NCBI GenBank assembly: GCA_016218685.1
Contig: JACRDD010000042.1
Coordinates: 1-64,000, forward strand
DNA length: 64,000 nt
Reading direction: 5' to 3'
From: Desulfobacterales bacterium
Lineage (GTDB): Bacteria > Desulfobacterota > Desulfobacteria > Desulfobacterales > Desulfosarcinaceae
Both the position numbers and the translations under genes were made by a program. The notes below the pieces were generated by a model that was not told the DNA's origin, made no database searches, and saw only the letters and a list, made by a program, of their open reading frames with translations. Of this stretch, positions 1 to 64,000 are shown in pieces; positions within the stretch are counted from its first letter, which is position 1, and the number at the start of each line of letters is the position of its first letter.

Positions 1-920
1 ACATGATTGCCGGCGGCGGTGCAGATGCAGACCCCCGCCTCGTAGGCAAAGTTCACGGCCTCGGCCCAGGCCTGGGACGGCAGGCCCCCCATGCTCATGG
101 TGACCACATCGCACAGGTTCTCTACCGCATAACGCAACGCCAGGGCAAAGGCGCTCGTGCGCAGCAGGATCACGCTGTCGGCCACGCGCAGGGGCAAAAC
201 GGCGGCATCCGGTGCGCCTCCGAGGGGGATATTGCCGTGGGCCGGGGCACCTTTTCCCGCCAGGATGCCGAGGGTGCCCGTGCCGTGCCCCGAGTTGTCG
301 AAAAGCAAAAGGTTGCGGTCGGGGTCCTCGGCGCTGTTGCGCGCTTTGTCTTCTTCGACGAAGCTGCGCTCCAGGTGGTGCAGCACCCGCGTCGGCGTGG
401 TCACATGGGCGCGGTAGTAACCCGTGTCCAGGTGGGCGATGCGCGTGCGCGGTTCGCTGAAAGCCACCGCCTTGCGGGCCGCGTCGAGCTGGGTGTACTC
501 ATCGCCCAGGTGCCAGGCAAAGACGCCCGCCGGGCCCACCGCCTTTCCATGCGTCCCGTCTTGTTGGATGGCGTTGCAGTCCGCGCCGGCGGCAAAGCCA
601 TCGACGATTTCAGGCTCGTTCGTATCCTGGTAGATCCCCTTGTGAATGAGGTCCGGCTCGGCGAAGAGCACGTCCGATTCGGCGACGCCGAGCTGGGCGG
701 CGACGCGGGCGTGCGCCAGGTCCCAGGGCGAAGCCGCCGGGTCCGGCAGCTCGGCAAGGAACCACTGCGGCGCGGCCGCCAGGCCTAACCCCGGTGCCAA
801 AGGGGCATCATACAGCGGCCGCAAGTGGGTCCGCGAGGCCGCTGCCCGCAGCGCGTTCGACGGCCGCAGTTTGACCAGCAAGCGGTTGGATTCCATGGAA
901 TTCCTTTGCCTGTTCTCCAT
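1..920 (-). CDS. S8 (subtilisin-like) serine peptidase, partial
   Basis: This is an open frame on the minus strand that runs off the window, so only about 306 N-terminal codons are seen. It carries the subtilase Asp motif (AHLDTGYYRAH, near residue 160) and the His motif (NSGHGTGTLGILAG, near residue 205). The Asn of the oxyanion hole is probably in AAGN at the window edge, and the Ser motif lies outside. The start at 920 has AGGAGG five bases upstream; a second in-frame ATG lies at 896. There is no evident signal peptide. The stretch before the Asp motif resembles the pro-region found in many subtilases. It lies 48 bases after the SNF2 gene on the same strand and is probably the last visible gene of the MoxR operon. 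The substrate is unknown. Confidence 0.85.
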   Translation of the reverse strand, partial: MENRQRNSMESNRLLVKLRPSNALRAAASRTHLRPLYDAPLAPGLGLAAAPQWFLAELPDPAASPWDLAHARVAAQLGVAESDVLFAEPDLIHKGIYQDTNEPEIVDGFAAGADCNAIQQDGTHGKAVGPAGVFAWHLGDEYTQLDAARKAVAFSEPRTRIAHLDTGYYRAHVTTPTRVLHHLERSFVEEDKARNSAEDPDRNLLLFDNSGHGTGTLGILAGKGAPAHGNIPLGGAPDAAVLPLRVADSVILLRTSAFALALRYAVENLCDVVTMSMGGLPSQAWAEAVNFAYEAGVCICTAAGNH

Positions 921-968
921 AAGCGCCTCCTTTGCTCGGCTTTCAAGGACGTTGAAAAGCAATTCTTC

Positions 969-3674
969 TTATGACGTTCCAAGCAAACTTTTCAGCCCCT
1001 CTTCATCCAAGGGCAGGTATTGGTGCGCCGTTGCGTCGATCACCGCCGATTCGATCTCTTTTTTGATGGCTTTCAGGTCGTTTACTTTTTCTTCGATGGA
1101 ACCGCGCGTGATGAAGCGGTAGACGGTGACCGGCTGGTGCTGACCGAGGCGGTGGCTGCGGTCGATGGCCTGGTTTTCAACGGCCGGGTTCCACCAGGGA
1201 TCGAGCAGAAAAACGTAGGAGGCTTCGCTGAGGTTGAGCCCCGTGCCGCCGACTTTGAGGGAGACGAAAAAGGGGCAAGGGCCGGGGTAGGCCTTGAAGT
1301 CCTGGACCACGGCGGCCCGGTCGGCCGTGCGGCCGTCGAGATAAAAGGTGGGGATCTCAAGGCGCAGGAAGAGTTCCCGGATCAATTGCAGGTGGCGCGT
1401 GAACTGAGAGAAGATCAATATCTTGTGGCCTTCGGAGAGAATCTCCATGGCCGTGTGAAATACTTCCTCGGTTTTGCCGCTGGTCAAATTTCTTCGACTC
1501 TCCTTGAGCGCCAGGCGCGGATGGCAGGCGATCTGCCGCAGCCGCAGGATCAGGCGCAGAATGTGGAAGGCGCGCGCTCCCCGCAAGCCATCCATTTCGT
1601 CGCGGGCCGCTGCAAGGGCCTGATCGTAAATGGTTTTCTGCTCGTCGGTAAAATCGCAGTATAGGGTCACCTCGGTCTTGGGCGGCAGTTCGGCCAGCAC
1701 CTGGGATTTCAAGCGCCGCAGAATATAAGGTTTGGTCTTTTCCCGGAGACGTTCCAGCTCCTTGGGCGTGTCGTATCTTTCCTTGAAGGCGGCCAGGTCG
1801 TCCAGGAATCCGGGCATCAAAAAATCGAACTGGCTCCAAAGGTCGGCGGCCGAATTCTCCACGGGCGTTCCGGTGATCGAGAGCCGCGCGGCCGCCGGCA
1901 GATGCTTGACGGCCCGCGAGGTCACGGTGTCGGCGTTCTTGATGGCCTGGGCCTCGTCGAGGATCACGTACTCCCATTCGAGGTTGCACAGCAGCGGCGT
2001 TTCGTTGCGCACCATGCCGTAGGAGGTGAGGATCAGATCGTGTTTGCGCAGGTGTTCGACGGTTCGGATGCGGGCCGGCCCGGCAAAGGCATAGGCGGCA
2101 AGATCGGGCGCAAATTTGCGGATCTCCAGTTCCCAGTTGAAGAGCAGGGTTTTGGGGGCGATCAGCAACGCCGGCCGCGCGAGGGCACCCTCTGCTTTCA
2201 GGCACTTGATCAGGGTCAGCACCTGAAGCGATTTACCCAGGCCCATGTCATCGGCCAGGATGCCGTTCAAGCCAAGCGTTTTCAAGGTCCGCAGCCAATT
2301 GAAGCCCAGGACCTGGTAGGGCCGCAGCACGCTCTCCAGCTCCTTGGGGACCGGGTAATGCCGGACCCCTTCCAGGCGGCCGCCGAACTGGCAGAGAACT
2401 TCGAAGGCCGGATCGGTGCGCAGCTCGGGTTGATCCTCCAGGCAGGCCCGCACCCGAGGAAAATCGGCCTTGTTGAAAGTGAAGAAATCCCCGGCCACGG
2501 TTCCGCTGGCGGAAAGTTCGGTCAGCAGCCGCCGGACGTCACCGGAGATGATCCCCAGGGCGCCGTCGGAGCGCGCCACATAGCGTTGGCCTTGCCCGAA
2601 GGCCTGAAACAGCTCGCCGGCGCCCAGCGGAAGATCTCCGGAGAAAACCGTTGCGCCCACCTGCAACTGCCGGGCTTGGGTCTGGACGTTCCAGCGCACC
2701 GTCACCGGGCCGGTGATCTTGCGTTGGCCGATCCTGACGGCGAACCCATGGTTTTCAAGGGCGGGCACCAGGGTTTCCAAGGGCTTTTCCGGCACGCGCC
2801 AGTTGAAATCGCGGTCCGGCCGCGGCAGAAATCCGTTGGACAGCAGCACCGCTTTGAACCCTTCTTCCGCCGCGCGGTTGCGCCGGATTTCCAGGTGGCG
2901 GCGCACATCGACGAGCACGGCCAGATCGTCGTTGTCCTTGACCGGGTGACCTTCGTAGACGAAGTAGAGCCGGGCCTTGGCCGCCGGCTCATCGAGGCTC
3001 AACGCCGCCTGGGGAACGGTGTCGCTCAGGCGCTGCATTTCTTCGGTTTCGATGCGCCGGATGCGCACCTTGTCCGGCTGCCTGGCAAATCCAGCCAGCA
3101 GGCGCTCTCGTTCGGCTTCACCCAGAACTTTGCCCACGGGGATTTCCCTGAGGAATGCAAACGGGATCTCCGGCCGCAATTGAACGATGCGTCGGCCATG
3201 GATCAGGGTCACCGGCATGGCTTGTACCACGATTTCCGCCTCGGCCAGGCCAAGGCCCCCCATATGAAGTTCCAGGCAATCATCGCAAAGGCCAATTTCG
3301 GGAATGACCTCCTTATCGATCCGGAAGTTCGCCGGCGAGCCATCGGCGTTAACCAGGATCCGCTGCTTCTGGCTGGCGATGATGAAGCGGAACAGATGGT
3401 GCGACACCATCCGCAGGCGGGTGAATTCCTGATCGGGGTTGAAAAACCGGCCCTCATTTTTTCTGAAAGCCATCTCGCTTTCAAGCAGGGTTTTGAAAAG
3501 GCCCTTGTCCGCCACCTGGGCCGCGACAAATTCCAGATCCTTGACGAAGAAGATCTTGGTGCGCTGGGGGATCACCCAACGCCCGCGGTTGAAGAGCGCC
3601 GGGGTCAACACCACGGTGAACTGCCCGTTTTTGCGCGACTGCTGAGGGTCGTAGGTGAAGATGATGGTTTCCAT
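969..3674 (-). CDS. SNF2/Rad54-family DEAD-like helicase
   Basis: This 901-residue protein has a divergent N-terminal half of about 450 residues and a C-terminal Swi2/Snf2 ATPase. Motif I is DDMGLGKSLQ (near 474), motif II DEAQ (near 572), motif III SITGTPVEN, and the C-terminal RecA lobe has GGTGLNLSEA and DRSHRLGQ (motif VI), so both helicase lobes look complete. Members of this family are dsDNA translocases that remodel protein-DNA complexes and seldom unwind DNA. It lies 10 bases after the RDD gene and 48 bases before the subtilase, all on one strand, which suggests co-transcription. Its role beside MoxR and membrane genes is not clear from sequence. No nuclease or methylase partner is seen. 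Confidence 0.9.
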   Translation of the reverse strand: METIIFTYDPQQSRKNGQFTVVLTPALFNRGRWVIPQRTKIFFVKDLEFVAAQVADKGLFKTLLESEMAFRKNEGRFFNPDQEFTRLRMVSHHLFRFIIASQKQRILVNADGSPANFRIDKEVIPEIGLCDDCLELHMGGLGLAEAEIVVQAMPVTLIHGRRIVQLRPEIPFAFLREIPVGKVLGEAERERLLAGFARQPDKVRIRRIETEEMQRLSDTVPQAALSLDEPAAKARLYFVYEGHPVKDNDDLAVLVDVRRHLEIRRNRAAEEGFKAVLLSNGFLPRPDRDFNWRVPEKPLETLVPALENHGFAVRIGQRKITGPVTVRWNVQTQARQLQVGATVFSGDLPLGAGELFQAFGQGQRYVARSDGALGIISGDVRRLLTELSASGTVAGDFFTFNKADFPRVRACLEDQPELRTDPAFEVLCQFGGRLEGVRHYPVPKELESVLRPYQVLGFNWLRTLKTLGLNGILADDMGLGKSLQVLTLIKCLKAEGALARPALLIAPKTLLFNWELEIRKFAPDLAAYAFAGPARIRTVEHLRKHDLILTSYGMVRNETPLLCNLEWEYVILDEAQAIKNADTVTSRAVKHLPAAARLSITGTPVENSAADLWSQFDFLMPGFLDDLAAFKERYDTPKELERLREKTKPYILRRLKSQVLAELPPKTEVTLYCDFTDEQKTIYDQALAAARDEMDGLRGARAFHILRLILRLRQIACHPRLALKESRRNLTSGKTEEVFHTAMEILSEGHKILIFSQFTRHLQLIRELFLRLEIPTFYLDGRTADRAAVVQDFKAYPGPCPFFVSLKVGGTGLNLSEASYVFLLDPWWNPAVENQAIDRSHRLGQHQPVTVYRFITRGSIEEKVNDLKAIKKEIESAVIDATAHQYLPLDEEGLKSLLGTS

Positions 3675-3684
3675 AAAAGCAACT

Positions 3685-4479
3685 CTAACGCCGGAAGATC
3701 AGATCCACAACATTGCGCACATACTGCTCGTCGGAAATGCCGGCCAGGGCCTCTTCGGGATACGCCACCTTGTCCTTGAAATGCCGGGCCATGGCGGCAA
3801 AAAGCGCCACCCGGGCCTCGGGGTCCAGGCTGTCCCGGCGGATGAGGGCCTGCAAGGCCGCATCGGCTTCGACGGGCGTCGCCTGTTGGCGCAGGCGTGC
3901 CGCCAGGTGGGGATGGGCGCGCAGCGAGTTGTAGCGATTTTCGGCCAGCACGGCATCGATGCGCGGCACCGCCACCTTGGCGCTGCGCACCACGATGGTG
4001 TTGGCGGCGATATCGCCCAGGCGCTGGGCGTAGCGGCTGGCCAGGCAGACCGCGCCACCCAGCAGATAAAAGACCGGCAGGCTGTCCACGGCCCGCAGCA
4101 GGTTGCGTATGATGATCTGGCTGGGCCGCAGGCGCAGCCCGCGCACGTCCATGACCCGCAGGCCGAAGAGCCGCTTGCCGACCGTCTGTCCATTCCAATA
4201 CCACTCCAGGGCCATGGCATAGCCCAGGTAGAACAGGAAGTAGAGCAGCATGGTGATGGCCTGGGAGAGATCCTGGCTGATGAAGCCTGTCAGGGCCACC
4301 ACCACCTGGACGGCTTTGGCGAACGCCACCAGGCAGAGGGCATCCAGCAGCCAGGCCAGGCAGCGGCTGACCGGGCCGGCCAGGGGCAAGGAGAAGCTGA
4401 CCCCTTCGGGGGTGCGGATGGTGCGCACATGGGTGCGCGCGGCGGTGGCAACGCCCGGCTTCATTGTCTTTTTCTCCAA
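3685..4479 (-). CDS. RDD family membrane protein
   Basis: 264 residues. The RDD-type Arg and Asp positions are seen near the first membrane helix (RCLAWLLDALCLV) and there are three or four hydrophobic segments in the first 170 residues. The segment GKRLFGLRVMDVRG is typical of the family. The last 80 residues are soluble and charged. The start at 4479 overlaps the 3' end of the SpoIIM-like gene by 19 bases, which indicates translational coupling. RDD proteins are poorly characterised; within MoxR clusters they are common partners of SpoIIM-like and DUF58 proteins. This is one of two RDD proteins in the same gene run (the other is at 12760-13650). Confidence 0.88.
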   Translation of the reverse strand: MEKKTMKPGVATAARTHVRTIRTPEGVSFSLPLAGPVSRCLAWLLDALCLVAFAKAVQVVVALTGFISQDLSQAITMLLYFLFYLGYAMALEWYWNGQTVGKRLFGLRVMDVRGLRLRPSQIIIRNLLRAVDSLPVFYLLGGAVCLASRYAQRLGDIAANTIVVRSAKVAVPRIDAVLAENRYNSLRAHPHLAARLRQQATPVEADAALQALIRRDSLDPEARVALFAAMARHFKDKVAYPEEALAGISDEQYVRNVVDLIFRR

Positions 4480-5504
4480 CGTCCCAGGAGACGCCTTCGC
4501 ACGGCCAGGCCGATCTCGCGCCGGCCGGAATAACGCAGGAAAAGCGCCAGCAAAATGAGTTCCACGCTGCCAAAGGCGATCTTGGCGGCGTAGGGAATCG
4601 TGGGTTCATGGTACTGGGAGAAGAATGCTTCCACCAATCCGGCCCACACTAGCATCAAGGCCACCCCGCTGATCAGGGTAACCACGTCGGGCACCACGGC
4701 GCGCAGCCGCTCGCCCATGGGTTTGGCCGCCACGCCGCCGATCAGCGCCCCGGCCAGCAGCAGGCCGGCCTGGCCGGCCACCAGGATCGAGGGGATCTCC
4801 ACCGCGCCGTGGGGCAGCAGCCAGCCGACCAGAAACGCGCTCTGGCCGACCCGCAGATAGTCGGCCACCACGGCCCCCAGCATGACACCGTTGGTGAAGA
4901 GCAGCAGTACGGAGCCGATACCCCAGGTCATGCCCAGGGCCAGTACGAAGATCGAGACCCGCGTATTATGGGTCATCAGGAAAGCCGAAAAGGTGGTTTT
5001 GCCTTCTCCCAGTCGCTTTTCGTTGGCGCCGCTTTCTTCCTTGGCCACGCGTTCGGCCGGGTCCATTTGCAGGTGTTCGAAGGGCATCAGGACCGCCTTG
5101 GCCTCGGGGTCGATAATAATCGCCGCGCTCCCGAAAACACCTCCAGCCAGCATCACGGCCAGGCTCAGGGCAAAGGCGCGCCAACGCCGGCGAAACGCCT
5201 GCGGAAATGTACGCCAGAACCATTGCCACGGCCTGAATCGCACTGTCTCCTGCTGCGCACCGTAGATGAAGCTATAGGCACGTCCGACCAGGGATTCCAG
5301 GTAGAGGCGCATGGAGAGTTCGGCCGAGTAGGTATCGATCTTGGCCAAGTCGGCCGAGGCGCGCTGGTAGAGATAGTGCAGCCGCCGAATCTCGTCGAAG
5401 GACATGCGCCGGTAGGGGTCCTGCTCCTGGCGCGCGATCACCTGCTCCAGTTCATTCCAGAACGGCTGCTCGGCGGCGATGAATTTTTGAAGATCGATGA
5501 TCAT
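4461..5504 (-). CDS. Stage II sporulation protein M-like (DUF95) membrane protein
   Basis: 347 residues. A soluble N-terminal region of about 110 residues (with RRLHYLYQRASADLAKI, typical of DUF95 proteins) is followed by about six membrane segments. The product resembles SpoIIM, but no other sporulation gene is in the window and the likely host does not sporulate, so the name reflects family only. DUF95 proteins recur with RDD, DUF58 and MoxR genes in many Gram-negative bacteria, where they are thought to form a membrane complex. It lies 28 bases after DUF58 and overlaps the RDD gene by 19 bases. Confidence 0.85.
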   Translation of the reverse strand: MIIDLQKFIAAEQPFWNELEQVIARQEQDPYRRMSFDEIRRLHYLYQRASADLAKIDTYSAELSMRLYLESLVGRAYSFIYGAQQETVRFRPWQWFWRTFPQAFRRRWRAFALSLAVMLAGGVFGSAAIIIDPEAKAVLMPFEHLQMDPAERVAKEESGANEKRLGEGKTTFSAFLMTHNTRVSIFVLALGMTWGIGSVLLLFTNGVMLGAVVADYLRVGQSAFLVGWLLPHGAVEIPSILVAGQAGLLLAGALIGGVAAKPMGERLRAVVPDVVTLISGVALMLVWAGLVEAFFSQYHEPTIPYAAKIAFGSVELILLALFLRYSGRREIGLAVRRRLLGRWRKRQ

Positions 5505-5532
5505 ACGCTTCTCTTATTTCGCACGCGTACGC

Positions 5533-6900
5533 TTATAATAGTTGTCGCTGCTTGATCTCCATATACTGCCCGATCAACTGGCTGCTCAACTGCTCCTTGT
5601 CCAGCAGCGTAAGCTCGGCCCCGTACTGACGCAATCGGCGGTGAGTGTCGCTCAGGGCGCTCCAGGCCATGTGGCCCGCCAAATGTTCGTAGATCCCCTG
5701 GGCCGAGTGCACACCCGGGGAAGAGAAGAGCGGGTATGCGCCGACCGGTCGAAACATGTTGACCCGCACCACATGCTGGCGGGCGCAGGCCCGCAATGCG
5801 CCCACGAAGCCTTCGGCCATCAAGGGATCGTCCAGGTGGGTCAGGAATAGCAGCAGGGCCCGCTTGCGCAGATGGGTGCCGATGAAAGTAAAGAGCTCGT
5901 CGAAATCCGGCGAGACCATCCGGGGCATACGGTTGTAGAGCGCCTCGCGGCAGGCGTTGTAGTGCGTCCTGCCCCGTCCGGCCTTGATAAGGCAGTCGGG
6001 CCGGGCGCCGAAGATGACCAGGCCGAAACGGTCGCCGGCCCGGTCGGCGGCCAAAGCCATCACCAGGCTGGCGATGATGTAGCGCTCGAAAATGGTACTC
6101 TGAAAATCGGTGGCATTGGATCGGTCGCGCCGGCGCCGGTCGCGGCCGAATTCGGCGCTGCGCGTGCTCAGGCGCGAGGCGTCCAGCACCACATAGATCT
6201 CCTGGGACTGCTCCACCTGGTAGACCCGCGTGACGGGCGCGTGCCGCCGGGCCGTGGCCTTCCAATCCACATCTTCGTAACTATCTCCGGGCAGGTACTC
6301 CCGGAGCTGTTCGAACTCGCGGCCCTTGCCCACCTTGCGCACGCTGCGCCAGCCCCACTCCCGACGGCTGAAAAGCCCCAGGATGTGCTTCTGGCCGCTC
6401 ACCAGGTTGGGATAGACCCGGATTTCGCTGTTCAGTGGGAAGCGGCGGCGCAGGCCCCACAGGCCCCAGCGCGAGGAGATCTCGAGGTGGCAGGCCTCCA
6501 GGGCAAAGCGGCCACGCCTCTGGGCCCGGCAGGGCCAGGCCAGGGCCAAGCGCTCATGCCCCCGGGCCAGGTGCAGGTGTTGAACGGGTACTTCGCTCCT
6601 GAGCGCTTCGGGCAAGGCCAGCCCCAGGCGCAGCTCCAGATCGAGAGCCCCGGGCTTTTGTAAATGCAGTTGCACCTTGGCCGGCTGATCCACGGTGAGC
6701 CGCACCAGTTCCGGTGCCGTTACCGTCAGGTCGGCAAAGCGCTGTTTTCCGGTCGAGGCATCCAGGAGAGTGGCCAGCATAAATAGCACGGCCACGGCCC
6801 AGGCCGCGGGCGTCAGGGCCGCGTAAAGGGCGGCCGCCAGGGTGGCCGGCAGCAGCACCAGCGCGGTGAGCACGATCAGTCGCGGGCGGGGCACCATCAT
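5533..6900 (-). CDS. DUF58 domain protein with VWA-like fold
   Basis: 455 residues with two hydrophobic helices at the N terminus (about 10-45). The DUF58 signature follows in the middle: GREFEQLREYLPGDSYEDVDWKA split across residues 190-215, then a VWA/MIDAS-like DASRLS near 240. DUF58 proteins are the usual partners of MoxR ATPases, which are believed to act as chaperones for VWA-type metal-binding domains. The start overlaps the MoxR stop by four bases (ATGA type), implying coupled translation. The cellular client is unknown. Confidence 0.9.
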   Translation of the reverse strand: MMVPRPRLIVLTALVLLPATLAAALYAALTPAAWAVAVLFMLATLLDASTGKQRFADLTVTAPELVRLTVDQPAKVQLHLQKPGALDLELRLGLALPEALRSEVPVQHLHLARGHERLALAWPCRAQRRGRFALEACHLEISSRWGLWGLRRRFPLNSEIRVYPNLVSGQKHILGLFSRREWGWRSVRKVGKGREFEQLREYLPGDSYEDVDWKATARRHAPVTRVYQVEQSQEIYVVLDASRLSTRSAEFGRDRRRRDRSNATDFQSTIFERYIIASLVMALAADRAGDRFGLVIFGARPDCLIKAGRGRTHYNACREALYNRMPRMVSPDFDELFTFIGTHLRKRALLLFLTHLDDPLMAEGFVGALRACARQHVVRVNMFRPVGAYPLFSSPGVHSAQGIYEHLAGHMAWSALSDTHRRLRQYGAELTLLDKEQLSSQLIGQYMEIKQRQLL

Positions 6901-7862
6901 CGTGGCACGGTCACTTCCTGCAAAATCTGGGCAATCACCTCTTCGATGGCCAGGCCTTCGATCTCGTACTCGGGCCGCAGGATAATGCGATGGCCCAGGA
7001 CCGGCACGGCCAAGCCCTTGATGTCGTCGGGGGTCACGAAATCGCGCCCGGCCAGGGCCGCGGCGGCGCGGCTGCTGAGCAGCAGGGCCTGGGTGGCCCG
7101 GGGGCCGGCGCCCACCAGCACCCCCTGGTGGCGGCGGGTCTGGCGCACGATGTCCACTAGGTAGGCCACCAGCTCATCCTTGATACGGATGGCAGCCAAC
7201 TGTCGACGCAAGGCCATGAGGGTATCGGGCGTGAGCACGGCCCGCACCGCGCCGCTCTTGAGCACCGCCTCGGGCGCCTGGTCTCCCAGCATGCGTTGGG
7301 CCAGTTGCATCTCTTCTTCCCGGTCGGGATGGCCCATGGGGATCTTGAGCATGAAGCGGTCCACCTGGGCTTCGGGCAGCGGATAGGTGCCCTGCTGCTC
7401 GATGGGGTTCTGGGTGGCGAACACCGTGAAGTTGTCAGGCAGCGGGTGGGTGTAACGGTCGATGGTCACCGCCCGCTCCTGCATCGATTGCAGCAGGGCC
7501 GACTGGGTCTTGGCCGGGGCGCGGTTGATCTCGTCGGCCAGCAGAAAGGTGGTGAAGATGGGGCCCTTGACCAGGGCGAAACTTTGCTTCTGGATGTTGA
7601 ACACGTGCGTGCCGATGATGTCGGCCGGCATCAGGTCGGGGGTGAACTGGATGCGCCCGAAATCGCAACCCAGCACGTGGGCCAGGGTGCGCACCAGCAG
7701 CGTTTTGGCCACGCCGGGCACCCCCTCGATCAAGGCGTGGTGGTTGGTGAAGATGGCGATCAGGGCGCTGTCGATCACTTTGTCCTGGCCGATAATCACC
7801 TTGGCGATCTCCTGCTTGGCCGCGCTCAGTGCGCCGGCCAAGGCATCGATGGCAGTGGTCAT
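6897..7862 (-). CDS. MoxR family AAA+ ATPase
   Basis: 321 residues from the ATG at 7862, chosen because it overlaps the TGA of the upstream DUF4350 gene in an ATGA and because homology begins here. The open frame continues upstream to 8168 but that part is a shadow of DUF4350. Walker A is GVPGVAKT (near residue 50), Walker B is LLADEINRAPAKTQ (near 110) and the sensor 1 segment ATQNPIEQQGTYPLPEAQ is canonical for MoxR. MoxR ATPases help mature or assemble metal- or VWA-containing complexes. Gene order DUF4129-DUF4350-MoxR-DUF58 is a known arrangement. Function is inferred from family and neighbours. Confidence 0.95.
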   Translation of the reverse strand: MTTAIDALAGALSAAKQEIAKVIIGQDKVIDSALIAIFTNHHALIEGVPGVAKTLLVRTLAHVLGCDFGRIQFTPDLMPADIIGTHVFNIQKQSFALVKGPIFTTFLLADEINRAPAKTQSALLQSMQERAVTIDRYTHPLPDNFTVFATQNPIEQQGTYPLPEAQVDRFMLKIPMGHPDREEEMQLAQRMLGDQAPEAVLKSGAVRAVLTPDTLMALRRQLAAIRIKDELVAYLVDIVRQTRRHQGVLVGAGPRATQALLLSSRAAAALAGRDFVTPDDIKGLAVPVLGHRIILRPEYEIEGLAIEEVIAQILQEVTVPR

Positions 7863-9169
7863 GAGTGTTTTCCTTCTTTGAGCAGTTGGCAAATCTGTCG
7901 GTATAGGGTCACGGGATTGCCCCGGCGCTTCTCGGCGCCGACGGCACGCATCAGCGCCTTCAGGCGGTCCACGCGCTCGTCCGGCACCCGGTTCACTGCC
8001 GGGCTGTTGCGCCAGGCCTCGTGGCAGACACCCAGCAGATCGTCGGTCGGGATGTGCTGCCGCATCAAACCCACCCAGCCCTCCTCCGCGCCACGGCCCA
8101 CAGCACTCTCTTCGGCCGCGGCCTGGATATCGGCGGGCGTGGGCGCAAATGGCGCGGCCTGACGCCACAGGAGCAGTGCCACCAGGATCAGCAGCCCGGC
8201 CGCCGCCCCCTGGAGACGGTACTTGCGCACCAGATCAGCGATGCCCGGCTGTTTGACCAGGCCGTGGTGGAACTCATCCACCAGCAGGCGGTTGGGCAGC
8301 CCCGCCCACCAGGCCAGCAACTCCGTGACCCGGTCGCCGCGCAGGGCTTCGTTGCTGAAGAGATAGCTGTCGGCGGCCAGCACGATCGTGCCCTGCCCCC
8401 AGGGCCGCTGTACCACGGCCGGCGCCTCCTGCCACCAATAGACGACTTCCCACTCCGGGGCCTGCAAGTCGAAGGCGGTGTGCGCCCGCCAGGGAATCGT
8501 CTCGGGCAGGGCGTCCGGCCAGTCGCCGCTGAGGAAGGCGAAATCGTCATACTCTTCGGCGCTTAACTTCTCCACGGAGAGCCCCAAGCGTTCCAGAAGA
8601 TCGAAAGCTTCGAACGGCACCAATTGGGATTTATCTTCTTCGCCGGCCGTGCGGTTGTCATCTGTATTTTCCGGTTCGGGCGTGGCCTCGACCGAAGTGT
8701 CTTGGGCATCGTCCGGCCCGGCCTCTTCCTCGTCTTCCGGGGCATCCTGCCAGCTGTCATCAGAGTTTTCTTCGGCGTTGCGCGGTTTGTCTTTATGCGC
8801 GTTGCGGGTAGGACGAAATGCAAGCACCAGTCGTCCGCCCTGGCTGGATAAGCGCTCCAGCAGGCGCTCCCAGGCGCGGTCTTCGAGCAACGGAGCGCCA
8901 TGATGGACGCCGCACACCAGCAACGTGGTCGCGGGGGTCATCGCCACCTGGTCCAGGGCCCGGAAACTGCGCTCGGCGCCGGCCTCGCCCACACTTTGCA
9001 CGCTCTCGAAAAAGACCTGGATGCCCAGTGGATCGCCCCGCAGGGAAGAGTATGGCGGGTAGAGATCGCCGGCCTGGAAGCGCAGCCAAAAGAGCCCGCC
9101 CAGTCCGAGCACGAAAACCAGCGCGCAGAGCGAAAAGATGATGCCGGTTTTACGCGGCTTGCTGGACAA
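7859..9169 (-). CDS. DUF4350 domain membrane-anchored protein
   Basis: 436 residues. An N-terminal membrane anchor (about 8-30) is followed by a DUF4350 domain, another hydrophobic helix near residue 325 and a C-terminal soluble tail. Inside the DUF4350 domain, around residues 125-180, lies an unusual low-complexity acidic insert rich in Asp, Glu, Pro and Thr. The stop overlaps the MoxR start (ATGA) and the start overlaps the DUF4129 gene by 20 bases. DUF4350 proteins consistently accompany MoxR and DUF58, but no biochemical role is established. Domain assignment is by resemblance plus context. Confidence 0.82.
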   Translation of the reverse strand: MSSKPRKTGIIFSLCALVFVLGLGGLFWLRFQAGDLYPPYSSLRGDPLGIQVFFESVQSVGEAGAERSFRALDQVAMTPATTLLVCGVHHGAPLLEDRAWERLLERLSSQGGRLVLAFRPTRNAHKDKPRNAEENSDDSWQDAPEDEEEAGPDDAQDTSVEATPEPENTDDNRTAGEEDKSQLVPFEAFDLLERLGLSVEKLSAEEYDDFAFLSGDWPDALPETIPWRAHTAFDLQAPEWEVVYWWQEAPAVVQRPWGQGTIVLAADSYLFSNEALRGDRVTELLAWWAGLPNRLLVDEFHHGLVKQPGIADLVRKYRLQGAAAGLLILVALLLWRQAAPFAPTPADIQAAAEESAVGRGAEEGWVGLMRQHIPTDDLLGVCHEAWRNSPAVNRVPDERVDRLKALMRAVGAEKRRGNPVTLYRQICQLLKEGKHS

Positions 9170-10811
9170 GGGCGGCGATCCTTTCCTGGTCGGTCATGAA
9201 ACGGGTCAACTGTGCTTCGGCCACGGGATGCATGCCGTACCAAGCCCGTTCGAAGGCCAGCATGCAACGGGTAAAAAGGTTGAGCAGTTCGGGCTCGGCA
9301 TGGGCCCGACGGGTCAGTTCGTCGAGATAGTCGCGATTGGACTTATAGCGCGCGATGGACACGCGGCGGTTATCGCCCAATTGGGCCAGCACGGCCAGGT
9401 ACAAGGCGCGCAGGGCGTGGCGGAAATCCTGGCGGTCCATCAGCTCCCGGGCCAGAGCCAACCAGCGGTCGCGCGGCAGATCCGCGGCCGTGAGCGTTTC
9501 GTCGCGGATATCCACCCGCGCTTCGACCGGACGTGCCGTCGCCTTGGGCGGCCCCGCCCGCCGGGAGACCCACCAGCGTCGCAGCAAAACCAGCGACACA
9601 ATCAACAGCAAGACGCCGATGCCGTAAAAGAGGATACGGATGATTGCGCGCCAATCCTTTCCGGCCGAAGGGATGCCGTCGGGGTCCGGGAAGCGCCGGC
9701 GCAGCCACTCGGCCAGCGATTCCATCCAGCGGTCCACGGCCGCGAAGAGCGCCGCGATCTTCTCCAGCAGCCAATCGAAGGCGCGCTCCAGCCAATTCTT
9801 CTCCTGCTCTTCCGCCGCGGGCGCTTGTTTCTCCCGGGGCAGGCGCCAGGCAAAGCGCCGCTCTTGCAGCACACGGTCGATGGCGTCATCCAACTGCCGT
9901 ACATGGCCTTGGTTTTCGGTCGGGCGCGTGTCTTCGTCGGCGGCCAGGGCCGGCGCCGGGCTCGTGCTCATGACGGCCGCGGCCCCAATGAAGAGAAACA
10001 GCGTCAGTGTTTTCAGAAACGGCTTGAGAGCCGCGCGCAGGTCGTCGCCGGTGTGGCGCGATTGGCCGTAGAAGCAACGCAATGTATAGGCCGCCTTGAT
10101 GATCGGATCGATGCACACATAGGTCAAGGCGCAGATAATGGTGAAAAAAGTGGTGTTGGTCATGGCCCGCAGGCCGCTGAAGGTAAAGGCGGTCTCCACG
10201 CCCAGCAGCCATTTGAGGAGGTAGGGCAGCAGCAACGTGCCGACGGCCAGGTTCAAGAGCACCAGCAGACCGAAGACCGACAGGATCGTCAGCAGCAAAT
10301 GGTTCTGGCCCGGCCAGGGCATGGCCTGCCGCAGGGCGTCATTGTAAAGTGGTTTAAGGCCGACGGTTTCGGGACCGTCCAGGACACTGCCGTTCTGGTA
10401 AAACGCATAGGCCCAGGCCATGGGCAGCATGATTACGGCGGTCACGGGCAACACCGCCAAACCCGTGGCCTGCAGCGCTGCCTGTCGCAGAGCGGTTTGC
10501 CAGCAGCGCCGCCAGGGCCAGGCTTCCGGGGCCGTATCGTTGAGGGCCGATAACAAACGGCGGCAGAAGCGGGCATGCCAGAACTTCATCCAGATGAACA
10601 GCAGGGCCAGCCCGCCCGCGGCCGGCGCGCAGTAAAGCTCGGCATAGGGATTGCGGCTCATGTCCGCCCAGAAGAAGAGCAGCCCTAAAATAAAAGGCAT
10701 GGTACCGATGTAGTAATCGGCCAGGGACGTGGCCTGCTTGCGCAACAGGTGGACGGCGCGCTCCGCCAGGCCCAGGGCATCAGGCACAAAGATGGCATCC
10801 TTGGGTTTCAT
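9150..10811 (-). CDS. DUF4129 domain multi-pass membrane protein
   Basis: 553 residues from the ATG at 10811, which shares an ATGA with the stop of the preceding zinc-finger gene; a TTG at 10826 in the same frame is less likely. About five membrane segments occupy the first 270 residues, one more lies near 405, and the C-terminal 130 residues are the DUF4129 region (RALYLAVLAQLGDNRRVSIA, then an FERAWYG segment). DUF4129 has a transglutaminase-associated fold and is a normal member of MoxR clusters. Here there is no transglutaminase-like gene, so the set is a reduced version of that cluster. Confidence 0.82.
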   Translation of the reverse strand: MKPKDAIFVPDALGLAERAVHLLRKQATSLADYYIGTMPFILGLLFFWADMSRNPYAELYCAPAAGGLALLFIWMKFWHARFCRRLLSALNDTAPEAWPWRRCWQTALRQAALQATGLAVLPVTAVIMLPMAWAYAFYQNGSVLDGPETVGLKPLYNDALRQAMPWPGQNHLLLTILSVFGLLVLLNLAVGTLLLPYLLKWLLGVETAFTFSGLRAMTNTTFFTIICALTYVCIDPIIKAAYTLRCFYGQSRHTGDDLRAALKPFLKTLTLFLFIGAAAVMSTSPAPALAADEDTRPTENQGHVRQLDDAIDRVLQERRFAWRLPREKQAPAAEEQEKNWLERAFDWLLEKIAALFAAVDRWMESLAEWLRRRFPDPDGIPSAGKDWRAIIRILFYGIGVLLLIVSLVLLRRWWVSRRAGPPKATARPVEARVDIRDETLTAADLPRDRWLALARELMDRQDFRHALRALYLAVLAQLGDNRRVSIARYKSNRDYLDELTRRAHAEPELLNLFTRCMLAFERAWYGMHPVAEAQLTRFMTDQERIAALVQQAA

Positions 10812-11137
10812 GGCTTGCGCCACCAATCGGCGTGCCAGATGGTGCCTTCGTGGAATTCATGGGGGATGGCCAGCAGCATGCGTCCCACCAGATAGAAGAG
10901 ATACCAGATCATCAAAAATCCACCGATGCCCTGGGTCCAGAGGGCCAACCTTTCCCGCCAGCGGCCGGCGCCTTGGCCCCGACTGCCGGCCAATTGCGCC
11001 AGGCAGCCGCTGCACAGCATGCGGTCGTCGTGTTCAGTGACGCACTCGCGGCAGAAAAAGCGGCCGCACGCCGGGCAACGCACCACCGCCTCGCGTCGGG
11101 GATGATGATAACAGTGTTGTTGGCTCAGTGTATCCAT
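10808..11137 (-). CDS. Small B-box-like zinc-finger membrane protein
   Basis: 109 residues if it starts at ATG 11137 (28 bases after the previous gene); an in-frame ATG at 11194 would add 19 residues and overlap that gene. Neither start has a strong ribosome site. The Cys/His pattern CYHHP-x8-CPACGRFFCREC-x7-CSGC (residues about 8-44) resembles a B-box/double zinc ribbon. One hydrophobic helix near the C terminus (about 72-92) probably anchors it in the membrane. It is similar in pattern to the protein at 12178-12741. The stop overlaps the DUF4129 start in an ATGA. No enzyme motif is seen. Confidence 0.7.
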   Translation of the reverse strand: MDTLSQQHCYHHPRREAVVRCPACGRFFCRECVTEHDDRMLCSGCLAQLAGSRGQGAGRWRERLALWTQGIGGFLMIWYLFYLVGRMLLAIPHEFHEGTIWHADWWRKP

Positions 11138-11165
11138 CGGAACCGTTACGCACTCGAAAAAAGTA

Positions 11166-12173
11166 TCAGGCTGCTTTGATGCGCCGGCCGCCATGCATGA
11201 CGACGGCGATCGAGCCGATCCCCCCCAGCAGCAGCGCCCCGGCGGCGAACCCCAAAACGATGGCCATGATCAAAGTACTGTCTTCCAGGTGCAGTTCGAG
11301 AAAAGCCATGAGCAGCGCGGTATGGTCATAGGAGTATTGAGGCTTGAGCGTGGTGGTGTAAATGAAAAGGCCATAGGCACTCAGCCCGTTGGCCGCGGTC
11401 AGGGCCAGCGTCAGCCAGGTGATGACGCCCAGCAGTGTGCCTTTGATTTGCCGATGCCCGCGCACCAGCGCAATGATCGCCAGCACCATGGCCACGCCCA
11501 GGGCGATCAATCCCAGGGCCACCAGCCATGGCTGACGCAGCCAGAGTTGCAGGCCCCCGAGCGCTCCCTGACACAGCAGCACGGCGAATAGGGCCCAATG
11601 CAACCGGGGCTGAAACGGCCCCTGGGTTTCGGTGGCATGCGCAGCCGTGGGGAACCGGTTTGCACCCGCTCCGGCACCGCGGTCGCCGGTCGCCGCCGTC
11701 ACCCGGAAGGGGCCCTGGGCCTTTTCGGCCAGTGCCTTGATGCGGTCTGCCATTTTCAAAGCCCTGCGCTGGCGAACCATGTTGGTCAGACGTTCCAATT
11801 GGACCGCCGTCTGAAGGTAGAATTCGCTGCAGGGGCCTCTGAGCAAGTTGATCAGCACAGCGATGCCCCCCAACAAAGCGAAACCGGCCGGAACGAAAAA
11901 ATCCGGGAGATCGGGCGTTTCGGTCGAAAGCATGGCCAGACTGCCGCTGACGCAAACCAGCACTGCCCAGAACAAGGTCCATATGTGATGGCGCCAATTG
12001 CGGCGCACGATGACGGCCTGGATATCCTTGAAGTAGAAGCGCCGATAATGCTCCTGCATTAACGTTTTTTCCACCCACAACAGGTGGTCCGGCCCTTGCC
12101 AGAGTGTTCGGCGGGTGAAGGGCGCCCGCCAATGCCCCGGCAGCTTTTTATAGACGGAAGATGTGCGGCCCAT
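11166..12173 (-). CDS. Multi-pass membrane protein of unknown function
   Basis: 335 residues. I do not recognise a family. Six or so hydrophobic segments can be seen: a pair near residues 65-110 (SLAMLSTETPD lies between them), then helices near 200-265 and 300-325. The N-terminal 60 residues are soluble and basic, with a HYRRFYFKDIQAVIVRR stretch that looks like a membrane-proximal PH-like strand pattern, though I cannot confirm this. It lies four bases after a zinc-ribbon membrane gene and just before another, so it is probably part of the same membrane assembly. Confidence 0.72.
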   Translation of the reverse strand: MGRTSSVYKKLPGHWRAPFTRRTLWQGPDHLLWVEKTLMQEHYRRFYFKDIQAVIVRRNWRHHIWTLFWAVLVCVSGSLAMLSTETPDLPDFFVPAGFALLGGIAVLINLLRGPCSEFYLQTAVQLERLTNMVRQRRALKMADRIKALAEKAQGPFRVTAATGDRGAGAGANRFPTAAHATETQGPFQPRLHWALFAVLLCQGALGGLQLWLRQPWLVALGLIALGVAMVLAIIALVRGHRQIKGTLLGVITWLTLALTAANGLSAYGLFIYTTTLKPQYSYDHTALLMAFLELHLEDSTLIMAIVLGFAAGALLLGGIGSIAVVMHGGRRIKAA

Positions 12174-12177
12174 GCGA

Positions 12178-12741
12178 TCAGTCTCCCAATTTCAGGGCCA
12201 GGAAGTAAATCCAGCCGCCCATCTGAAGACCGGCCAGCAGCATGGCCACTAAATTCCGAGCCCAAGCCTTGGGCAGCAACGGCGAAGGTGTCCGAAAGTG
12301 GCGCACGACATAATAGATGGCCGCCGGTGCGGTCACCAGGGTGGGGAAGATGAACAACAAAGGCCAGAGCGCCAGCGCCAGGGCGATTTCGTCATAGCGC
12401 ACATGACGGTTCTGCATGCCCGTGATCTTCTGCTTGTCACGGCCGGCCTGCAGGCACGCCATGCAGAGGCTGCGGCCCTCCAGTTCCACCTGGCAAACGG
12501 CGCACAGCAGCCGCCCGCAAGCCGCGCAAGGCACGATGGCCAGTTGACCGGGGTGGTAGAAGCACTCTGCCTGACCTTGGGCCTGGGTGGTCAGGGACGC
12601 GGCATCGGGCTCGTCCCCGCGCAAGAAAGCGTTGAAGACATCGATGCGCAGTGCTTTGCGGCACTGGGGGCACGCGGCCATGCGCCCCGTGTTGATGGCT
12701 TCGGCACTTTGAATGGTATGGCAATTGGGGCAGGCGATCAC
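12178..12741 (-). CDS. Zinc-ribbon plus B-box-like membrane protein
   Basis: 187 residues. The N terminus has a zinc ribbon (CPNCHTIQ, then CPQCRK about 20 residues on). Residues about 60-95 have a second zinc module, CFYHPGQLAIVPCAACGRLLC followed by CxxC pairs, which matches the module in the 10808-11137 protein. Two hydrophobic helices follow (about 120-145 and 160-182). It lies 18 bases after the GYF/RDD gene and 4 bases before the next. The repeated use of this zinc module in one operon suggests a shared partner. No catalytic motif is seen. Confidence 0.75.
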   Translation of the reverse strand: MIACPNCHTIQSAEAINTGRMAACPQCRKALRIDVFNAFLRGDEPDAASLTTQAQGQAECFYHPGQLAIVPCAACGRLLCAVCQVELEGRSLCMACLQAGRDKQKITGMQNRHVRYDEIALALALWPLLFIFPTLVTAPAAIYYVVRHFRTPSPLLPKAWARNLVAMLLAGLQMGGWIYFLALKLGD

Positions 12742-12759
12742 GGCGAAGTTCTTCTCCGG

Positions 12760-13650
12760 CTATTTGTAAACCACGCGCGTACTGCAAACCCGGTCATGGA
12801 GGGCGCGCTTTTCGCTGTCGAAGGCGGCCATGATATAGCCGATGCCCAGCACAATGGCGCTGAGCACTTCGGCGAAATACCGTCCCAGCGCGCGCGCGTA
12901 GCTGATCGGAGCGTTTTCGGGGGAGACCACCTTGATCTTGCAGGCCATCTTGCCCGGCGTGGCGCTGTAGCGTCCGATGAAGAAGGTGTTGTAGGCTGCC
13001 GGAATGAGTATGCCGATGAGTTGCTGAATACCGATAAGCATCAAGGAGCCGGAAGAAAGCATTTGTTCACCGTCGGACATGGTTGAACCGGATGAGAAAA
13101 ACAAGAATGTCATGGGGATGATGATGGCATACTGCAAGGCGGCCATAATCAGGCCGTCGATGAACTTGGCGCCGACGCGGATCCAGAAGCCGGCATACTT
13201 CAATATGCCCGGCGCGCTGACCCCCTCCCGCAGACGTTGCACGAAAATCGGCTTGCAGGCCGCACAGATCACCTGGTTGTCGAACTGCACCACCTGCGAC
13301 TTGGGGAACGAACGCCCGCATTGAGAGCAGACGGCGCTTTCCACGGCCGGCGAGATCTCCGGCGCGGATGGCGGCGTTACGAGAGCTGGAATAGCAGGTT
13401 CCAGCGGAGCGGAGAACGGTGCGGCAGGAGGCTCGGGGGCTGGCAGTTCCGGCGCGGCCGGTGGCGGCGTTTGGGGCGGCGACGCGGAGGCGTTGCCGCG
13501 CACCATTTCGCCCAATGGGCGCCAATCGTTCATGGACGCATTGCGCACCAAGGTTCTGGCGTTGATCCGTTTGGCGTGAATCAGGGCTTGCAACTGCCCC
13601 TTATCGACCGGCCCGATCTCCTGCTCCCCATCCTTGTAGTACCACGTCAT
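12760..13650 (-). CDS. GYF_2 and RDD domain membrane protein
   Basis: 296 residues from ATG 13650, which has AGGAG seven bases upstream; the longer open frame is not needed. Residues 1-50 are a GYF_2-type domain (WYYKDGEQEIGPV, then ALIHAKRINARTLV), usually a protein-interaction module. A Pro/Ala-rich linker follows, then a CxxC...CxxC zinc ribbon near residues 120-145 (CSQCGRSFPKSQ). The C-terminal half is an RDD membrane domain (RVGAKFIDGLI, four helices, TPGKMACKIKVV). This is the promoter-proximal gene of the twelve-gene run toward base 1 and the second RDD protein in it. Confidence 0.88.
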   Translation of the reverse strand: MTWYYKDGEQEIGPVDKGQLQALIHAKRINARTLVRNASMNDWRPLGEMVRGNASASPPQTPPPAAPELPAPEPPAAPFSAPLEPAIPALVTPPSAPEISPAVESAVCSQCGRSFPKSQVVQFDNQVICAACKPIFVQRLREGVSAPGILKYAGFWIRVGAKFIDGLIMAALQYAIIIPMTFLFFSSGSTMSDGEQMLSSGSLMLIGIQQLIGILIPAAYNTFFIGRYSATPGKMACKIKVVSPENAPISYARALGRYFAEVLSAIVLGIGYIMAAFDSEKRALHDRVCSTRVVYK

Positions 13651-13808
13651 GAATTGTCTCCTGCTTTGCTTTGGTTTACGAACAAAGGCCGATAGCCGAC
13701 GGCCAAAGTACGACGATACCTGCGGAGGTGTGGTAAAATTCTGAAAACAGATGAAAAATTTAGATGACCATACCAAAGAAATCGGCGCGTGGGCAAGCAA
13801 AAAGTCAA

Positions 13809-13821
13809 CCCCCAAAGGGGG
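13809..13821 (-). terminator. Possible short hairpin directly after der
   Basis: Five C and five G pair around a three-base loop directly after the der stop codon, followed on the minus strand by TTGACTTTTT. The stem is short, so termination here is only possible. Confidence 0.3.
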
Positions 13822-15183
13822 CTAACGTCGGTCCGGTTTTCTTTTGTTCTTCTTCCAGGAGGCAAAGTCGATCTTGCCGGTGCGCTGGCGGAAGAGCAGG
13901 CGCAGGGGGGTCTTGTCCAGACCGGTTTCGCTGCGGATCTGGTTGAGCAGGTAGCGCTGGTAGGAGAAGTGTACCGCGTCGGGAAAGTTGACGAAGCTGA
14001 CGAAGGTGGGGGGGCGCTCGGCCACCTGGGTGGTGTAGTAGAATTTGAGCCGGCGGCCATGGTGCAGGGGCGGCTCGGTGCGCTCGACGGCTTCGCTGAC
14101 GATACGGTTGAGCACGCCGGTGCCGATGCGGGTGGTGTATTGGCGATAAACCTGGTCGATCAAAGGGAAGAGTTTGGCCACGCGCAGGCCGCTGAGGGCC
14201 GAGACGGTGATCACCGGCGCATGGTGCAGGTAACGCGCGGCATCTTGCAGTTGCTGGGTGAATTTGTTGGGCGTGAGGTTCTTAGCATCCACCAGATCCC
14301 ACTTGTTGGCCACGAAGATGGCGCCGCAGCCGCGCTCGAAGGCGTGGCCGGCCACCTTGATATCCTGGTCGGTGATGCCTTTTTCGGCGTCGAGCACGAT
14401 CAGGGCCACGTCACACTCGTCCAGGCTCTTGAGGGCCTTGATGATGGAGAACTTTTCCAGCCGCATATCGACTCTTGATTTGCGCCGGATGCCGGCCGTA
14501 TCGATGAAACGGTAGGTGCGGCCCTTGCGTTCGAGCAGCGTGTCCACCGAATCCCGGGTAGTGCCCGGTTCCGGGCTGACCAGCAGGCGCTCCTGGCCCA
14601 GCAGGCGGTTGATCAAGGAAGACTTGCCGGCATTGGGCCGCCCGACCACCGCGACGCGGATCTGGCCCTCGGCCGACGACGCTTCGACCTTGGGCAGCAC
14701 GGCCACCAGGGCATCCATGAAATCGGGTACGCCATAGCCGTGCTCGGCCGAAAGGGAGTAGAGCGTTTCGATGCCCAGGTCGTAAAACTCGTACAGCTTG
14801 GCTTCCTGGTTGTGGTCGTCGATCTTGTTGACCACATAAAAGACCGGCTTTTTGACCCCGCGCAATTTTTGGATCAGGTCGCGGTCGAAGGGGGACAGGC
14901 CATACTTGCCGTCCAGCACCACCACCACGGCGTCGGCCTCGTCCACGGCCTGCTCCACTTGCAGCCGGATATGGGTTGCGAAGGCGTCATCGTCGCCGGT
15001 GACGAACCCGCCGGTGTCCACGATGATGAAATCATGATCGTCCCAATGCACATCGCCGTAGTGCCGGTCGCGGGTCACGCCGGGCAGATTGTCCACGATG
15101 GCGTCCCGCCGCTTGGTCATGCGGTTGAAGAGGGTCGATTTGCCCACATTGGGACGACCGATAATGGCGACGACGGGTTTCAT
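13822..15183 (-). CDS. der: Ribosome biogenesis GTPase Der (EngA)
   Basis: 453 residues, the normal length. There are two G domains: the first with GRPNVGKST (8-16), DTGG and NKID (near 118), the second with GRPNAGKSS (near 183), DTAG and NKWD (near 297). A C-terminal KH-like domain ends in a basic tail. Der is an essential GTPase for 50S subunit assembly. It is transcribed on its own; the next gene downstream on this strand begins 172 bases away. Confidence 0.97.
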   Translation of the reverse strand: MKPVVAIIGRPNVGKSTLFNRMTKRRDAIVDNLPGVTRDRHYGDVHWDDHDFIIVDTGGFVTGDDDAFATHIRLQVEQAVDEADAVVVVLDGKYGLSPFDRDLIQKLRGVKKPVFYVVNKIDDHNQEAKLYEFYDLGIETLYSLSAEHGYGVPDFMDALVAVLPKVEASSAEGQIRVAVVGRPNAGKSSLINRLLGQERLLVSPEPGTTRDSVDTLLERKGRTYRFIDTAGIRRKSRVDMRLEKFSIIKALKSLDECDVALIVLDAEKGITDQDIKVAGHAFERGCGAIFVANKWDLVDAKNLTPNKFTQQLQDAARYLHHAPVITVSALSGLRVAKLFPLIDQVYRQYTTRIGTGVLNRIVSEAVERTEPPLHHGRRLKFYYTTQVAERPPTFVSFVNFPDAVHFSYQRYLLNQIRSETGLDKTPLRLLFRQRTGKIDFASWKKNKRKPDRR

Positions 15184-15213
15184 GGTTAAGTTGGTACGTC
15201 CTTTGAAAGAAAT

Positions 15214-15235
15214 GGGCGCCCCTTATGAGGCGCCC
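15214..15235. promoter_or_regulatory. GC-rich hairpin between divergent der and dat
   Basis: GGGCGCC at 15214-15220 pairs perfectly with GGCGCCC at 15229-15235 around an eight-base loop. The site is about 30 bases before the der start and 120 bases before dat, with no T-run on either side. It may be an operator or a leader structure. The role is unknown. Confidence 0.3.
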
Positions 15236-15355
15236 CTGCTATAACGGAAAGCCCGAACCAATGTCAAACCAATACGCGGAAGCTTGCGATTTGGGGGACC
15301 ATCTTGTAAGCAGGGACGACGGCCTCGTTGCCGACCCAAATGAGGAGGATTCACA

Positions 15356-16204
15356 ATGCCGGAACTTGCATATCTCAATGGTAAAATCATGCCCATCGAA
15401 GAGGCCCGGGTACCCATCGAAGACCGGGGCTATCAATTCGCCGATGCGGTGTACGAATATTTCGCCAGTTATAAAGGAAAGCTCTTCGCGGTCAAGGAGC
15501 ACCTGGACCGTCTGGAAAAATCCCTGCGTGCCCTGGAATTTCCGCCCATTTCACGGGAACTGCTGCGGGATGCCGTGCTGGGAACGTTTCAGCAGGCGGG
15601 TATCGACCGCGCCGGGGTCTACCTGCAGATCTCCCGGGGCGTGGCCCCCCGCAACCATGCATTCCCCAACGGGGCCAAACCCCAAATCGTCATTACGGTG
15701 CGCCAGGTGCCGGACACGTCCAGGGAGTACCTGGAAAAAGGCATCGCGGCCATCACCGTGACCGACATCCGCTGGGGCCGTTGCGACATCAAGACCGTCC
15801 AATTGCTGCCCAATGTACTCGCCAAGCAACAGGCCCTTTCGGCCGGCGTTCAGGACGCGATTTTCGTCAGCCCCGAGGGGATTGTGCGCGAAGGCACATC
15901 GTCCAACCTCTTCATTGCCATTGGCGGCCGGCTAAAAACCCATCCCCTGACCCCCCACATCCTGCCGGGCATCACCCGTGCCGTGCTGCTCGATATCTGC
16001 CGGAAGATCAATGTGCATGTCGAGGAGGTCTTCTTCGACAACAATACGATGCTGGCGGCCGAGGAGGTGTTTATCACCGGCACGGTGACCGAAGTACTTT
16101 CCGTGTGCCGGATCGACGGCCGGACCATCGGCGCCGGCAAACCGGGCCCCATGGCCGCCCGATTGCGCAAGGAACTGGAAGCTTGCGCCGGAGCACACCT
16201 TTAG
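15356..16204 (+). CDS. dat: D-amino-acid aminotransferase (class IV, PLP)
   Basis: 282 residues, typical for D-alanine transaminase. The N terminus has EDRGYQFADAVYE, and the segment DIKTVQLLPNVLAKQ near residue 145 contains the PLP-binding Lys. The TSSNLF and GITR segments of class IV aminotransferases are present. It interconverts D-alanine and other D-amino acids with 2-oxo acids and feeds peptidoglycan precursors. GAGGAGG lies about six bases before the ATG. Branched-chain aminotransferase is the alternative, but the motifs fit Dat better. Its TAG stop shares bases with the TAA stop of the convergent gene. Confidence 0.88.
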   Translation: MPELAYLNGKIMPIEEARVPIEDRGYQFADAVYEYFASYKGKLFAVKEHLDRLEKSLRALEFPPISRELLRDAVLGTFQQAGIDRAGVYLQISRGVAPRNHAFPNGAKPQIVITVRQVPDTSREYLEKGIAAITVTDIRWGRCDIKTVQLLPNVLAKQQALSAGVQDAIFVSPEGIVREGTSSNLFIAIGGRLKTHPLTPHILPGITRAVLLDICRKINVHVEEVFFDNNTMLAAEEVFITGTVTEVLSVCRIDGRTIGAGKPGPMAARLRKELEACAGAHL

Positions 16205-17058
16205 GCTTGAGGCTTTCCGGGCACGCCCGATTCGCATGGCACGCCGGTCTGGCACAGACCGCAGCCGTAACCGTCGAAGCCGTAAGTGGCTTTGACGTGG
16301 GAGCGGGTGCGGCGCACGTGGGTGGCGCAGAGCATTTTATCCTTGCCGGCTTCGGAGATAGCGCCCACGGGGCAGCGCTCGATGCACTTCTTGCAGGTCC
16401 CGCGGCTGAAGAAAAGGCAATAGGCATGATGGTCGCTGTAGGGCCTGACCGTCGGCGGAATGCGGACGTCGGTCACCACCGAGCCCACGCGCATGGCCTT
16501 GCCCACCGGGGTGATCAATCCATCGCACAGGCCGAACGTTCCCAGACCGGCGGCGTAGGCCGCGTGACGTTCGGACCAGGTGGAGGAAAGACCGTATTTG
16601 GGAGAGATACGCGTGCTGAACTGGGGCGATAGCAGCGGCGCCACGGCCCGGTGCCCGGCCTTGGTCAGGGAAGCCACCAGATGCTCGCGCAACCGCACAT
16701 TGACCGCTTCGCCGAAGATGCGCGCCCGGGCCCAACGCTGGGACGGATTGAAACTCTCCTTGCGGTTGTCGCGCTTGGTGGCGTCGGTCTGGGGCAGGAT
16801 GTAACTGATGACGGTGAGATCCTCGGGCTGAACCTTGGGGTTGCCGAACGTCAACACGAAAAGCTCCCGGGGGGTCATGAAAAACGGTCCGACGTGCTCC
16901 TTGTAGGCTTCATAGAGCGGGTCGGCGCCGCTGGAATAGCCGATCAAGGGGGTAGCGAAGGCTTTTTCGCCCGTGCCGTCGCCCAGGTTGTTCTCCGGTG
17001 AGTCGTGGATGAAGGTTTCGATGACGTCTTGTATCCAAGCAGCGTCGATGGCAGCCAT
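16201..17058 (-). CDS. QueG-like 4Fe-4S protein
   Basis: 285 residues. The segment GLGTFGLCDGLITPVGKAMR near residues 165-185 and a following VVTD match epoxyqueuosine reductase/reductive-dehalogenase-like proteins. Two cluster motifs follow near the C terminus: C-x6-CKKCIERCP, and a second made by C (ATH), CGLC and CE. QueG itself is longer, with C-terminal HEAT repeats and a clear cobalamin domain, so this is a paralog with an unknown substrate. The start lies four bases after the amidase stop, so the two are probably co-expressed. The 3' end overlaps dat by four bases. Confidence 0.72.
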   Translation of the reverse strand: MAAIDAAWIQDVIETFIHDSPENNLGDGTGEKAFATPLIGYSSGADPLYEAYKEHVGPFFMTPRELFVLTFGNPKVQPEDLTVISYILPQTDATKRDNRKESFNPSQRWARARIFGEAVNVRLREHLVASLTKAGHRAVAPLLSPQFSTRISPKYGLSSTWSERHAAYAAGLGTFGLCDGLITPVGKAMRVGSVVTDVRIPPTVRPYSDHHAYCLFFSRGTCKKCIERCPVGAISEAGKDKMLCATHVRRTRSHVKATYGFDGYGCGLCQTGVPCESGVPGKPQA

Positions 17059-17062
17059 GGCG

Positions 17063-18502
17063 TTATCCTTTCTTGGGCAAAGCGGGACGGCGGTCTTTCC
17101 AGGGCCGGGCCTGCTCCAGTTGGGCCGCCAGGCGCAGCAGGAGCGCTTCCTCGCCGAAACGCGCCGAAAAGAGCAGGCCCACGGGCAGGTTGTCCGCTGT
17201 CCAGTAGAGCGGTACGGACATGGAGGGCTGACCGGTGGCGTTGAACAGGTTGGTGAAGCCGAAAAAGCTCAGCAGGTGCTGCACATAGGTGCGCGCCTCC
17301 CGGGTATTGGTATCGATAAATCCCAAAGGCACGGGCGGCTGCAAGAGCACCGGGCTCAGCAGCAGGTCGTGCTTCTCGAAGAAGGGCGCGACCTCCCGGC
17401 CGACGCGGTGCAGGGTCTGGATGGCCTGGATGACCTCCACGGCGCTTTTGCTTTTGCCGGACTCGGCCGAGCGCCAGATGACGTACTCCACATCGTCGGC
17501 GGTGACCTCGCGCCCCAGGGCAGCTTCCCGGGCGCTGAGCATGGCGCGCGTATTGGCGTCGATGAGGGTCACCGAGGCCTGCTGAAACGGCTCGTAATCG
17601 AAGGCCGGAGCGGCCTCTTCGACGATATGCCCCAACGCTTCGCACAATCGGGCCGCGTCGTTCACCGCGGCCACGCATTGGGGGTCCACGGCCCAGCCGC
17701 TGGGGGCCGTGGTGGTGAAAGCGATGCGCAGCCGGCCCGGCGGCCGCCCCACCTCTTCCAGAAAAGAGCCGGCGGCGGGCGGCGCCCAATAGGGGTCGCC
17801 GGGGGAAGGCCCGGCCGCCACATCCAGCAGGGCCGCACTGTCGCGCACTGTGCGGGTAATCGCATGGTTGCTGCTCAGGCCGTTCCACTCTTCGCCCATG
17901 GGCGGCCCGGCGGGAACCCGACCCCGCGTGGGCTTGAGGCCGAACAACCCACAGCAGGCGGCCGGGATACGGATCGAACCGCCGCCGTCGGAGGCATGTG
18001 CCGCCGGCACCAGGCCCGCGGCCACGGCCACCGCCGCGCCACCGCTGGAGCCGCCCGAGGTACGCGTCAAGTCCCAGGGGTTGCGGCAGGGGCCGTAGAG
18101 TTGCGGTTCGGTGGTCACGGTGATGCCGAACTCGGGGGTATTGGTCTTGCCGAAGACGACCAGCCCGGCCTTCAGGTAGCGGGTCACCAGGGTGCTGTCG
18201 TGATCCGCGACGGCATCGGCGTATAACCGGCTGCCGAAAGTGGTGGCAAAGCCTTTGTAGAAAAGCCCCAAGTCTTTAATTAAAAATGGAACCCCGCGCA
18301 GAGGGCCAAGGGGCAGACCGGATCGGATGCGGCTGCGCGCCTCGGTGTACATGGGCATCACCACGGCATTGAGAGCGGGATTGCGCGCCTCCACCCGTTC
18401 GATGGCCGCATCCAGCAGTTCCATGGGCGTCACGTCACCCCGGCGCACCAATTCGGCCAAACCCAGGGCATCGTAGGATTCATATGCCTCGAAAGCGCTC
18501 AT
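17063..18502 (-). CDS. Amidase (amidase signature family)
   Basis: 479 residues. The amidase-signature triad is visible: Lys in LIKDLG (near 75), the cis-Ser in [10 protein letters not shown] (near 150) and the nucleophile Ser in [10 protein letters not shown] (near 175). It hydrolyses an amide bond; the substrate cannot be read from sequence. It differs from GatA, since no GatB or GatC is near. The ribosome site is GGAGAGGAAC just before the ATG. It lies nine bases after the PAP2 gene and four bases before the QueG-like gene. Confidence 0.9.
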
Positions 18503-18511
18503 GTTCCTCTC

Positions 18512-19486
18512 CTATAGCGTTGTTTTTGACCTATATGGCACCTGTCCCGCGGCCACGTCCCCTGATTTCAGGTCAACCGAACGGCCTTTATCGCGGACCT
18601 CGCCCAATCGCATTCCGGCCAGGCCTAAACGCACAAATGCCCAGGGTGCACCCCAAGCGGTCCAGAGCGCGGTCAGCGCATATCGGATAAAGCGGAAAAG
18701 CAACTTGGGCTCCAGGGAAGCAAAGACCCGCCCCAGGCCGGCCCATAGGATGAACAGGACGATTCCGCCCAACAAGAATCGCAGACCGCGCCGCTGCCAG
18801 CCACCATCGCATTCGAAACCGACCCAGCGGGATTCGGCGATCAAGCCGACACCGAACCCTGTCAGGGTCGCCATGGCGCTCACGCCGGTCTTATCCGGAA
18901 AGAGCGCCATCAAGCCTATCGGCAGCAAAACAGCCGCGGCCAATTGCCACCCCGGATCGCATTGGCGAAGCCACGCTTCCAGGCGCAAGGCCGGTCCGAT
19001 GGCGATGAACAGCATCACGGCGCCGAGCCAGTAGCCACCGACCAGGTCGGTGGGAAAATGGACACCCAGATAGAGACGAGACAGGGGCACCAGGCACATC
19101 AGCGCCACCGCCAAGCCCCAGAGCCAGAAGCGGCGAAAGCAGGCGGCCAGGTAGCCCCAGATCAGTACCGTGGCCTGGGTGTGTCCGCTGGGAAAGCCGT
19201 GGCCCCCGGCCGGCACGATGCCGCGCACCCGATCGCTGTATTCGAAGGGCCGCGGCTGATGGCACAAGACCTTGGCGACCGAGTTGATGTAAGCGGAGAT
19301 TAGAAAAAAGATCGTAAGCCGGGCACCGACGCGGCGGTCCAAACTCCAGTAACAGAAAGGCAAAAAGATAAGAAAAAATTCCTTGTCGCCCAAAAAGGTC
19401 AGACAACGAAAGAGCACATCCAGGAGCGGGCTGAACTGCTGCAACCAAACGATGGCATCGATTCCTTGATCTAATATTCCCGTCAT
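18512..19486 (-). CDS. PAP2 family membrane phosphatase
   Basis: 324 residues, with eight or nine hydrophobic segments. The three PAP2 motifs are present: KVLCHQPRP (near 68), the PSGH of FPSGHTQ (near 98) and SRLYLGVHFPTD (near 145). It is likely an integral membrane lipid or undecaprenyl-phosphate phosphatase. The C-terminal 120 residues hold extra membrane helices beyond the minimal family length. It probably leads the PAP2-amidase-QueG-like set. Confidence 0.88.
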   Translation of the reverse strand: MTGILDQGIDAIVWLQQFSPLLDVLFRCLTFLGDKEFFLIFLPFCYWSLDRRVGARLTIFFLISAYINSVAKVLCHQPRPFEYSDRVRGIVPAGGHGFPSGHTQATVLIWGYLAACFRRFWLWGLAVALMCLVPLSRLYLGVHFPTDLVGGYWLGAVMLFIAIGPALRLEAWLRQCDPGWQLAAAVLLPIGLMALFPDKTGVSAMATLTGFGVGLIAESRWVGFECDGGWQRRGLRFLLGGIVLFILWAGLGRVFASLEPKLLFRFIRYALTALWTAWGAPWAFVRLGLAGMRLGEVRDKGRSVDLKSGDVAAGQVPYRSKTTL

Positions 19487-19660
19487 GGCACCTCATGGAA
19501 ATCTTGTGACCTGTGATTGCAATCCGGGCCGATCTTATTGCGCCTTCAACCGTCACGCAAGAGGATTGTCGCTGCCACGGCCGGAGGAAAAAACGGTGGC
19601 GGCCGGCACGCTGTTGCGATACATAGAACGGGCTATTAAGTTCCTGCATGAGGGAGAGTC

Positions 19661-20380
19661 ATGAATCGCATCATCGCATGGTTGTTTTTGGCTTATATGG
19701 GGCTTTCTTCGGCACTGTTTTTCGTGGTGGCCCTGATCCTGTGGGCCTGCACCGCGCCCTTTGACAAGCGCCTGGTGTGGCTGCACATGTTTACCTCGTT
19801 CTGGGCCTGTCTCTATTTGTGGACCATGCCGGCCTGGTCGGTGGCGGCCCGTGGCCGTGAGAAAATTCGTAAAGAGGCGACCTACGTGGTCGTATCCAAC
19901 CACCAATCCGCGTTGGACATCCTGGTGGCCTTCCGCCTTTTCTTCCCATTCAAATGGGTCTCCAAGGCCGAGATGTTCCGCGTGCCTTTCATTGGATGGA
20001 ACATGTATCTCAATGGCTACATCCGACTGCTGCGGGGCGAGAAAGAAAGCAGTCGGCAAGCGCTGACCGAAAGCGAGAAAGCCCTGGCCAAAGGGTGCTC
20101 GGTCTACTTTTTCCCCGAAGGCACGCGCTCGAAAACCGGCCACCTGAAGCCGTTCAAACCCGGCGCCTTCATCGTGGCCCACCGCATGCGAGTGCCGATT
20201 CTGACCATCGCCATCAACGGCACCATGAAAGCCTTGCCCAAGGCGAGCTTGAACTTCCACGGCAGCCATCCCATCCGCATCGAAGTGATCGAGGAGATCC
20301 CCTACGCCGACTTCGCTCACTTGAGCATCGAAGAGACGGCCGAGATGGTGCGCCAGCGCATTGCGGCGCATGTGGATTGA
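19661..20380 (+). CDS. plsC: 1-acyl-sn-glycerol-3-phosphate acyltransferase
   Basis: 239 residues. An N-terminal membrane helix (10-32) is followed by the acyltransferase motif NHQSALD (near 80) and motif III FPEGTRS (near 155). It acylates lysophosphatidate to phosphatidate at the inner membrane. The start at 19661 is preceded by GAGGGAGA. It is divergent from the PAP2 gene. More than one PlsC paralog is common in this group, so the exact acceptor is not certain. Confidence 0.9.
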   Translation: MNRIIAWLFLAYMGLSSALFFVVALILWACTAPFDKRLVWLHMFTSFWACLYLWTMPAWSVAARGREKIRKEATYVVVSNHQSALDILVAFRLFFPFKWVSKAEMFRVPFIGWNMYLNGYIRLLRGEKESSRQALTESEKALAKGCSVYFFPEGTRSKTGHLKPFKPGAFIVAHRMRVPILTIAINGTMKALPKASLNFHGSHPIRIEVIEEIPYADFAHLSIEETAEMVRQRIAAHVD

Positions 20381-20397
20381 TCGACTCGAATTCTGAC

Positions 20398-20426
20398 TTG
20401 ACATGTCAGTCTAGTCAATCTACGTT
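20398..20426 (+). promoter_or_regulatory. Candidate promoter and palindromic operator before the alkB-like gene
   Basis: TTGACA at 20398-20403 is followed after 17 bases by a weak -10 (TACGTT). A perfect ten-base palindrome, TGACATGTCA (20399-20408), covers the -35 element and is flanked by GAC/GTC that nearly extend it. The arrangement suits a dimeric repressor. Confidence 0.35.
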
Positions 20427-20533
20427 TATCGCCTCATTCACGCATTCCTCTACGTAAATTTTTACCAGAGGCCGGTCGCAGGTGACGGCCGTCTGAAACT
20501 GTTCTTAGCGCTAAAACTCGAGGAGGTCAGCCC

Positions 20534-21610
20534 ATGAGAGCCCTGCCCTATTACCTCATCTTTCTGGTCCCGATCAGCGTTGTCCAGTCCTACGTAATGG
20601 GAGGCATATTCACCTTTTCAACGCCGGTGTGGGTCTTCGGCGTGATTCCCCTTCTGGACCTGCTCATCGGAAAATCATCCAAAAATCCTACGCCGGAGGA
20701 GGCCCGCCGCATCAAAGATGAATTCAGGTTCAAAGTGATCCCCTGGATTTGCGCCTTGGCTCAGGTCGTAATTGTTTTCTGGGGGGCGTTCGTCGTCGCC
20801 AAAGGGGGGCTGACCTTCTTGGAAATCGTCGGATTCACCATTTCCATGGGAACCTCGTCCGGCGTCATGGGCATCAACGTCTCCCATGAGCTGCAGCATC
20901 GGGTCAACAACAGGTTCGAGCCGCTGCTTTCCAGGTTCATGCTCTGGACGGTCTGCTACATGCACTGGGCCATCGAGCATGTGGTGGGGCATCACCGCAA
21001 TGTGGCCACCCCGCATGACCCGGCCACGGCGCGTTTCGGTGAGTCCTTTTATGCATTCTGGCCCAGGACGGTGGGTGGGGGCTTTAAGAGCGCCTGGGAG
21101 ATCGAAAAGAATCGTCTCGCGAAAAAAGGGGCAGGCATCTGGAGCCCGCGCAACCGCATTCTGCTCTATGGCGCGGTGGAAATCGGCTTGCTGCTCTTTT
21201 TTGGGATCAACTTCGGGTTTGCGGCGGCTTTCTACTTTATCGGGCAGAGCCTGGTGGCTGTTTCTCTTCTGGAAGTCGTCAACTACATCGAACATTATGG
21301 GCTGTTAAGAAAACCGATCGCCCCGGGCAAATACGAACCGGTCAATGTGACCCACTCGTGGAACTCCAGCAACATTCTCACCAACCTTTATCTGTTTAAC
21401 CTGCAGCGGCACTCCCACCATCACGCCGAGCCGGGCATGCGGTACCAGTGCCTCAAGCATTTCGACCAAAGTCCGCAGCTTCCCACGGGCTATGCGGGAA
21501 TGATTTTGCTGGCAGTGGTCCCACCGCTCTGGCGGGCGATCATGGACCCGCGTGTTCCCAGCAGACCGTCGGCTTCACCTATCGCCCCCGAGCAGGGTCA
21601 ACCAATTTGA
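20534..21610 (+). CDS. AlkB-type alkane monooxygenase / diiron membrane hydroxylase
   Basis: 358 residues, with six or so membrane segments. All histidine motifs of the AlkB family are present: HELQHR (near 116), EHVVGHH (near 152), the NYIEHYG signature (near 250) and LQRHSHHH (near 295). Known members hydroxylate alkanes, xylene side chains or fatty acyl chains with O2 and a rubredoxin electron donor. No rubredoxin is adjacent. AGGAGG lies eight bases before the ATG. An O2-dependent enzyme is unexpected in a gene set that otherwise looks anaerobic. The gene stands alone, convergent with the 5'-nucleotidase. Confidence 0.85.
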   Translation: MRALPYYLIFLVPISVVQSYVMGGIFTFSTPVWVFGVIPLLDLLIGKSSKNPTPEEARRIKDEFRFKVIPWICALAQVVIVFWGAFVVAKGGLTFLEIVGFTISMGTSSGVMGINVSHELQHRVNNRFEPLLSRFMLWTVCYMHWAIEHVVGHHRNVATPHDPATARFGESFYAFWPRTVGGGFKSAWEIEKNRLAKKGAGIWSPRNRILLYGAVEIGLLLFFGINFGFAAAFYFIGQSLVAVSLLEVVNYIEHYGLLRKPIAPGKYEPVNVTHSWNSSNILTNLYLFNLQRHSHHHAEPGMRYQCLKHFDQSPQLPTGYAGMILLAVVPPLWRAIMDPRVPSRPSASPIAPEQGQPI

Positions 21611-21626
21611 TATATTGAACCCTTTG

Positions 21627-23174
21627 CTATTCCAGGCGAAGGATGCGCCCCTCGATCTTGGCGGAGATGATCTTCTGGCGGCGGATGGTTTCCACAATCA
21701 GCTCCCGCAGGGGAGATCCGGTTTTGATCAGTGACTTGTCCTTGAAAGTGACATGTTCATCGCCCCCCGATGCCAGAAAATCGGGGACCACCACCGAATA
21801 GACCGCCCCTGCCTCCAGGGGCTGCCGGTCGGTTCCCACCCGGATATTTTCCGCTGATCGGCCGCGCACATCGAAAGTCAGACCGGAGACGTGCAGGAAA
21901 CCGCCGTCCTCGTCCTCCCGGGTGCCGCGCACGGCACGTTGGAGCGTTTGTCGGATCTCGGCGCCGCTCAGGTCCACGCGCACCAGTTCATTGCCGTAGG
22001 GCATGGCCTTGAAGACATCTTCGACGGTGACCGGGCCTTCCTTGATGCTGGCCCGCAGGGCCCCGGCATTGATCATGGCGATTTGGGCGCCGGTGTGGGC
22101 GCGCATGATATCGGTGACGAAATTACCCAGGGTGGTCTCCTGGTAGCGGATGTGTTCGCGTTCGCCGTCCAGGAAGGTGTCGCAGCGGCCGATGACCTCC
22201 TTGAATTGCTGGCCCAACCGCTCCTGATAGGCACCGACGATGGCGGCAACCTCCGGGTCCGATACAATGTCGGCGGTCACTTTGAGGTAAGCGGCATCGA
22301 TCAGTTTCGCCTTCCTGGAAACAGGATCGATGCGCAGCTCAAGGCGGCCCAGGTAGCGCCCCTTTTCGAAGGCTTGCAATATCGGCACGCGGCCCTCGAT
22401 GCCGTAGGGCGACAAGAGCACCTGATCATGGCCGCCGACGATGGCGACCAGATCGGGCATGGCTTTGGCGATCCGGCGGTCGGTCTCTTGGCGGCTGTGG
22501 GAGAGCAGCAACACCGGCCCCCGCGCGATGGCCTCGGCATGAACTTTTTGAACGGCCGCCACGGAATCGAGCACCCCCAGGGTGGCCACATGCTCGGCCT
22601 GGGTAGTGCTGAGCAGCTCCTGGGTGGTAGCGCCGATAATGGTGAAGGTCACACCGTCCGCCAGGGGTACCTCCAGGGCTGGCCGGCAAAGCAACCGACC
22701 GCTCTCTTTCAAAACAATATTGGCGCTGAGAAAGGGAAAGGTGGCCTGGGCCTTGAGCTTGAGGAAGTTCTCCAGACCGAAGTCGAACTCGTGGTTACCC
22801 ACGGTCATGGCATCCACCCCTATGGCGTTCAGGCAGCGGATGTCCGGTTCGCCCTTAAAGACTGTGGACATGGGAGTGCCCTGGAGGATATCGCCGGCCA
22901 CCAGCACCAGCGTGCGCACCTGCTTGCGGCTGTTCTCCTCCCGAATCTGGCGGATGAGGGTGGCCATGCGGGCGATACCGCCCACCTCTTCAACCCCCTT
23001 TTCGCCCTTGATTTCGAAAGGCATGAGATGGCCATGCAGGTCGTTGAAAAAGAGAACCGTCAGGGATATGGGCTCAGCCGGCTGTTCCGGCGAAGACGCG
23101 CCGGCATGGCTCGCCAGAAGCACGAAAAAGAAGACAACCAGGAAAAGCCGCAAGCGTTTCAAGGCAAAGGGCAT
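21627..23174 (-). CDS. 5'-nucleotidase / UshA-like metallophosphoesterase
   Basis: 515 residues from the ATG at 23174, which has GGAGG four bases upstream; an alternative ATG lies eight codons earlier. A signal peptide (basic start, hydrophobic core, ASHAGASS) indicates export. Metallophosphatase motifs are FNDLHGHL (near 40), AGDILQGTP (near 90), GNHEFDFG (near 125) and HSRQETD. The C-terminal 5'-nucleotidase domain carries NAGALRASIKEG and MPYGNELV. It dephosphorylates nucleotides or UDP-sugars in the periplasm. It lies 53 bases after the glucan synthase gene on the same strand and may be co-expressed with it. Confidence 0.9.
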   Translation of the reverse strand: MPFALKRLRLFLVVFFFVLLASHAGASSPEQPAEPISLTVLFFNDLHGHLMPFEIKGEKGVEEVGGIARMATLIRQIREENSRKQVRTLVLVAGDILQGTPMSTVFKGEPDIRCLNAIGVDAMTVGNHEFDFGLENFLKLKAQATFPFLSANIVLKESGRLLCRPALEVPLADGVTFTIIGATTQELLSTTQAEHVATLGVLDSVAAVQKVHAEAIARGPVLLLSHSRQETDRRIAKAMPDLVAIVGGHDQVLLSPYGIEGRVPILQAFEKGRYLGRLELRIDPVSRKAKLIDAAYLKVTADIVSDPEVAAIVGAYQERLGQQFKEVIGRCDTFLDGEREHIRYQETTLGNFVTDIMRAHTGAQIAMINAGALRASIKEGPVTVEDVFKAMPYGNELVRVDLSGAEIRQTLQRAVRGTREDEDGGFLHVSGLTFDVRGRSAENIRVGTDRQPLEAGAVYSVVVPDFLASGGDEHVTFKDKSLIKTGSPLRELIVETIRRQKIISAKIEGRILRLE

Positions 23175-23227
23175 GCTTCCTCCACTTTTCACTTTCATCT
23201 TTCCACTTTTATCTCAGGCGGTGTTGG

Positions 23228-25831
23228 TTACGTTGTCTCCGCTTCAGGCTTCATCTTGTGTAATCCGATCCATTTGGCCGAGATGGAGGGAAACCCGCTG
23301 ATGATCGAGGTGAGCACCGCAGCGGCATAGGGTATGGATTGCACGACCAGCATGATGACCCACACCTGCAAATCCAGGGAGGTGGATGCCTGGCGTAGAT
23401 ACACGCCGACGGCCGCGACCATCAGCACAAGCAAGGCCAGGGTCTCCTGCCAGGTATTGACCACCGCTTTGAGCAATGCGAGCCCGGAGGCCATTTTGGG
23501 GGTGCGGAAGAAGGGCTTGTTGCGGGTGAGAAATCCCATCAGGATCGCCTTGGCGATGGTGTGGGACAACGATAATCCGGCCAACACCGCTGCCATGGTC
23601 TGCGCCACGCTGGCCTCGACCCGGGTGCGGTAGAGGTAGATGATTTTGCTCACTTTGAAAGTAAACAAAGCCAGGGGCAGAACGGATAGGGCTATCAGCG
23701 GCGGATCGAATTGCTTGGGGGCGATGATCATGAGCGCCGACCAGACGATCGCGCCGGCATTGAAGAACAGGTTGATGCCGTCGGCAAGCCATGGCAGCCA
23801 GCCGGCCAGAAAGTGGTAGCGCTGGCCGATGGTCAGGCGATTGGACTTGCGTCCGATGAGATACCCCATGTGACGGCGCAGGATTTGGACGGCGCCATAG
23901 GCCCAGCGGAAGCGCTGTTTCTGATAGTCGGTGAAGGTGTCGGGCATTAACCCTTTGCCATAACTTTTGGCAATATAGATGGCATCATAGGCGCTTTCGA
24001 AAATCCGTAACCCCAATTCGGCATCCTCGGTAATGCACCACTCGCTCCAGGCGCCGCTCTCCTCCAGCACCTGGCGGCGCACCATGGTCATGGTGCCGTG
24101 CTGGATGATGGCGTTGCGCTCGTTGCGCGTCACCATGCCGATGTAGAAAAAGCCTTGATATTCGGAATAGCACACGGCCTTGAACGCATTCTCATTCCCA
24201 TCGCGATAATCCTGCGGCGCTTGAACCAGCGCAATCCGTTCGTTGCTGAACTGGGGCACCAAGTCCCTCAGCCAGTTGGGTTCGACCTGGTAATCGCTGT
24301 CGATTACGGCGACGATGGTCGCCTTGGGATCGGTCTGCTTGAGCGCGAAGTTAAGGGCGCCGGCCTTGAACCCCGCCAGGGGATCCACATGAAAAAAGCG
24401 GAAATGGGCACCCAGTTTCCGACAGTGGGCTTCCACCGGCTGCCATACCTGGGGGTCCTTGGTGTTGTTGTCCACCACCACCACCTCAAAGCGCGGATAA
24501 TCGATGGCGGCCAGGGCATTGAGGGTTTCGATCATCATCTCGGGCGGCTCGTTATAGGCCGGCACATGGACGGAGACGTAGGGCAACAAATCTTCCGGCA
24601 TCCAAACCGGATGGAAGGAACGCCGCCGCCGGGTGACCCACAGGGCTTCGGCCCATTCGTGGGCCTCGGTCAACAGCACGGCGATGACGCCGATCATGCC
24701 GAAGAACATCATGATCCCTACCACGACGGTCCTCACGGTGAGGTATTGGCGGATATAATCGTACACGATGAGCACCGCGGCCGTGGCCGCGAAGTAGGCG
24801 ACCAGCGCCAGGAAGCTGCGGCCGCGGCGTCGGAGGGTGTCGCTGTCGTTGAGCAGCAGCCCCATCAGGATCATGGCCACGACGACGGAGATGCCGGCCA
24901 AAACATACCAGTTGGGAATCGCCACGATCGGCTCGCTGAAGGCGAACTTGGGGCGGCGATTCACATCGTATACGCCCCAATATGCCCCTACAGCCCCTTC
25001 GGTGACCCGTTTCCAGGGCTGATCGAAGGCCTCCATGATGTAATAGGTGTATTTTTCCTCTTCGGCCCGTTTGAGAAAACGGCGCAGGAAGGTGGCCTCG
25101 TTGGCGGTGGAGGCCACGGCGCCCTGCCGGGTGCGGCCATTGCTGGGCCAGCCGACCTCGGAGATCACGATGGGTTTATCTGGGAAGAGCACTTTAAGCT
25201 CATTGATCTTGTCCACCACGTAATCGACGGCGTCATCCAGATCGACCCCTTCCCAATAGGGCAACATGTGCACGGCCAGGTAATCCACATGCTCGGCCAG
25301 TTCCGGGTATTTCTTCCAAACATGCCAGGGTTCGGCCGTGCTCACCGGCACCCAGAGCGCTTTGCGCACGCGGTCCAGATAGCCGATCATCTGTTCGACC
25401 GGGATGTCGTTGCGCAGGATGGCTTCGTTGCCGACGATCGCCCGCACCACGTTGGTGTTGGCCTGGGCAACCTCAATCATGGTCTGGATTTCGTGTTCGT
25501 TGCGCTCCGGATCGTCGGCGATCCAGCCGCCCAGGGCCACATTGATGCCATGTTTTTTGGCCAACTCGGGAACCTTGACGATCGTGCCCTCTATCGTATA
25601 GGTACGGACGGCATGCGTCTTTCCGGCCAGAAGCGCCAGATCCTCGTCGATTTGGGCTTCATCGGGATATTTCTTGTCGATGGGGTTGTGCTCGGCGCGC
25701 ATGGGCTGGAAAGAGAAGCCCTGGATGCGCGGCGGCCAGGGCGGCTCATCTTCAGGCTGGTTCATGTAAGCCCAAATACAAATCGCCAGGATGGCTACCG
25801 CTATACCTGTTACGAAATTGACACGTGTCAT
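23228..25831 (-). CDS. GH17-GT2 fusion, NdvB-like beta-glucan synthase
   Basis: 867 residues. After an N-terminal membrane helix (7-25), residues about 40-300 form a GH17-like domain that keeps both catalytic Glu contexts: GNEAI (near 140) and ISEVGWPSNG (near 230). Several membrane helices follow (310-405). A processive GT2 domain then shows VVVVDNN, DSD (AVIDSDYQVE), TED (ITEDAELG) and QRFRW, the D,D,D,QxxRW set. Four or more helices close the protein. The layout is that of NdvB-type proteins making (1,3)-linked glucans, with the GH17 part acting as transglycosylase. Two PilZ proteins in the window could be c-di-GMP effectors, though none is adjacent. Confidence 0.88.
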   Translation of the reverse strand: MTRVNFVTGIAVAILAICIWAYMNQPEDEPPWPPRIQGFSFQPMRAEHNPIDKKYPDEAQIDEDLALLAGKTHAVRTYTIEGTIVKVPELAKKHGINVALGGWIADDPERNEHEIQTMIEVAQANTNVVRAIVGNEAILRNDIPVEQMIGYLDRVRKALWVPVSTAEPWHVWKKYPELAEHVDYLAVHMLPYWEGVDLDDAVDYVVDKINELKVLFPDKPIVISEVGWPSNGRTRQGAVASTANEATFLRRFLKRAEEEKYTYYIMEAFDQPWKRVTEGAVGAYWGVYDVNRRPKFAFSEPIVAIPNWYVLAGISVVVAMILMGLLLNDSDTLRRRGRSFLALVAYFAATAAVLIVYDYIRQYLTVRTVVVGIMMFFGMIGVIAVLLTEAHEWAEALWVTRRRRSFHPVWMPEDLLPYVSVHVPAYNEPPEMMIETLNALAAIDYPRFEVVVVDNNTKDPQVWQPVEAHCRKLGAHFRFFHVDPLAGFKAGALNFALKQTDPKATIVAVIDSDYQVEPNWLRDLVPQFSNERIALVQAPQDYRDGNENAFKAVCYSEYQGFFYIGMVTRNERNAIIQHGTMTMVRRQVLEESGAWSEWCITEDAELGLRIFESAYDAIYIAKSYGKGLMPDTFTDYQKQRFRWAYGAVQILRRHMGYLIGRKSNRLTIGQRYHFLAGWLPWLADGINLFFNAGAIVWSALMIIAPKQFDPPLIALSVLPLALFTFKVSKIIYLYRTRVEASVAQTMAAVLAGLSLSHTIAKAILMGFLTRNKPFFRTPKMASGLALLKAVVNTWQETLALLVLMVAAVGVYLRQASTSLDLQVWVIMLVVQSIPYAAAVLTSIISGFPSISAKWIGLHKMKPEAETT

Positions 25832-26006
25832 ATGGAACCTAATCGAATCTTATCCCAGAATATTTAACGCTCATGGCGTTCCCGCTTCCTCCTCAAAGGG
25901 AAAAATTGGGTCCCCGGGGGCAAAAATGAGTCGCCAAAGCGTGTCCCTTTAACAATTTCGTTTCTAAAAAACCGGTTATTATTACCCTTTCCGTCGAAAA
26001 GCAACC

Positions 26007-26022
26007 AGGCATATGTTTTGCT
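26007..26022 (+). promoter_or_regulatory. Candidate sigma-54 promoter
   Basis: AGGCATATGTTTTGCT has the GG-N10-GC spacing of -24/-12 promoters and matches GGCA and TTGC of the consensus. It lies 66 bases before the small gene at 26088. Confidence 0.3.
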
Positions 26023-26087
26023 TTTATGAATGCAATAGACTTGCCTGACGGACATGCAAAAGGCAAACCCAAAGCGAGGTTATCGAT

Positions 26088-26309
26088 ATGAAGAGACATG
26101 CCGTTCAAACTCGCATGGCAGAGCAACGCCTCAGTTTCGAAAGGCGTTCATTCGCCTACTCCAATCATATCCCCGAAAGACGTTCGGGCCGTGATCGACG
26201 GGACACTTTCGTATCCGTCGCCGTCGTTGCGGCACACTCACCCCACCACGTTCCACCCGCTAGCAAAAAGTGCTCCGGCGCGGTGCTTAAAATCGCAACC
26301 GACTGTTAA
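26088..26309 (+). CDS. Small Arg-rich protein of unknown function
   Basis: 73 residues with GAGG eight bases before the ATG. The first 40 residues are rich in Arg and Glu and hold two related blocks, FERRSF and ERRSGRDRR. Similar short ERRSG-DRR blocks occur in small proteins of deltaproteobacteria. The C-terminal half has no clear feature. The overlapping frame 26098-26523 is the alternative, but it lacks a ribosome site and any recognisable pattern. I infer a real gene with moderate doubt. Confidence 0.45.
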   Translation: MKRHAVQTRMAEQRLSFERRSFAYSNHIPERRSGRDRRDTFVSVAVVAAHSPHHVPPASKKCSGAVLKIATDC

Positions 26310-26480
26310 GCCCCTATCGGCCCCTTTTTTCATCCAAATAGCTGGATATCATAAATATTTCAACAAGGGAGCGATCCCCCTGAACAAGGGGACGCTTGAC
26401 TTATATACTCCGGGGAGATACAAGGCGGGGCGCTTCGGGGGCGGACAAGCACTCACCAACGGAAGAGGGGTGAATTGGGC

Positions 26481-26873
26481 ATGCTTCGATTGGGCTCTCC
26501 ATCTGATCAATCCCGCGAAATGAATCTGGAAGACATCTTTTTTTCCCGTTTAAAATTAATGGTGATCATGGGCTATGGGTATCTCGAGAATTTCCCCTTG
26601 GGAGAGCGACGCCGTCAGGCTTTGCTGGAAAATGCCCTATACATGGCGCAGACCGCCATCGACTCGATCCGCCCGCCCGAGGATACAATCGCCGACCACA
26701 TTTTTTATCAGAGAATCAAGCTGCTTGCGGTGATGCTGAGCGGTGTGGCCAAAGGTTTCCCCATGGGGGAGCATCGCCGGACGGCCCTGCGCGAGAATTT
26801 GGATAGCATCCGCCACACCCTGATGTTCAGCATGCCATCCGAAGAAGATCTCGCAATTCTGAAAGTCGCCTGA
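26481..26873 (+). CDS. Small protein with two tandem 40-residue repeats
   Basis: 130 residues from ATG 26481 (GAGGGG ten bases upstream); ATG 26520 is a possible shorter start. The protein is two copies of one unit: FFSRLKLMVIMGYGYLENFP and FYQRIKLLAVMLSGVAKGFP, each followed by LGERRR or MGEHRR and an ALxEN helix. The copies are about 55 residues apart and predicted helical. I do not recognise a family. It precedes a convergent PilZ gene. Confidence 0.62.
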   Translation: MLRLGSPSDQSREMNLEDIFFSRLKLMVIMGYGYLENFPLGERRRQALLENALYMAQTAIDSIRPPEDTIADHIFYQRIKLLAVMLSGVAKGFPMGEHRRTALRENLDSIRHTLMFSMPSEEDLAILKVA

Positions 26874-26910
26874 CAGATCGTGACAGATCCAAACCGGATC
26901 TTGGTCCGGA

Positions 26911-27297
26911 TCAGGAGTGCAATGAATATCCCCTGATCAGATCCTTGATCTGTTTTTTCTGCTCGGCGCTTAAACGGCCGAACTTCACGCAGCGGCGCTT
27001 GACCGACTGGTTGGAAAAGATCAGTTCGCCGGTGCTGTCATCGCACACGATTCTGCAAGGGACATGGACGGCGGAGTTCGGCCTGTCGGTGAGCAGGGTT
27101 ACGGTCTGTTGATCTCGGCCTACCCTGTTGCCGCTTTCGATATAATAGAACGACAAACCGCCCATGCTGATGTCGTTGATCTGGTTCTTTCCCGAAGACA
27201 GATAGCGTCCCTGAACCACATAAATACCATCTTTCACCCGAAAGCGCCGCCGCTTGCGAAGGCGCAGGGTAAAAAAGCGTTTGATGATTTTGTGCAT
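26911..27297 (-). CDS. PilZ domain protein
   Basis: 128 residues from ATG 27297 (AGGTGG five bases upstream). A basic N terminus contains the RxxxR-type element in RKRRRFRV, and the second PilZ motif is NDISMGG (D/NxSxxG) near residue 40. Both c-di-GMP binding motifs therefore look intact. It is a stand-alone PilZ receptor, probably an adaptor or switch for motility or polysaccharide output. It is single and convergent with the repeat protein. Confidence 0.8.
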   Translation of the reverse strand: MHKIIKRFFTLRLRKRRRFRVKDGIYVVQGRYLSSGKNQINDISMGGLSFYYIESGNRVGRDQQTVTLLTDRPNSAVHVPCRIVCDDSTGELIFSNQSVKRRCVKFGRLSAEQKKQIKDLIRGYSLHS

Positions 27298-27749
27298 TGG
27301 AACCACCTATTCTAAAGGCGGATCGACGACAAATCCTGAGTCGTGAATACCTTCTCCAACGGTTTTAATTGTCAGTTCCTAGTCGATCCGGTTACCGAAA
27401 AAACAAAGCCCAACCGATAACGGGGCGCTTCCTCCGGAAGAGAGAATCTAAGACAGCTCGAGATAGAGTAAACGCCAATTTCTCTAACCGCCAATGCATC
27501 AATTCCATGATCAGGTAGGTGCCATCTACCAAGTATCAGAATTAGCAATTGCGGCAGAAAGCAACAGGTAGAGAACACGATACTTAGGCTAATTGGCAAC
27601 GTGGAGTCAAGGATTCTCTAACGTCGTCTGAGGTTTCTATAGAAGGTTATGATTTTGTTAGAAATGCCCGGGGAAATTTGAATCGGGGATGGGCGTACGG
27701 ACAGTTTCCGGAACGCTGCGCCCATCCCCAGCAGTGCAGAGGCAAACAA
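27298..27749. other. Non-coding gap
   Basis: 452 bases between the PilZ start and the receiver-gene stop, visibly richer in A and T than the surroundings. Apart from the hairpin at 27685-27729 I see no RNA gene. A 75-codon open frame at 27372-27599 (minus) has no ribosome site or family resemblance. Confidence 0.5.
27685..27729 (-). terminator. Hairpin ending the TetR-SulP-phosphorelay operon
   Basis: GGGGATGGGCG (27685-27695) pairs perfectly over 11 bases with CGCCCATCCCC (27719-27729); the loop has 23 bases. It starts about 20 bases after the last stop of the operon. The tract beyond it on the minus strand (ATTCAAATTT) is only partly T-rich. Confidence 0.55.
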
Positions 27750-28178
27750 CTACCAGCCTTTGGTGGTCAGAATGCTTTTCAATTTTTGTTCTGTCTGTTT
27801 GGCCACCAGCACCATTTTGCGCGCCTGGGCGTTTTTGATCTTTTCAGTGAGCACATTCAGATCGGCGGGCTTTTCCACGAAATCCATGGCGCCCAGCTTC
27901 ATGGCCTCGACGCCTTTTTCCAGGGTGGCATGGCCGGTCAGCAGGATCACTTGCAAAGTCGGGTTTCTGGCCTTAATGGCCTTCAGGGTCTCGATGCCGT
28001 CCATGCCGGGCATCTTAAGGTCCAGGACGATGGCATCGTAAGTGCCGCTTTCCACCTCCTGCAATGCCGCCTGGGCCGAATCGGCAGTGGTCACTTGCAT
28101 GCCCCTGGCCGTCATGCGTTCGGACATCACCGTCAAAAAATCCTTCTCGTCATCCACCAACAAAATTTTTTCGGTCAT
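27750..28178 (-). CDS. Response regulator receiver protein (CheY-like)
   Basis: 142 residues, a single REC domain: acidic pair in LLVDDEKD, phospho-acceptor Asp in VLDLKMPG (near 55), Thr in LLTGHA and Lys in EKPAD. A C-terminal tail of about 20 residues is helical and Lys-rich, with no DNA-binding domain. It is the last gene of the operon, 49 bases after the kinase fragment. It probably passes phosphate or signals by protein contact. Confidence 0.88.
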   Translation of the reverse strand: MTEKILLVDDEKDFLTVMSERMTARGMQVTTADSAQAALQEVESGTYDAIVLDLKMPGMDGIETLKAIKARNPTLQVILLTGHATLEKGVEAMKLGAMDFVEKPADLNVLTEKIKNAQARKMVLVAKQTEQKLKSILTTKGW

Positions 28179-28227
28179 ATCATTGCTCCTTTCGACTGCG
28201 TGTCCGTCGGCCCTGTACTGGCCAAGG

Positions 28228-28884
28228 TCAGCGGTTGGATAGGGTTATTGCCATACACCCCAGGGTACCATCCAGATGGTATTCGGCACCCACGGCGTTT
28301 AAAAGGTCGGTTTCGTTCTCGCCGGGAAAATTAGCGGCTGCCGCCAGCCTGGCGGCATCCAAGGCTTCAAATTCAATGCGGCCACCGTCCGGTATCCTGG
28401 TCACCTTTACCGTGAGGGTTTTGCCGGACCCCATGTACTGCAGGCAGATGCTCAGACAGCGCCCCAAAAGGGTCAGCAGCAAATATGGGGCGGTGGTTAC
28501 CGGGATCGTAGCGCCTTCGGGACATACTTGCAGCGTCACCTGGCGCATGGCCGCCTCGCGCTGGGACAGGACGTTCAGCAGGGCCGCGATTTCATTCAGA
28601 TCGATGGCCTTGACAGGCTCATCCACGCTGTGGGCGAAGCGGTTGAGGTTTTTGATGATGCCGTCGGCCCGGGTGATCTGGTCCGCAATGCGGCCGGTAA
28701 CGGTTTTAAAGCGCGCCGGATCGATGGGCAGCCCTTTGTCGGCCATCTGCAAGTAGTCGTCCAGCAAGCCGGCATTCTCCTTGATAATGGCCAGGGCATT
28801 CTTGAGCTCGTGGGAGATGGAGGCCGTGGTGCGGCCGAAATAGGTCAGGCCGCTTTGTCCCACGCGATTCGGTCCAGCGTTCAT
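28228..28884 (-). CDS. Histidine-kinase dimerisation/phosphotransfer fragment without ATPase motifs
   Basis: 218 residues. The H-box SISHELKNALAIIKENAG (near residue 25) is intact. The following part has helical spacing like a HisKA domain, but the N-box Asn and the G1/G2 boxes (DxGxG, GxGxG) of the ATP-binding domain are missing, although the length is about right for such a domain. It may be a histidine phosphotransfer protein or a pseudokinase phosphorylated in trans by the neighbouring kinase. Its ATG overlaps the stop of the receiver gene upstream (ATGA). Confidence 0.75.
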   Translation of the reverse strand: MNAGPNRVGQSGLTYFGRTTASISHELKNALAIIKENAGLLDDYLQMADKGLPIDPARFKTVTGRIADQITRADGIIKNLNRFAHSVDEPVKAIDLNEIAALLNVLSQREAAMRQVTLQVCPEGATIPVTTAPYLLLTLLGRCLSICLQYMGSGKTLTVKVTRIPDGGRIEFEALDAARLAAAANFPGENETDLLNAVGAEYHLDGTLGCMAITLSNR

Positions 28885-29255
28885 TGGCTATTCCCCCTAT
28901 TCTTGGTCAGTTCACGCATCAGCCGGACCAGGTCCTCGATCTCCACGGGTTTGACCAGGTAGCATCGTTCACCGGATTCGCAGGCCACGGTTTCGAAATC
29001 TTTTTCCGATCCATACCCGGTCAAAAAGATGAACTTCATGTGGGGATAGAGCGCCTGCATGCGGGCTTTGAGTTCCAGGCCGCCGATCTTGGGCATCTTC
29101 AGGTCCAGCACCGCCAGATCGTAATGACTTTTGGCCGCGCATTCCAACGCCTCCTGGCCTGAATTCACCCAATCTGCCTCGATGCCGCGCATGTCCAGCC
29201 GTTCGGCCAGGGCCGAGGCCAGATCCGTTTCATCATCCACCAGCAGCACCCTCAT
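28881..29255 (-). CDS. Response regulator receiver protein (CheY-like)
   Basis: 124 residues, a bare REC domain: LLVDDETD, phospho-Asp in VLDLKMPK, Thr in LTGYG and Lys in VKPVE. There is no output domain. The start overlaps the kinase 3' end by 23 bases and the stop overlaps the kinase fragment by four, so all three are translationally coupled. It is likely an intermediate of a phosphorelay. Confidence 0.88.
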   Translation of the reverse strand: MRVLLVDDETDLASALAERLDMRGIEADWVNSGQEALECAAKSHYDLAVLDLKMPKIGGLELKARMQALYPHMKFIFLTGYGSEKDFETVACESGERCYLVKPVEIEDLVRLMRELTKNRGNSQ

Positions 29256-30996
29256 GGTTTCTCCCTTTCAAGATGCCAATGTCGGTCGGCAGGTGAATCG
29301 TAAAGCAAGTGCCCTTGCCCGCTTCACTCGTCACATCGATGCGTCCGCCGATCTCATGAACCAGGTTGTAGGTGATGGAGAGCCCCAGGCCGGTGCCCCC
29401 TTTGCCGGTTTTGGTCGAGAAAAACGGCTCGAAAATGCGATGGACATCCTCAGCCGGTATACCGCAGCCGTCGTCGCAAAAGCTCAAGACAACGCCTTGG
29501 GCGCCGTCTTCCGGCCGGACCTGGACCCGCAAATGACCGCCATCTTCAACTGCCGCGAAGGCATTGTTGACAATGTTGAGAAAGATCTGCTGGAGCTTGC
29601 CCCGGTCGCTGCGGATGGCGATCCAGGCAGGGGAGACATCCACATCAATGTGAATGTCGCGCACTTGAGCCTCTTTGTCTACAAAGCTGAAGACCTCCCG
29701 CACCAGTTCGTCCAGTTGCACATCCTCCACCGTGGCCTCGAGATTTCGGGCAAAGGTAAGCAGCCGTTTGGTAATTTTACCGGCCCGTTTCACCGATCCC
29801 AGGATGGAATCCACCAGGCCTATGAGCTTGGCGTCACCGGCATACAACTGCTTGATGGTGAACAGATCCTTGATGAGCCCGGCTTTCTCGTTGATGATGG
29901 CCAGTGGGTTGTTGATCTCATGGGCCACACTGGCGGCCATGCGGCCGATGCTGGCAAGCTTGTTGCTGTACTCCAGGTGATGCAGGCTCATGAGCCTTTT
30001 TTCGTCGGCCAGGTGAATGTTATGCACCATGTAAGTGGCGGTACCCAGGATAACGCCTAAGATCAGCGTAACGCTGAAGACCAGAAAGAGAATGAGTTCC
30101 AGGCGCGTGCGGTGCCAGCCGCGCATGAGGTCCTGCTGCTTCTTGACGATCATCAGGATAAAGGGCGTATCCTCTATGAAGCAGTAACCGATCTGCAGCC
30201 GTTCACCGGTTTCGTTGACCCCATACACCACCTGGGTGGACGGATGGTATTCGGGCACAGGCAAACTCATGGTTTCGAGCACGCTTCCGAAGGTGCGCGA
30301 ATGGGTCTGGAGAACGCCGCGGCCATTGACCATGAAGGCATCCCCCAAACCACCCAGCTCCATGTTGGCCAAAAGGTCCTCGAAAGGCCCGATGCCCAGG
30401 GAGGCCCGCAGCACCTGGAACGACCCGTTGGACATGTTCTGGCGCACGGCGATGATCATATGCGGCACCTGGCGAAATCCCAGGAAGACATCGCTGACAT
30501 AGACGCCCCGGTCCACCACCATCTGGAACCAGGCCTGCTCGTGGTAATCTTTGTCCTGGAGGCTGAATGGCCCGACATAGGTCTCTTGTTGACCATCGGC
30601 GCCTATGACCCCCAGATCCATGAAGCCGCCACCGAAGCTTTTTTGCAGCCCCTCCAGAATGGTGGCCAGACGCGCCGGGTCGGTGAGCGCCTGAGGCGGG
30701 TTGTCCCGCACGATGAAATCCAGAGCCGCCCTGCGCTCGGCCAGGAAAAAACCCACCACCCGGCGGGTGTTGGAAACCAGCCGAGCGGCCCGCAACCGAA
30801 ACTCCGATTCAAAGGCCTGCTCAGTCACCTTATAATCCACCAGGGTGATGAAGATCAGTGGAAGCAAGGAGACGATACCCGTGAGCAGCACGGACCACTT
30901 CCAGATGCGCCGGTAGTTGAACAGGTAGCGGGAAGTGCCGGGTGAATCGGGGCGCACCTTCCAGAAATCCGGTTTTATGCTGGACAACAGGTTCAT
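29233..30996 (-). CDS. Membrane sensor histidine kinase with periplasmic sensor domain
   Basis: 587 residues from ATG 30996 (a TTG seven codons earlier is possible). There is a membrane helix near 35-55, a periplasmic double-Cache-like sensor of about 240 residues, a second helix near 300-325, then HisKA with VAHEINNPLAII (near 365) and a full HATPase: N-box NIVNNAFAAV, DDGCGIP, and GGTGLGLSI. It is an active kinase by motif content. It shares an operon with SulP and two receivers, so it may sense an anion or a metabolite linked to that transporter. Confidence 0.9.
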   Translation of the reverse strand: MNLLSSIKPDFWKVRPDSPGTSRYLFNYRRIWKWSVLLTGIVSLLPLIFITLVDYKVTEQAFESEFRLRAARLVSNTRRVVGFFLAERRAALDFIVRDNPPQALTDPARLATILEGLQKSFGGGFMDLGVIGADGQQETYVGPFSLQDKDYHEQAWFQMVVDRGVYVSDVFLGFRQVPHMIIAVRQNMSNGSFQVLRASLGIGPFEDLLANMELGGLGDAFMVNGRGVLQTHSRTFGSVLETMSLPVPEYHPSTQVVYGVNETGERLQIGYCFIEDTPFILMIVKKQQDLMRGWHRTRLELILFLVFSVTLILGVILGTATYMVHNIHLADEKRLMSLHHLEYSNKLASIGRMAASVAHEINNPLAIINEKAGLIKDLFTIKQLYAGDAKLIGLVDSILGSVKRAGKITKRLLTFARNLEATVEDVQLDELVREVFSFVDKEAQVRDIHIDVDVSPAWIAIRSDRGKLQQIFLNIVNNAFAAVEDGGHLRVQVRPEDGAQGVVLSFCDDGCGIPAEDVHRIFEPFFSTKTGKGGTGLGLSITYNLVHEIGGRIDVTSEAGKGTCFTIHLPTDIGILKGRNHEGAAGG

Positions 30997-31061
30997 GCTT
31001 TCTCTTTCGGAGCCCAACCCTCAGCAGAGGACCTATTCCTCATCCATTTCCAAGCTGCACT

Positions 31062-32288
31062 CTACCCGCGCGCCATATTCTTCTGTTTGATCTTCTCGTT
31101 GGCCCGCCGGATGGTGGCGCTCAGCTCTTCCACATCCACCGGCTTTTGCAGATACGCGAAGGCCCCCAGGCCCATGCAAGTGTTACGATCGGCCTCGGAA
31201 CCGTGGCCGGTGAGAATGATCACCTCGATCTCCGGCTGGCTCTCCTTGACCCGGCGCAGCACTTCGATGCCATCGATGCCCGGCATCTTGAGATCCAGGA
31301 TCATCACGTCGGGTTCGTCTTCGCGCACCACCTCCAGGGCCGATTCGCCGTCGTAGGCCACGGCCGAACCCAGGTCGCGCATGAGCAACCGCTCGGATAA
31401 GGTCTGCACGAACTCCCGTTCGTCATCCACCAGAAGTATTTTGGAAGGCATATTAAAATCCTGTCTGCGGTAAATATCCGCCTGGTAGAAACCGGGCCCC
31501 ACCTTGGTCTCGACCGCTTGAACGCCGGCCACCTTGCCGGCGATGGTCTTCAGCTCACTCTCCAGCCGGCTGAGCATCAGCACATGCTTGTTGATGGTCA
31601 ACTCCACCCGCCCTTCCCTGGCCTGGACCCCCACCTGATGGCCCTCCTGCACCAGAGCCGCCTCCACCTGGGCTGCCAGCAGGAAATCTTCCACTGCCCG
31701 CTGGCCGCGGCTGGTCATGCGCACCACGGAAGAAGCGGCATTCTGGGCAATGGCGTCGGCGATCTCCTGGGCTTCCATCTTGTCGGTGGGCAGCACCATG
31801 TCGTAGAGCGCGGGAGCCCAGGGATCCTGAGTATGATGCAGCGCAAGGACCCAGGCGGCGCGGTCTTCTTCCTGTTTGTGAATCAATTTGAGCGCCTCGT
31901 TCTCCTTGACCTGCAGCGTCTTGGCCGCCGTGGCCACGCGTGACTTGAGATCGGCGATGAGGCAGACCCGCAGCACATGGCTGATCTCTTTGGGGATCAG
32001 ATGGCCGGCAAACCCGTGGATCACCAGGTTATCGGCCGCCAAGGTGCGTGCCATGGCCATACGCAGGTGGGCCATGGCACGCTCCCGCTCGTGGGTGAAT
32101 TTGTTGAACACCGAGGTGCGCGCCGAAAAAGCGCGCTCGATTTTGGTTTCGGGAATTCCCGACTGCCGGCTGGCCGCCGCAACGAGTTCGGTGTCGCTCA
32201 CCAGTCGATATCCGGTTTGAGCGCTCAGGGCGCGCACCACCGCTTCTTCATTGCAAAACGTTCCGCTAAAAATGGTAATGACCGACAT
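31062..32288 (-). CDS. Cytidylate-kinase-like domain fused to response regulator receiver
   Basis: 408 residues. Residues 1-200 resemble the cytidylate-kinase-like family (ITIFSG start, ELV and VIHGFAGH strands), but the P-loop reads SGTFCNEEAV without GKS/GKT, so nucleotide kinase activity is doubtful. A small domain (205-270) follows, then a REC domain (about 280-400) with LLVDDEREF, LDLKMPG and QKPVD. An internal ATG at 31451 with AGGA seven bases upstream could start a free receiver. It lies 22 bases after sulP. It is perhaps a nucleotide- or redox-sensing input to the phosphorelay. Confidence 0.82.
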   Translation of the reverse strand: MSVITIFSGTFCNEEAVVRALSAQTGYRLVSDTELVAAASRQSGIPETKIERAFSARTSVFNKFTHERERAMAHLRMAMARTLAADNLVIHGFAGHLIPKEISHVLRVCLIADLKSRVATAAKTLQVKENEALKLIHKQEEDRAAWVLALHHTQDPWAPALYDMVLPTDKMEAQEIADAIAQNAASSVVRMTSRGQRAVEDFLLAAQVEAALVQEGHQVGVQAREGRVELTINKHVLMLSRLESELKTIAGKVAGVQAVETKVGPGFYQADIYRRQDFNMPSKILLVDDEREFVQTLSERLLMRDLGSAVAYDGESALEVVREDEPDVMILDLKMPGIDGIEVLRRVKESQPEIEVIILTGHGSEADRNTCMGLGAFAYLQKPVDVEELSATIRRANEKIKQKNMARG

Positions 32289-32310
32289 GTGCTTCTCCCC
32301 TTGACGGCGA

Positions 32311-34446
32311 TTAGTTCTCCACTGCTAAATGGCAAACGGTGAGCAACGGACAGGCCTGCTCCGCGCTCTGACGATGGGATTCGGGATGCACCGCCGTAAT
32401 GGCTTTTTCCATGGTCGGGAAGATATGGTCTTCGCCGATCTTCTCCGGCAGGTGCGTCCGCCGAAACACCTTTAGCACTTCTTCGTTGACCCCGCTCAAC
32501 GAAATGTCTACCCCCGCGCTGCGGATGCGGTCCACCAGCAGGGAGAGCGTCTCTTCCCCCGAGGCGTCGATATCGTTGATGCCGTTGGATACCAGGATGA
32601 TATGCTTCAAACCGGGCTTGGCGCGCATGATCTCCATCATCTTGTCTTCCAGGTAACTGGAGTTGGCGAAGAAGAGCGGCCCGTCGAAACGCACCATGGC
32701 CACATGCTCGCACTCTTTTAACCCGTGGGTGGAAACGCAGCGCAAGGCATCGTCTGCAGCCCGCGCCAGGGATACCACTTTGGGGCGCATGCTCTTATAC
32801 AAAAAAACGCCCAGAGACAACACCACGCCGATCATGATGCCCTTGTCCAGATGGGGCGCGAAGGCCAACGTGGCGATGAAGGAGATGATAGAGATGGCGC
32901 CGTCGTACCACTTGGCATGCCAGGCATGCACGAAGCCCGTTATATTGACCAATCCGATAACGGCCATCATGATTACGGCCGCCAGAACCGATTGGGGCAA
33001 ATGGTAGAGCAGCGGCGTGAAGAACAGCAGGGCGACCACCACCATCAGACTAGTGAAAACGCTGGAAAGGCCTGTGACCGCCCCGGCCTGGAGATTGACC
33101 GCCGATCTGGAAAAAGATCCGGAAGTCGGATAGCCCTTGCCGATAGCGCCGAACAAGTTGGCCAACCCCTGGCCGATCAGCTCCTGATTGGGATCGAGCC
33201 GCTGGCCGGTCTTGCCGGCCATGGCCTTGGCGATGGAGATGGCCTCCATGAAGCCCAGCAGGGAGATGATGGCTGCAAATGGGAACAAACGGCCTATGAT
33301 GGCCAAATCCAGCTTGGGCATCGAAAAGGCGGGTAACCCCTTGGGTATGTCGCCTACTACCGATCCGCCGCCGTTCATGACGATGCGGTCCGTTGCCAGG
33401 ACACTATTGCCGACGCGGATGTGCCAGCGACGGCCGTCGGTCGGGGTACCGGCGGGCAACTCCTCTTCGGGATAAAAAACCAAAGAGCCGCCGTTTTGGC
33501 GCGCGGCCCTGAAGATCATGGTGCGCAACGCTTTCCGGGCCGCCTGGGCTTGATCCTTCAATTTTTGCATGCGGACCTGAATCACTTCGACATCGTGGCG
33601 CGCATCGATGACCCCAACATCATTATGGGATTCGCCGGCCGCGGTCAGGTTTTGATAAATATCGGTCCGCTCCTTGGTAAGCCCGGCCATTTCCTGCGTG
33701 GCTGCGTTGAATTGGGCGATCAGCGCCTGGGCCTTGGATGAATCGATCGCCGAGACGTTAATGGCCTGGTTATGCTCGAATCCGGTGGTCCAGGAGATCA
33801 GGGTGGTGACCACCACGGCCACCAGCACGTTGGGGATGCGCGGTGCAATCTTTTTCAGCCCGTACATGATGCCGAAGGCAAACACGCCCATGAAGAGCGT
33901 CGGCCAGTGGATATAGTGGCCGGCGGCCTGGATCACGCGCCAAATGGTTTCGTAGTGATGCTTGGCCTCGTCCACGTTCACGCCGAACATTTTGGAAAGC
34001 TGGGAGGAGGCGATGATGATGGCGGCCGCGTTGGTAAACCCGTTGACGACTGGATGGGAGAGGAAATTCACGACCAGCCCGAGACGCAAAATGCCTAAGC
34101 TGAGCTGAAAGAGCCCCACCATCATCGCGAGCATGATCGCATAGGCAATATATCCCTCGCTGCCGGCGGTTGCCAGGGGCTCCAGCGATGCCGCGGTCAT
34201 CAGCGACACCACGGCCACCGGCCCGGTGGCCAGTTGCCGGCTGGAACCGAACAGGGCCGCCAGCATGGGCGGCAGGAATGACGCATAGAGGCCGTAGTAG
34301 GCCGGCAGCCCGGCCAGTTGGGCATAAGCCATGGACTGGGGGATCAACACCAGGGCCACGGTCATCCCGGCGATGGCGTCGGCCTTGAGCGCGCCCAAGT
34401 CGTAATCCTTGAACCATTTGATGAAGGGAAAAATCTTGCCAACCAT
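32311..34446 (-). CDS. SulP family anion transporter with STAS domain and large insert
   Basis: 711 residues from ATG 34446, two bases after the tetR stop; the longer frame is not used. The SulP start region (AGMTVALVLIPQSMAYAQLAG) and about ten helices are present, with GDIPKGLPAF and GSFSRSAVN motifs, then a C-terminal STAS domain (GINDIDASGEETL near 620). Residues about 225-362 are an insert of roughly 137 residues, part coiled coil and part soluble, not found in classical SulP proteins. Substrate may be sulfate, bicarbonate or a dicarboxylate. The STAS domain and operon suggest regulated transport. Confidence 0.9.
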   Translation of the reverse strand: MVGKIFPFIKWFKDYDLGALKADAIAGMTVALVLIPQSMAYAQLAGLPAYYGLYASFLPPMLAALFGSSRQLATGPVAVVSLMTAASLEPLATAGSEGYIAYAIMLAMMVGLFQLSLGILRLGLVVNFLSHPVVNGFTNAAAIIIASSQLSKMFGVNVDEAKHHYETIWRVIQAAGHYIHWPTLFMGVFAFGIMYGLKKIAPRIPNVLVAVVVTTLISWTTGFEHNQAINVSAIDSSKAQALIAQFNAATQEMAGLTKERTDIYQNLTAAGESHNDVGVIDARHDVEVIQVRMQKLKDQAQAARKALRTMIFRAARQNGGSLVFYPEEELPAGTPTDGRRWHIRVGNSVLATDRIVMNGGGSVVGDIPKGLPAFSMPKLDLAIIGRLFPFAAIISLLGFMEAISIAKAMAGKTGQRLDPNQELIGQGLANLFGAIGKGYPTSGSFSRSAVNLQAGAVTGLSSVFTSLMVVVALLFFTPLLYHLPQSVLAAVIMMAVIGLVNITGFVHAWHAKWYDGAISIISFIATLAFAPHLDKGIMIGVVLSLGVFLYKSMRPKVVSLARAADDALRCVSTHGLKECEHVAMVRFDGPLFFANSSYLEDKMMEIMRAKPGLKHIILVSNGINDIDASGEETLSLLVDRIRSAGVDISLSGVNEEVLKVFRRTHLPEKIGEDHIFPTMEKAITAVHPESHRQSAEQACPLLTVCHLAVEN

Positions 34447-34448
34447 CT

Positions 34449-35048
34449 TCAACTCCTGAACTCTGAAGGATTTTTTCGCAACAGGACGCGGCACGACTGG
34501 ACCACATCCTCGTACAGCACGCCTGCGTCGTACAACCGATAGGTGTGAAAACGGATCAAGCCATCCACCATGGTAAAAAGGATCATGGCCATGCGCCGGG
34601 CCGGCATTTCGCGGATGGAGCCATCCTTTTGGCCGGCCAGGATCGCCTGCTCGAATATATCGATCAGGCAGTCGTAGATCGCCTCCAGGCAGTCGCGGCA
34701 TTCGGGGTTCACCTGGGCCAGTTCGTAGGCGTCGTGGCGGTGGAGCAGCATGAAGCGATCCTCCATCTGGGAGGCCATTTGCAGGTAAAATGCGATGGCC
34801 TGCTCCACCATGTCCAAACCAGAGGAAAACTGGTGCTCATTGCGGTAACGCGAGAACAGGGCGACGATATCCTCCCGGAAAGCCTTCAAGATGGCAAGGA
34901 AGAGCGCCTCCTTGGTGCTGTAGTGATAAAAGATGGTCCCCTGGGCCACGCCGCTGATCTTGGCCAGCTCGGCCATCGAGGCGTCTTTGTACCCCTTGAT
35001 GGCCAGCAGGTGGGTGGCGACCTGTAAGATATCCTCTTTGCGCGACAT
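34449..35048 (-). CDS. TetR family transcriptional regulator
   Basis: 199 residues. The N-terminal HTH is MAELAKISGVAQGTIFYHY (residues 25-43), standard for TetR. The C-terminal ligand domain is diverse. The ATG is only eight bases past a TATAAA box, so the transcript is nearly leaderless. A perfect palindrome overlies the promoter, which points to autoregulation. It leads the operon and its stop lies two bases before the sulP ATG, so it likely controls the whole set. Confidence 0.93.
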   Translation of the reverse strand: MSRKEDILQVATHLLAIKGYKDASMAELAKISGVAQGTIFYHYSTKEALFLAILKAFREDIVALFSRYRNEHQFSSGLDMVEQAIAFYLQMASQMEDRFMLLHRHDAYELAQVNPECRDCLEAIYDCLIDIFEQAILAGQKDGSIREMPARRMAMILFTMVDGLIRFHTYRLYDAGVLYEDVVQSCRVLLRKNPSEFRS

Positions 35049-35056
35049 AGATAACC

Positions 35057-35087
35057 TTTATACTGAGTACTCAGTCAGTTTTTCCAA
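35057..35087 (-). promoter_or_regulatory. TetR operon promoter with palindromic operator
   Basis: On the minus strand TTGGAA (35087-35082) and TATAAA (35062-35057) are 19 bases apart. Between them, ACTGAGTACTCAGT (35062-35075) is a perfect 14-base palindrome, very like known TetR-family operators. The tetR ATG follows eight bases past the -10. Confidence 0.6.
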
Positions 35088-35133
35088 TCTTTATTTAATT
35101 GCCCGGCGGATGTCAACAGGATTTTCTGATGTA

Positions 35134-35162
35134 TTGCCAATCCTGGCGAGATCACTTATAAA
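35134..35162 (+). promoter_or_regulatory. Sigma-70-like promoter for ywbE
   Basis: TTGCCA (35134-35139), a 17-base spacer and TATAAA (35157-35162) match the consensus at five of six positions each. The predicted start of transcription is about 28 bases before ywbE. Confidence 0.55.
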
Positions 35163-35196
35163 ATCCATATCTATTGTATAAGGAGCACCAATTATC

Positions 35197-35394
35197 ATGG
35201 GCGCCAATGACCGCAGCGATATTCGTCCGGGTATGGATGTTGAGATCGTTCTGAAGCAAGACCAACGCTCGGGCCGCCTGACCCGCGGCATCTTCCGGGA
35301 TCTGCTGACCCGCTCACCCCATCACCCCCATGGTATCAAAGTGCGTCTGGAGGACGGACAGGTCGGACGCGTGAAACATATCCTCACCCTTTAG
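35197..35394 (+). CDS. YwbE family protein
   Basis: 65 residues, the normal length of this small family. The pattern RSDIRPGMDVEIVLKQDQ, SGxLTRGI and HPHGIKVRLEDGQVGRVK is characteristic. The protein is a small beta-barrel-like domain (KOW/OB type) with no assigned function. AGGAG lies ten bases before the ATG. It is 38 bases before the helicase fusion and may share its transcript. Confidence 0.88.
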   Translation: MGANDRSDIRPGMDVEIVLKQDQRSGRLTRGIFRDLLTRSPHHPHGIKVRLEDGQVGRVKHILTL

Positions 35395-35432
35395 GAGCAG
35401 GGGCGTATGGCCATACGCCCCTACCGGACACC

Positions 35433-38400
35433 ATGACATTCGACCGGCTTAGCGCTCGAACCCTGGCCCTGGATCTGGAAGTCTCCAGGTCGGGCAGCCG
35501 TTTGCGCCGCATCGGCGCCCTCTTTCAGGAACGACCGTTCGAGTGGGCCGAAGGTCAGGGGCCGGTATCCGAGGCTCTGGCCGCCCTGGATGCCTTCGGA
35601 CATTCGGCGACCTTCGTGCTGGGTCACAATATCCTGCGCCACGACCTGCCCCTGCTCCAGGCCCTGGCTCCAGGCATGCGGCTGCTCAGCCGGCCGGTGA
35701 TCGACACCCTTTTGCTTTCGCCCCTGGCCTTTCCCCAGAACCCCTACCACCGCCTGGTGAAAGACTACAAGCTGGTGCGTGCGGCCCTCAGCGATCCCTT
35801 GCAAGATGCCCGCCTGGCCCTCGCGCTTTTCAAGGACCAGTGGCAGAGTTTCGGCAGCCAGGCGCAGGAGAACCCCCAAATACTCTCGGTCTACCGCTTC
35901 TGCTTCGAGCAAAGCCGTTTCGGCGCTTTCAGCGGCGACGGGCTGGCGCAGCTCTTCGCGGCCCTGGGCGCGCCGCCCCTTGCGGGCGTATCCCAAGTGG
36001 AAGATATCTTCCGGCACCTGACATCGGGCAACGTCTGCCGCCAGGCCGCGGCCGGCGTCATCGCCCAACTGGCCACCGCCCCGCCTACCGCCCCTATCGC
36101 GGCTTATGGACTGGCCTGGCTGCGGGTGGCCGGGTCCAACTCGGTCCTGCCCCCCTGGGTGCGCCACCAGTTCCCCGGCATCGTGCCCTTTCTGACCCGC
36201 TTGCGCGACCAGCCCTGCGGCGATCCCGCCTGCGACTACTGCCGGACGATGCACGATCCCGACACCCAGCTCCAGCGCTTCTTCGGTTTCGAGGCCTTCC
36301 GCCCGGCGCCCAAAACGTCCGACGGCCACAGCCTGCAAAGAGAAGTGGTGCTGCACGGCTTGCGCGACCAGCCCCTGCTGGCCATCCTGCCCACCGGCGG
36401 CGGCAAGTCGTTGTGCTACCAGTTGCCGGCCCTGGTGCGCCACATGCGCCGGGGGCAGCTCACCGTGGTGCTCTCGCCCCTGCAAGCCCTGATGAAAGAC
36501 CAGGTGGACAACCTGGTGGCCAACACGGGCACTCCTTTTGCTGCGGCCATCTACGGCCTGCTCACACCCCCCGAGCGGGGCGAAGTGATGGAACGGGTAC
36601 GCATGGGCGACATCGCCATCCTGTATATCTCCCCTGAGCAGCTTCGCAGCCGCTCGGTGCGCGAGGTCCTGTCCCAGCGCGAGATCGGCTGCTGGGTTTT
36701 CGACGAAGCCCACTGCCTCTCCAAGTGGGGCCACGATTTCCGGCCCGACTATCTTTACGCGGGACGCTTCATCCGCGAGTTCACCCAGGCCCAGCAACTG
36801 CCCATGCCGCCCATGAACTGCTTCACGGCCACGGCCAAGCCCGATGTCATCGAAGAGATTACGGCCTACTTCCAGACCGAGCTGAAGCAAACGCTGCATC
36901 TTTTCGAAGGGGGCGTGGAGCGCGGCAACCTGATCTTCGACATCATCCCGGTTTCCGAAGCCCAGAAGCCGGAACAGACCCTGGCTATTGTCCAGCGCCA
37001 CCTGGAGGGCCAGGACACGGCCAGCGCCATCGTCTACGCGGCCCGGCGCAAAACCACCGAGCAGATCCGCGACTACCTGGTGCAAAAAGGCATGACGGCC
37101 GAAGCCTTTCACGCCGGCCTGGAAGCCCACGACAAGCGCCGCATCATCGAAGCTTTCGTGGCCGGCCAGGTGCCGGTGATCTGCGCCACCAACGCCTTTG
37201 GCATGGGCATCGACAAGAGCGACATCCGCCTGGTGCTGCACTACGATCTGCCCGGCTCGCTGGAGAACTACTTGCAGGAGGCCGGACGGGCCGGACGCGA
37301 TCTGAAGCCCGCCCACTGCATCCTGCTCTACGACCCCCAGGACGCCGAAACCCAGTTCTCCCTGGGGGCCTATTCCGAAATCCAGCGCCGGGAGATCCAA
37401 CAAATCCTGGGCTGCCTGCGCCGCGCCAAGCGCAACCGCGACAACGACATCGTCATCACCACCCAGGAGTTGCTGCGCGACGAGGAGCTGGCCGCACTCT
37501 TCGATCCCCAGGACGGGGCCAACGACACCCGCGTGCGCACGGCCCTGGCGTGGCTCGAACGGGCGGGCCTCCTGGAGCGCAACCAAAACCTCACCCAGGT
37601 GTTCCAGGGCAAGCCGCTGGTGAAAAGCATCGCGGCCGCCGAGGAGACGCTAAAGCGGCTGAACCTCTCCCCCACCGGCGAGCAGCTATGGCGCGGCATC
37701 CTGGCGGTGATGTTCAACGCTCCGCCCGACCAGGGCCTCAGCGCCGACGACATCGCCGAACGGCTCTTCTCTTCCGCCGATCAGTTGCGCCGCCTGGAGC
37801 GAAGCAGTGGCCTGACCCCGGCCCAGATGGTGATCCAGGCCATGCACGACATGGCGGATGCGCGGTTGCTGGACAAGGGGCTGATGCTCTCGGCTTTTCT
37901 GCAGACCAAGGGCACCCGCAATGCCCGGCTGCTCCTGGCCCAGGTGGGTGACCTGGAGCAGCGACTGCTCAAATTGATGCAGGAGGAGGCCCCTGACGCC
38001 GAAAACGGCGAGTGGCTGACGCTGGACCTCAGCCGCGTCAACCAGCGGCTTCAGAACGACGGCGCGCCCAGCGATGTGGTCACCTTGCGCCACCTGCTCA
38101 AGGGGTTGGTCGGCGACGGAAAGGGCCTGGCCGGCTCCCATGGGGCTGTGGAACTCAAGCACATCGGCCGCAACCGCTATCGGGTGCAGTTGCGCCGTGG
38201 CTGGCAAACTATCGTCGAGACGGCTGCTTTGCGCCGCAACGTGGCCGCCCTGATTCTGGGCGAACTGCTGGCCAAGGCCAAAGGCGCGGCAGAGGCGGAC
38301 AAGGAGACACCCGGCGAGCTATTGGTGGAGTTCGGCGCCGAAGATCTGGCCGCGGCCATCCGCCACGATCTGCTGCTCCACGCCCAGGTGAGCAAACCCC

Positions 38401-40640
38401 TGGCGGCCATCGACCGGGGCTTGATGTTCCTTCACGAGCACAAGATCGTCACCTTGCAAAACGGATTGGCGGTCTTCCGCCAGGCCATGACCATCCGTCT
38501 GAACCCCAGCGAGCGCCGGAGGCAGTATACCGTGGGCGACTTCAAGCCCCTGGCGGCCCACTACCGCGAGCGGCGCTTCCAGGTGCATGTCATTGTGGAG
38601 TACGCCCAGTTGGCCATGGAGCAACTGGCTCGGGCACTGGGGTTGGTGCTCGATTACTTCGCCATGCCCCGCATGGCTTTCATCCAGAAGTACTTCGCCC
38701 ACCGCCAGGAGATTTTAGAACGGGCCACCAGCGTCGACTCCTACCGCCGCATCGTGGAAGCGCTGCACCACCCGGTGCAGATCGACATCGTGGGCCGGCC
38801 GACGGAGGCCAACCTGTTGGTGCTGGCCGGACCAGGGGCGGGCAAGACCCGGGTGGTGGTCCACCGCTGCGCTTACCTGCTGCGCGTGGAGCGCGTACCC
38901 CCCAGCCGGATACTGGTGATGTGCTTCAACCACCACGCGGCCGTGGCCCTGCGCCGGCGGCTGCATGACCTGGTCGGTCCCGATGCCCGGGGGGTCACGG
39001 TGGCCACTTACCACGGAGCCGCCCTGCGCCTGGCCGGGCTCTCCATGCGCGAGTGGCTGGCCGGCCGGGAATCGGCCGATATCATCGACTTCGACGCCCC
39101 CCTGGCCGCGGCCGTGGCCCTGCTCAAGGGTGAAGCGCCCCTGGCCGGCCTGGACGGCGACACCCTGCGCGAGCAATTGCTGCAAGGCTTCAGCCACATC
39201 CTGGTGGACGAGTACCAGGACATCGACCAGGCCCAGTACGACCTGGTCTCGGCCATCGCCGGCCGCACCCGGCCCGAGGCCGAGAACCGCCTGGCCATCC
39301 TGGCCGTGGGCGACGACGACCAGAACATCTATGCTTTCCGGGGCGCCAACGTGGGCTTCATCCAGCGCTTCCGGCAAGACTACCAGGCCGACCCCATCTA
39401 TATGGTGGAGAACTTTCGCTCCAGCGCCCACATCATCGCCGCGGCCAACCAGCTCATCGCCCACAACCGCGACCGCATGAAGGGCGACCACCCCATCCGC
39501 ATCGATCGCCAGCGCGCGGCCGAACCGGCCGGCGGTCCCTGGGCGGCCCTGGACCCCGTGGCCCAGGGCCGGGTGCAGCGTCTGGTGGTGCAAAACGCCT
39601 CCCACCAGGCCGCGGCCGTATTCCAGGAGCTATCGCGCCTCACCGCCCTTTCGCCCGATCTGAATTGGGAAAACTGCGCCGTGCTGGGCCGCACCAACGA
39701 GAGCCTCACCGCCGTGCGCGCCTGTTTCGAATCCCAGGGAGTCACCGTGCGGCGCAACCTGGCCCAGCCCCTGCCCTTGCCGCGCGTCCGGGAGATCCAT
39801 GGTTTTCTGGAAAGCCTGAAGCAGATTGAAAACCAGATCCACGCCGCCTCGGAGCTGAACGGCCTGTTGCCCGAAACCGGGGCCAACCCCTGGGCCGCGC
39901 TGCTGGCCGAATGGCACGCCGCCTATGGCCTGGAAACCGAAGACGCCCAACTGCCGGTGCAGTTCTACGTGGATTGGCTCTACGAAGCATTGGCCGAGCA
40001 ACGGCGCGAGCGCACCCTCGGCCGGGGCCTCTTTCTCAACACCATCCACGCTGCCAAGGGCATGGAGTTCGACCACGTCTTCATCCTCGACGGCGGCTGG
40101 CACTTGTCGCCCGAACGCAGTAAGCAAGAAGAAGAGCGCCGCCTGCTCTACGTGGGCATGACCCGCGCCCGTCAAACCCTCTGCCTGCTGGAGCTCAAGC
40201 CCCAGGGCAATCCCTTGATCCGTGACCTGAGCGGCGACGCCCTTCTCCACAGGCAGGCCGCCCCCCAGGGCGAAACTACCGCGGAAGCCACCGCGCAACG
40301 CTACGATCTGCTCGGACTCAAGGATATCTTCCTGAGCTACGCCGGCACCTTCCCACCGTCGCACCCCATCCACGCCCACCTGGCCCAACTGGCCGCGGGC
40401 CATCGTTTGCACCTTGCCGCCGCCGGCAGCGGCGTGGAAGTACGCGACCCGGAGAACTTCCCCGTAGCCCGGCTCTCCAAAGAAGCCGCCGCCCTGTGGG
40501 CCCCAAGATTAGAAGATATCCTCGAAGCCCGCGTGGTCGCCATGCTCCGCTGGCGAGCCGACGACGCCAGCGGTGACTATCGCTCTCTGGCCCGAACGGA
40601 GGCTTGGGAAGTACCGATCATCGAGATCGTCTCGCGTTGA
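35433..40640 (+). CDS. Exonuclease-RecQ-UvrD helicase fusion
   Basis: 1735 residues with three parts. Residues 1-150 look like a DEDD 3'-5' exonuclease: DLE (near 12), GHNILRHDLP (near 64), and HRLVKDYKL with DAR (near 108-133). Residues about 290-760 are a RecQ helicase: TGGGKS (near 318), DEAH (near 425), FTATA, and GRAGRD motif VI. Residues about 1100-1620 are a UvrD/PcrA-type helicase: GPGAGKT (near 1133), DEYQD (near 1258), GDDDQNIYAFRG, HAAKGMEFD and YVGMTRAR. All helicase motifs look intact. Such a protein would process recombination or repair ends. It stands alone ahead of a toxin-antitoxin pair. Confidence 0.92.
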   Translation: MTFDRLSARTLALDLEVSRSGSRLRRIGALFQERPFEWAEGQGPVSEALAALDAFGHSATFVLGHNILRHDLPLLQALAPGMRLLSRPVIDTLLLSPLAFPQNPYHRLVKDYKLVRAALSDPLQDARLALALFKDQWQSFGSQAQENPQILSVYRFCFEQSRFGAFSGDGLAQLFAALGAPPLAGVSQVEDIFRHLTSGNVCRQAAAGVIAQLATAPPTAPIAAYGLAWLRVAGSNSVLPPWVRHQFPGIVPFLTRLRDQPCGDPACDYCRTMHDPDTQLQRFFGFEAFRPAPKTSDGHSLQREVVLHGLRDQPLLAILPTGGGKSLCYQLPALVRHMRRGQLTVVLSPLQALMKDQVDNLVANTGTPFAAAIYGLLTPPERGEVMERVRMGDIAILYISPEQLRSRSVREVLSQREIGCWVFDEAHCLSKWGHDFRPDYLYAGRFIREFTQAQQLPMPPMNCFTATAKPDVIEEITAYFQTELKQTLHLFEGGVERGNLIFDIIPVSEAQKPEQTLAIVQRHLEGQDTASAIVYAARRKTTEQIRDYLVQKGMTAEAFHAGLEAHDKRRIIEAFVAGQVPVICATNAFGMGIDKSDIRLVLHYDLPGSLENYLQEAGRAGRDLKPAHCILLYDPQDAETQFSLGAYSEIQRREIQQILGCLRRAKRNRDNDIVITTQELLRDEELAALFDPQDGANDTRVRTALAWLERAGLLERNQNLTQVFQGKPLVKSIAAAEETLKRLNLSPTGEQLWRGILAVMFNAPPDQGLSADDIAERLFSSADQLRRLERSSGLTPAQMVIQAMHDMADARLLDKGLMLSAFLQTKGTRNARLLLAQVGDLEQRLLKLMQEEAPDAENGEWLTLDLSRVNQRLQNDGAPSDVVTLRHLLKGLVGDGKGLAGSHGAVELKHIGRNRYRVQLRRGWQTIVETAALRRNVAALILGELLAKAKGAAEADKETPGELLVEFGAEDLAAAIRHDLLLHAQVSKPLAAIDRGLMFLHEHKIVTLQNGLAVFRQAMTIRLNPSERRRQYTVGDFKPLAAHYRERRFQVHVIVEYAQLAMEQLARALGLVLDYFAMPRMAFIQKYFAHRQEILERATSVDSYRRIVEALHHPVQIDIVGRPTEANLLVLAGPGAGKTRVVVHRCAYLLRVERVPPSRILVMCFNHHAAVALRRRLHDLVGPDARGVTVATYHGAALRLAGLSMREWLAGRESADIIDFDAPLAAAVALLKGEAPLAGLDGDTLREQLLQGFSHILVDEYQDIDQAQYDLVSAIAGRTRPEAENRLAILAVGDDDQNIYAFRGANVGFIQRFRQDYQADPIYMVENFRSSAHIIAAANQLIAHNRDRMKGDHPIRIDRQRAAEPAGGPWAALDPVAQGRVQRLVVQNASHQAAAVFQELSRLTALSPDLNWENCAVLGRTNESLTAVRACFESQGVTVRRNLAQPLPLPRVREIHGFLESLKQIENQIHAASELNGLLPETGANPWAALLAEWHAAYGLETEDAQLPVQFYVDWLYEALAEQRRERTLGRGLFLNTIHAAKGMEFDHVFILDGGWHLSPERSKQEEERRLLYVGMTRARQTLCLLELKPQGNPLIRDLSGDALLHRQAAPQGETTAEATAQRYDLLGLKDIFLSYAGTFPPSHPIHAHLAQLAAGHRLHLAAAGSGVEVRDPENFPVARLSKEAAALWAPRLEDILEARVVAMLRWRADDASGDYRSLARTEAWEVPIIEIVSR

Positions 40641-40661
40641 GAATTGACAATAACCGCCACA

Positions 40662-40685
40662 AGTATTACTCATACCGGTAATACT
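40662..40685. promoter_or_regulatory. Inverted repeat operator before the toxin-antitoxin pair
   Basis: AGTATTAC (40662-40669) and GTAATACT (40678-40685) form a perfect eight-base inverted repeat with an eight-base spacer; TACCGGTA at its centre is itself palindromic. A TTGACA lies at 40644-40649. Position and symmetry suit autorepression by the AbrB-type antitoxin. Confidence 0.5.
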
Positions 40686-40709
40686 CATATTCGCGATTGG
40701 AGGTTCATC

Positions 40710-40937
40710 ATGAGGGTCACCACCAAAGGGCAAGTCACCATTCCCCAGGAGGTCCGCGAAAAACTCGGCATCACCCCTGCCGTCGAAATCGATTTCGTGG
40801 AAGAAAAAGGTCGATTCTATTTGGTTAAGCGCTGCGGCGAGTCCAAACGTATCCGCAAATTTGGTGGATTGCGGGGGGTCGCGAATGTCAAAATGAGCAC
40901 CGATGAAATCATGGCGTTGACCAGGGGAAACAAATGA
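40710..40937 (+). CDS. AbrB/MazE-type antitoxin
   Basis: 75 residues from ATG 40710, with GGAGG seven bases upstream. The first 45 residues are the swapped-hairpin AbrB/SpoVT DNA-binding domain (TTKGQVTIPQEVREKLGI). The C-terminal part, FGGLRGVANVKMSTDEIMAL, is the usual toxin-binding tail of VapB-type antitoxins. The stop overlaps the PIN toxin start (ATGA). It is expected to neutralise the toxin and repress the operon through the inverted repeat upstream. Confidence 0.9.
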   Translation: MRVTTKGQVTIPQEVREKLGITPAVEIDFVEEKGRFYLVKRCGESKRIRKFGGLRGVANVKMSTDEIMALTRGNK

Positions 40938-41338
40938 GGGGCGTGCTCGTCGATTCGAATGTCATTCTGGATGTTTTTTTGGACGACCCGAAATGGGCCG
41001 ACTGGTCTGAATCCCGACTGGAGGCGTGCAGCGACAGCGCCCCGCTCTTCATCAATGCGATCATTTATTCCGAGATATCGATTGGTTTTACATCCATAGA
41101 AGCGTTGGAAACTGCTGTCGGTAAGGCCGGCTTCCAAATATTGGAAATCCCCAAAGAGGCTCTTTTTTTAGCGGGAAAGGCCTACCTTCAATACAAGCGA
41201 AGCAAAGGCGCGAAAGCGGCGCCATTGCCCGATTTCTTCCTCGTCGCCCAGGCCGCGGTCTTGCAACTGGACCTGTTGACCAGGGATGTTTCAAGATATC
41301 GAACCTATTTCCCGACGGTACGATTAATCTCACCCTGA
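40934..41338 (+). CDS. PIN domain toxin (VapC-type)
   Basis: 134 residues. The PIN acidic residues are visible: VDSNV (Asp 6), the Glu of YSEIS (near 49), and the Asp pair in LPDFFL (near 98) and LTRD (near 115). VapC toxins cut tRNA or rRNA. Translation is coupled to the antitoxin by an ATGA overlap. It ends 13 bases from the convergent radical SAM gene. Confidence 0.9.
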   Translation: MRGVLVDSNVILDVFLDDPKWADWSESRLEACSDSAPLFINAIIYSEISIGFTSIEALETAVGKAGFQILEIPKEALFLAGKAYLQYKRSKGAKAAPLPDFFLVAQAAVLQLDLLTRDVSRYRTYFPTVRLISP

Positions 41339-41351
41339 ACCCTATTTTTGA

Positions 41352-42710
41352 CTATTTGGTCTGGGCCAAACGCTTGAGGCGTGAAAGCGTCGGCCAGGAG
41401 AAGTCGTCCCGGCTGCACGGGAAAATGGCGTTGTTGGTGAAGATCGGATCGGCGGCCAGGTCGTAGCGCGAGGCAGCCACGGCGGCCGGCCAGAGGCGCG
41501 TGCCGGGGATGGGGGTGTAGTGGGCCAGGATGGGGGTGATGCCGGCCGCCTGCACCACCCGGATGGAGCGCTCCACGGCTGCGACGGTCTGATCCGGCAG
41601 CCCTACCAGGAGATAAGCCCCCACCTGGTCGGGGACGAAACCGGCGGCTCTCAGATGGCCCACCGCCTGTCGGAACTCCTCTTCGGTCACCTTGCCATCC
41701 AGTTCTTCGCGCGCCTCGAAGGCCGTGGTCTCCAATCCCAGGCGCAGGGTATGGAAGCCGGCATGAAACATCAGGTCCGCCGTTTCGGCGCTGATCTCCC
41801 GGATGTGCAGAGCATTTGGGGTGTGGAAGTAAAGTCTTCGCTTGCTGCGGACGATGCCTTCGAGCAGCGGCAAGGCATGGCGCCGGGCATCGACCAGCAG
41901 GGCGTCGTCGTAGAAGGCGAAGTCAACCACGCCGTGGCGCTCGTGCCAGAAGAGAATCTCGGCCAGCACCGATTCCGGCGAGCGTCGGCGCCGCACGGGC
42001 TCCAGCAAGCGGGCGGCGCAGTAAGCGCAGTCGAAGGGACACCCCCGGGCCGTAAGCAACGGCACATAGGGCAGACGGCGTTGCAAATCGAAGGCCGGAT
42101 AGGGTTGTGCATCCAGCTCGTCGAGATCGGCCAGGGGTGCGCCGGACCAGCCGGTGTGGGTTTTGACCAGGGCCCAAAGGCTTTGGCCCCGGTCGGTGAC
42201 GACCTGATCCGCGCCGCTGTAGGCCCGGGCGTGGTCCGTACATAAGCGGGCATAGATGCCGCCCAGTATCAGGGGTGTCTTGGAAAAGCTCGCCTTCAGC
42301 TCCCGGATGGTCTCGAAGACGCCCGGATACCAGTAGGTCATCAGCGATGTCACCAGGATCAGATCAGGCGGCGGGTCCAAGGCCGCCAGGTCGGCGCGCA
42401 GCCATTCGGGCCGAATACCGTAACGGCTGTAGGTTCGGGCGATCTTCTCCAGCCCCCTGGGATGGGGGATGGAGCTCTTCAGGTAAGGCCCCCGGCCGTG
42501 ACGCGCCGAGGGATCGGTCGGCGCCAGATTGGGATGGAAGCGGTCCAGGCAGTCAATGTAAGTAACGTTGGCCCCCCAGGCGCGCAGCAGTGCCGCCAGG
42601 CTCAGCAGCCCATAGGGTTTGGCCCAGACATCATAAGCCGCAAAATCGTGAATCCAGGGATTGACGAGCAGTATATGCGGAGCGCAGCTGTTGCGGGCTT
42701 CAGGACTCAT
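41352..42710 (-). CDS. B12-binding domain radical SAM protein
   Basis: 452 residues. The N-terminal 150 residues have the Rossmann-like cobalamin-binding fold seen in this class (HILLVNPW, SLAALLRAWGANV). The radical SAM cluster motif GCPFDCAYCAA (CxxxCxxC) lies near 200. The C-terminal part completes a TIM barrel. It probably makes a methyl transfer, ring or C-C bond change; the substrate is unknown. Its ATG overlaps the stop of the siroheme-decarboxylase-like gene by four bases, suggesting a joint role, perhaps tetrapyrrole metabolism. It does not look like AhbC or AhbD. Confidence 0.85.
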   Translation of the reverse strand: MSPEARNSCAPHILLVNPWIHDFAAYDVWAKPYGLLSLAALLRAWGANVTYIDCLDRFHPNLAPTDPSARHGRGPYLKSSIPHPRGLEKIARTYSRYGIRPEWLRADLAALDPPPDLILVTSLMTYWYPGVFETIRELKASFSKTPLILGGIYARLCTDHARAYSGADQVVTDRGQSLWALVKTHTGWSGAPLADLDELDAQPYPAFDLQRRLPYVPLLTARGCPFDCAYCAARLLEPVRRRRSPESVLAEILFWHERHGVVDFAFYDDALLVDARRHALPLLEGIVRSKRRLYFHTPNALHIREISAETADLMFHAGFHTLRLGLETTAFEAREELDGKVTEEEFRQAVGHLRAAGFVPDQVGAYLLVGLPDQTVAAVERSIRVVQAAGITPILAHYTPIPGTRLWPAAVAASRYDLAADPIFTNNAIFPCSRDDFSWPTLSRLKRLAQTK

Positions 42711-43186
42711 TCTTTGAAATATTGCATGGAAGTCTTCTTGAGTTCGCGGCGGCTGAAGAGCAGCTCGTAGTCATGGACTTCGGCCTTCTCCGCCATCTTA
42801 TCGGCCGTGGCCCGGCATCCGTCCTCGTCCTTGCCGTGGACCATGGTATAAAGGTTGTAAGGCCATTGGGGCGTCGGATCGCGGCGGTAGCAGTGGGAGA
42901 CGGCCCGGAACGAGGCCATTATCTTGCCCACGGCATCGATGCGCGCCTCGTCCACCCGCCAGGCCACCATGGCATTGGAGTGGAAACCCGACTTCTGATG
43001 GCGCAATGTGGCGCCGAAGCGCCGGATGATGCCCCGTTCCACCAGATCGTTCAGGATAGCCAGCAGCTTTTCTTCGCTTATCTCCAATTGGCTCGCGATG
43101 TGTGCATAGGGCCGCCCCACCACGGGCATGTCGCCCTGAACGGTGGCGATCACCCGCTTCTCCAATTCCGTAAGTTGCTCTACCAT
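42707..43186 (-). CDS. ahbB: Siroheme decarboxylase subunit, AhbB-like (Lrp/AsnC fold)
   Basis: 159 residues: an HTH (HIASQLEISEEKLLAILNDL) and an Lrp/AsnC ligand domain with SHCYRRDPTPQWPYNLYTM, the region typical of AhbA/AhbB. With its partner it decarboxylates siroheme to didecarboxysiroheme on the alternative heme route used by sulfate reducers and archaea. Only one of the two subunits is in the window, and beta is chosen by resemblance. It lies 28 bases after mtnA and is coupled to the radical SAM gene. Confidence 0.8.
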   Translation of the reverse strand: MVEQLTELEKRVIATVQGDMPVVGRPYAHIASQLEISEEKLLAILNDLVERGIIRRFGATLRHQKSGFHSNAMVAWRVDEARIDAVGKIMASFRAVSHCYRRDPTPQWPYNLYTMVHGKDEDGCRATADKMAEKAEVHDYELLFSRRELKKTSMQYFKE

Positions 43187-43214
43187 GCCCTTGATCCTTT
43201 AGCTTTGACTGCTT

Positions 43215-44306
43215 CTACTTCTTCTCCGGAAACAACCTTAGTATCCCCTCTTCCGATGCCGCGCAAACGCCCCGTTCGGTGATAAAACCGGTCACCAGCC
43301 GCGCCGGGGTCACATCGAAGGCCGGATTGGCTGCCGGGCTTCCGGCCGGCGGCACAAGCACGCGTTCGGTCTGGTTCGGTCCCAGGCCCTGCACGAAGCG
43401 CACTTCGTCGGCCGAGCGCTCCTCGATGGGGATCTCGCGCAGGCCGTCGCGCCGTTCCCAGTCAAAAGTGGAAGAGGGCAAGGCCACATAGAATGGGATG
43501 TGATTGTCCCGGGCCGCCAGGGCCTTGAGATAGGTGCCGATCTTGTTGGCCACATCGCCGGTGCGGGTGGTGCGATCGGTGCCCACGATCACCAGGTCCA
43601 CCCGGCCGTGCTGCATGAGGTGGCCGCCGGCATTGTCGGTGACCACCGTGTGGCGGATGCCGGCCTTGCCCAACTCCCAGGCGGTAAGGCGTGCGCCCTG
43701 ATTGAGCGGTCGAGTCTCGTCCACCCACACATGCAGGTCGATGCCCTGTTCGTGGGCCACGTAGATCGGCGCGGTGGCCGTGCCCCACTCCACGCAGGCC
43801 AGCCAGCCGGCGTTGCAGTGGGTGAGGATGTTCACCGGTGCGCCGTTTTTGGCCCGGCTGACGGCCGCGATCAGCCGGGCGCCATGCTCGCCGATGCGGC
43901 GGCAGCGCGCCACCTCTTCCGCGTCGATGGTTGCGGCTTCGCGCCAGGCGGCCGCCATGCGTTCCAGAGGCGAAACAGCCGATTGCACTGCCGCCGATAC
44001 CCGCGCCACGGCCCAGGCCAGATTCACCGCGGTCGGCCGGGCCGCCGCGATGCGTTGGCAGTATTTCACATAGGTCGCCTCGTTTGCGGCAGTATGCAAG
44101 GCGATCAGCACGCCGTAGGCACCGGTCACGCCGATGAGCGGCGCTCCGCGCACCACCATCTCCACGATGGCCTCGATCACCTGATCCACGGTGGTTAAGT
44201 CGAGAATTACGAGTTCATGGGGCAGCCGGCGCTGGTCGATGACCTTCACCGTGCGGCCGTCAGCGTCCAGCCAGATGGGCCGCAGTTGTTTACCGTCCAC
44301 AATCAT
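43215..44306 (-). CDS. mtnA: S-methyl-5-thioribose-1-phosphate isomerase
   Basis: 363 residues, normal for MtnA. RGAPLIGVTGAYG near the N terminus, the catalytic Cys in LTHCNAG (near 160) and the Asp segment VGTDRTTRTGDVANKIGTY (near 240) are present. The usual motif reads GADRI-xNGD, so residues next to the Asp differ. It converts methylthioribose-1-phosphate to the ribulose form. It lies 15 bases after the ade stop and is the last enzyme of the salvage set. mtnB, mtnC and mtnD are not in the window. Confidence 0.93.
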   Translation of the reverse strand: MIVDGKQLRPIWLDADGRTVKVIDQRRLPHELVILDLTTVDQVIEAIVEMVVRGAPLIGVTGAYGVLIALHTAANEATYVKYCQRIAAARPTAVNLAWAVARVSAAVQSAVSPLERMAAAWREAATIDAEEVARCRRIGEHGARLIAAVSRAKNGAPVNILTHCNAGWLACVEWGTATAPIYVAHEQGIDLHVWVDETRPLNQGARLTAWELGKAGIRHTVVTDNAGGHLMQHGRVDLVIVGTDRTTRTGDVANKIGTYLKALAARDNHIPFYVALPSSTFDWERRDGLREIPIEERSADEVRFVQGLGPNQTERVLVPPAGSPAANPAFDVTPARLVTGFITERGVCAASEEGILRLFPEKK

Positions 44307-44321
44307 TATGGGAACCTTTCG

Positions 44322-46049
44322 CTATTGCTCATCCAAAAACAACGGCACGATGTTGAAGGCCGCCACATCGACCAGGCCCATGTCCGTAATCTTCAGGGCC
44401 GGAATCACGGGCAGGGCCATGAAGCTCAGGGTCATGAAAGGGTCGGGCAGCATCGACCCCATATGCCGGGCCGCGGCCAGCAGTCCGTCCAGTCCGGCGC
44501 ACACCGTGGCCATGGGCTGGTCGGACATCAGTCCGGCGATGGGCAGCGCCAGTTGCGCCGTCACCTGCCCCGCTTCCACGGCCACCAAACCGCCGACCAT
44601 GGCCACCAGGGCGGCCACGGCGGCATGCATGTCGCCATCGGTGGCGCCCACCACCACGATGTTATGCGAATCGTGGGCCACGGTAGCGGCCAGGGCGCCG
44701 CGGGTCAACCCAAAACCGCGGATGAAACCGATGCCGGTGCGGCCACTGCCCTGGTGGCGCTCGACCACCGCGATCTTGAGCAGATCCCGCTTCGGGTCGG
44801 CCACGGCCAGGCCATCGATAATACGGGCATCCGCCACGGTGCCGCGGGTGACAATCTGCTGGGGAACCGTTTCGATCACCCGCACCCGGCGGCCCCGGGC
44901 CGCAATCTTAAAATCGATGCGCTCCAGGGGCACTTTCATCGCCCCTGGCGCGGCCGGCGGCTGAGCGGCTTTGCCGTTGTCCACCAAGCGGCCTGCTTCG
45001 GCCACCAGGCGTCCGTTGCTGTAGACCTGGCGCACCACCGGGTCGTTGAGATCGTCCAACACCACCAGGTCGGCCCGGCGGCCGGGGGCCACCGCGCCGA
45101 CCTCGTCGAGGCGGAAGTATTCGGCCGGATTCAAGGTGGCCATCTGGATGGCCACGATGGGGTCCACCCCGCCGCGTACGGCCCGGCGCACCATCTGGCC
45201 GATATGGCCTTCGGCCAGCAGATCGTGGGCGTGGCGGTCGTCGCTGCACCACAGCATGCGCCGGGCGGTGCGGGAAGTGATCAGAGGGAGCAGATCATCC
45301 AGATTTTTGGCGCCGGTGCCTTCGCGCACCATGATGTGCATGCCGGCGGCCAGTTTTTCTTCGGCTTCCCGGACCGAGGTGCACTCGTGGTCGCTGGCGA
45401 TGCCCGCCCCAAGGTAAGCGTGGAGCGCCCGGCCGCCCAGGCCCGGCGCATGGCCGTCCACGGGTTTGCCTGCGGCCTGCATGGCCGCGATCTTGGCCAG
45501 GACCTCGCCATCGGCATGGATCACCCCCGGAAAGTTCATCATCTCGGCCAGCCCCACGATGCGCGGGTGAGCGAGGTAGGGACGCAGGATCGCCTCGGTC
45601 AGGCGCGCGCCGGCGCTCTCCATGTGGGTGGCCGGCACACACGATGGCAGGGTGAAGTAAAAGCGGACGGGCAGCCCTTCGCTGGCGGCCAGCATATAAT
45701 CGATGCCCGCCGTGCCCAGCACGTTGGCGATCTCATGGGGATCGGCCACCACCGCGGTGGTACCGCGGGGCAGGACGGCCCGGGCGAATTCGGCCGGACC
45801 CACCAGGGCGCTTTCGATGTGCACGTGGGCGTCGATGAAGCCCGGGGCCACATAGCGCCCTTGCAGGTCCACCGTCTGCAGGGCATCATAGGGCCCGAAG
45901 CCCACGATGAAACCATCGCTGATGGCGATATCGGTTTCGATCACGGCTCCCAGGAACACATTTACCAGCCGGGCGTTGTGCAGCAGCAGATCCACCGGAC
46001 GGTCGCCCCGGGCAGCTTCGATCAACCGGGCGGTTGGTTTTGGTTTCAT
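44322..46049 (-). CDS. ade: Adenine deaminase
   Basis: 575 residues from ATG 46049, which overlaps the TGA of the upstream deaminase (ATGA). The metal-binding motif IDAHVHIESAL (near 72) and the HEIANVLG, SDHEC and HDSHNIVVVG segments identify the bacterial Ade family. It converts adenine to hypoxanthine and ammonia. The larger open frame reaching 46652 reads through another gene and is not used. It sits between the MTA/SAH-type deaminases and mtnA. Confidence 0.95.
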   Translation of the reverse strand: MKPKPTARLIEAARGDRPVDLLLHNARLVNVFLGAVIETDIAISDGFIVGFGPYDALQTVDLQGRYVAPGFIDAHVHIESALVGPAEFARAVLPRGTTAVVADPHEIANVLGTAGIDYMLAASEGLPVRFYFTLPSCVPATHMESAGARLTEAILRPYLAHPRIVGLAEMMNFPGVIHADGEVLAKIAAMQAAGKPVDGHAPGLGGRALHAYLGAGIASDHECTSVREAEEKLAAGMHIMVREGTGAKNLDDLLPLITSRTARRMLWCSDDRHAHDLLAEGHIGQMVRRAVRGGVDPIVAIQMATLNPAEYFRLDEVGAVAPGRRADLVVLDDLNDPVVRQVYSNGRLVAEAGRLVDNGKAAQPPAAPGAMKVPLERIDFKIAARGRRVRVIETVPQQIVTRGTVADARIIDGLAVADPKRDLLKIAVVERHQGSGRTGIGFIRGFGLTRGALAATVAHDSHNIVVVGATDGDMHAAVAALVAMVGGLVAVEAGQVTAQLALPIAGLMSDQPMATVCAGLDGLLAAARHMGSMLPDPFMTLSFMALPVIPALKITDMGLVDVAAFNIVPLFLDEQ

Positions 46050-47350
46050 CTTTCTACTCTCCATCCATTCACTTCCCGCATGACCGCTGGCACATCCAGG
46101 GTCAGAAGCGATCTGTCGCGCACCACCCAACGGCCGTCGATCATCACAAGGCGCACATCGTTGGGCCGGGCCACGTAAACCAGGTGAGAGGCCGGATGGT
46201 AAAGTGGCGTCCAATGCGGCTGATGGGTATCGATGACGATCAGATCGGCGCGTTTGCCCTGTTCCAGAGAGCCGATCAGAGGTCCCAGCCCCACGGCTCG
46301 AGCCCCCTCGCGGGTGGCCATGCGCACCACCTGTTCCGCCTTGATCGCCGTGGGGTCCAGGCGCTGGACCTTGTGCAGCTTGGCGGCCATGTCCATCTCG
46401 CCCCACAGGTCCAGGTCGTTGTTGCTGGCACAGCCATCCGTGCCCAGCCCGACAGGGATGCCGGCCGCCAGGAAATCGGGCAGCGGCGCTACCCCCGAAG
46501 CCAGTTTCATGTTGCTCTGCGGGCAGTGGGCGATGCAGGCCCCGCTGCGGGCGATGCGCTCGATATCCGTTGCATCCGTCCACACGGCATGCACCAACAG
46601 GGTGTTGGCATCCAGCAGGCCCAGTCGGTCCAGATAGACTATAGGGCTGCAACCGTGGGTCTGCTCCATCTGCTCGCGCTCCGCGCGGGTCTCGGCCACA
46701 TGGATCTGGAAGAGCACCCCCAATTCAATGGCCGCCTGCTTGGCGGCGGTCAGGGTCGCGGCCGAGCAGGTGTAAGGCGAATGGCAGAAGATAGACGGAG
46801 ATACCAAGGGCGAACGACCCTGCCACTTTTCCACGAAGGCTTTGGCGACGGCCACGTTTTGGGTTGGATCGGGCACCCCCGGCGCCGGGAAGTCGATCAC
46901 GCCCTGCCCCAACACGCTGCGCAGGCCGGCCTGGACCACGGTCTCGGCGAAATGTGCGCTCAGGAAGTAGCCATCGCAACAGGTCGTGATGCCGCCCAGC
47001 AGCATCTCGGCACAGGCCAGACGAGCGCCTAACGCTACCGAAGCGGGGTTAATATACCGAGCCTCGGCCGGAAAGATATGGTCGTGGAGCCAGGTCATCA
47101 GCGGCAGATCGTCGGCCAGGCCCCGGAAGAGCGCCATGGGCAGATGGGTATGGGCGTTGACCAGGCCCGGCATGAGGATGTCGCCGCGGGCATCGATCAT
47201 CTCCCGGGCCGGCGGCAGCGGCTGATCGATGGGCGGCGTTGCCACGCTCTCGATGATGCCCTTGCGGATGCCGATCGCAGCGTTATGCAGGATGGTGAAG
47301 GCTTCGTCCACGGTCACCACCGTGGCGTTATGGATCAAGGTGTCGAACAT
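46046..47350 (-). CDS. MTA/SAH deaminase-type amidohydrolase (copy 2)
   Basis: 434 residues. The metal motif NAHTHLPMALFRG (near 65), HSPYTCS, the HVAETRAE segment and GTDGCASNN (near 310) are those of 5'-methylthioadenosine/S-adenosylhomocysteine deaminases (MtaD, TM0936 class). It removes the 6-amino group of MTA, SAH or possibly 5'-deoxyadenosine. It lies 17 bases after a paralog with which it shares long stretches (MALFRGLADDLPLMTWL). The two copies may divide the substrates. Confidence 0.9.
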   Translation of the reverse strand: MFDTLIHNATVVTVDEAFTILHNAAIGIRKGIIESVATPPIDQPLPPAREMIDARGDILMPGLVNAHTHLPMALFRGLADDLPLMTWLHDHIFPAEARYINPASVALGARLACAEMLLGGITTCCDGYFLSAHFAETVVQAGLRSVLGQGVIDFPAPGVPDPTQNVAVAKAFVEKWQGRSPLVSPSIFCHSPYTCSAATLTAAKQAAIELGVLFQIHVAETRAEREQMEQTHGCSPIVYLDRLGLLDANTLLVHAVWTDATDIERIARSGACIAHCPQSNMKLASGVAPLPDFLAAGIPVGLGTDGCASNNDLDLWGEMDMAAKLHKVQRLDPTAIKAEQVVRMATREGARAVGLGPLIGSLEQGKRADLIVIDTHQPHWTPLYHPASHLVYVARPNDVRLVMIDGRWVVRDRSLLTLDVPAVMREVNGWRVER

Positions 47351-47367
47351 ACTATCGATCGCCTGAA

Positions 47368-48699
47368 TTACTTCGAAGGCCGGATCAGCGCCGCCGCCTG
47401 GCGGGCATCGGCCAGCACTTGCGCTTCGTCCAGAGTCAGCAGTCGCCGATTTTCCATCACCACCTGGCCGTCGATCACCGAATGCAATACATCACTGCCC
47501 CGGGCCGCATAGACCAGATGGGAGACCGGATCGTACATGGGGGTCAGATGGGGCTGGTTGGTATCCACCACAATGAGGTCGGCGCGTTTGCCGGCTTCGA
47601 GGCTGCCGATCTCGCGCTCCAGGCCCAGCACCCGGGCCGCTTCGCGGGTGGTCATGGCCAGCACCGTGGCGGCATCCATCACCGTGGGGTCGAGGCGCTG
47701 CACCTTGTGCAGCTTGGCGGCCGTATCCATCTCGCCGAAAAGATCCAGGTTGTTGTTGCTGGCGCAGCCGTCGGTGCCCAGGCCCACACACACCCCGGCG
47801 GCCAGCAGGTCGGGCACCGGCGCCACCCCCGAGGCCAGCTTCATGTTGCTCTCGGGGTTATGGGAGACTTTGACGCCGTTTTGGGCCAGCAGGGCGATAT
47901 CTTCTTCGCTGAGCACCACCGCATGGCAGGCCACCAAGCGCGGCGACAGCACGCCCAATTGGGCCAGATGGCCGGTGGGCGTGCGCTTGTACTTTTCTTG
48001 AATCTGGGCCACCTCGACCCGGGTCTCCGAAAGGTGGATCACCAGCAGGGCATCGTGATCTTCGGCCAGACGCGCCGCCCGGGTGAGCAGCTCCGGTGCG
48101 CACAGGTAGGGCGAGTGCGGTTCGATGGCGATGCGGATCAGCGGGTCGTGCTTCCAGCGCGCCAGCAACTCCTGGGCGTATTCGAAGCCCTTATCGATGG
48201 GGCCGTAGTTGGGCGACGGAAAATCGAAGAAGACCTCCCCCACCACAGCGCGCAGGCCGCACTGCCGGGCCGCCTCGGCCACGGCCGCTTCGAACAGGTA
48301 CATGTCGCAAAAGCAGGTGGTGCCCGAGCGGATCAGCTCGGCGCAAGCCAGGCGCGTGCCCACCCGCACCAAATCCGGCGTCAGCTTTGCTTCGGCCGGA
48401 AAGATGTGGTCGTTGAGCCAGGTCATCAGAGGCAAATCGTCGGCCAGCCCTCGAAAAAGGGCCATGGCCGCATGGGTGTGGGTATTGATCAGACCGGGCA
48501 TGATCAACCCGCCCCGGGCGTCGAGGGTACGCGCGCATTGCCATTGAGCGAAATCGGTGCCTCGTCCGACCGCGATGATCGCTTGTCCGGCCACGGCCAC
48601 GGCACCGTCCGGAATGACGGTGCGCTGGTCATCCATGGTCAACACCTTACCGTTGTGGACTATCAAATCGATCGGTTTTTCTATGCCGTTAATTTTCAT
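47368..48699 (-). CDS. mtaD: MTA/SAH deaminase-type amidohydrolase (copy 1)
   Basis: 443 residues from ATG 48699 (GGAG seven bases upstream); it overlaps the phosphorylase 3' end by 11 bases. The frame continues to 48864 but that part lies inside another gene. Motifs: NTHTHAAMALFRG (near 75), PHSPYLC, IHLSETRVE, GTDGCASNN. The family deaminates methylthioadenosine to methylthioinosine, S-adenosylhomocysteine to S-inosylhomocysteine. The product of MTA is a substrate of the upstream phosphorylase. Confidence 0.9.
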   Translation of the reverse strand: MKINGIEKPIDLIVHNGKVLTMDDQRTVIPDGAVAVAGQAIIAVGRGTDFAQWQCARTLDARGGLIMPGLINTHTHAAMALFRGLADDLPLMTWLNDHIFPAEAKLTPDLVRVGTRLACAELIRSGTTCFCDMYLFEAAVAEAARQCGLRAVVGEVFFDFPSPNYGPIDKGFEYAQELLARWKHDPLIRIAIEPHSPYLCAPELLTRAARLAEDHDALLVIHLSETRVEVAQIQEKYKRTPTGHLAQLGVLSPRLVACHAVVLSEEDIALLAQNGVKVSHNPESNMKLASGVAPVPDLLAAGVCVGLGTDGCASNNNLDLFGEMDTAAKLHKVQRLDPTVMDAATVLAMTTREAARVLGLEREIGSLEAGKRADLIVVDTNQPHLTPMYDPVSHLVYAARGSDVLHSVIDGQVVMENRRLLTLDEAQVLADARQAAALIRPSK

Positions 48700-49534
48700 C
48701 GAGCCGCTCCAAAACCCCGCCAATGATCGCCGCCAGACGCGGAGCCGCGGATTGGGCCACGGCAATGATGGCCTCCACGTCGGCCGGCTGGGCGACATCG
48801 GGCATGCACTTGTTGGTGATGGTGGCAAAGGCCAGCACGCGCATGCCGCCATGCACAGCGGCAATCGTTTCCATCACCGTGGAGAAGCCTACCGCGTCGG
48901 CGCCGATGGTGCGCAGGAAGCGCATCTCGGCCGGAGTTTCCAGGCTGGGCCCCTTGAGACCGGCATACACGCCCGTCGGCAGTTCGATTCCCAGGGCGCG
49001 GGCTTCGTTAAACGCCTTTTCCCTGAGCGCAGGGGTGTAAGCCGCAGTCATGTCCGGAAACCTCGGTCCCCAGCGCTCCTCGTTAGGACCGCTGAGGGGG
49101 TTGGCGCCGGTCAGATTGATGTGGTCGGCCACCAGCATGATATCGCCACAGTTAAAGGCGGGGTTGAGACCGCCTGAGGCATTGGTGAGCACCAGGGTTT
49201 TGACTCCAAGCGCCTGCAGCACGCGGATGGGAAAGGTGACTGCCTGGGGTGAATAACCTTCATAAAGGTGCAGGCGACCTTGCATGAGCACCACAGGCCG
49301 TCCGGCCCAGCGGCCGAAAAGCCAGCGGCCGGCATGGGACTGGACAGTTGAAATCGGAAAATCAGGGATGTCGCCATAGTCCACCGCGGTCTCGATTTCC
49401 AGGGCTTCGGCCATGTCGCCCAAACCGGTGCCGGCCATAATGGCCACCCTGGGTAGCTGGGCGCTGCGATCTCGTAAAAAACCGGCCGCAGCGGCAGCCG
49501 CGGACGGGCTGTACAAGGAAACAGTTTCTGCCAT
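48689..49534 (-). CDS. Purine nucleoside / methylthioinosine phosphorylase
   Basis: 281 residues. Trimeric PNP/MTAP-type motifs: GTGLGDM (near 35), MQGRLHLYEGYSP (near 85), NASGGLN (near 118), GPSLETPAE (near 195) and GADAVGFSTVMET. It splits purine nucleosides with phosphate. Given two deaminases and mtnA downstream, methylthioinosine (giving hypoxanthine and methylthioribose-1-phosphate) or inosine are likely substrates. It is the first gene of the salvage operon, with GGAGAG before the ATG. Confidence 0.88.
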   Translation of the reverse strand: MAETVSLYSPSAAAAAAGFLRDRSAQLPRVAIMAGTGLGDMAEALEIETAVDYGDIPDFPISTVQSHAGRWLFGRWAGRPVVLMQGRLHLYEGYSPQAVTFPIRVLQALGVKTLVLTNASGGLNPAFNCGDIMLVADHINLTGANPLSGPNEERWGPRFPDMTAAYTPALREKAFNEARALGIELPTGVYAGLKGPSLETPAEMRFLRTIGADAVGFSTVMETIAAVHGGMRVLAFATITNKCMPDVAQPADVEAIIAVAQSAAPRLAAIIGGVLERLDEN

Positions 49535-49565
49535 TGGTTTTTCTCTCCACGCGGTGGTACTTAAT

Positions 49566-49594
49566 ATTATGCGAATCTAAGGGCTTATAGTCTA
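49566..49594 (-). promoter_or_regulatory. Candidate promoter of the purine/MTA salvage operon
   Basis: On the minus strand TAGACT and CATAAT are 17 bases apart, about 30 bases before the first gene. The -10 matches at five of six positions and the -35 at four. Confidence 0.42.
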
Positions 49595-49751
49595 CAGGCG
49601 GAACAGCGTCAAGCCGCACGGCGGGCTGTTCGCCGGCCTCTCCCGATGGTCTTTTATCAAGGCGAACTGATTGACTTTACCCAGGGTTTATGCGATGGTC
49701 GCGCCTTGATTTTTGACTATTAGACCATATCCAGCACAGATCTCCGGATGA

Positions 49752-49769
49752 ATATTCCGGAGGGAATAT
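49752..49769. promoter_or_regulatory. Short hairpin or operator in divergent region
   Basis: ATATTCC and GGAATAT pair over seven bases around a GGAG loop. It lies about 100 bases before the DRTGG gene. It could be an operator or a leader hairpin. Confidence 0.25.
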
Positions 49770-49858
49770 GAATAGGCAATTTCGATTGCACTGGTTATCC
49801 CGGCGGGGCGATCCATTGTCCGCCGATTTCGTGAAGTCATCGACCTATTGAGGATTAA

Positions 49859-49873
49859 ATGCGTCAAACATGA
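49859..49873 (+). CDS. Four-codon leader ORF coupled to the DRTGG gene
   Basis: ATG CGT CAA ACA TGA has GAGG five bases upstream, a better ribosome site than the DRTGG gene has. Its stop overlaps the next ATG in an ATGA. It may serve to bring ribosomes to the DRTGG start. No homology test is possible at this size. Confidence 0.3.
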   Translation: MRQT

Positions 49874-50223
49874 AAATATCCGAACTGAAAGATATCCTTA
49901 AAGCCGAGTTGTTGGTGGGAGAGGACCAACTGGAGCAAGTGATTTCCGGGGGAGGGGCTGCCGATCTGATGGATGACGTGCTGGCCGCAGCGGCCAAAGG
50001 CTGCGCGCTGCTAACCGGCGTCACCACCATCCATGTCATACAGACCGCCCGCATCTCCCAGGTAGCCGCGGTGGTGATCGTGCGCGGAAAAAAGCCGCCG
50101 GAAGAGATGATCCAGATGGCGCGCACCTATGCCATTCCCTTGTTGTTGACCGATTATTCTCTCTTTGTGGCCTGCGGAAGGCTCTACATGAACGGCATCC
50201 GGGGCCTGGATGGATCATGGTAG
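49870..50223 (+). CDS. DRTGG domain protein
   Basis: 117 residues, one DRTGG domain (LLVGEDQLEQVISGGGAADLMDDVLA, then TGVTTIHVIQTARI). The domain is a probable ligand-binding fold seen near phosphotransacetylase and in electron-transfer operons of anaerobes; its ligand is unknown. It opens the plus-strand operon with the RnfB-like fusion 42 bases downstream, so a regulatory or sensing role there is likely. Confidence 0.83.
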   Translation: MKISELKDILKAELLVGEDQLEQVISGGGAADLMDDVLAAAAKGCALLTGVTTIHVIQTARISQVAAVVIVRGKKPPEEMIQMARTYAIPLLLTDYSLFVACGRLYMNGIRGLDGSW

Positions 50224-50265
50224 CTCCATGTTTTTAGATAAAATCTTCTGGGGAGATTCAGAGAA

Positions 50266-52314
50266 ATGGTAGAAGCGATTTGGATGATGGGCGGTTTAGG
50301 GCTGGTCGTGGGTGTTGGTTTGGCCATTGCCTCCAAGATCTTCTATGTGTATGTGGATCCTAAAATCCTCGATGTCGAGGCGGCTCTGCCCGGCGCCAAT
50401 TGCGGCGGCTGCGGTTTAGCGGGCTGTTCGGCCAACGCCGAAGCCATCGTGGCCGGCAAGTCGGCGGCCAATTCGTGCGTGGCGGCCGGCCCGGAAGTGG
50501 CCCAGGCCATTGCGGTCATCATGGGGATGAGCCTGGAAGCCAAAGAACCCGACATCGCCCTGCCCGGCTGCACTTACGGCGTGGCCGACGCGGACACCAA
50601 ATTCGTCTATGACGGCCTGAGCGACTGCCGTGCCGTGGCCTTGCTCAATGGCGGCATGAAGGTGTGCACCATCGGCTGCCTGGGCCTAGGCACCTGCGCC
50701 CGAATGTGCCCCTTCGGCGCCATTGTCATGGGACCCAAGGGCCTTCCGGTGGTGGATGAAAAGCGCTGCACCGGATGCGGCACCTGCGAGCGGGTCTGCC
50801 CCAAGCATATCATCACCCTTTCCTCAGTCACCCGGCGCATCCTCAAGGAGTACACCACCGAAGATTGCACCACGCCTTGCCAGCGCGCCTGTCCGGCCGG
50901 CATCAACATCAGCGCCTACATCGGCGCCGTGGCCGAAGGAGATAACGACCGCGCGGTTCAGATCATCAAGGAACGCAATCCCTTCCCCACGGTTATCGGC
51001 CGCATCTGCCCGCGACCCTGCGAGAACGAGTGCCGGCGACAATATGTGGACGAGCCTCTGGCCATCAACTTTCTCAAGCGCTACGCTGCCGATCAGGAGA
51101 TGGCCCAGGGCAAACATGTGCAACCTTACAAGGCGCCCGAGAGCGGACGGCGCGTGGCTGTGATCGGCGGCGGCGTGGAAGGCCTTTCGGCCGCCTTTTT
51201 CACAGCCCGCATCGGGCACAGCGTCACGGTCTACGAAGCCCAGGAGCAGTTGGGCGGCCTGCTGCGCGGCGCCATCGCGCGCTATCGCTTGCCCATGGAC
51301 ATCCTGGAGTGGGATATCGAAGGCATCAAGGAGATGGGGGTCCAGACCGAAACCGGCAAGTTACTGGGACGCGACATCACCGTGGTCGATCTGCTGGCCC
51401 AGGGATATCAAGCGGTCTTTTTGGCAGTAGGCGGTTGGGATAGCCGCTTGGCCCGCACCAGCGGCAAGGAAGATGCCCTTGCGGCGCCCGGCTGCCACCT
51501 GTTGATCGACATCGCCAAGGCCGGCAGCCCGGGATATGCACCGCTCAAATTGGATGGTCATGTCGTCATCGTGGGCAGCGCCAACTTGTCACCTCAAATG
51601 ATCCAACGCTGCAAGGAACTGGGCGCCCAGGAGATCACCCTGCTGGTTCGCGAAGCGGCCGGCGACAAGCACCCTGGGCCGGCACTGGTCCGCGCCAATG
51701 CCGGCATTGGCCGCCTCTATGGCCAGGGCAACGATTTGGAAGCCGTGGAACTGACCGATCTTTCCAGCGGCGCCACGGAAAAGATCGCCGCGCGTCATGT
51801 GATCTTCGCCGCCGGACGCGTGCCGGAATTGGTCTTCATCCCGGCGCCGGCAGCGCCGGCCCCCGAGGGTGCCCCGGCAGCAACCCCCGTTGCCGGCGCC
51901 TGGGAAGCACTGCCCCCCTATAAACAACCAGCCTTTCACCAAGAGATCGGCTTGATGGCCAAGGGCGATGTGCTCACCGATTTTTCGGCGGCCATCAAAG
52001 CCATCGCCGCCGGACGCCGTGCAGCGGCCTCCATTCACCGCCTGCTCTATAATCTGGCGCTGGGGCTGCCCAACAACGTGGTGGCCCCCGAAACCCTGGT
52101 TCAAAATGTCCATCGCGTGGAGTTGGTCCCCCTGAACCGGCGGCAGCTCATGCCCCTTTCCGACGATAAGCAGGTTGCCCAGGGCCATGAGTTGGAAAAA
52201 GGCTTTTCATCGGCCGTGGCCAAAACCGAAGCCGAACGCTGCCTGCGCTGCGGTCTGATCTGCTATCGCCGCGAGCTGGAGACTTCGACGCAAAAAATGG
52301 CCGTAACCGGCTGA
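50266..52314 (+). CDS. RnfB-GltD-like iron-sulfur flavoprotein fusion
   Basis: 682 residues. Residues 1-75 are RnfB-like: one membrane helix, then CGGCGLAGC...C for a 4Fe-4S cluster. Two ferredoxin clusters follow (CARMCPFGA; CTGCGTCERVCPK, near 165). From about 200 it resembles the GltD family: CTTPCQRACPAGI, CPRPCENEC, then the FAD site IGGGVEGLSAA (near 305). The second nucleotide motif reads VGSANLS in place of GGGN-A, so NAD(P)H binding may be lost. The end has GD...AIAAGRRAA and CLRCGLIC. It likely passes electrons between ferredoxin and another carrier at the membrane. No other rnf gene is in the window except rseC next door. Confidence 0.88.
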   Translation: MVEAIWMMGGLGLVVGVGLAIASKIFYVYVDPKILDVEAALPGANCGGCGLAGCSANAEAIVAGKSAANSCVAAGPEVAQAIAVIMGMSLEAKEPDIALPGCTYGVADADTKFVYDGLSDCRAVALLNGGMKVCTIGCLGLGTCARMCPFGAIVMGPKGLPVVDEKRCTGCGTCERVCPKHIITLSSVTRRILKEYTTEDCTTPCQRACPAGINISAYIGAVAEGDNDRAVQIIKERNPFPTVIGRICPRPCENECRRQYVDEPLAINFLKRYAADQEMAQGKHVQPYKAPESGRRVAVIGGGVEGLSAAFFTARIGHSVTVYEAQEQLGGLLRGAIARYRLPMDILEWDIEGIKEMGVQTETGKLLGRDITVVDLLAQGYQAVFLAVGGWDSRLARTSGKEDALAAPGCHLLIDIAKAGSPGYAPLKLDGHVVIVGSANLSPQMIQRCKELGAQEITLLVREAAGDKHPGPALVRANAGIGRLYGQGNDLEAVELTDLSSGATEKIAARHVIFAAGRVPELVFIPAPAAPAPEGAPAATPVAGAWEALPPYKQPAFHQEIGLMAKGDVLTDFSAAIKAIAAGRRAAASIHRLLYNLALGLPNNVVAPETLVQNVHRVELVPLNRRQLMPLSDDKQVAQGHELEKGFSSAVAKTEAERCLRCGLICYRRELETSTQKMAVTG

Positions 52315-52362
52315 TGCCTCGCGATTGGCGGGAATAGATCCATTCCATTTAGGAAAGTACAG

Positions 52363-52866
52363 ATGGCCATCGAACAAGGCATCGTCATCCGAACAGGTGT
52401 GCCGGGCTCGGCCACTGCCTGGGTCAAAACCGTGCGATCCAGCGCCTGCGAGTCATGTGCATCCAAGGACCATTGCAATCCCGGACATGGGGCTCAGGCA
52501 CAGGAAGTGGAGGCCATCAATATAGCCGGTGCACGCGCGGGCGATCGCGTTCAACTGACCATCCGCACCGGAGCCTTGCTCAAAGCCATGTTTATGCTCT
52601 ATATATTTCCTATCTTGTGCATGCTCACGGGTGGCGTCATCGGCGACCGGATGGCCCCGGCCTTCAATGCAGACCCTTCAACGGTTGCCATGATTGCGGC
52701 CATAGGGTGCTTCGGTGCAGCTCTCGTCGTCGTGCGCATCAGGGGGCGACGCATGGGCGGCAGCGATGAGTATCGCCCGAAGATAATCCGCATCCTATCG
52801 CGCGAGCAGCAAAATTGCGATGCGGAGAATGTTGCCCTCCCCTGCGCACCCCAGGACCACAGGTAA
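52363..52866 (+). CDS. RseC/SoxR-reducing family membrane protein
   Basis: 167 residues. The Cys cluster C-x2-C-x5-C (CESCASKDHC, near 28) and two following membrane helices (about 70-90 and 100-120) define RseC-type proteins. They usually go with Rnf complexes and help load Fe-S clusters or reduce SoxR. It lies 48 bases after the RnfB-like fusion, which supports an electron-transfer role of that gene. Confidence 0.85.
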   Translation: MAIEQGIVIRTGVPGSATAWVKTVRSSACESCASKDHCNPGHGAQAQEVEAINIAGARAGDRVQLTIRTGALLKAMFMLYIFPILCMLTGGVIGDRMAPAFNADPSTVAMIAAIGCFGAALVVVRIRGRRMGGSDEYRPKIIRILSREQQNCDAENVALPCAPQDHR

Positions 52867-52881
52867 GGATTGGGAAGCCAA

Positions 52882-53358
52882 ATGATCGAAAAGGTTTTCA
52901 TCACCAGCAACAATACGGCCACCTTCGTCTGTCCCCAATGCGGCAATGTGACCACCGCCGATGTGTCCAAATATGCCACCACCGATAAGAAGATCACCGT
53001 CAAGTGCAATTGCAGTTGCGGGCATCGGTTCAGCGTGGTGCTTGAAAAGCGCCGTCAGTACCGAAAATCCACGGATTTGCCGGGCATGTACTTCTACCGT
53101 CTGCCCAACGGGGAGATGGACAAAGGGATCATGCGGGTGGTGGATGTCTCCAGCACCGGCCTCAAACTCAAACTCAACGTACCCCGCAATTTCGAGGTCG
53201 GCGAAATGCTGCGCGTTGAATTCCACCTCGACGACAAACGACGCACCTTCATTGAAAAGCGCGTGATTATACGCAACGTGACCCAAACGCTGGTGGGCAC
53301 CGCCTTTGCGCTCAACGAAGGGGACGATCCCAACCTCGGTTTCTACCTGATGTCCTGA
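52882..53358 (+). CDS. PilZ domain protein with N-terminal zinc-ribbon-like segment
   Basis: 158 residues from ATG 52882 (GGGAAG five bases upstream). The N-terminal 45 residues hold CPQCG and CNCSCGH, which look like a small zinc ribbon. The PilZ domain follows, with RRQYRK (RxxxR) near 58 and DVSSTG (DxSxxG) near 85; both c-di-GMP motifs are intact. It is 15 bases after rseC, which suggests it is in the same transcript, though no functional link is evident. Confidence 0.83.
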   Translation: MIEKVFITSNNTATFVCPQCGNVTTADVSKYATTDKKITVKCNCSCGHRFSVVLEKRRQYRKSTDLPGMYFYRLPNGEMDKGIMRVVDVSSTGLKLKLNVPRNFEVGEMLRVEFHLDDKRRTFIEKRVIIRNVTQTLVGTAFALNEGDDPNLGFYLMS

Positions 53359-53363
53359 AGGCC

Positions 53364-53407
53364 CCTATTCCGAAGCTTGGTTATCCGCCTGCCCGTCCCG
53401 GAATAGG
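53364..53407 (+). terminator. Possible hairpin after the PilZ gene
   Basis: CCTATTCCG (53364-53372) pairs with CGGAATAGG (53399-53407) over nine bases with a 26-base loop, six bases after the PilZ stop. There is no T-run, so it may be an attenuator or processing site. Confidence 0.3.
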
Positions 53408-53497
53408 CCTCGCGGCCGCCTGCCAATATTTTCTGCTTTCCACATTCCTCTTTCGCCTCTATAATTCCCCCAACTTTCACCTATCCATGGAGAAAAT

Positions 53498-54145
53498 ATG
53501 CAAGCACCCCCTTTACAGGAATGGCTTTGGGAACAACGCGGGCGCCAGTGTGTCGAAAAGCTGCGCAAAAACGGGTTCGATGCCTACTGGACGCCCGACC
53601 TGGAGACAGCGCGCAACCAGATTCTCTCCATAACCGCCCCGCACAACACCTTCGGATTCGGTGGCTCGGATACGGTCCGCCAGTTGGGCATCATCGAGCA
53701 CCTCAAATTGTCGGGCAAAACCGTCTTCGATCACTGGCAGCGGGATCTTACCCCCCAGGAGAGCCTGGCCATCCGCCGCTCCCAATTGACCTGCGACTGT
53801 TTTTTTTGTAGCGCCAACGCCGTCAGTCTCAGCGGGGAAATCGTCAACGTGGATGGTGCCGGCAACCGCACTAGCGCCATGGGGTTCGGTCCGGCCCAGG
53901 TCATCATCGTGGCCGGCATGAATAAAGTCACCGAAGACCTGCCCAGCGCCCTGCGCCGCGTGCACGAAGTGGCCGCGCCCTTGCGGGCCAAAAGCCTGAA
54001 CATGAAGACCCCTTGTGCCGAAAACGGCCGGTGCACGGACTGCAACGCCCCCCAGCGCATCTGCCGCATCACCACGATCTTGCACCGGCAACCGGTGTTG
54101 ACGCCCATCAGCGTCTTTTTGATCAACCAGGCACTCGGCTATTAG
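53498..54145 (+). CDS. LUD domain protein (lactate utilisation, LutC-like)
   Basis: 215 residues. The LUD signature runs through GFGGSDTVRQLG (near 52), a central GAGNRTSAM segment and the end AGMNKVTEDL ... PLRAKSL, TPCAENGRCTDC and RICR. This Cys-containing form is common in anaerobes as a single-gene protein. GGAG lies five bases before the ATG. LUD proteins belong to Fe-S lactate oxidases, but LutA/LutB are not adjacent, so the function is not fixed. Confidence 0.85.
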   Translation: MQAPPLQEWLWEQRGRQCVEKLRKNGFDAYWTPDLETARNQILSITAPHNTFGFGGSDTVRQLGIIEHLKLSGKTVFDHWQRDLTPQESLAIRRSQLTCDCFFCSANAVSLSGEIVNVDGAGNRTSAMGFGPAQVIIVAGMNKVTEDLPSALRRVHEVAAPLRAKSLNMKTPCAENGRCTDCNAPQRICRITTILHRQPVLTPISVFLINQALGY

Positions 54146-54174
54146 GCATCGGCCGTGCAGCACCAGAGGTCACC

Positions 54175-55185
54175 ATGAAGAGAGCCTTGTGTTTTCAATT
54201 GATCGCGATATTGTCCCTGATGCTCTGCCTGCTGCCGCCCGCCCTTCTTGCCCAGGATGGGCCGGCGGCCGAACAGGTCCTGGCCAAAGTCAATGGAACG
54301 GCTATCGATAACCGAGATTTCACTTCGGAAATCGGGCTGCTCACGGCTGAAATGATCCGCCGCAATACCCCGCTGACCGAATCGCAACTTTCCGCCCTGC
54401 GGCCGCAGCTATTGGAAAACCTGATCGAACGCGAACTGCTCTTTCAGCAAGCCCAGCGGCGCAATATAAAAGCTCTCGACAAATGGGTGGAGGCCGCCTT
54501 CGCTGACCTTAAAAGACAGTTGGAGAGGTTCGGCTCCCTGGAGACCTACCTGGCCGACAGCGGCATGACCCAACCGCAGTTGAAAGCTCGCCTGACCAAA
54601 GGGGTGGTTGTCGAGCGTTTGATGCGGCAGGAGACACTCCGCACGACGGCGGTCAGCGAAGCGGAGATGCAGGCCTTTTACCGGGATCATCCTGATTTGT
54701 TTGCCGCCAGCGACACCATCCGCGCACGCCACATCCTCATCGCCCCCAAAGATGCAAGCGATCGCGCCCAGGCCGAAGCGCTCCAGAAAATTCAAGCGTT
54801 GCAAAAGAGAATCGCGCAAGGCGAAGATTTTGCCATTCTGGCTTTGGACTATTCCGATTGCCCAAGCCGGGCCAATGCCGGCGACATCGGTTATCTGACG
54901 CGCGGTGAAATGGTGGCGCCGTTTGCCGAGGCCGCTTTTGCTTTAGCCCCGGGGCAGGTCAGCGACGTCGTCGTCACACGCTTTGGCTATCACCTTATCA
55001 AGCTTTTGGAGCGTATCACCGCCGATCCGCCCAACTTTTGGGAGGCCCGGGCCGAAATCGAACGGATTCTTCGACGCGAAAAGGAAAATGCCGTCGTCAG
55101 AGGTTACGTCGCGGCCCTGAAAAATCAGGCAGCCATCGAACGCTTGGGGCCTGCGCCGGCAGCGGCTCCGGAATCAAGCCGGTGA
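54175..55185 (+). CDS. Parvulin-type peptidyl-prolyl isomerase, SurA-like
   Basis: 336 residues from ATG 54175 (GAGG six bases upstream); the longer frame is not needed. A signal peptide (residues 1-26, cut near LLAQD) sends it to the periplasm. A SurA-type N-terminal chaperone region (VNGTAIDNRDF, LLENLIERELL) is followed by one parvulin domain (ARHILIA near 190, GDIGYLTRGEM, SDVVVTRFGYHLIK). It helps fold outer-membrane or exported proteins. Confidence 0.9.
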   Translation: MKRALCFQLIAILSLMLCLLPPALLAQDGPAAEQVLAKVNGTAIDNRDFTSEIGLLTAEMIRRNTPLTESQLSALRPQLLENLIERELLFQQAQRRNIKALDKWVEAAFADLKRQLERFGSLETYLADSGMTQPQLKARLTKGVVVERLMRQETLRTTAVSEAEMQAFYRDHPDLFAASDTIRARHILIAPKDASDRAQAEALQKIQALQKRIAQGEDFAILALDYSDCPSRANAGDIGYLTRGEMVAPFAEAAFALAPGQVSDVVVTRFGYHLIKLLERITADPPNFWEARAEIERILRREKENAVVRGYVAALKNQAAIERLGPAPAAAPESSR

Positions 55186-55221
55186 TGAAGCGAGGATAAC
55201 AAAATGAAGCAAGTTTTTTTC

Positions 55222-55251
55222 TTGACCAACCCTCGGGGGTTCGCTTATTGT
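55222..55251 (+). promoter_or_regulatory. Candidate promoter of the cold-shock gene
   Basis: TTGACC (55222-55227) and TATTGT (55246-55251) lie 18 bases apart. The expected transcript has a leader of over 120 bases, as cold-shock mRNAs usually do. Confidence 0.4.
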
Positions 55252-55381
55252 GATTCTGAACGATATTCAGGAAATGGCTCTGTAATGGTTATAAAAATGA
55301 GCCTGCCCCCACCAGCGTGATATCGTTCCAGGGCGGGTTGCATCGCTGGAGTGCGAACGATCAAGACAGGAGGACAATGCT

Positions 55382-55582
55382 TTGGCAAACGGTACTGTGA
55401 AGTGGTTCAACAACAAAAAGGGGTATGGCTTCATCAACGAAGAGAATGGTCGGGACATTTTCGTGCACTTCTCGTCAATTACGATGGAAGGTTACAAAAC
55501 CCTCAACGAAGGGGATCAAGTAACCTTCGACATTGAAGAAAGCGCCCGCGGTCCGGAAGCCAAAAACGTTCGTAAGCCGTAA
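55382..55582 (+). CDS. Cold-shock protein (CspA family)
   Basis: 66 residues, a complete cold-shock domain: [15 protein letters not shown] (RNP1) and DIFVHFSSI (RNP2). It binds single-stranded nucleic acid and acts as an RNA chaperone. The start is TTG at 55382: AGGAGG sits eight bases upstream of it, and the only nearby ATG (55376) is out of frame. It has a strong terminator. Confidence 0.93.
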
Positions 55583-55601
55583 CGCTTCAAACCGAAGGAA
55601 A

Positions 55602-55637
55602 GGCATCATGCTCATTGAGGCGCATGATGCCTTTTTT
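55602..55637 (+). terminator. Rho-independent terminator of the cold-shock gene
   Basis: GGCATCATGC pairs with GCATGATGCC over ten bases, followed by six T. Read from the other strand it also precedes a T-rich tract, so it can serve the convergent BKACE gene too. Confidence 0.9.
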
Positions 55638-55654
55638 CTGAGGCGGTAGCCGAC

Positions 55655-56575
55655 TCAAAAATCCACTTGCGCCAACCCCTTGAGGCCGAGCATGCTCCGG
55701 GCCTCCTCGGGAGTGGCTGGTTCGATGCCCAGTTCACGGCCGATGCGGATGATTTTTGCTACCTGCTCGGCATTGCTTCGGGCCAGAACCCCCTTCTCCA
55801 AATACAAATTATCCTCCAACCCCACGCGGGCATGGCCGCCCATGATCAGCGACTGCGTACACATGGGGAACTGGGCATTGCCAGCGGCGCATACCGAAAA
55901 TTCGAAGCGGCCGATCTGTCTACGAGCCGTCTCCACCAGGAACACCAGATTCTCCGCCGTGGCCGGAATGCCCCCCAGAATTCCCATAACAAACTGCAAA
56001 TAGACCGGCGTCTTTACCACTCCCTGACCGATGAAGTAGGCCAGATTATTGATCATGCCGACGTCATAAATTTCGAACTCGGGCTTTGTACCCGTGGTAT
56101 TGAAGATTTTCAGAAATTCACGCATGGTCTTGAAAGTATTTGGGAAGATAAAGTCTTCGGTCGAGCGCAGGTAGCTCTCCTCCCAATCGAACTTGAACTC
56201 CTTGAATTTACCCAGGGTTTGGAACAAGGCGAAGTTGAGCGAACCGGCATTGAGCGAAGCCAGTTCGGGCCGTAGCGTGGTCGCCACCTGAACCCGTTTG
56301 CTTACCGGTTCTCCCAGGCGGCCGCCCGTAGTGGTGCATAGAATGATGTCACAACGGGATTTGACCTCCGCGGCGATTCGCCTGAAGCTCTCCTGCTCGG
56401 CGCACGGCATCCCATTGGCCTCCTCGCGCACATGCACATGGGCCACCGTTCCGCCAGCCGCGTGCACGGCCAGGACCTCATCGATGATCTGCCTTTCGGA
56501 AACCGGCAGGTAGGGGGACATGCTGGGGGTATGGACAGACCCGGTGATGGCCGCGGTGATGATGGCTTTGCGCAT
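55655..56575 (-). CDS. 3-keto-5-aminohexanoate cleavage enzyme family (BKACE)
   Basis: 306 residues. The family pattern ITGSVHTPSMSPYLP near the start, HVHVR (near 47, metal His pair), the TTTGG segment and GGHARVGLEDN (near 240) are present. BKACE enzymes split beta-keto acids with acetyl-CoA to give acetoacetate and a CoA ester. Substrates differ widely and cannot be read here. It stands alone, convergent with csp. Confidence 0.9.
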   Translation of the reverse strand: MRKAIITAAITGSVHTPSMSPYLPVSERQIIDEVLAVHAAGGTVAHVHVREEANGMPCAEQESFRRIAAEVKSRCDIILCTTTGGRLGEPVSKRVQVATTLRPELASLNAGSLNFALFQTLGKFKEFKFDWEESYLRSTEDFIFPNTFKTMREFLKIFNTTGTKPEFEIYDVGMINNLAYFIGQGVVKTPVYLQFVMGILGGIPATAENLVFLVETARRQIGRFEFSVCAAGNAQFPMCTQSLIMGGHARVGLEDNLYLEKGVLARSNAEQVAKIIRIGRELGIEPATPEEARSMLGLKGLAQVDF

Positions 56576-56806
56576 CTTCGCTCCTTGCTTGCAAGATTAA
56601 CGTTCAGATGTAAAGAAGTAATTGAGCCATGTGGATCGGCGACTTTCAGCTAACTTAACGGAAGTTATTGATGAAGACAATCCTTTCCATCCCGATGGGT
56701 TCCGGCTTGACAAATGGGGCCAGGTCACTAGCCTTCTTCTAACGTTGTGCTCCACTTATAAGGCTCGTAGAATGGAGCGCCACTAATATTATAGGAGGGT
56801 AACATC

Positions 56807-57001
56807 ATGAAAAAGATGCCCAAGCGAGATACCACCGGAAAATGTCAAGGCGAATGCCGGGATCGTGTTTTCGAAGGCGAGCAGGAGCGCCAGAATAAAA
56901 TAAATAAGATGAGCATGAGTTACAGTTCACCGGCTGAAAAAAGCCCCGAGTGGACGCACAAGCGCAACGATCCGCCCGGCAGTATGGGGGGCCGCGTATG
57001 A
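56807..57001 (+). CDS. Small protein of unknown function
   Basis: 64 residues with a strong ribosome site, GGAGGG seven bases before the ATG. It is very polar, with two Cys (CQGEC), and no hydrophobic segment. I do not recognise a family. The good start and isolated location support a real gene. It is followed by the convergent HExxH gene. Confidence 0.6.
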   Translation: MKKMPKRDTTGKCQGECRDRVFEGEQERQNKINKMSMSYSSPAEKSPEWTHKRNDPPGSMGGRV

Positions 57002-57090
57002 CGCCACTAGAACGACATCATTGATATCGGCATTTGGATGAGGGGGGCGCCAGCCCTCCTCATTATCGGGCAGGTTTGCCTTTGGGCAGA

Positions 57091-57828
57091 TCATCGGCGG
57101 TTCTTCAAGGTATGATACTCCAACCGCAAGCTGGCTGCCGCCCACAGCAGCGCCGATACCATCAACACGATACCGGTGCCATGGGCCAGATAGGCAAGGG
57201 CGTGGTCCATGTGGAGCATGCCGAGGGTTCTGAGCAGGTATTCCCAATCGTGGTAGTCCTCTACTTCCTTGCCGGTCACGCCGCCGAGCAGGACCAGATC
57301 CAAGGCGCGAGCGTCGTTGATGTAGGGTGCGATGTCCATAAAACTCTCGCCCAGCCACCATTGCGCCACCGCCGCACCGAAGGCATCCCGGGTGCGAAGC
57401 AGCAAGACGCCGAGGCAAACGGCCGGCATCAAAAGCTGGCCCAAAGTGCCTCCCAGCACCTGCATGAAACGCCCCATGAAGCTGAAAATGATGTGCCCGG
57501 CTTCATGGAACGGCAAATTCACCAGGTGCATGAAACTTTCGCCCACCCGATTGGATTGGATCGAAGCGAATATGAACGTGACGCCCCATGCCGCGAGGAG
57601 CGCGAGCAGCATAACCTTGCCGGTAATGAGGATCGGATTGGGGTCGGTCGGTACTGGAAAAAAAATCCCTTTCCAGGTCATCCCGGGGTCGTCTGGAATC
57701 TCGACGGCCGCGGGCGAAGGTCTCCGATCCACGGGGTGCGGCCCACGCAATTTGGCGAAAATAACCCCGCAGCGCCGGCACTCCGTCCGACCGCTATCCT
57801 GCTCAAAGTGGCATTTTGGACATTCCAT
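57091..57828 (-). CDS. Zinc-ribbon membrane protein with HExxH motif
   Basis: 245 residues from ATG 57828, chosen because the zinc ribbon starts at once (CPKCHFE, then CRRC about 12 residues on). There are about five membrane helices. The second begins with FHEAGHIIF, the HExxH of membrane zinc proteases of the M50 type; a possible third ligand is among the Asp residues in the later loop (MDIAPYINDAR). It could be a site-2-protease-like enzyme or an inactive relative. No signalling partner is adjacent. Confidence 0.68.
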   Translation of the reverse strand: MECPKCHFEQDSGRTECRRCGVIFAKLRGPHPVDRRPSPAAVEIPDDPGMTWKGIFFPVPTDPNPILITGKVMLLALLAAWGVTFIFASIQSNRVGESFMHLVNLPFHEAGHIIFSFMGRFMQVLGGTLGQLLMPAVCLGVLLLRTRDAFGAAVAQWWLGESFMDIAPYINDARALDLVLLGGVTGKEVEDYHDWEYLLRTLGMLHMDHALAYLAHGTGIVLMVSALLWAAASLRLEYHTLKNRR

Positions 57829-57920
57829 GATTCTCTCTATCGACTGTCCGGAGTCGATGCTTGAGCGACCCCAAAGTCGGAGCGTTTGTCTCTCGCCTGA
57901 CATAATGGTATACACTGCCC

Positions 57921-58289
57921 ATGTCCGATGATCGCCTCGTCTATTCTACGGAATCCGGTCGCATCTGCCCTGCTTGCACGCGGCCCGCGGCCCAGTGCAC
58001 CTGCCGAAAGCGACCGGCCAAAGAAACAGCTCCGCGCCCTTTCCCCGCCGATGGGACGGTGCGCATCCGGCGCGAAACCCAGGGCCGCAAAGGCAAAACC
58101 GTCACCGTCATTCACGGACTATCCTTGACGGTTGACGCCCTGGAGGAGCTGGCCCGCGCGCTCAAACAGCATTGCGGCAGTGGCGGCACCATCCAGAAGG
58201 AAACCATCGTCATCCAGGGTGACCACCGCCAACGAATCCGGGAGCTTCTCGAAAAAAAGGGTTATTCCGTCAAACTGGCCGGTGGCTGA
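57921..58289 (+). CDS. SUI1/YciH family translation factor
   Basis: 122 residues. A CPAC...CTC zinc-ribbon-like start (residues 16-28) is followed by the SUI1/eIF1 fold: RRETQGRKGKTVTVI, LEELARALKQHCGSGGT, and the end IQGDHRQRIRELL-KKGY. Bacterial YciH proteins bind the small ribosomal subunit and affect start-site choice. It is divergent from the zinc-ribbon HExxH gene and 13 bases before the next small gene. Confidence 0.92.
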   Translation: MSDDRLVYSTESGRICPACTRPAAQCTCRKRPAKETAPRPFPADGTVRIRRETQGRKGKTVTVIHGLSLTVDALEELARALKQHCGSGGTIQKETIVIQGDHRQRIRELLEKKGYSVKLAGG

Positions 58290-58302
58290 AAAGAGAGACA
58301 TA

Positions 58303-58551
58303 ATGGCCCAGTCCGAAGAACTTCAGATCCTCTCCCTGCTCGCTAAAGAGTGGGATTTCAGCGGTCCGCCCGGCATCATGGATATCGGTGACATCGTCTC
58401 CGCCCTGCCCCAGGCCCCCAGCCAGACTCTGCAGGCGCTCAAACGGCTGTTCACGAGCGGCCTGGTGGACATGAACGCGCTTAAAACCAGCGCCTTCCTG
58501 ACCCCGGAAGGTTATTCGGCGGTGGAGAAGCATCGCATGGTGGATAAATAG
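58303..58551 (+). CDS. Small winged-helix-like protein of unknown function
   Basis: 82 residues from ATG 58303 (AGAGAG upstream). The helix pattern and GDIVSALPQAPSQTLQALKRLFTSGLV segment look like a winged helix, and LTPEGYSAVE matches the end of such folds. It follows SUI1 by 13 bases, so it may be co-expressed. I do not know its function. Confidence 0.6.
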   Translation: MAQSEELQILSLLAKEWDFSGPPGIMDIGDIVSALPQAPSQTLQALKRLFTSGLVDMNALKTSAFLTPEGYSAVEKHRMVDK

Positions 58552-58617
58552 AGTTGCGCTGTGCGCAGATGGCGTTACCTTGTGAGCCCAATCAGATCAA
58601 TGGAGACGAGGTACGCC

Positions 58618-59616
58618 ATGAACCATATATCCGCGATTCACCACATTACCGCCATCACGCCATCCGCAACAGAAAATCTGGCCTTTTACGAAAATGTGCT
58701 GGGGCTGCGGCTGGTCAAACAAACCGTCAACTTCGACGATCCTTACACCTACCACTTGTATTATGGCGATGCCCGGGGGACCCCCGGCACGATCCTGACC
58801 TTTTTCCCCTGGGAAAACCTGCCCCAGGGCCGGCCCGGCGCCGGCATGGTGACCGCCATCGCCTTCGCGGCTCCCCTGCGGGCCATGGATTTCTGGAACA
58901 GGCGCCTTCGGCGACTGGCTTGCGATCTCCAGTCCGGAGAGCGCTTCGGCGATCCAGTCCTGCGCTTTACCGACCCCCATGGCCTGCCCCTGGAACTGAT
59001 CGGGCAATCCGAACCAGCAGCCACCGCCCACTGGCACGCAGGCCCCATCGCCGCCGAGCACGCCATCGCCGGCTTTCACTCGGCCACCGCAACCCTGCAC
59101 CATTTGACGGAAAGCAAGACGCTTTTCTCTTCGTTGCTGGGCATGACCCTTTTAAAACAGTCGGACAACCGCTACCGGTTTGCCTCGGCCGATACCAGGG
59201 CACCTGGTCATTTCTGGGATGTCGTCATCGATCCCCAAGCCCCTCCGGGTCAGCAGGGCGGCGGTACTGTGCACCATATCGCCTTTCGCACCGCAAGCGA
59301 TGATGACCAGTTGTGGTGGCAATCGCGCCTACGCACGGTGGGGCTTGGGGTGACAGAGGTCCGCGATCGCAAGTATTTTCGTTCGATCTATTTCAACGCG
59401 CCCCAGCGTTTGCTCTTGGAAATAGCCACGGATGGTCCTGGATTCGGAGTCGACGAAGAAGAAGCAATATTGGGTACAAGGTTGAGGCTGCCGGAATCTT
59501 ATGAACGGATGCGGCCAGACATCGAACGCCGCTTGCCGCCCCTGCGGCCGACTTCACCTTCGCCAATCGACACCTGTCGACCGATCGCATCAACGGAGGC
59601 GCTATCTTCGGCCTGA
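58618..59616 (+). CDS. Two-domain VOC protein (ring-cleaving dioxygenase-like)
   Basis: 332 residues from ATG 58618 (GAGG six bases upstream). Two VOC halves: HHITAI and LYYGD...GTILTFFPW at the start; TVHHIAFR and LLLEIATDGPGF near 200-290. The His and Glu positions of the metal site are seen. It matches the MhqO/catechol-2,3-dioxygenase-like group, often quinone- or glyoxal-related. Substrate is not known. It is convergent with the FAD dehydrogenase. Confidence 0.85.
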   Translation: MNHISAIHHITAITPSATENLAFYENVLGLRLVKQTVNFDDPYTYHLYYGDARGTPGTILTFFPWENLPQGRPGAGMVTAIAFAAPLRAMDFWNRRLRRLACDLQSGERFGDPVLRFTDPHGLPLELIGQSEPAATAHWHAGPIAAEHAIAGFHSATATLHHLTESKTLFSSLLGMTLLKQSDNRYRFASADTRAPGHFWDVVIDPQAPPGQQGGGTVHHIAFRTASDDDQLWWQSRLRTVGLGVTEVRDRKYFRSIYFNAPQRLLLEIATDGPGFGVDEEEAILGTRLRLPESYERMRPDIERRLPPLRPTSPSPIDTCRPIASTEALSSA

Positions 59617-59641
59617 TGTTTCCTTTGGGCTTAACAGCTTG

Positions 59642-62600
59642 TTAAAATCCGATGGTCTCGCAGGCCGTCAATAATCGGGCCGCAATGCCGCGCCAGGCAT
59701 CGCCGGCGCAGGCGTCGGCCAGGGCCACTGCCAGATGTTGGGGACGTGTCAGGGCCTGGCGTCCCAGACCGTTGAGACACGCCGGGCAGTTGGTCAGCAG
59801 CAGGTGACGGGGAACTTCTTCCAATCGCGGTGCCAGGGCCGAGCGCTTGCGCGCGAGCATAGCGGCGGAGATATCCGGGCGGCTCAGGGCCAGCGTTCCG
59901 GCTTCCGAGCAGCAGTGCGGGATGGATTCGACACCCTGGGGCGCGACGGCGCGCAGCAGCGCTTCTCCCCTGCCCTCCAAAGAATCGTGGCAGGGCGGGT
60001 GATAGAAGCATTTCTCCGGCAACGTAACGTCTACCCCGCGCGCCAGCACGAAGGCGGCCACATCGCTGATGGGTGCGTCGAAAATCTCGGGTACATGAAT
60101 GTGCTTCAGGGCTTCACGGCAGGTGCCGCAACTGACGATGCAAGCGTCGAAATCCATATCGCCCAGCATGGAACGGATCTGGTTGAAGATAATCGTGTTG
60201 CGCAACTCCTGCCGGTGGGTCAGGTCACGCTTGGCATTGGCGTGGGCCGGATAGCCGCAGCAAAGGTGTTTGGGCGGCAGCACGACGCGCATCCCGGAGC
60301 GCAGCAGTAAAAAGACCGTGGCCAAGGCGACGTCGCCGTGCAGTCTTTCCGAGCCGCACCCCGGGAAGTAAAAAACGGTGCCGGTCGCGGATTGCTCCGG
60401 CCTGACCAGCAGGGCGTGGTTCAAATCGTGGGGCCGTGGATAAAACGCGGTCAGCGGCCGCGCCGAGATCGGCGGCGCGGGTGAATAAAAAGAGGCCAGC
60501 ATTTTTGAATGCCGCCAGCCATGGCCCATCAGCCGGGCGCCGACGCGTTGCAGCGTGCCGCCCCATTGCAGGACACCGCGGCGCATCAAGCGATTGGCCG
60601 TTTGGGAACGGGTGGCGAGATAGCCCAGCACGATGCGCGTGGGCCAGGCGGTCTGCCGCAGGCCCCGGGCGATGAGCACTTCGCGCTCGAGAATCGACAC
60701 CTCGGCTGTATCGATGTTGACCGGACACGGCGCCAGACACTTGTGACAGAGCGTGCAGTGATCGGCGATCTCCTTGAGCCAGCGCAGGGGCCGCAGCCCC
60801 ATGGCCTGGGAGCGTTGGGCATCGTAGAGCAAGGCTTCGATGATCGCCGTCAAGGCCATGTTCTTGTTGCGCGGGTGGTAGAAGAGATTGCCCGCCGGAA
60901 AGAAGGTGCAACAGGCGGTTTTGCATCGTCCGCAGCGCACGCACTGGGAGATCTTCTCGGCCAACTGTTCCAGGTGGCCGTAGCGCAGGATGCGCGCCTC
61001 CAGCTCGATGAGGTTGAACGAAGGCGTAAAGACCCGCTCGACCACGCTGCGGTCGGTCAGTTTGCCCGGGTTGATCAGATCCGCCGGATCGGCCGCCTGC
61101 AAGTAGGCCTTGAAATCGGCCAGGATGTCGGCGTCCAGGTGTTTGATCTTGGTGAACCCGATGCCGTGCTCGCCGCTCACCACCCCCTCCAGTTCCACGG
61201 CCTTTTCCATGATGATGTCGGCCACCTCGGCGGCCCGCAGCATCATCTCGCGGTCGTTGGAGAACACGGGGATGTTGACATGCACGTTGCCGTCGCCGGC
61301 GTGCATGTGGGTGGCCACCACGATCCGCCGGCCGCGGATCTCGGCGATATCGCGCTGAATCTCGGCGTTGACCTTGCTGAAGCCGCGCAGCAACTCGGCC
61401 AGGGCCTCCTGAATGTAGCGCAGATGGGTCTCGGACCTTAAATGATCGCGGCCGGCCAGTTCGATCTGATCCAGGCTCTCCTTGAGCAGTTGCTGGGCCC
61501 GGGGCAACTTGGCCGTCAGCCACTCGGGGTCCTCGATGGGCACGGCCTTTTCCAGGTAGGTGCGCAACTGCCAGATGACCTCCTGCTGGTTGGCGCGCTC
61601 TTCCTCCATGTTGAGGGCATCCACGAAGGCCGCAAACTCGGCCAGGGCCCTCAGGGGTAGCACGATATCTTCGTTGAGCTTAAAGGCATTGGTCCGCGCG
61701 GCAATGGCCCCCAGGCGCTTGCGGTCGCGCCAAAAGCGCTGGGCCTCCTGGGCGCTTTGGGCCACGGCCATGCAGGTGTTGGGATAGCCTTGCAGCAGCG
61801 CCGTCAGACGGCCCAGGCCGGCCTCGATCTGGTCAGCGCCGTGGCCCACGATGTCGATGAGCAGAACGGCCTTGGGACTTTCGCTGCGCGGCGCCTTGGC
61901 TTTGTACTGGATGGCGCGCACATACTCTTCGTCGAAGTGCTCCAGGGCCATGAGCGCTTCGCGCCCCTGCTGGGGAAAGGCCGCCACGATTTGCTCGATG
62001 ACCTCGGCCGCCTCCTCCATATCGTCGCCGAAAAATTCCAGGCACACCGTGGCCTGCTGGGGATAGGCGCGATGCAGGATGAAGACGGCGGAGGTGATGA
62101 TGCCGTCCGTGCCCTCTTTCTGCAGGCCGGGCAACCCTTCCAGGCTCTTGTTGGTGATATCCTTGCCCAGGCCCGGTTTGCGCAACTGATGGCCGTTCAG
62201 CGAGATCTGCCTGAGCGGTTCGCCCGTGGCGCTATCCGTCACGCTAAAGCGGATGGTTTCATGGGGATCGATGCGCCGGCCGTTGGGCTGCAAGCGCCGT
62301 ACTTCCAGCAGGCGGCCGCCCGGCACCGCGATGCGAAAGCTCAGCACGTTGTCGATGGCCGTGCCCCACAGCACGGCCCGCTTGCCGCCGGCATTCTCGG
62401 CGATATTGCCGCCCACCGTGCAGGCCCAGGCCGAAGTGGGATCGGTGGCGAACACCAGGTGCGCCGCTTCGGCGGCCTGCATGGCCGCTTCGGTAATCAC
62501 CCCGGCGCCCAGTGCAATCGTGGGGATGGTCAGGGATTGTCCGTCCGGCTGTTCGAAATCCTCCCTGCGGATGGCGCCGATATGGTCGAGCTTCTCGGTA

Positions 62601-63241
62601 TTGACCATGACGCAACCGGGGGCCACGGGCACGGCCCCGCCGGTCAGCCCGGTGCCGCCGCCCCGGGGGATGGCCTTAAGCCCCAGGTCCGCGATGGCTT
62701 CGAGCAGCCGCGGCACCTGCGCCTCCTGGTCCGGGTAGACCACCGCCACGGGCAGGTGCAGGCGCCAGTCGGTGGCGTCGGTGGCATGCGCCGCCAGCGC
62801 AAAGGGCGTGAAGAAAAGGTTCGCTTCGCCCACGATGGCGCCTAGATGCTGCCGCATCCGCTCGCGCAGGGCAAGCACGCCGGCCAGTTCCACGGCCAGA
62901 TCGTCCAGCTTTTGGCGACACTTTTCCAGCACCAGGATCAGATCCGGCTCCTGCCGTCCCCGCTCGGCGATCCAGGCCAGCTCTTTGTGGGCCGCTTCCA
63001 GAAAGCCCCGGCGCCGCCGCTCGTCCTCGACCAGCTCCTGATAGAGAAAAGGGTTGCGGCGGTGGATGAACAGGTCCCCCACGAAACGCATCAACAGCCG
63101 CCAGGAACGCCCGGTCTGGCGCCTGAACACCAGCCGCTCCAGGGGCGCCAACACCTCGTCCCCCAGCAGCATGGCCAGAATGCGCCGGTCGTCGGCGGAG
63201 GTATAATTATAAGGTATCTCCCTCGAGGTGGTGCTGCTCAT
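59642..63241 (-). CDS. FAD-linked oxidase fused to Fe-S (CCG) subunit
   Basis: 1199 residues. A FAD_binding_4 domain (PRGGGTGLTGGAV near 190) and FAD-oxidase C domain (MHAGDGNVHVN near 645) make up the GlcD part. Two 4Fe-4S motifs follow (CVRCGRCKTAC near 765; CTLCHKCLAPCP near 830), then CCG domains (PGCGSERL, CCGYP, SCGTC, CCSEAG). It therefore joins GlcD- and GlcF-like subunits. Such enzymes oxidise D-lactate, glycolate or other 2-hydroxyacids and give electrons to the quinone pool. It is a single gene. Confidence 0.92.
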   Translation of the reverse strand: MSSTTSREIPYNYTSADDRRILAMLLGDEVLAPLERLVFRRQTGRSWRLLMRFVGDLFIHRRNPFLYQELVEDERRRRGFLEAAHKELAWIAERGRQEPDLILVLEKCRQKLDDLAVELAGVLALRERMRQHLGAIVGEANLFFTPFALAAHATDATDWRLHLPVAVVYPDQEAQVPRLLEAIADLGLKAIPRGGGTGLTGGAVPVAPGCVMVNTEKLDHIGAIRREDFEQPDGQSLTIPTIALGAGVITEAAMQAAEAAHLVFATDPTSAWACTVGGNIAENAGGKRAVLWGTAIDNVLSFRIAVPGGRLLEVRRLQPNGRRIDPHETIRFSVTDSATGEPLRQISLNGHQLRKPGLGKDITNKSLEGLPGLQKEGTDGIITSAVFILHRAYPQQATVCLEFFGDDMEEAAEVIEQIVAAFPQQGREALMALEHFDEEYVRAIQYKAKAPRSESPKAVLLIDIVGHGADQIEAGLGRLTALLQGYPNTCMAVAQSAQEAQRFWRDRKRLGAIAARTNAFKLNEDIVLPLRALAEFAAFVDALNMEEERANQQEVIWQLRTYLEKAVPIEDPEWLTAKLPRAQQLLKESLDQIELAGRDHLRSETHLRYIQEALAELLRGFSKVNAEIQRDIAEIRGRRIVVATHMHAGDGNVHVNIPVFSNDREMMLRAAEVADIIMEKAVELEGVVSGEHGIGFTKIKHLDADILADFKAYLQAADPADLINPGKLTDRSVVERVFTPSFNLIELEARILRYGHLEQLAEKISQCVRCGRCKTACCTFFPAGNLFYHPRNKNMALTAIIEALLYDAQRSQAMGLRPLRWLKEIADHCTLCHKCLAPCPVNIDTAEVSILEREVLIARGLRQTAWPTRIVLGYLATRSQTANRLMRRGVLQWGGTLQRVGARLMGHGWRHSKMLASFYSPAPPISARPLTAFYPRPHDLNHALLVRPEQSATGTVFYFPGCGSERLHGDVALATVFLLLRSGMRVVLPPKHLCCGYPAHANAKRDLTHRQELRNTIIFNQIRSMLGDMDFDACIVSCGTCREALKHIHVPEIFDAPISDVAAFVLARGVDVTLPEKCFYHPPCHDSLEGRGEALLRAVAPQGVESIPHCCSEAGTLALSRPDISAAMLARKRSALAPRLEEVPRHLLLTNCPACLNGLGRQALTRPQHLAVALADACAGDAWRGIAARLLTACETIGF

Positions 63242-63614
63242 GGTTTCCTGCTAAAAACTTCGGGTCCGAATCACGCATCCAAGAAACAAAAACGCTCCCG
63301 AGAACCGAATCGGGCGCGCCATGTCTTTTTCACATGCATATCGCACGCTTGTTTATTGACCAAGCCTAATGCCTTTGCAACCTAAATTTAAACCTGAACC
63401 CCTTGCCCGCTTGCATGGTGCCCTCCTAAAATCGGACGAATCCTGTGCTGCAACTGCGCGCCGTTTATTTGTTCCCTGCACGACGACCGTTATTGCTTGT
63501 GCCAAACCACCTGGGGTGCTAATGACAATCCGCTGTTATCTTGCCTAATATCAGCCATTTGGTGCAAATGCAGCGCATGCGCGAACACGCAAACAGAGAC
63601 ACACGGAGTGCTCG
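63242..63614. other. Divergent intergenic region
   Basis: 373 bases between the FAD dehydrogenase and the patatin gene. On the minus strand TTGCAA (63375-63380) and AATAAA (63352-63357) are 17 bases apart and could form a weak promoter for the dehydrogenase. No RNA gene or repeat is seen. Confidence 0.4.
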
Positions 63615-64000
63615 ATGACCAGCCTGCCACAAAATTTAGGCGCGCCGACAGCGCCATCGTTCGAAAATGCCCTGATCGTCGAAGGCGGCGCCATGCGTGG
63701 CATTTTTTCCACCGGGGTCCTGGACAGGTTCCTCGAGGCCCGGTTCAACCCATTCGATCTTTTGCTCGGCGTCTCTTCGGGGGCCGCCAACCTGGCCGCC
63801 TATTTGGCGCGCATGCCGAAACGCAATTTCAAAATCTACACCGATTATTCCCTGCGGCCGGAATTTATCAGCCTGAAGCGCTTTGTTTGCGGCGGCCATC
63901 TCATGGATCTGGACTGGCTCTGGGATAAGACCATTGCGGAGATCCGCCTTGACCTGCAGACCATTTTCGCCACGGACAAACTCTTTTTGATCGGCCTGAC
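63615..64000 (+). CDS. Patatin-like phospholipase, partial
   Basis: The first 128 codons before the window ends, from ATG 63615 with GGAG six bases upstream. The oxyanion segment VEGGAMRGIFSTGVL (near 25) and the nucleophile elbow GVSSG (near 52) are the patatin signatures; the catalytic Asp would lie outside. It is probably a cytosolic esterase of the YjjU/RssA type that acts on membrane lipids. Confidence 0.88.
   Translation, partial: MTSLPQNLGAPTAPSFENALIVEGGAMRGIFSTGVLDRFLEARFNPFDLLLGVSSGAANLAAYLARMPKRNFKIYTDYSLRPEFISLKRFVCGGHLMDLDWLWDKTIAEIRLDLQTIFATDKLFLIGL

Follow-up and report, generated by a model that had tools for sequence, protein, structure and literature searches.

A sulP operon with a proposed split phosphorelay

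Seven genes lie on the minus strand of the 64,000-nucleotide stretch of Desulfobacterales DNA analysed here (the window), in the order TetR-family repressor, SulP-STAS transporter, a fusion of a Cytidylate_kin2 domain with a receiver (named CKR here), a dCache-type histidine kinase (HK), a first receiver (REC1), a kinase-like fragment (HKf) and a second receiver (REC2) (Table 1). The successive spacings from TetR to REC2 are 2, 22, 65, -23, -4 and 49 bases. Coordinates and Pfam domains, with gaps and overlaps of 2-65 bases, thus bear out the compact seven-gene, one-strand make-up that had been proposed in an earlier note written from this DNA alone.

Table 1. Features of the operon and its flanks in the window (gene coordinates and spacings use start codons chosen by the analyst)
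Feature	Position	Strand	Evidence or remark
TetR-family repressor, 199 aa	34449..35048	-	TetR_N 9.9e-13 (Pfam)
SulP transporter, 711 aa	32311..34446	-	Sulfate_transp 1.9e-105, STAS 7.6e-17 (Pfam)
CKR, 408 aa	31062..32288	-	Cytidylate_kin2 + Response_reg (Pfam)
HK, 587 aa	29233..30996	-	HisKA + HATPase_c (Pfam); dCache-like N-terminal part
REC1, stand-alone receiver, 124 aa	28881..29255	-	Response_reg 9.8e-23 (Pfam)
HKf, DHp domain + degenerate C-terminal half, 218 aa	28228..28884	-	HisKA only (Pfam)
REC2, stand-alone receiver, 142 aa	27750..28178	-	Response_reg 7e-32 (Pfam)
Candidate TetR operator ACTGACTGAGTACTCAGT	35062..35079	-	13 bases upstream of TetR start codon
GC-rich hairpin 3' of REC2, without T-run	27684..27730	-	folding versus shuffles

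The palindromic promoter of the same note was likewise recovered. Searched with up to three mismatches, ACTGACTGAGTRCTCAGT matched the window only at 35062-35079 and none of 100 shuffles, and related palindromes were found upstream of 43 of 65 TetR genes (a set in which some genomes are represented twice), compared with 0.15 expected from shuffles. The TetR_N domain and the conserved promoter palindrome together identify the first gene as a predicted TetR repressor with a putative operator of its own. TetR is absent from 19 of the 58 loci with enough upstream sequence. The promoter scan listed no sigma-70 promoter at the operator; by eye, a TTGACA is present upstream of it, with a weak -10 match. 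Across ten genomes of the same genus, the exact operator core occurs at ten places (reversed control, 0), namely eight TetR-SulP promoters, one TauE operon (G006) and one position upstream of a DASS sulfate symporter gene (G003), with about 0.7 exact 14-mers estimated to occur by chance in ten genomes of such size. In three genomes that belong to the genus of the window (G000, G006 and G010), sites resembling the TetR operator are also found ahead of a TauE operon that is unlinked; they are absent from this operon in G001, G007 and 13 loci outside the genus. DASS was rejected as a general TetR target and is kept as a lead only, because just 1 of 16 DASS loci carries the site, against the ~0.7 matches expected by chance. 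The second two-mismatch site in the window's own genome (G000:C26:42220) falls, by eye, where a peptidase-like open frame ends.

At the 3' end, the hairpin described earlier as 11 bp long is present with a stem of 12 bp. It folds at -28.8 kcal/mol (z -1.86), a stability reached by 6 of 200 shuffles, but its role as an intrinsic terminator is doubtful, since it lacks a T-run and was not listed by the terminator scan. No known RNA family exceeded its Rfam gathering score within the window.

CKR, the receivers and the kinase fragment

CKR comprises a Cytidylate_kin2 domain (residues about 1-185), a BON-like part with alpha-beta-beta-alpha-beta order (193-263) and a receiver (about 280-400), directly after which the protein ends. 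Its 'kinase-like' label stands with respect to family membership, with a score of 89.6 bits against Cytidylate_kin2 (PF13189; gathering score, 28), but not with respect to the ATP site: the P-loop pattern RGxxxxG[KRQ], which 11 of 12 stand-alone relatives carry, was found in 0 of 113 CKR rows, and in 2 of 113 when the pattern was loosened. Judged by its sequence, CKR has lost the kinase P-loop and does not qualify as an active kinase. In the AF2 model (mean pLDDT 87.8), the predicted alpha-beta-beta-alpha-beta order of the middle part fits BON; the Pfam BON profile matched some relatives weakly (E 0.0013-0.47, all below the cut-off) and left the window's segment unmatched. Among the listed Foldseek and VIA-align matches to CKR, there were receiver matches only.

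The Asp and Lys sites of the receiver, phospho-acceptor residue included, are retained in CKR, REC1 and REC2. In rows chosen by similarity, D7, D8 and D51 of REC1 are present in 75 of 75, and D9, D10, D53 and K103 of REC2 in 58 of 58, REC2 also having a conserved C-terminal tail. The dCache_1 match of HK reaches E 7e-9, yet lies below the curated Pfam cut-off. As the earlier note had stated, the three receiver proteins appear to include no DNA-binding response regulator, with Pfam detecting no DNA-binding domain in REC1, REC2 or CKR; a receiver encoded in the cluster is therefore unlikely to control promoters directly, and output by protein contact is plausible. The receivers could also pass their signal to a DNA-binding regulator whose gene lies elsewhere.

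This composition bears on the classical alternative, in which HK would sense external sulfate, a WalR-type regulator would bind the transporter promoters and TetR would form a second level of control. In its favour, the NCBIfam model for YycF, presumably the same protein as WalR, finds a match in the receiver of CKR, albeit over the receiver half only (positions 2-119 of 231) and far below the cut-off (74.7 bits versus 340). Neither the short REC1 and REC2 nor CKR, which stops after its receiver, has the fusion of receiver and Pfam-detectable DNA-binding domain that defines the WalR/PhoB type. Hence, we regard classical control as unlikely here, even though it is stated in the text and Fig. 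5 legend of PMC11887813, in the passages considered, and the cluster described there may hold further genes.

HKf has lost a different part. HisKA was detected in 21 of 21 members and HATPase_c in none of the 21, the alignment of the HKf profile to kinases in the PDB reaches only the first half of the ATPase domain, and H25, N29 and H85 are present in 90 of 90 rows, with an HExKN box. With the signalling parts encoded by separate genes, the invariant His and the missing HATPase_c agree with the split phosphorelay suggested previously, and HKf is a candidate histidine phosphotransferase of the ChpT/Spo0B kind. The motif E.AGL..D following the H box was found in 69 of 95 HK and 76 of 89 HKf sequences, compared with 1 of 18 other kinases, and that one belongs to the module; the E.AG part of the motif is not module-specific, because 7 of the 12 listed other kinases from the same genomes carry the near motif E.AGW. 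Alternatively, HKf might act as a phosphatase or phosphate sink, with three receivers competing for one kinase. Its H-E-x-K-N box retains the residue class that HisKA kinases use for phosphatase activity. In addition, REC1 is missing from 7 of 33 CKR loci of relatives in which HKf is kept (L042, L044-L047, L049 and L050), so that the order HK-REC1-HKf does not hold throughout. We nevertheless consider a phosphatase or sink improbable, since the histidine is invariant, as in ChpT, which shuttles phosphate (PMC3433190, in the part considered).

The transporter, its neighbourhood and its replacement

SulP belongs to the NCBIfam family TIGR00815 (sulP), scoring 438.9 bits against a cut-off of 380.45. 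An insert at about residues 225-359, between the first and second transporter halves (TM7-TM8), is missing in six more distant SulPs from the same genomes, those for which a match to each half was obtained (G000:C20, G000:C30:64.7 kb, G004:C17, G005:C483, G006:C4 and G037:C108). AF2 models the insert segment as a helical hairpin plus a small beta part (block means 74-89, residues 231-360), whereas the model of the whole SulP has a mean pLDDT of only 60, so that the transmembrane topology is unreadable from it. In the usual SulP/SLC26 topology the TM7-TM8 loop is on the periplasmic side, and the insert should therefore face the periplasm, which makes it an unlikely site of action for the receivers; the cytoplasmic STAS domain is a possible one. 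The protein-contact output of the earlier note, which had named both domains, is thus plausible for STAS and unlikely for the insert. D.SG in STAS and a C-terminal CPL, each found in 82 of 83 module SulPs, were rejected as hallmarks of the module transporter, as they also occur outside it (in 3/3 and 1/3, respectively, of the other SulPs readable, out of eight).

A periplasmic insert invites the alternative that the transporter is a co-sensor, its insert contacting the dCache part of HK so that the state of transport sets kinase activity, for which DctA/DcuB with DcuS is a precedent. The absence of the insert from the six distant SulPs, its expected periplasmic location and the position of HK closely downstream of CKR in most loci would fit such a role. 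Modules without SulP, however, retain the kinase (L043, on the same contig as L146; L052, L158, L162 and L164), and co-sensing therefore seems doubtful.

The gene neighbourhood itself is strongly conserved. SulP is present in 29 of the 33 CKR loci of relatives, immediately adjacent to CKR in 28; of 80 named loci, 70 have SulP no more than 7 kb away from CKR. This synteny rules out chance clustering, and the homologues, whose scattering among relatives would have spoken against a functional unit, are clustered in most of the loci examined. Among 47 named loci with SulP, CKR, HK and HKf, SulP and CKR share a strand in 46, and in 43 of these at most 400 bases separate the two genes, with a median gap of 19. 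Ten of the 80 named loci, of which several lie on short contigs, and 4 of the 33 relatives' loci (L036, L043, L051 and L052) are without SulP, indicating that contact with STAS is not obligatory; in G004, the genome of L043, a module-type SulP sits on another contig. In G003 (99% complete, dsrA present), no match to SulP reached E 1e-20, but the module is retained, with a TauE/SafE gene in the SulP position, and another TauE gene is found in the module at the SulP-less locus L164. A predicted TauE/SafE permease thus replaces SulP in some species. A reading in which the signalling genes stand on their own as a unit, with SulP a mere neighbour rather than the target, would account for the loci without SulP but is very improbable given the 46 same-strand pairs, 43 of them close, and the TauE/SafE gene that joins the SulP-less module in G003 and L164.

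The distribution of the module links it to sulfate respiration. Across 395 genomes of the phylum, dsrA was matched in 42 of 45 with CKR versus 148 of 350 without it (Fisher p 1e-11, kinship ignored); the three CKR genomes lacking a match are G081 (67% complete), G117 (62%) and G082 (94%). G004 (86% complete) has CKR and no dsrA match. From the dsrA association and the passages of PMC11887813 considered, we infer that sulfate is the substrate of SulP.

A proposed model of sulfate-entry control and its known relatives

We propose, with about even confidence and from sequence evidence, that the operon encodes a dedicated sulfate-uptake controller in which TetR would govern transcription and a phosphorelay would act by protein contact, serving the uptake of sulfate (sulfur oxyanions) for dissimilatory sulfate respiration. 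By acting at the palindrome, TetR would repress the operon to which it belongs until an effector releases it; in several species from the genus of the window, it may also control the unlinked operon of the TauE/SafE permease. HK, through its dCache-type part, would sense a signal in the periplasm, which may be the anion itself, and phosphorylate REC1 and/or REC2, as well as CKR; HKf, as an ATPase-less DHp protein, would move phosphoryl groups between receivers or drain them. Phosphorylated CKR and REC2 would then set transporter activity by contact rather than by binding DNA, most simply with the STAS domain of SulP, and the P-loop-less nucleotide-kinase fold of CKR might add a cytoplasmic nucleotide or metabolite input.

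A more specific version is put forward tentatively, as a rather less than probable reading: sulfate entry would be controlled post-translationally by a relay that lacks a DNA-binding end protein and loads CKR, with CKR and REC2 gating SulP via STAS (or a TauE/SafE permease in species that have lost SulP) and TetR joining SulP, TauE and occasionally DASS in one regulon for sulfate uptake. CKR could here be a sensor without an ATP site, perhaps of AMP or of APS, which sulfate activation yields first. A globally important respiration starts with the uptake of sulfate, and the operon offers a defined set of candidate proteins for the control of this step, with two handles, namely a kinase-fold protein lacking an ATP site (CKR) and a TetR operator through which sulfur-oxyanion transporters of unrelated kinds may be linked.

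The view that no system of this make-up had been described did not hold. A 2025 paper in Sci Adv (PMC11887813), in the passages considered, describes a conserved sulP cluster that is common across Desulfobacteraceae and carries two-component genes, TetR and a 16-bp palindromic operator, the SulP of such a cluster being abundant and constitutive in Desulfosarcina variabilis. It is very probably the same cluster as ours, with SulP, two-component genes, TetR, a palindromic operator and a cache-type kinase in common. Its regulators are labelled WalR type and drawn interacting with promoters, unlike the receivers at our locus, in which a DNA-binding domain was not detected; on this one point, namely that the set seems to lack a receiver able to bind DNA, the sequences argue against the published model as given in those passages. 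The words 'cytidylate' and 'receiver' do not occur in its main text, and the P-loop-less CKR, the ATPase-less HKf, the TauE swap and the operator-like sites at the TauE operon go beyond the passages considered, as do, compared with the family-wide cluster, our records labelled as other phyla. The part of PMC5840216 considered does not mention two-component, histidine kinase or response regulator.

The DASS cluster, as presented in the passages of PMC11887813, resembles the locus in placing a cache-type kinase beside a sulfate transporter, and differs in its transporter family and in having CBS-domain proteins in place of CKR. CBS genes also occur within the SulP-module loci L039/L125, L107, L119, L149 and L177, and the G003 DASS gene with the TetR-type site has a kinase (32% identical to module HK) and receivers nearby. 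A likeness is also seen in the TauE/SafE operons of the same organisms (G000:C38, G006:C11 and others), where a receiver lies directly upstream of the permease in 15 of 16 loci, and 5 of 16 have, besides three stand-alone receivers, a kinase that aligns with module HK over the greater part of its length at 31-35% identity; they differ in that CKR and HKf were seen only in G003, and in the G000 copy a small protein and a PPDK_N/PEP-utilizer protein (Pfam) follow.

ChpT is described in the considered part of PMC3433190 as shuttling phosphate through His33 and as unable to autophosphorylate with ATP. HKf resembles ChpT (Caulobacter) and Spo0B (Bacillus) in being a DHp-type His carrier whose C-terminal half has no detectable ATPase domain, and differs from them in being nearest to ordinary kinases, with no ChpT or Spo0B chain among 28 PDB matches to HKf up to E 10. 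The module as a whole recalls the Spo0 phosphorelay, KinA-Spo0F-Spo0B-Spo0A, in having a kinase, a single receiver, a His carrier and a further receiver as separate proteins; in place of a DNA-binding end protein like Spo0A, the candidate end receivers at this locus are CKR and REC2.

Gene content and conservation of the sulP cluster

Seven co-directional genes on the minus strand encode, in this order, TetR, SulP-STAS, a Cytidylate_kin2-receiver fusion (CKR), a sensor histidine kinase (HK), a stand-alone receiver (REC1), a kinase-like fragment (HKf) and a second receiver (REC2). From gene to gene the spacing is 2, 22, 65, -23, -4 and 49 bases. Gene calls, spacings and the Pfam domains of all seven genes bear out the operon make-up proposed in the earlier note; SulP exceeds the NCBIfam sulP cut-off, and the dCache_1 match of HK reaches E 7e-9, yet lies below the curated Pfam cut-off. 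The palindromic promoter claimed there also stands, the palindrome 5' of TetR being the sole window match to ACTGACTGAGTRCTCAGT at up to 3 mismatches, whereas the proposed hairpin 3' of REC2 does fold (12-bp stem, z -1.86) but has no T-run.

Features with coordinates (window positions unless a contig or locus is named)
Feature	Position	Strand
Seven-gene operon, TetR to REC2	27750-35048	-
CPL motif close to SulP C-terminus	about 32335-32352	-
DUF2196 protein, 65 aa, divergent neighbour of TetR	35197-35394	+
1735-aa protein, DEAD/Helicase_C (RecQ-like by eye) joined to UvrD helicase domains	35433-40640	+
867-aa protein, glycosyl hydrolase family 17 part and family 2 glycosyltransferase	23228-25831	-
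Small protein, PilZ match barely below curated cut-off	26911-27306	-
Second SulP, window's genome, just past the window	G000:C30:64722-66374	
Operator-like site, 17.2 bits, 5' of receiver-TauE/SafE operon, window's genome	G000:C38:69462-69481 = L081:11463-11482	
Exact operator core, ~180 bases 5' of DASS symporter gene (Na_sulph_symp)	L216:10041-10060 (G003:C18)	

The neighbourhood of SulP and CKR to which the earlier note pointed recurs widely. With CKR as query, 34 places (near full length, identity at least 48%) were found in 30 of 40 genomes, own genome counted, and SulP is present at 29 of the 33 other loci, directly adjoining CKR in 28; it is missing at L036, L043, L051 (contig end) and L052. 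Among the best 80 loci from named genomes, a set skewed to close relatives, CKR is found in all 80 and SulP within 7 kb of it in 70. TetR occurs in 39/58 of these loci with >3.6 kb upstream, and the 51 with >4.2 kb downstream carry HK (50), HKf (46) and at least two stand-alone receivers (43). Eight of the 80 are, by record label alone, MAGs of Zixibacteria, LCP-89, Electryonea, Sumerlaeota, Thermoanaerobaculales, Nitrospirae, Bacteroidetes/Chlorobi or Myxococcales, and seven of them lack TetR. Pairwise distances of SulP, CKR, HK and HKf run parallel over 47 loci (r 0.59-0.80, species kinship ignored), at mean identities of 64%, 54%, 48% and 33%, respectively. REC1 is lost in 7/33 relatives' loci that retain HKf, and some modules, as we call the SulP-linked signalling gene set, have lost SulP, which shows that neither is indispensable. 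Related CBS-domain genes share loci with the module at L039, L107, L119, L149 and L177 (50-57% identity to that of L039).

Across 395 genomes of the phylum, CKR residues 1-275 were matched in 45 and dsrA, the marker used for sulfate respiration, in 190, with 42 of the 45 CKR carriers having both (Fisher p 1e-11, kinship ignored). The carriers without dsrA are G081 (67% complete), G117 (62%) and G082 (94%). The window's own genome has dsrA; a dsrA search of G004, a CKR carrier 86% complete, gave no match.

The signalling proteins and the SulP insert

The N-terminal domain of CKR matches Cytidylate_kin2 (E 3.5e-25). The P-loop RGxxxxG[KRQ], present in 11/12 stand-alone relatives, is absent from all 113 CKR rows, two of which show a looser GxxGK-type pattern; Cys12 takes its place in 106. 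Since F64, E69, G92, H104, R117 and Y162-D163 are among the residues common to CKR and these relatives while the P-loop is gone, CKR probably keeps the kinase fold but not the ATP site. The AF2 model of the fusion (mean pLDDT 87.8) predicts an alpha-beta-beta-alpha-beta middle part, an order that would agree with a BON domain; Pfam BON gives weak matches in this part of some relatives and none in the window's own segment. Receiver residues D288, D289, D332, T360 and K382 are kept in 113/113 rows. At L101, L139 and L041, a P-loop-bearing stand-alone relative lies within or adjoins the SulP module.

HisKA was matched in 21/21 HKf members and HATPase_c in 0/21, and H25, N29 and H85 are invariant (90 rows). 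Because HK and HKf have in common the motif E.AGL..D directly past the H box (69/95 and 76/89), HKf may be an offshoot of a module-type kinase; among other kinases the motif appears in 1/18, that one from a module, and the near motif E.AGW in 7 of 12 displayed. The aspartates of REC1 and REC2 are retained in all rows, which were picked by similarity.

The SulP insert lies between the two halves of the protein and is missing in six distant SulPs. By the usual SulP topology it presumably faces the periplasm and should therefore be out of reach of cytoplasmic receivers, so that output by protein contact, which the earlier note suggested for either domain, stays a proposal for STAS but no longer for the insert. 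The CPL motif is found in 82/83 module SulPs, followed soon after by a second Cys in 64, and in 1/3 other SulPs read. The second SulP of the window's genome has no insert and is 29-31% identical to module SulP.

Transporter replacement and candidate operator sites

No SulP match at E 1e-20 or better was obtained in G003, a genome 99% complete with dsrA. Its module keeps TetR, CKR, HK, REC1, HKf and REC2, and the TetR-to-CKR interval codes for a receiver, a TauE/SafE permease and two further proteins, one small and unknown and one PPDK-type, TauE and PPDK_N being assigned through Pfam of relatives from the window's genome. L164, among the best 80 named loci, has a TauE gene 3' of a SulP-less module, and G004 carries a module without SulP and a module-type SulP on another contig. 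In a separate TauE operon, a receiver lies directly 5' of TauE in 15/16 loci read, and three receivers with a kinase related to module HK occur in five. In four genomes (L055, L091, L092, L093), a small TauE/SafE-like gene is followed directly by a stand-alone P-loop-bearing Cytidylate_kin2-type gene.

A weight matrix built from 23 distinct TetR operators found sites of 17.2-29.0 bits 5' of the TauE operon in 5/7 window-genus genomes having TauE matches. In G000 (the window's genome), G006 and G010 this operon lies apart from the SulP module; in G003 and G005 a TetR gene adjoins it, the G005 contig ending within TauE. No matrix site was found at TauE in G001, G007 or 13 loci outside the genus, some extending only 1.5 kb from TauE. 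Control maxima were 11.2 bits for shuffled sequence and 12.3 for real sequence outside such context (L077, within a coding match). Across ten same-genus genomes, the 14-base core has 10 exact occurrences, of which eight are at TetR-SulP promoters, one is at the G006 TauE operon and one is 5' of a G003 DASS gene. Near this DASS gene lie a gene of the adenosine-specific-kinase family and genes for a hexapeptide protein, a kinase and receivers; 15 other DASS loci scanned gave no site. The predicted operator-TauE link is well supported within the window's genus; that to DASS would be a single case.

Proposed working and relation to known systems

PMC11887813 describes a sulP cluster, widespread among Desulfobacteraceae, that combines two-component genes with a TetR repressor; the TetR operator is a 16-bp palindrome, the regulators are termed WalR type, and the SulP is reported as abundant and constitutive in Desulfosarcina variabilis. 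Neither "cytidylate" nor "receiver" has a match in the main text of that paper. The window cluster is very probably the same, and among the best 80 named loci L137 of Desulfosarcina alkanivorans reads TetR-SulP-CKR-HK-HKf-REC2. As such a cluster is already in print there, it is not new, and the claim of "no described system" is not supported. Because the YycF model is matched by the CKR receiver in its receiver half only, the WalR label may be based on receiver similarity alone.

The cluster is known, and the mechanism proposed here departs in detail from the published account. The observation is confirmed and the earlier interpretation partly supported. We propose two control layers, in which TetR would govern transcription of its own operon and also of the TauE operon in several window-genus species, with a phosphorelay on top. 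HK would phosphorylate the three receiver proteins, in which no DNA-binding domain is recognisable; the chain probably ends at CKR and REC2 and probably has the transporter as its target. For this system we infer DNA binding, phosphotransfer, ligand and contact alike. HKf may join the receivers in a ChpT-like way; according to PMC3433190, ChpT is unable to autophosphorylate with ATP, and its His33 shuttles phosphate.
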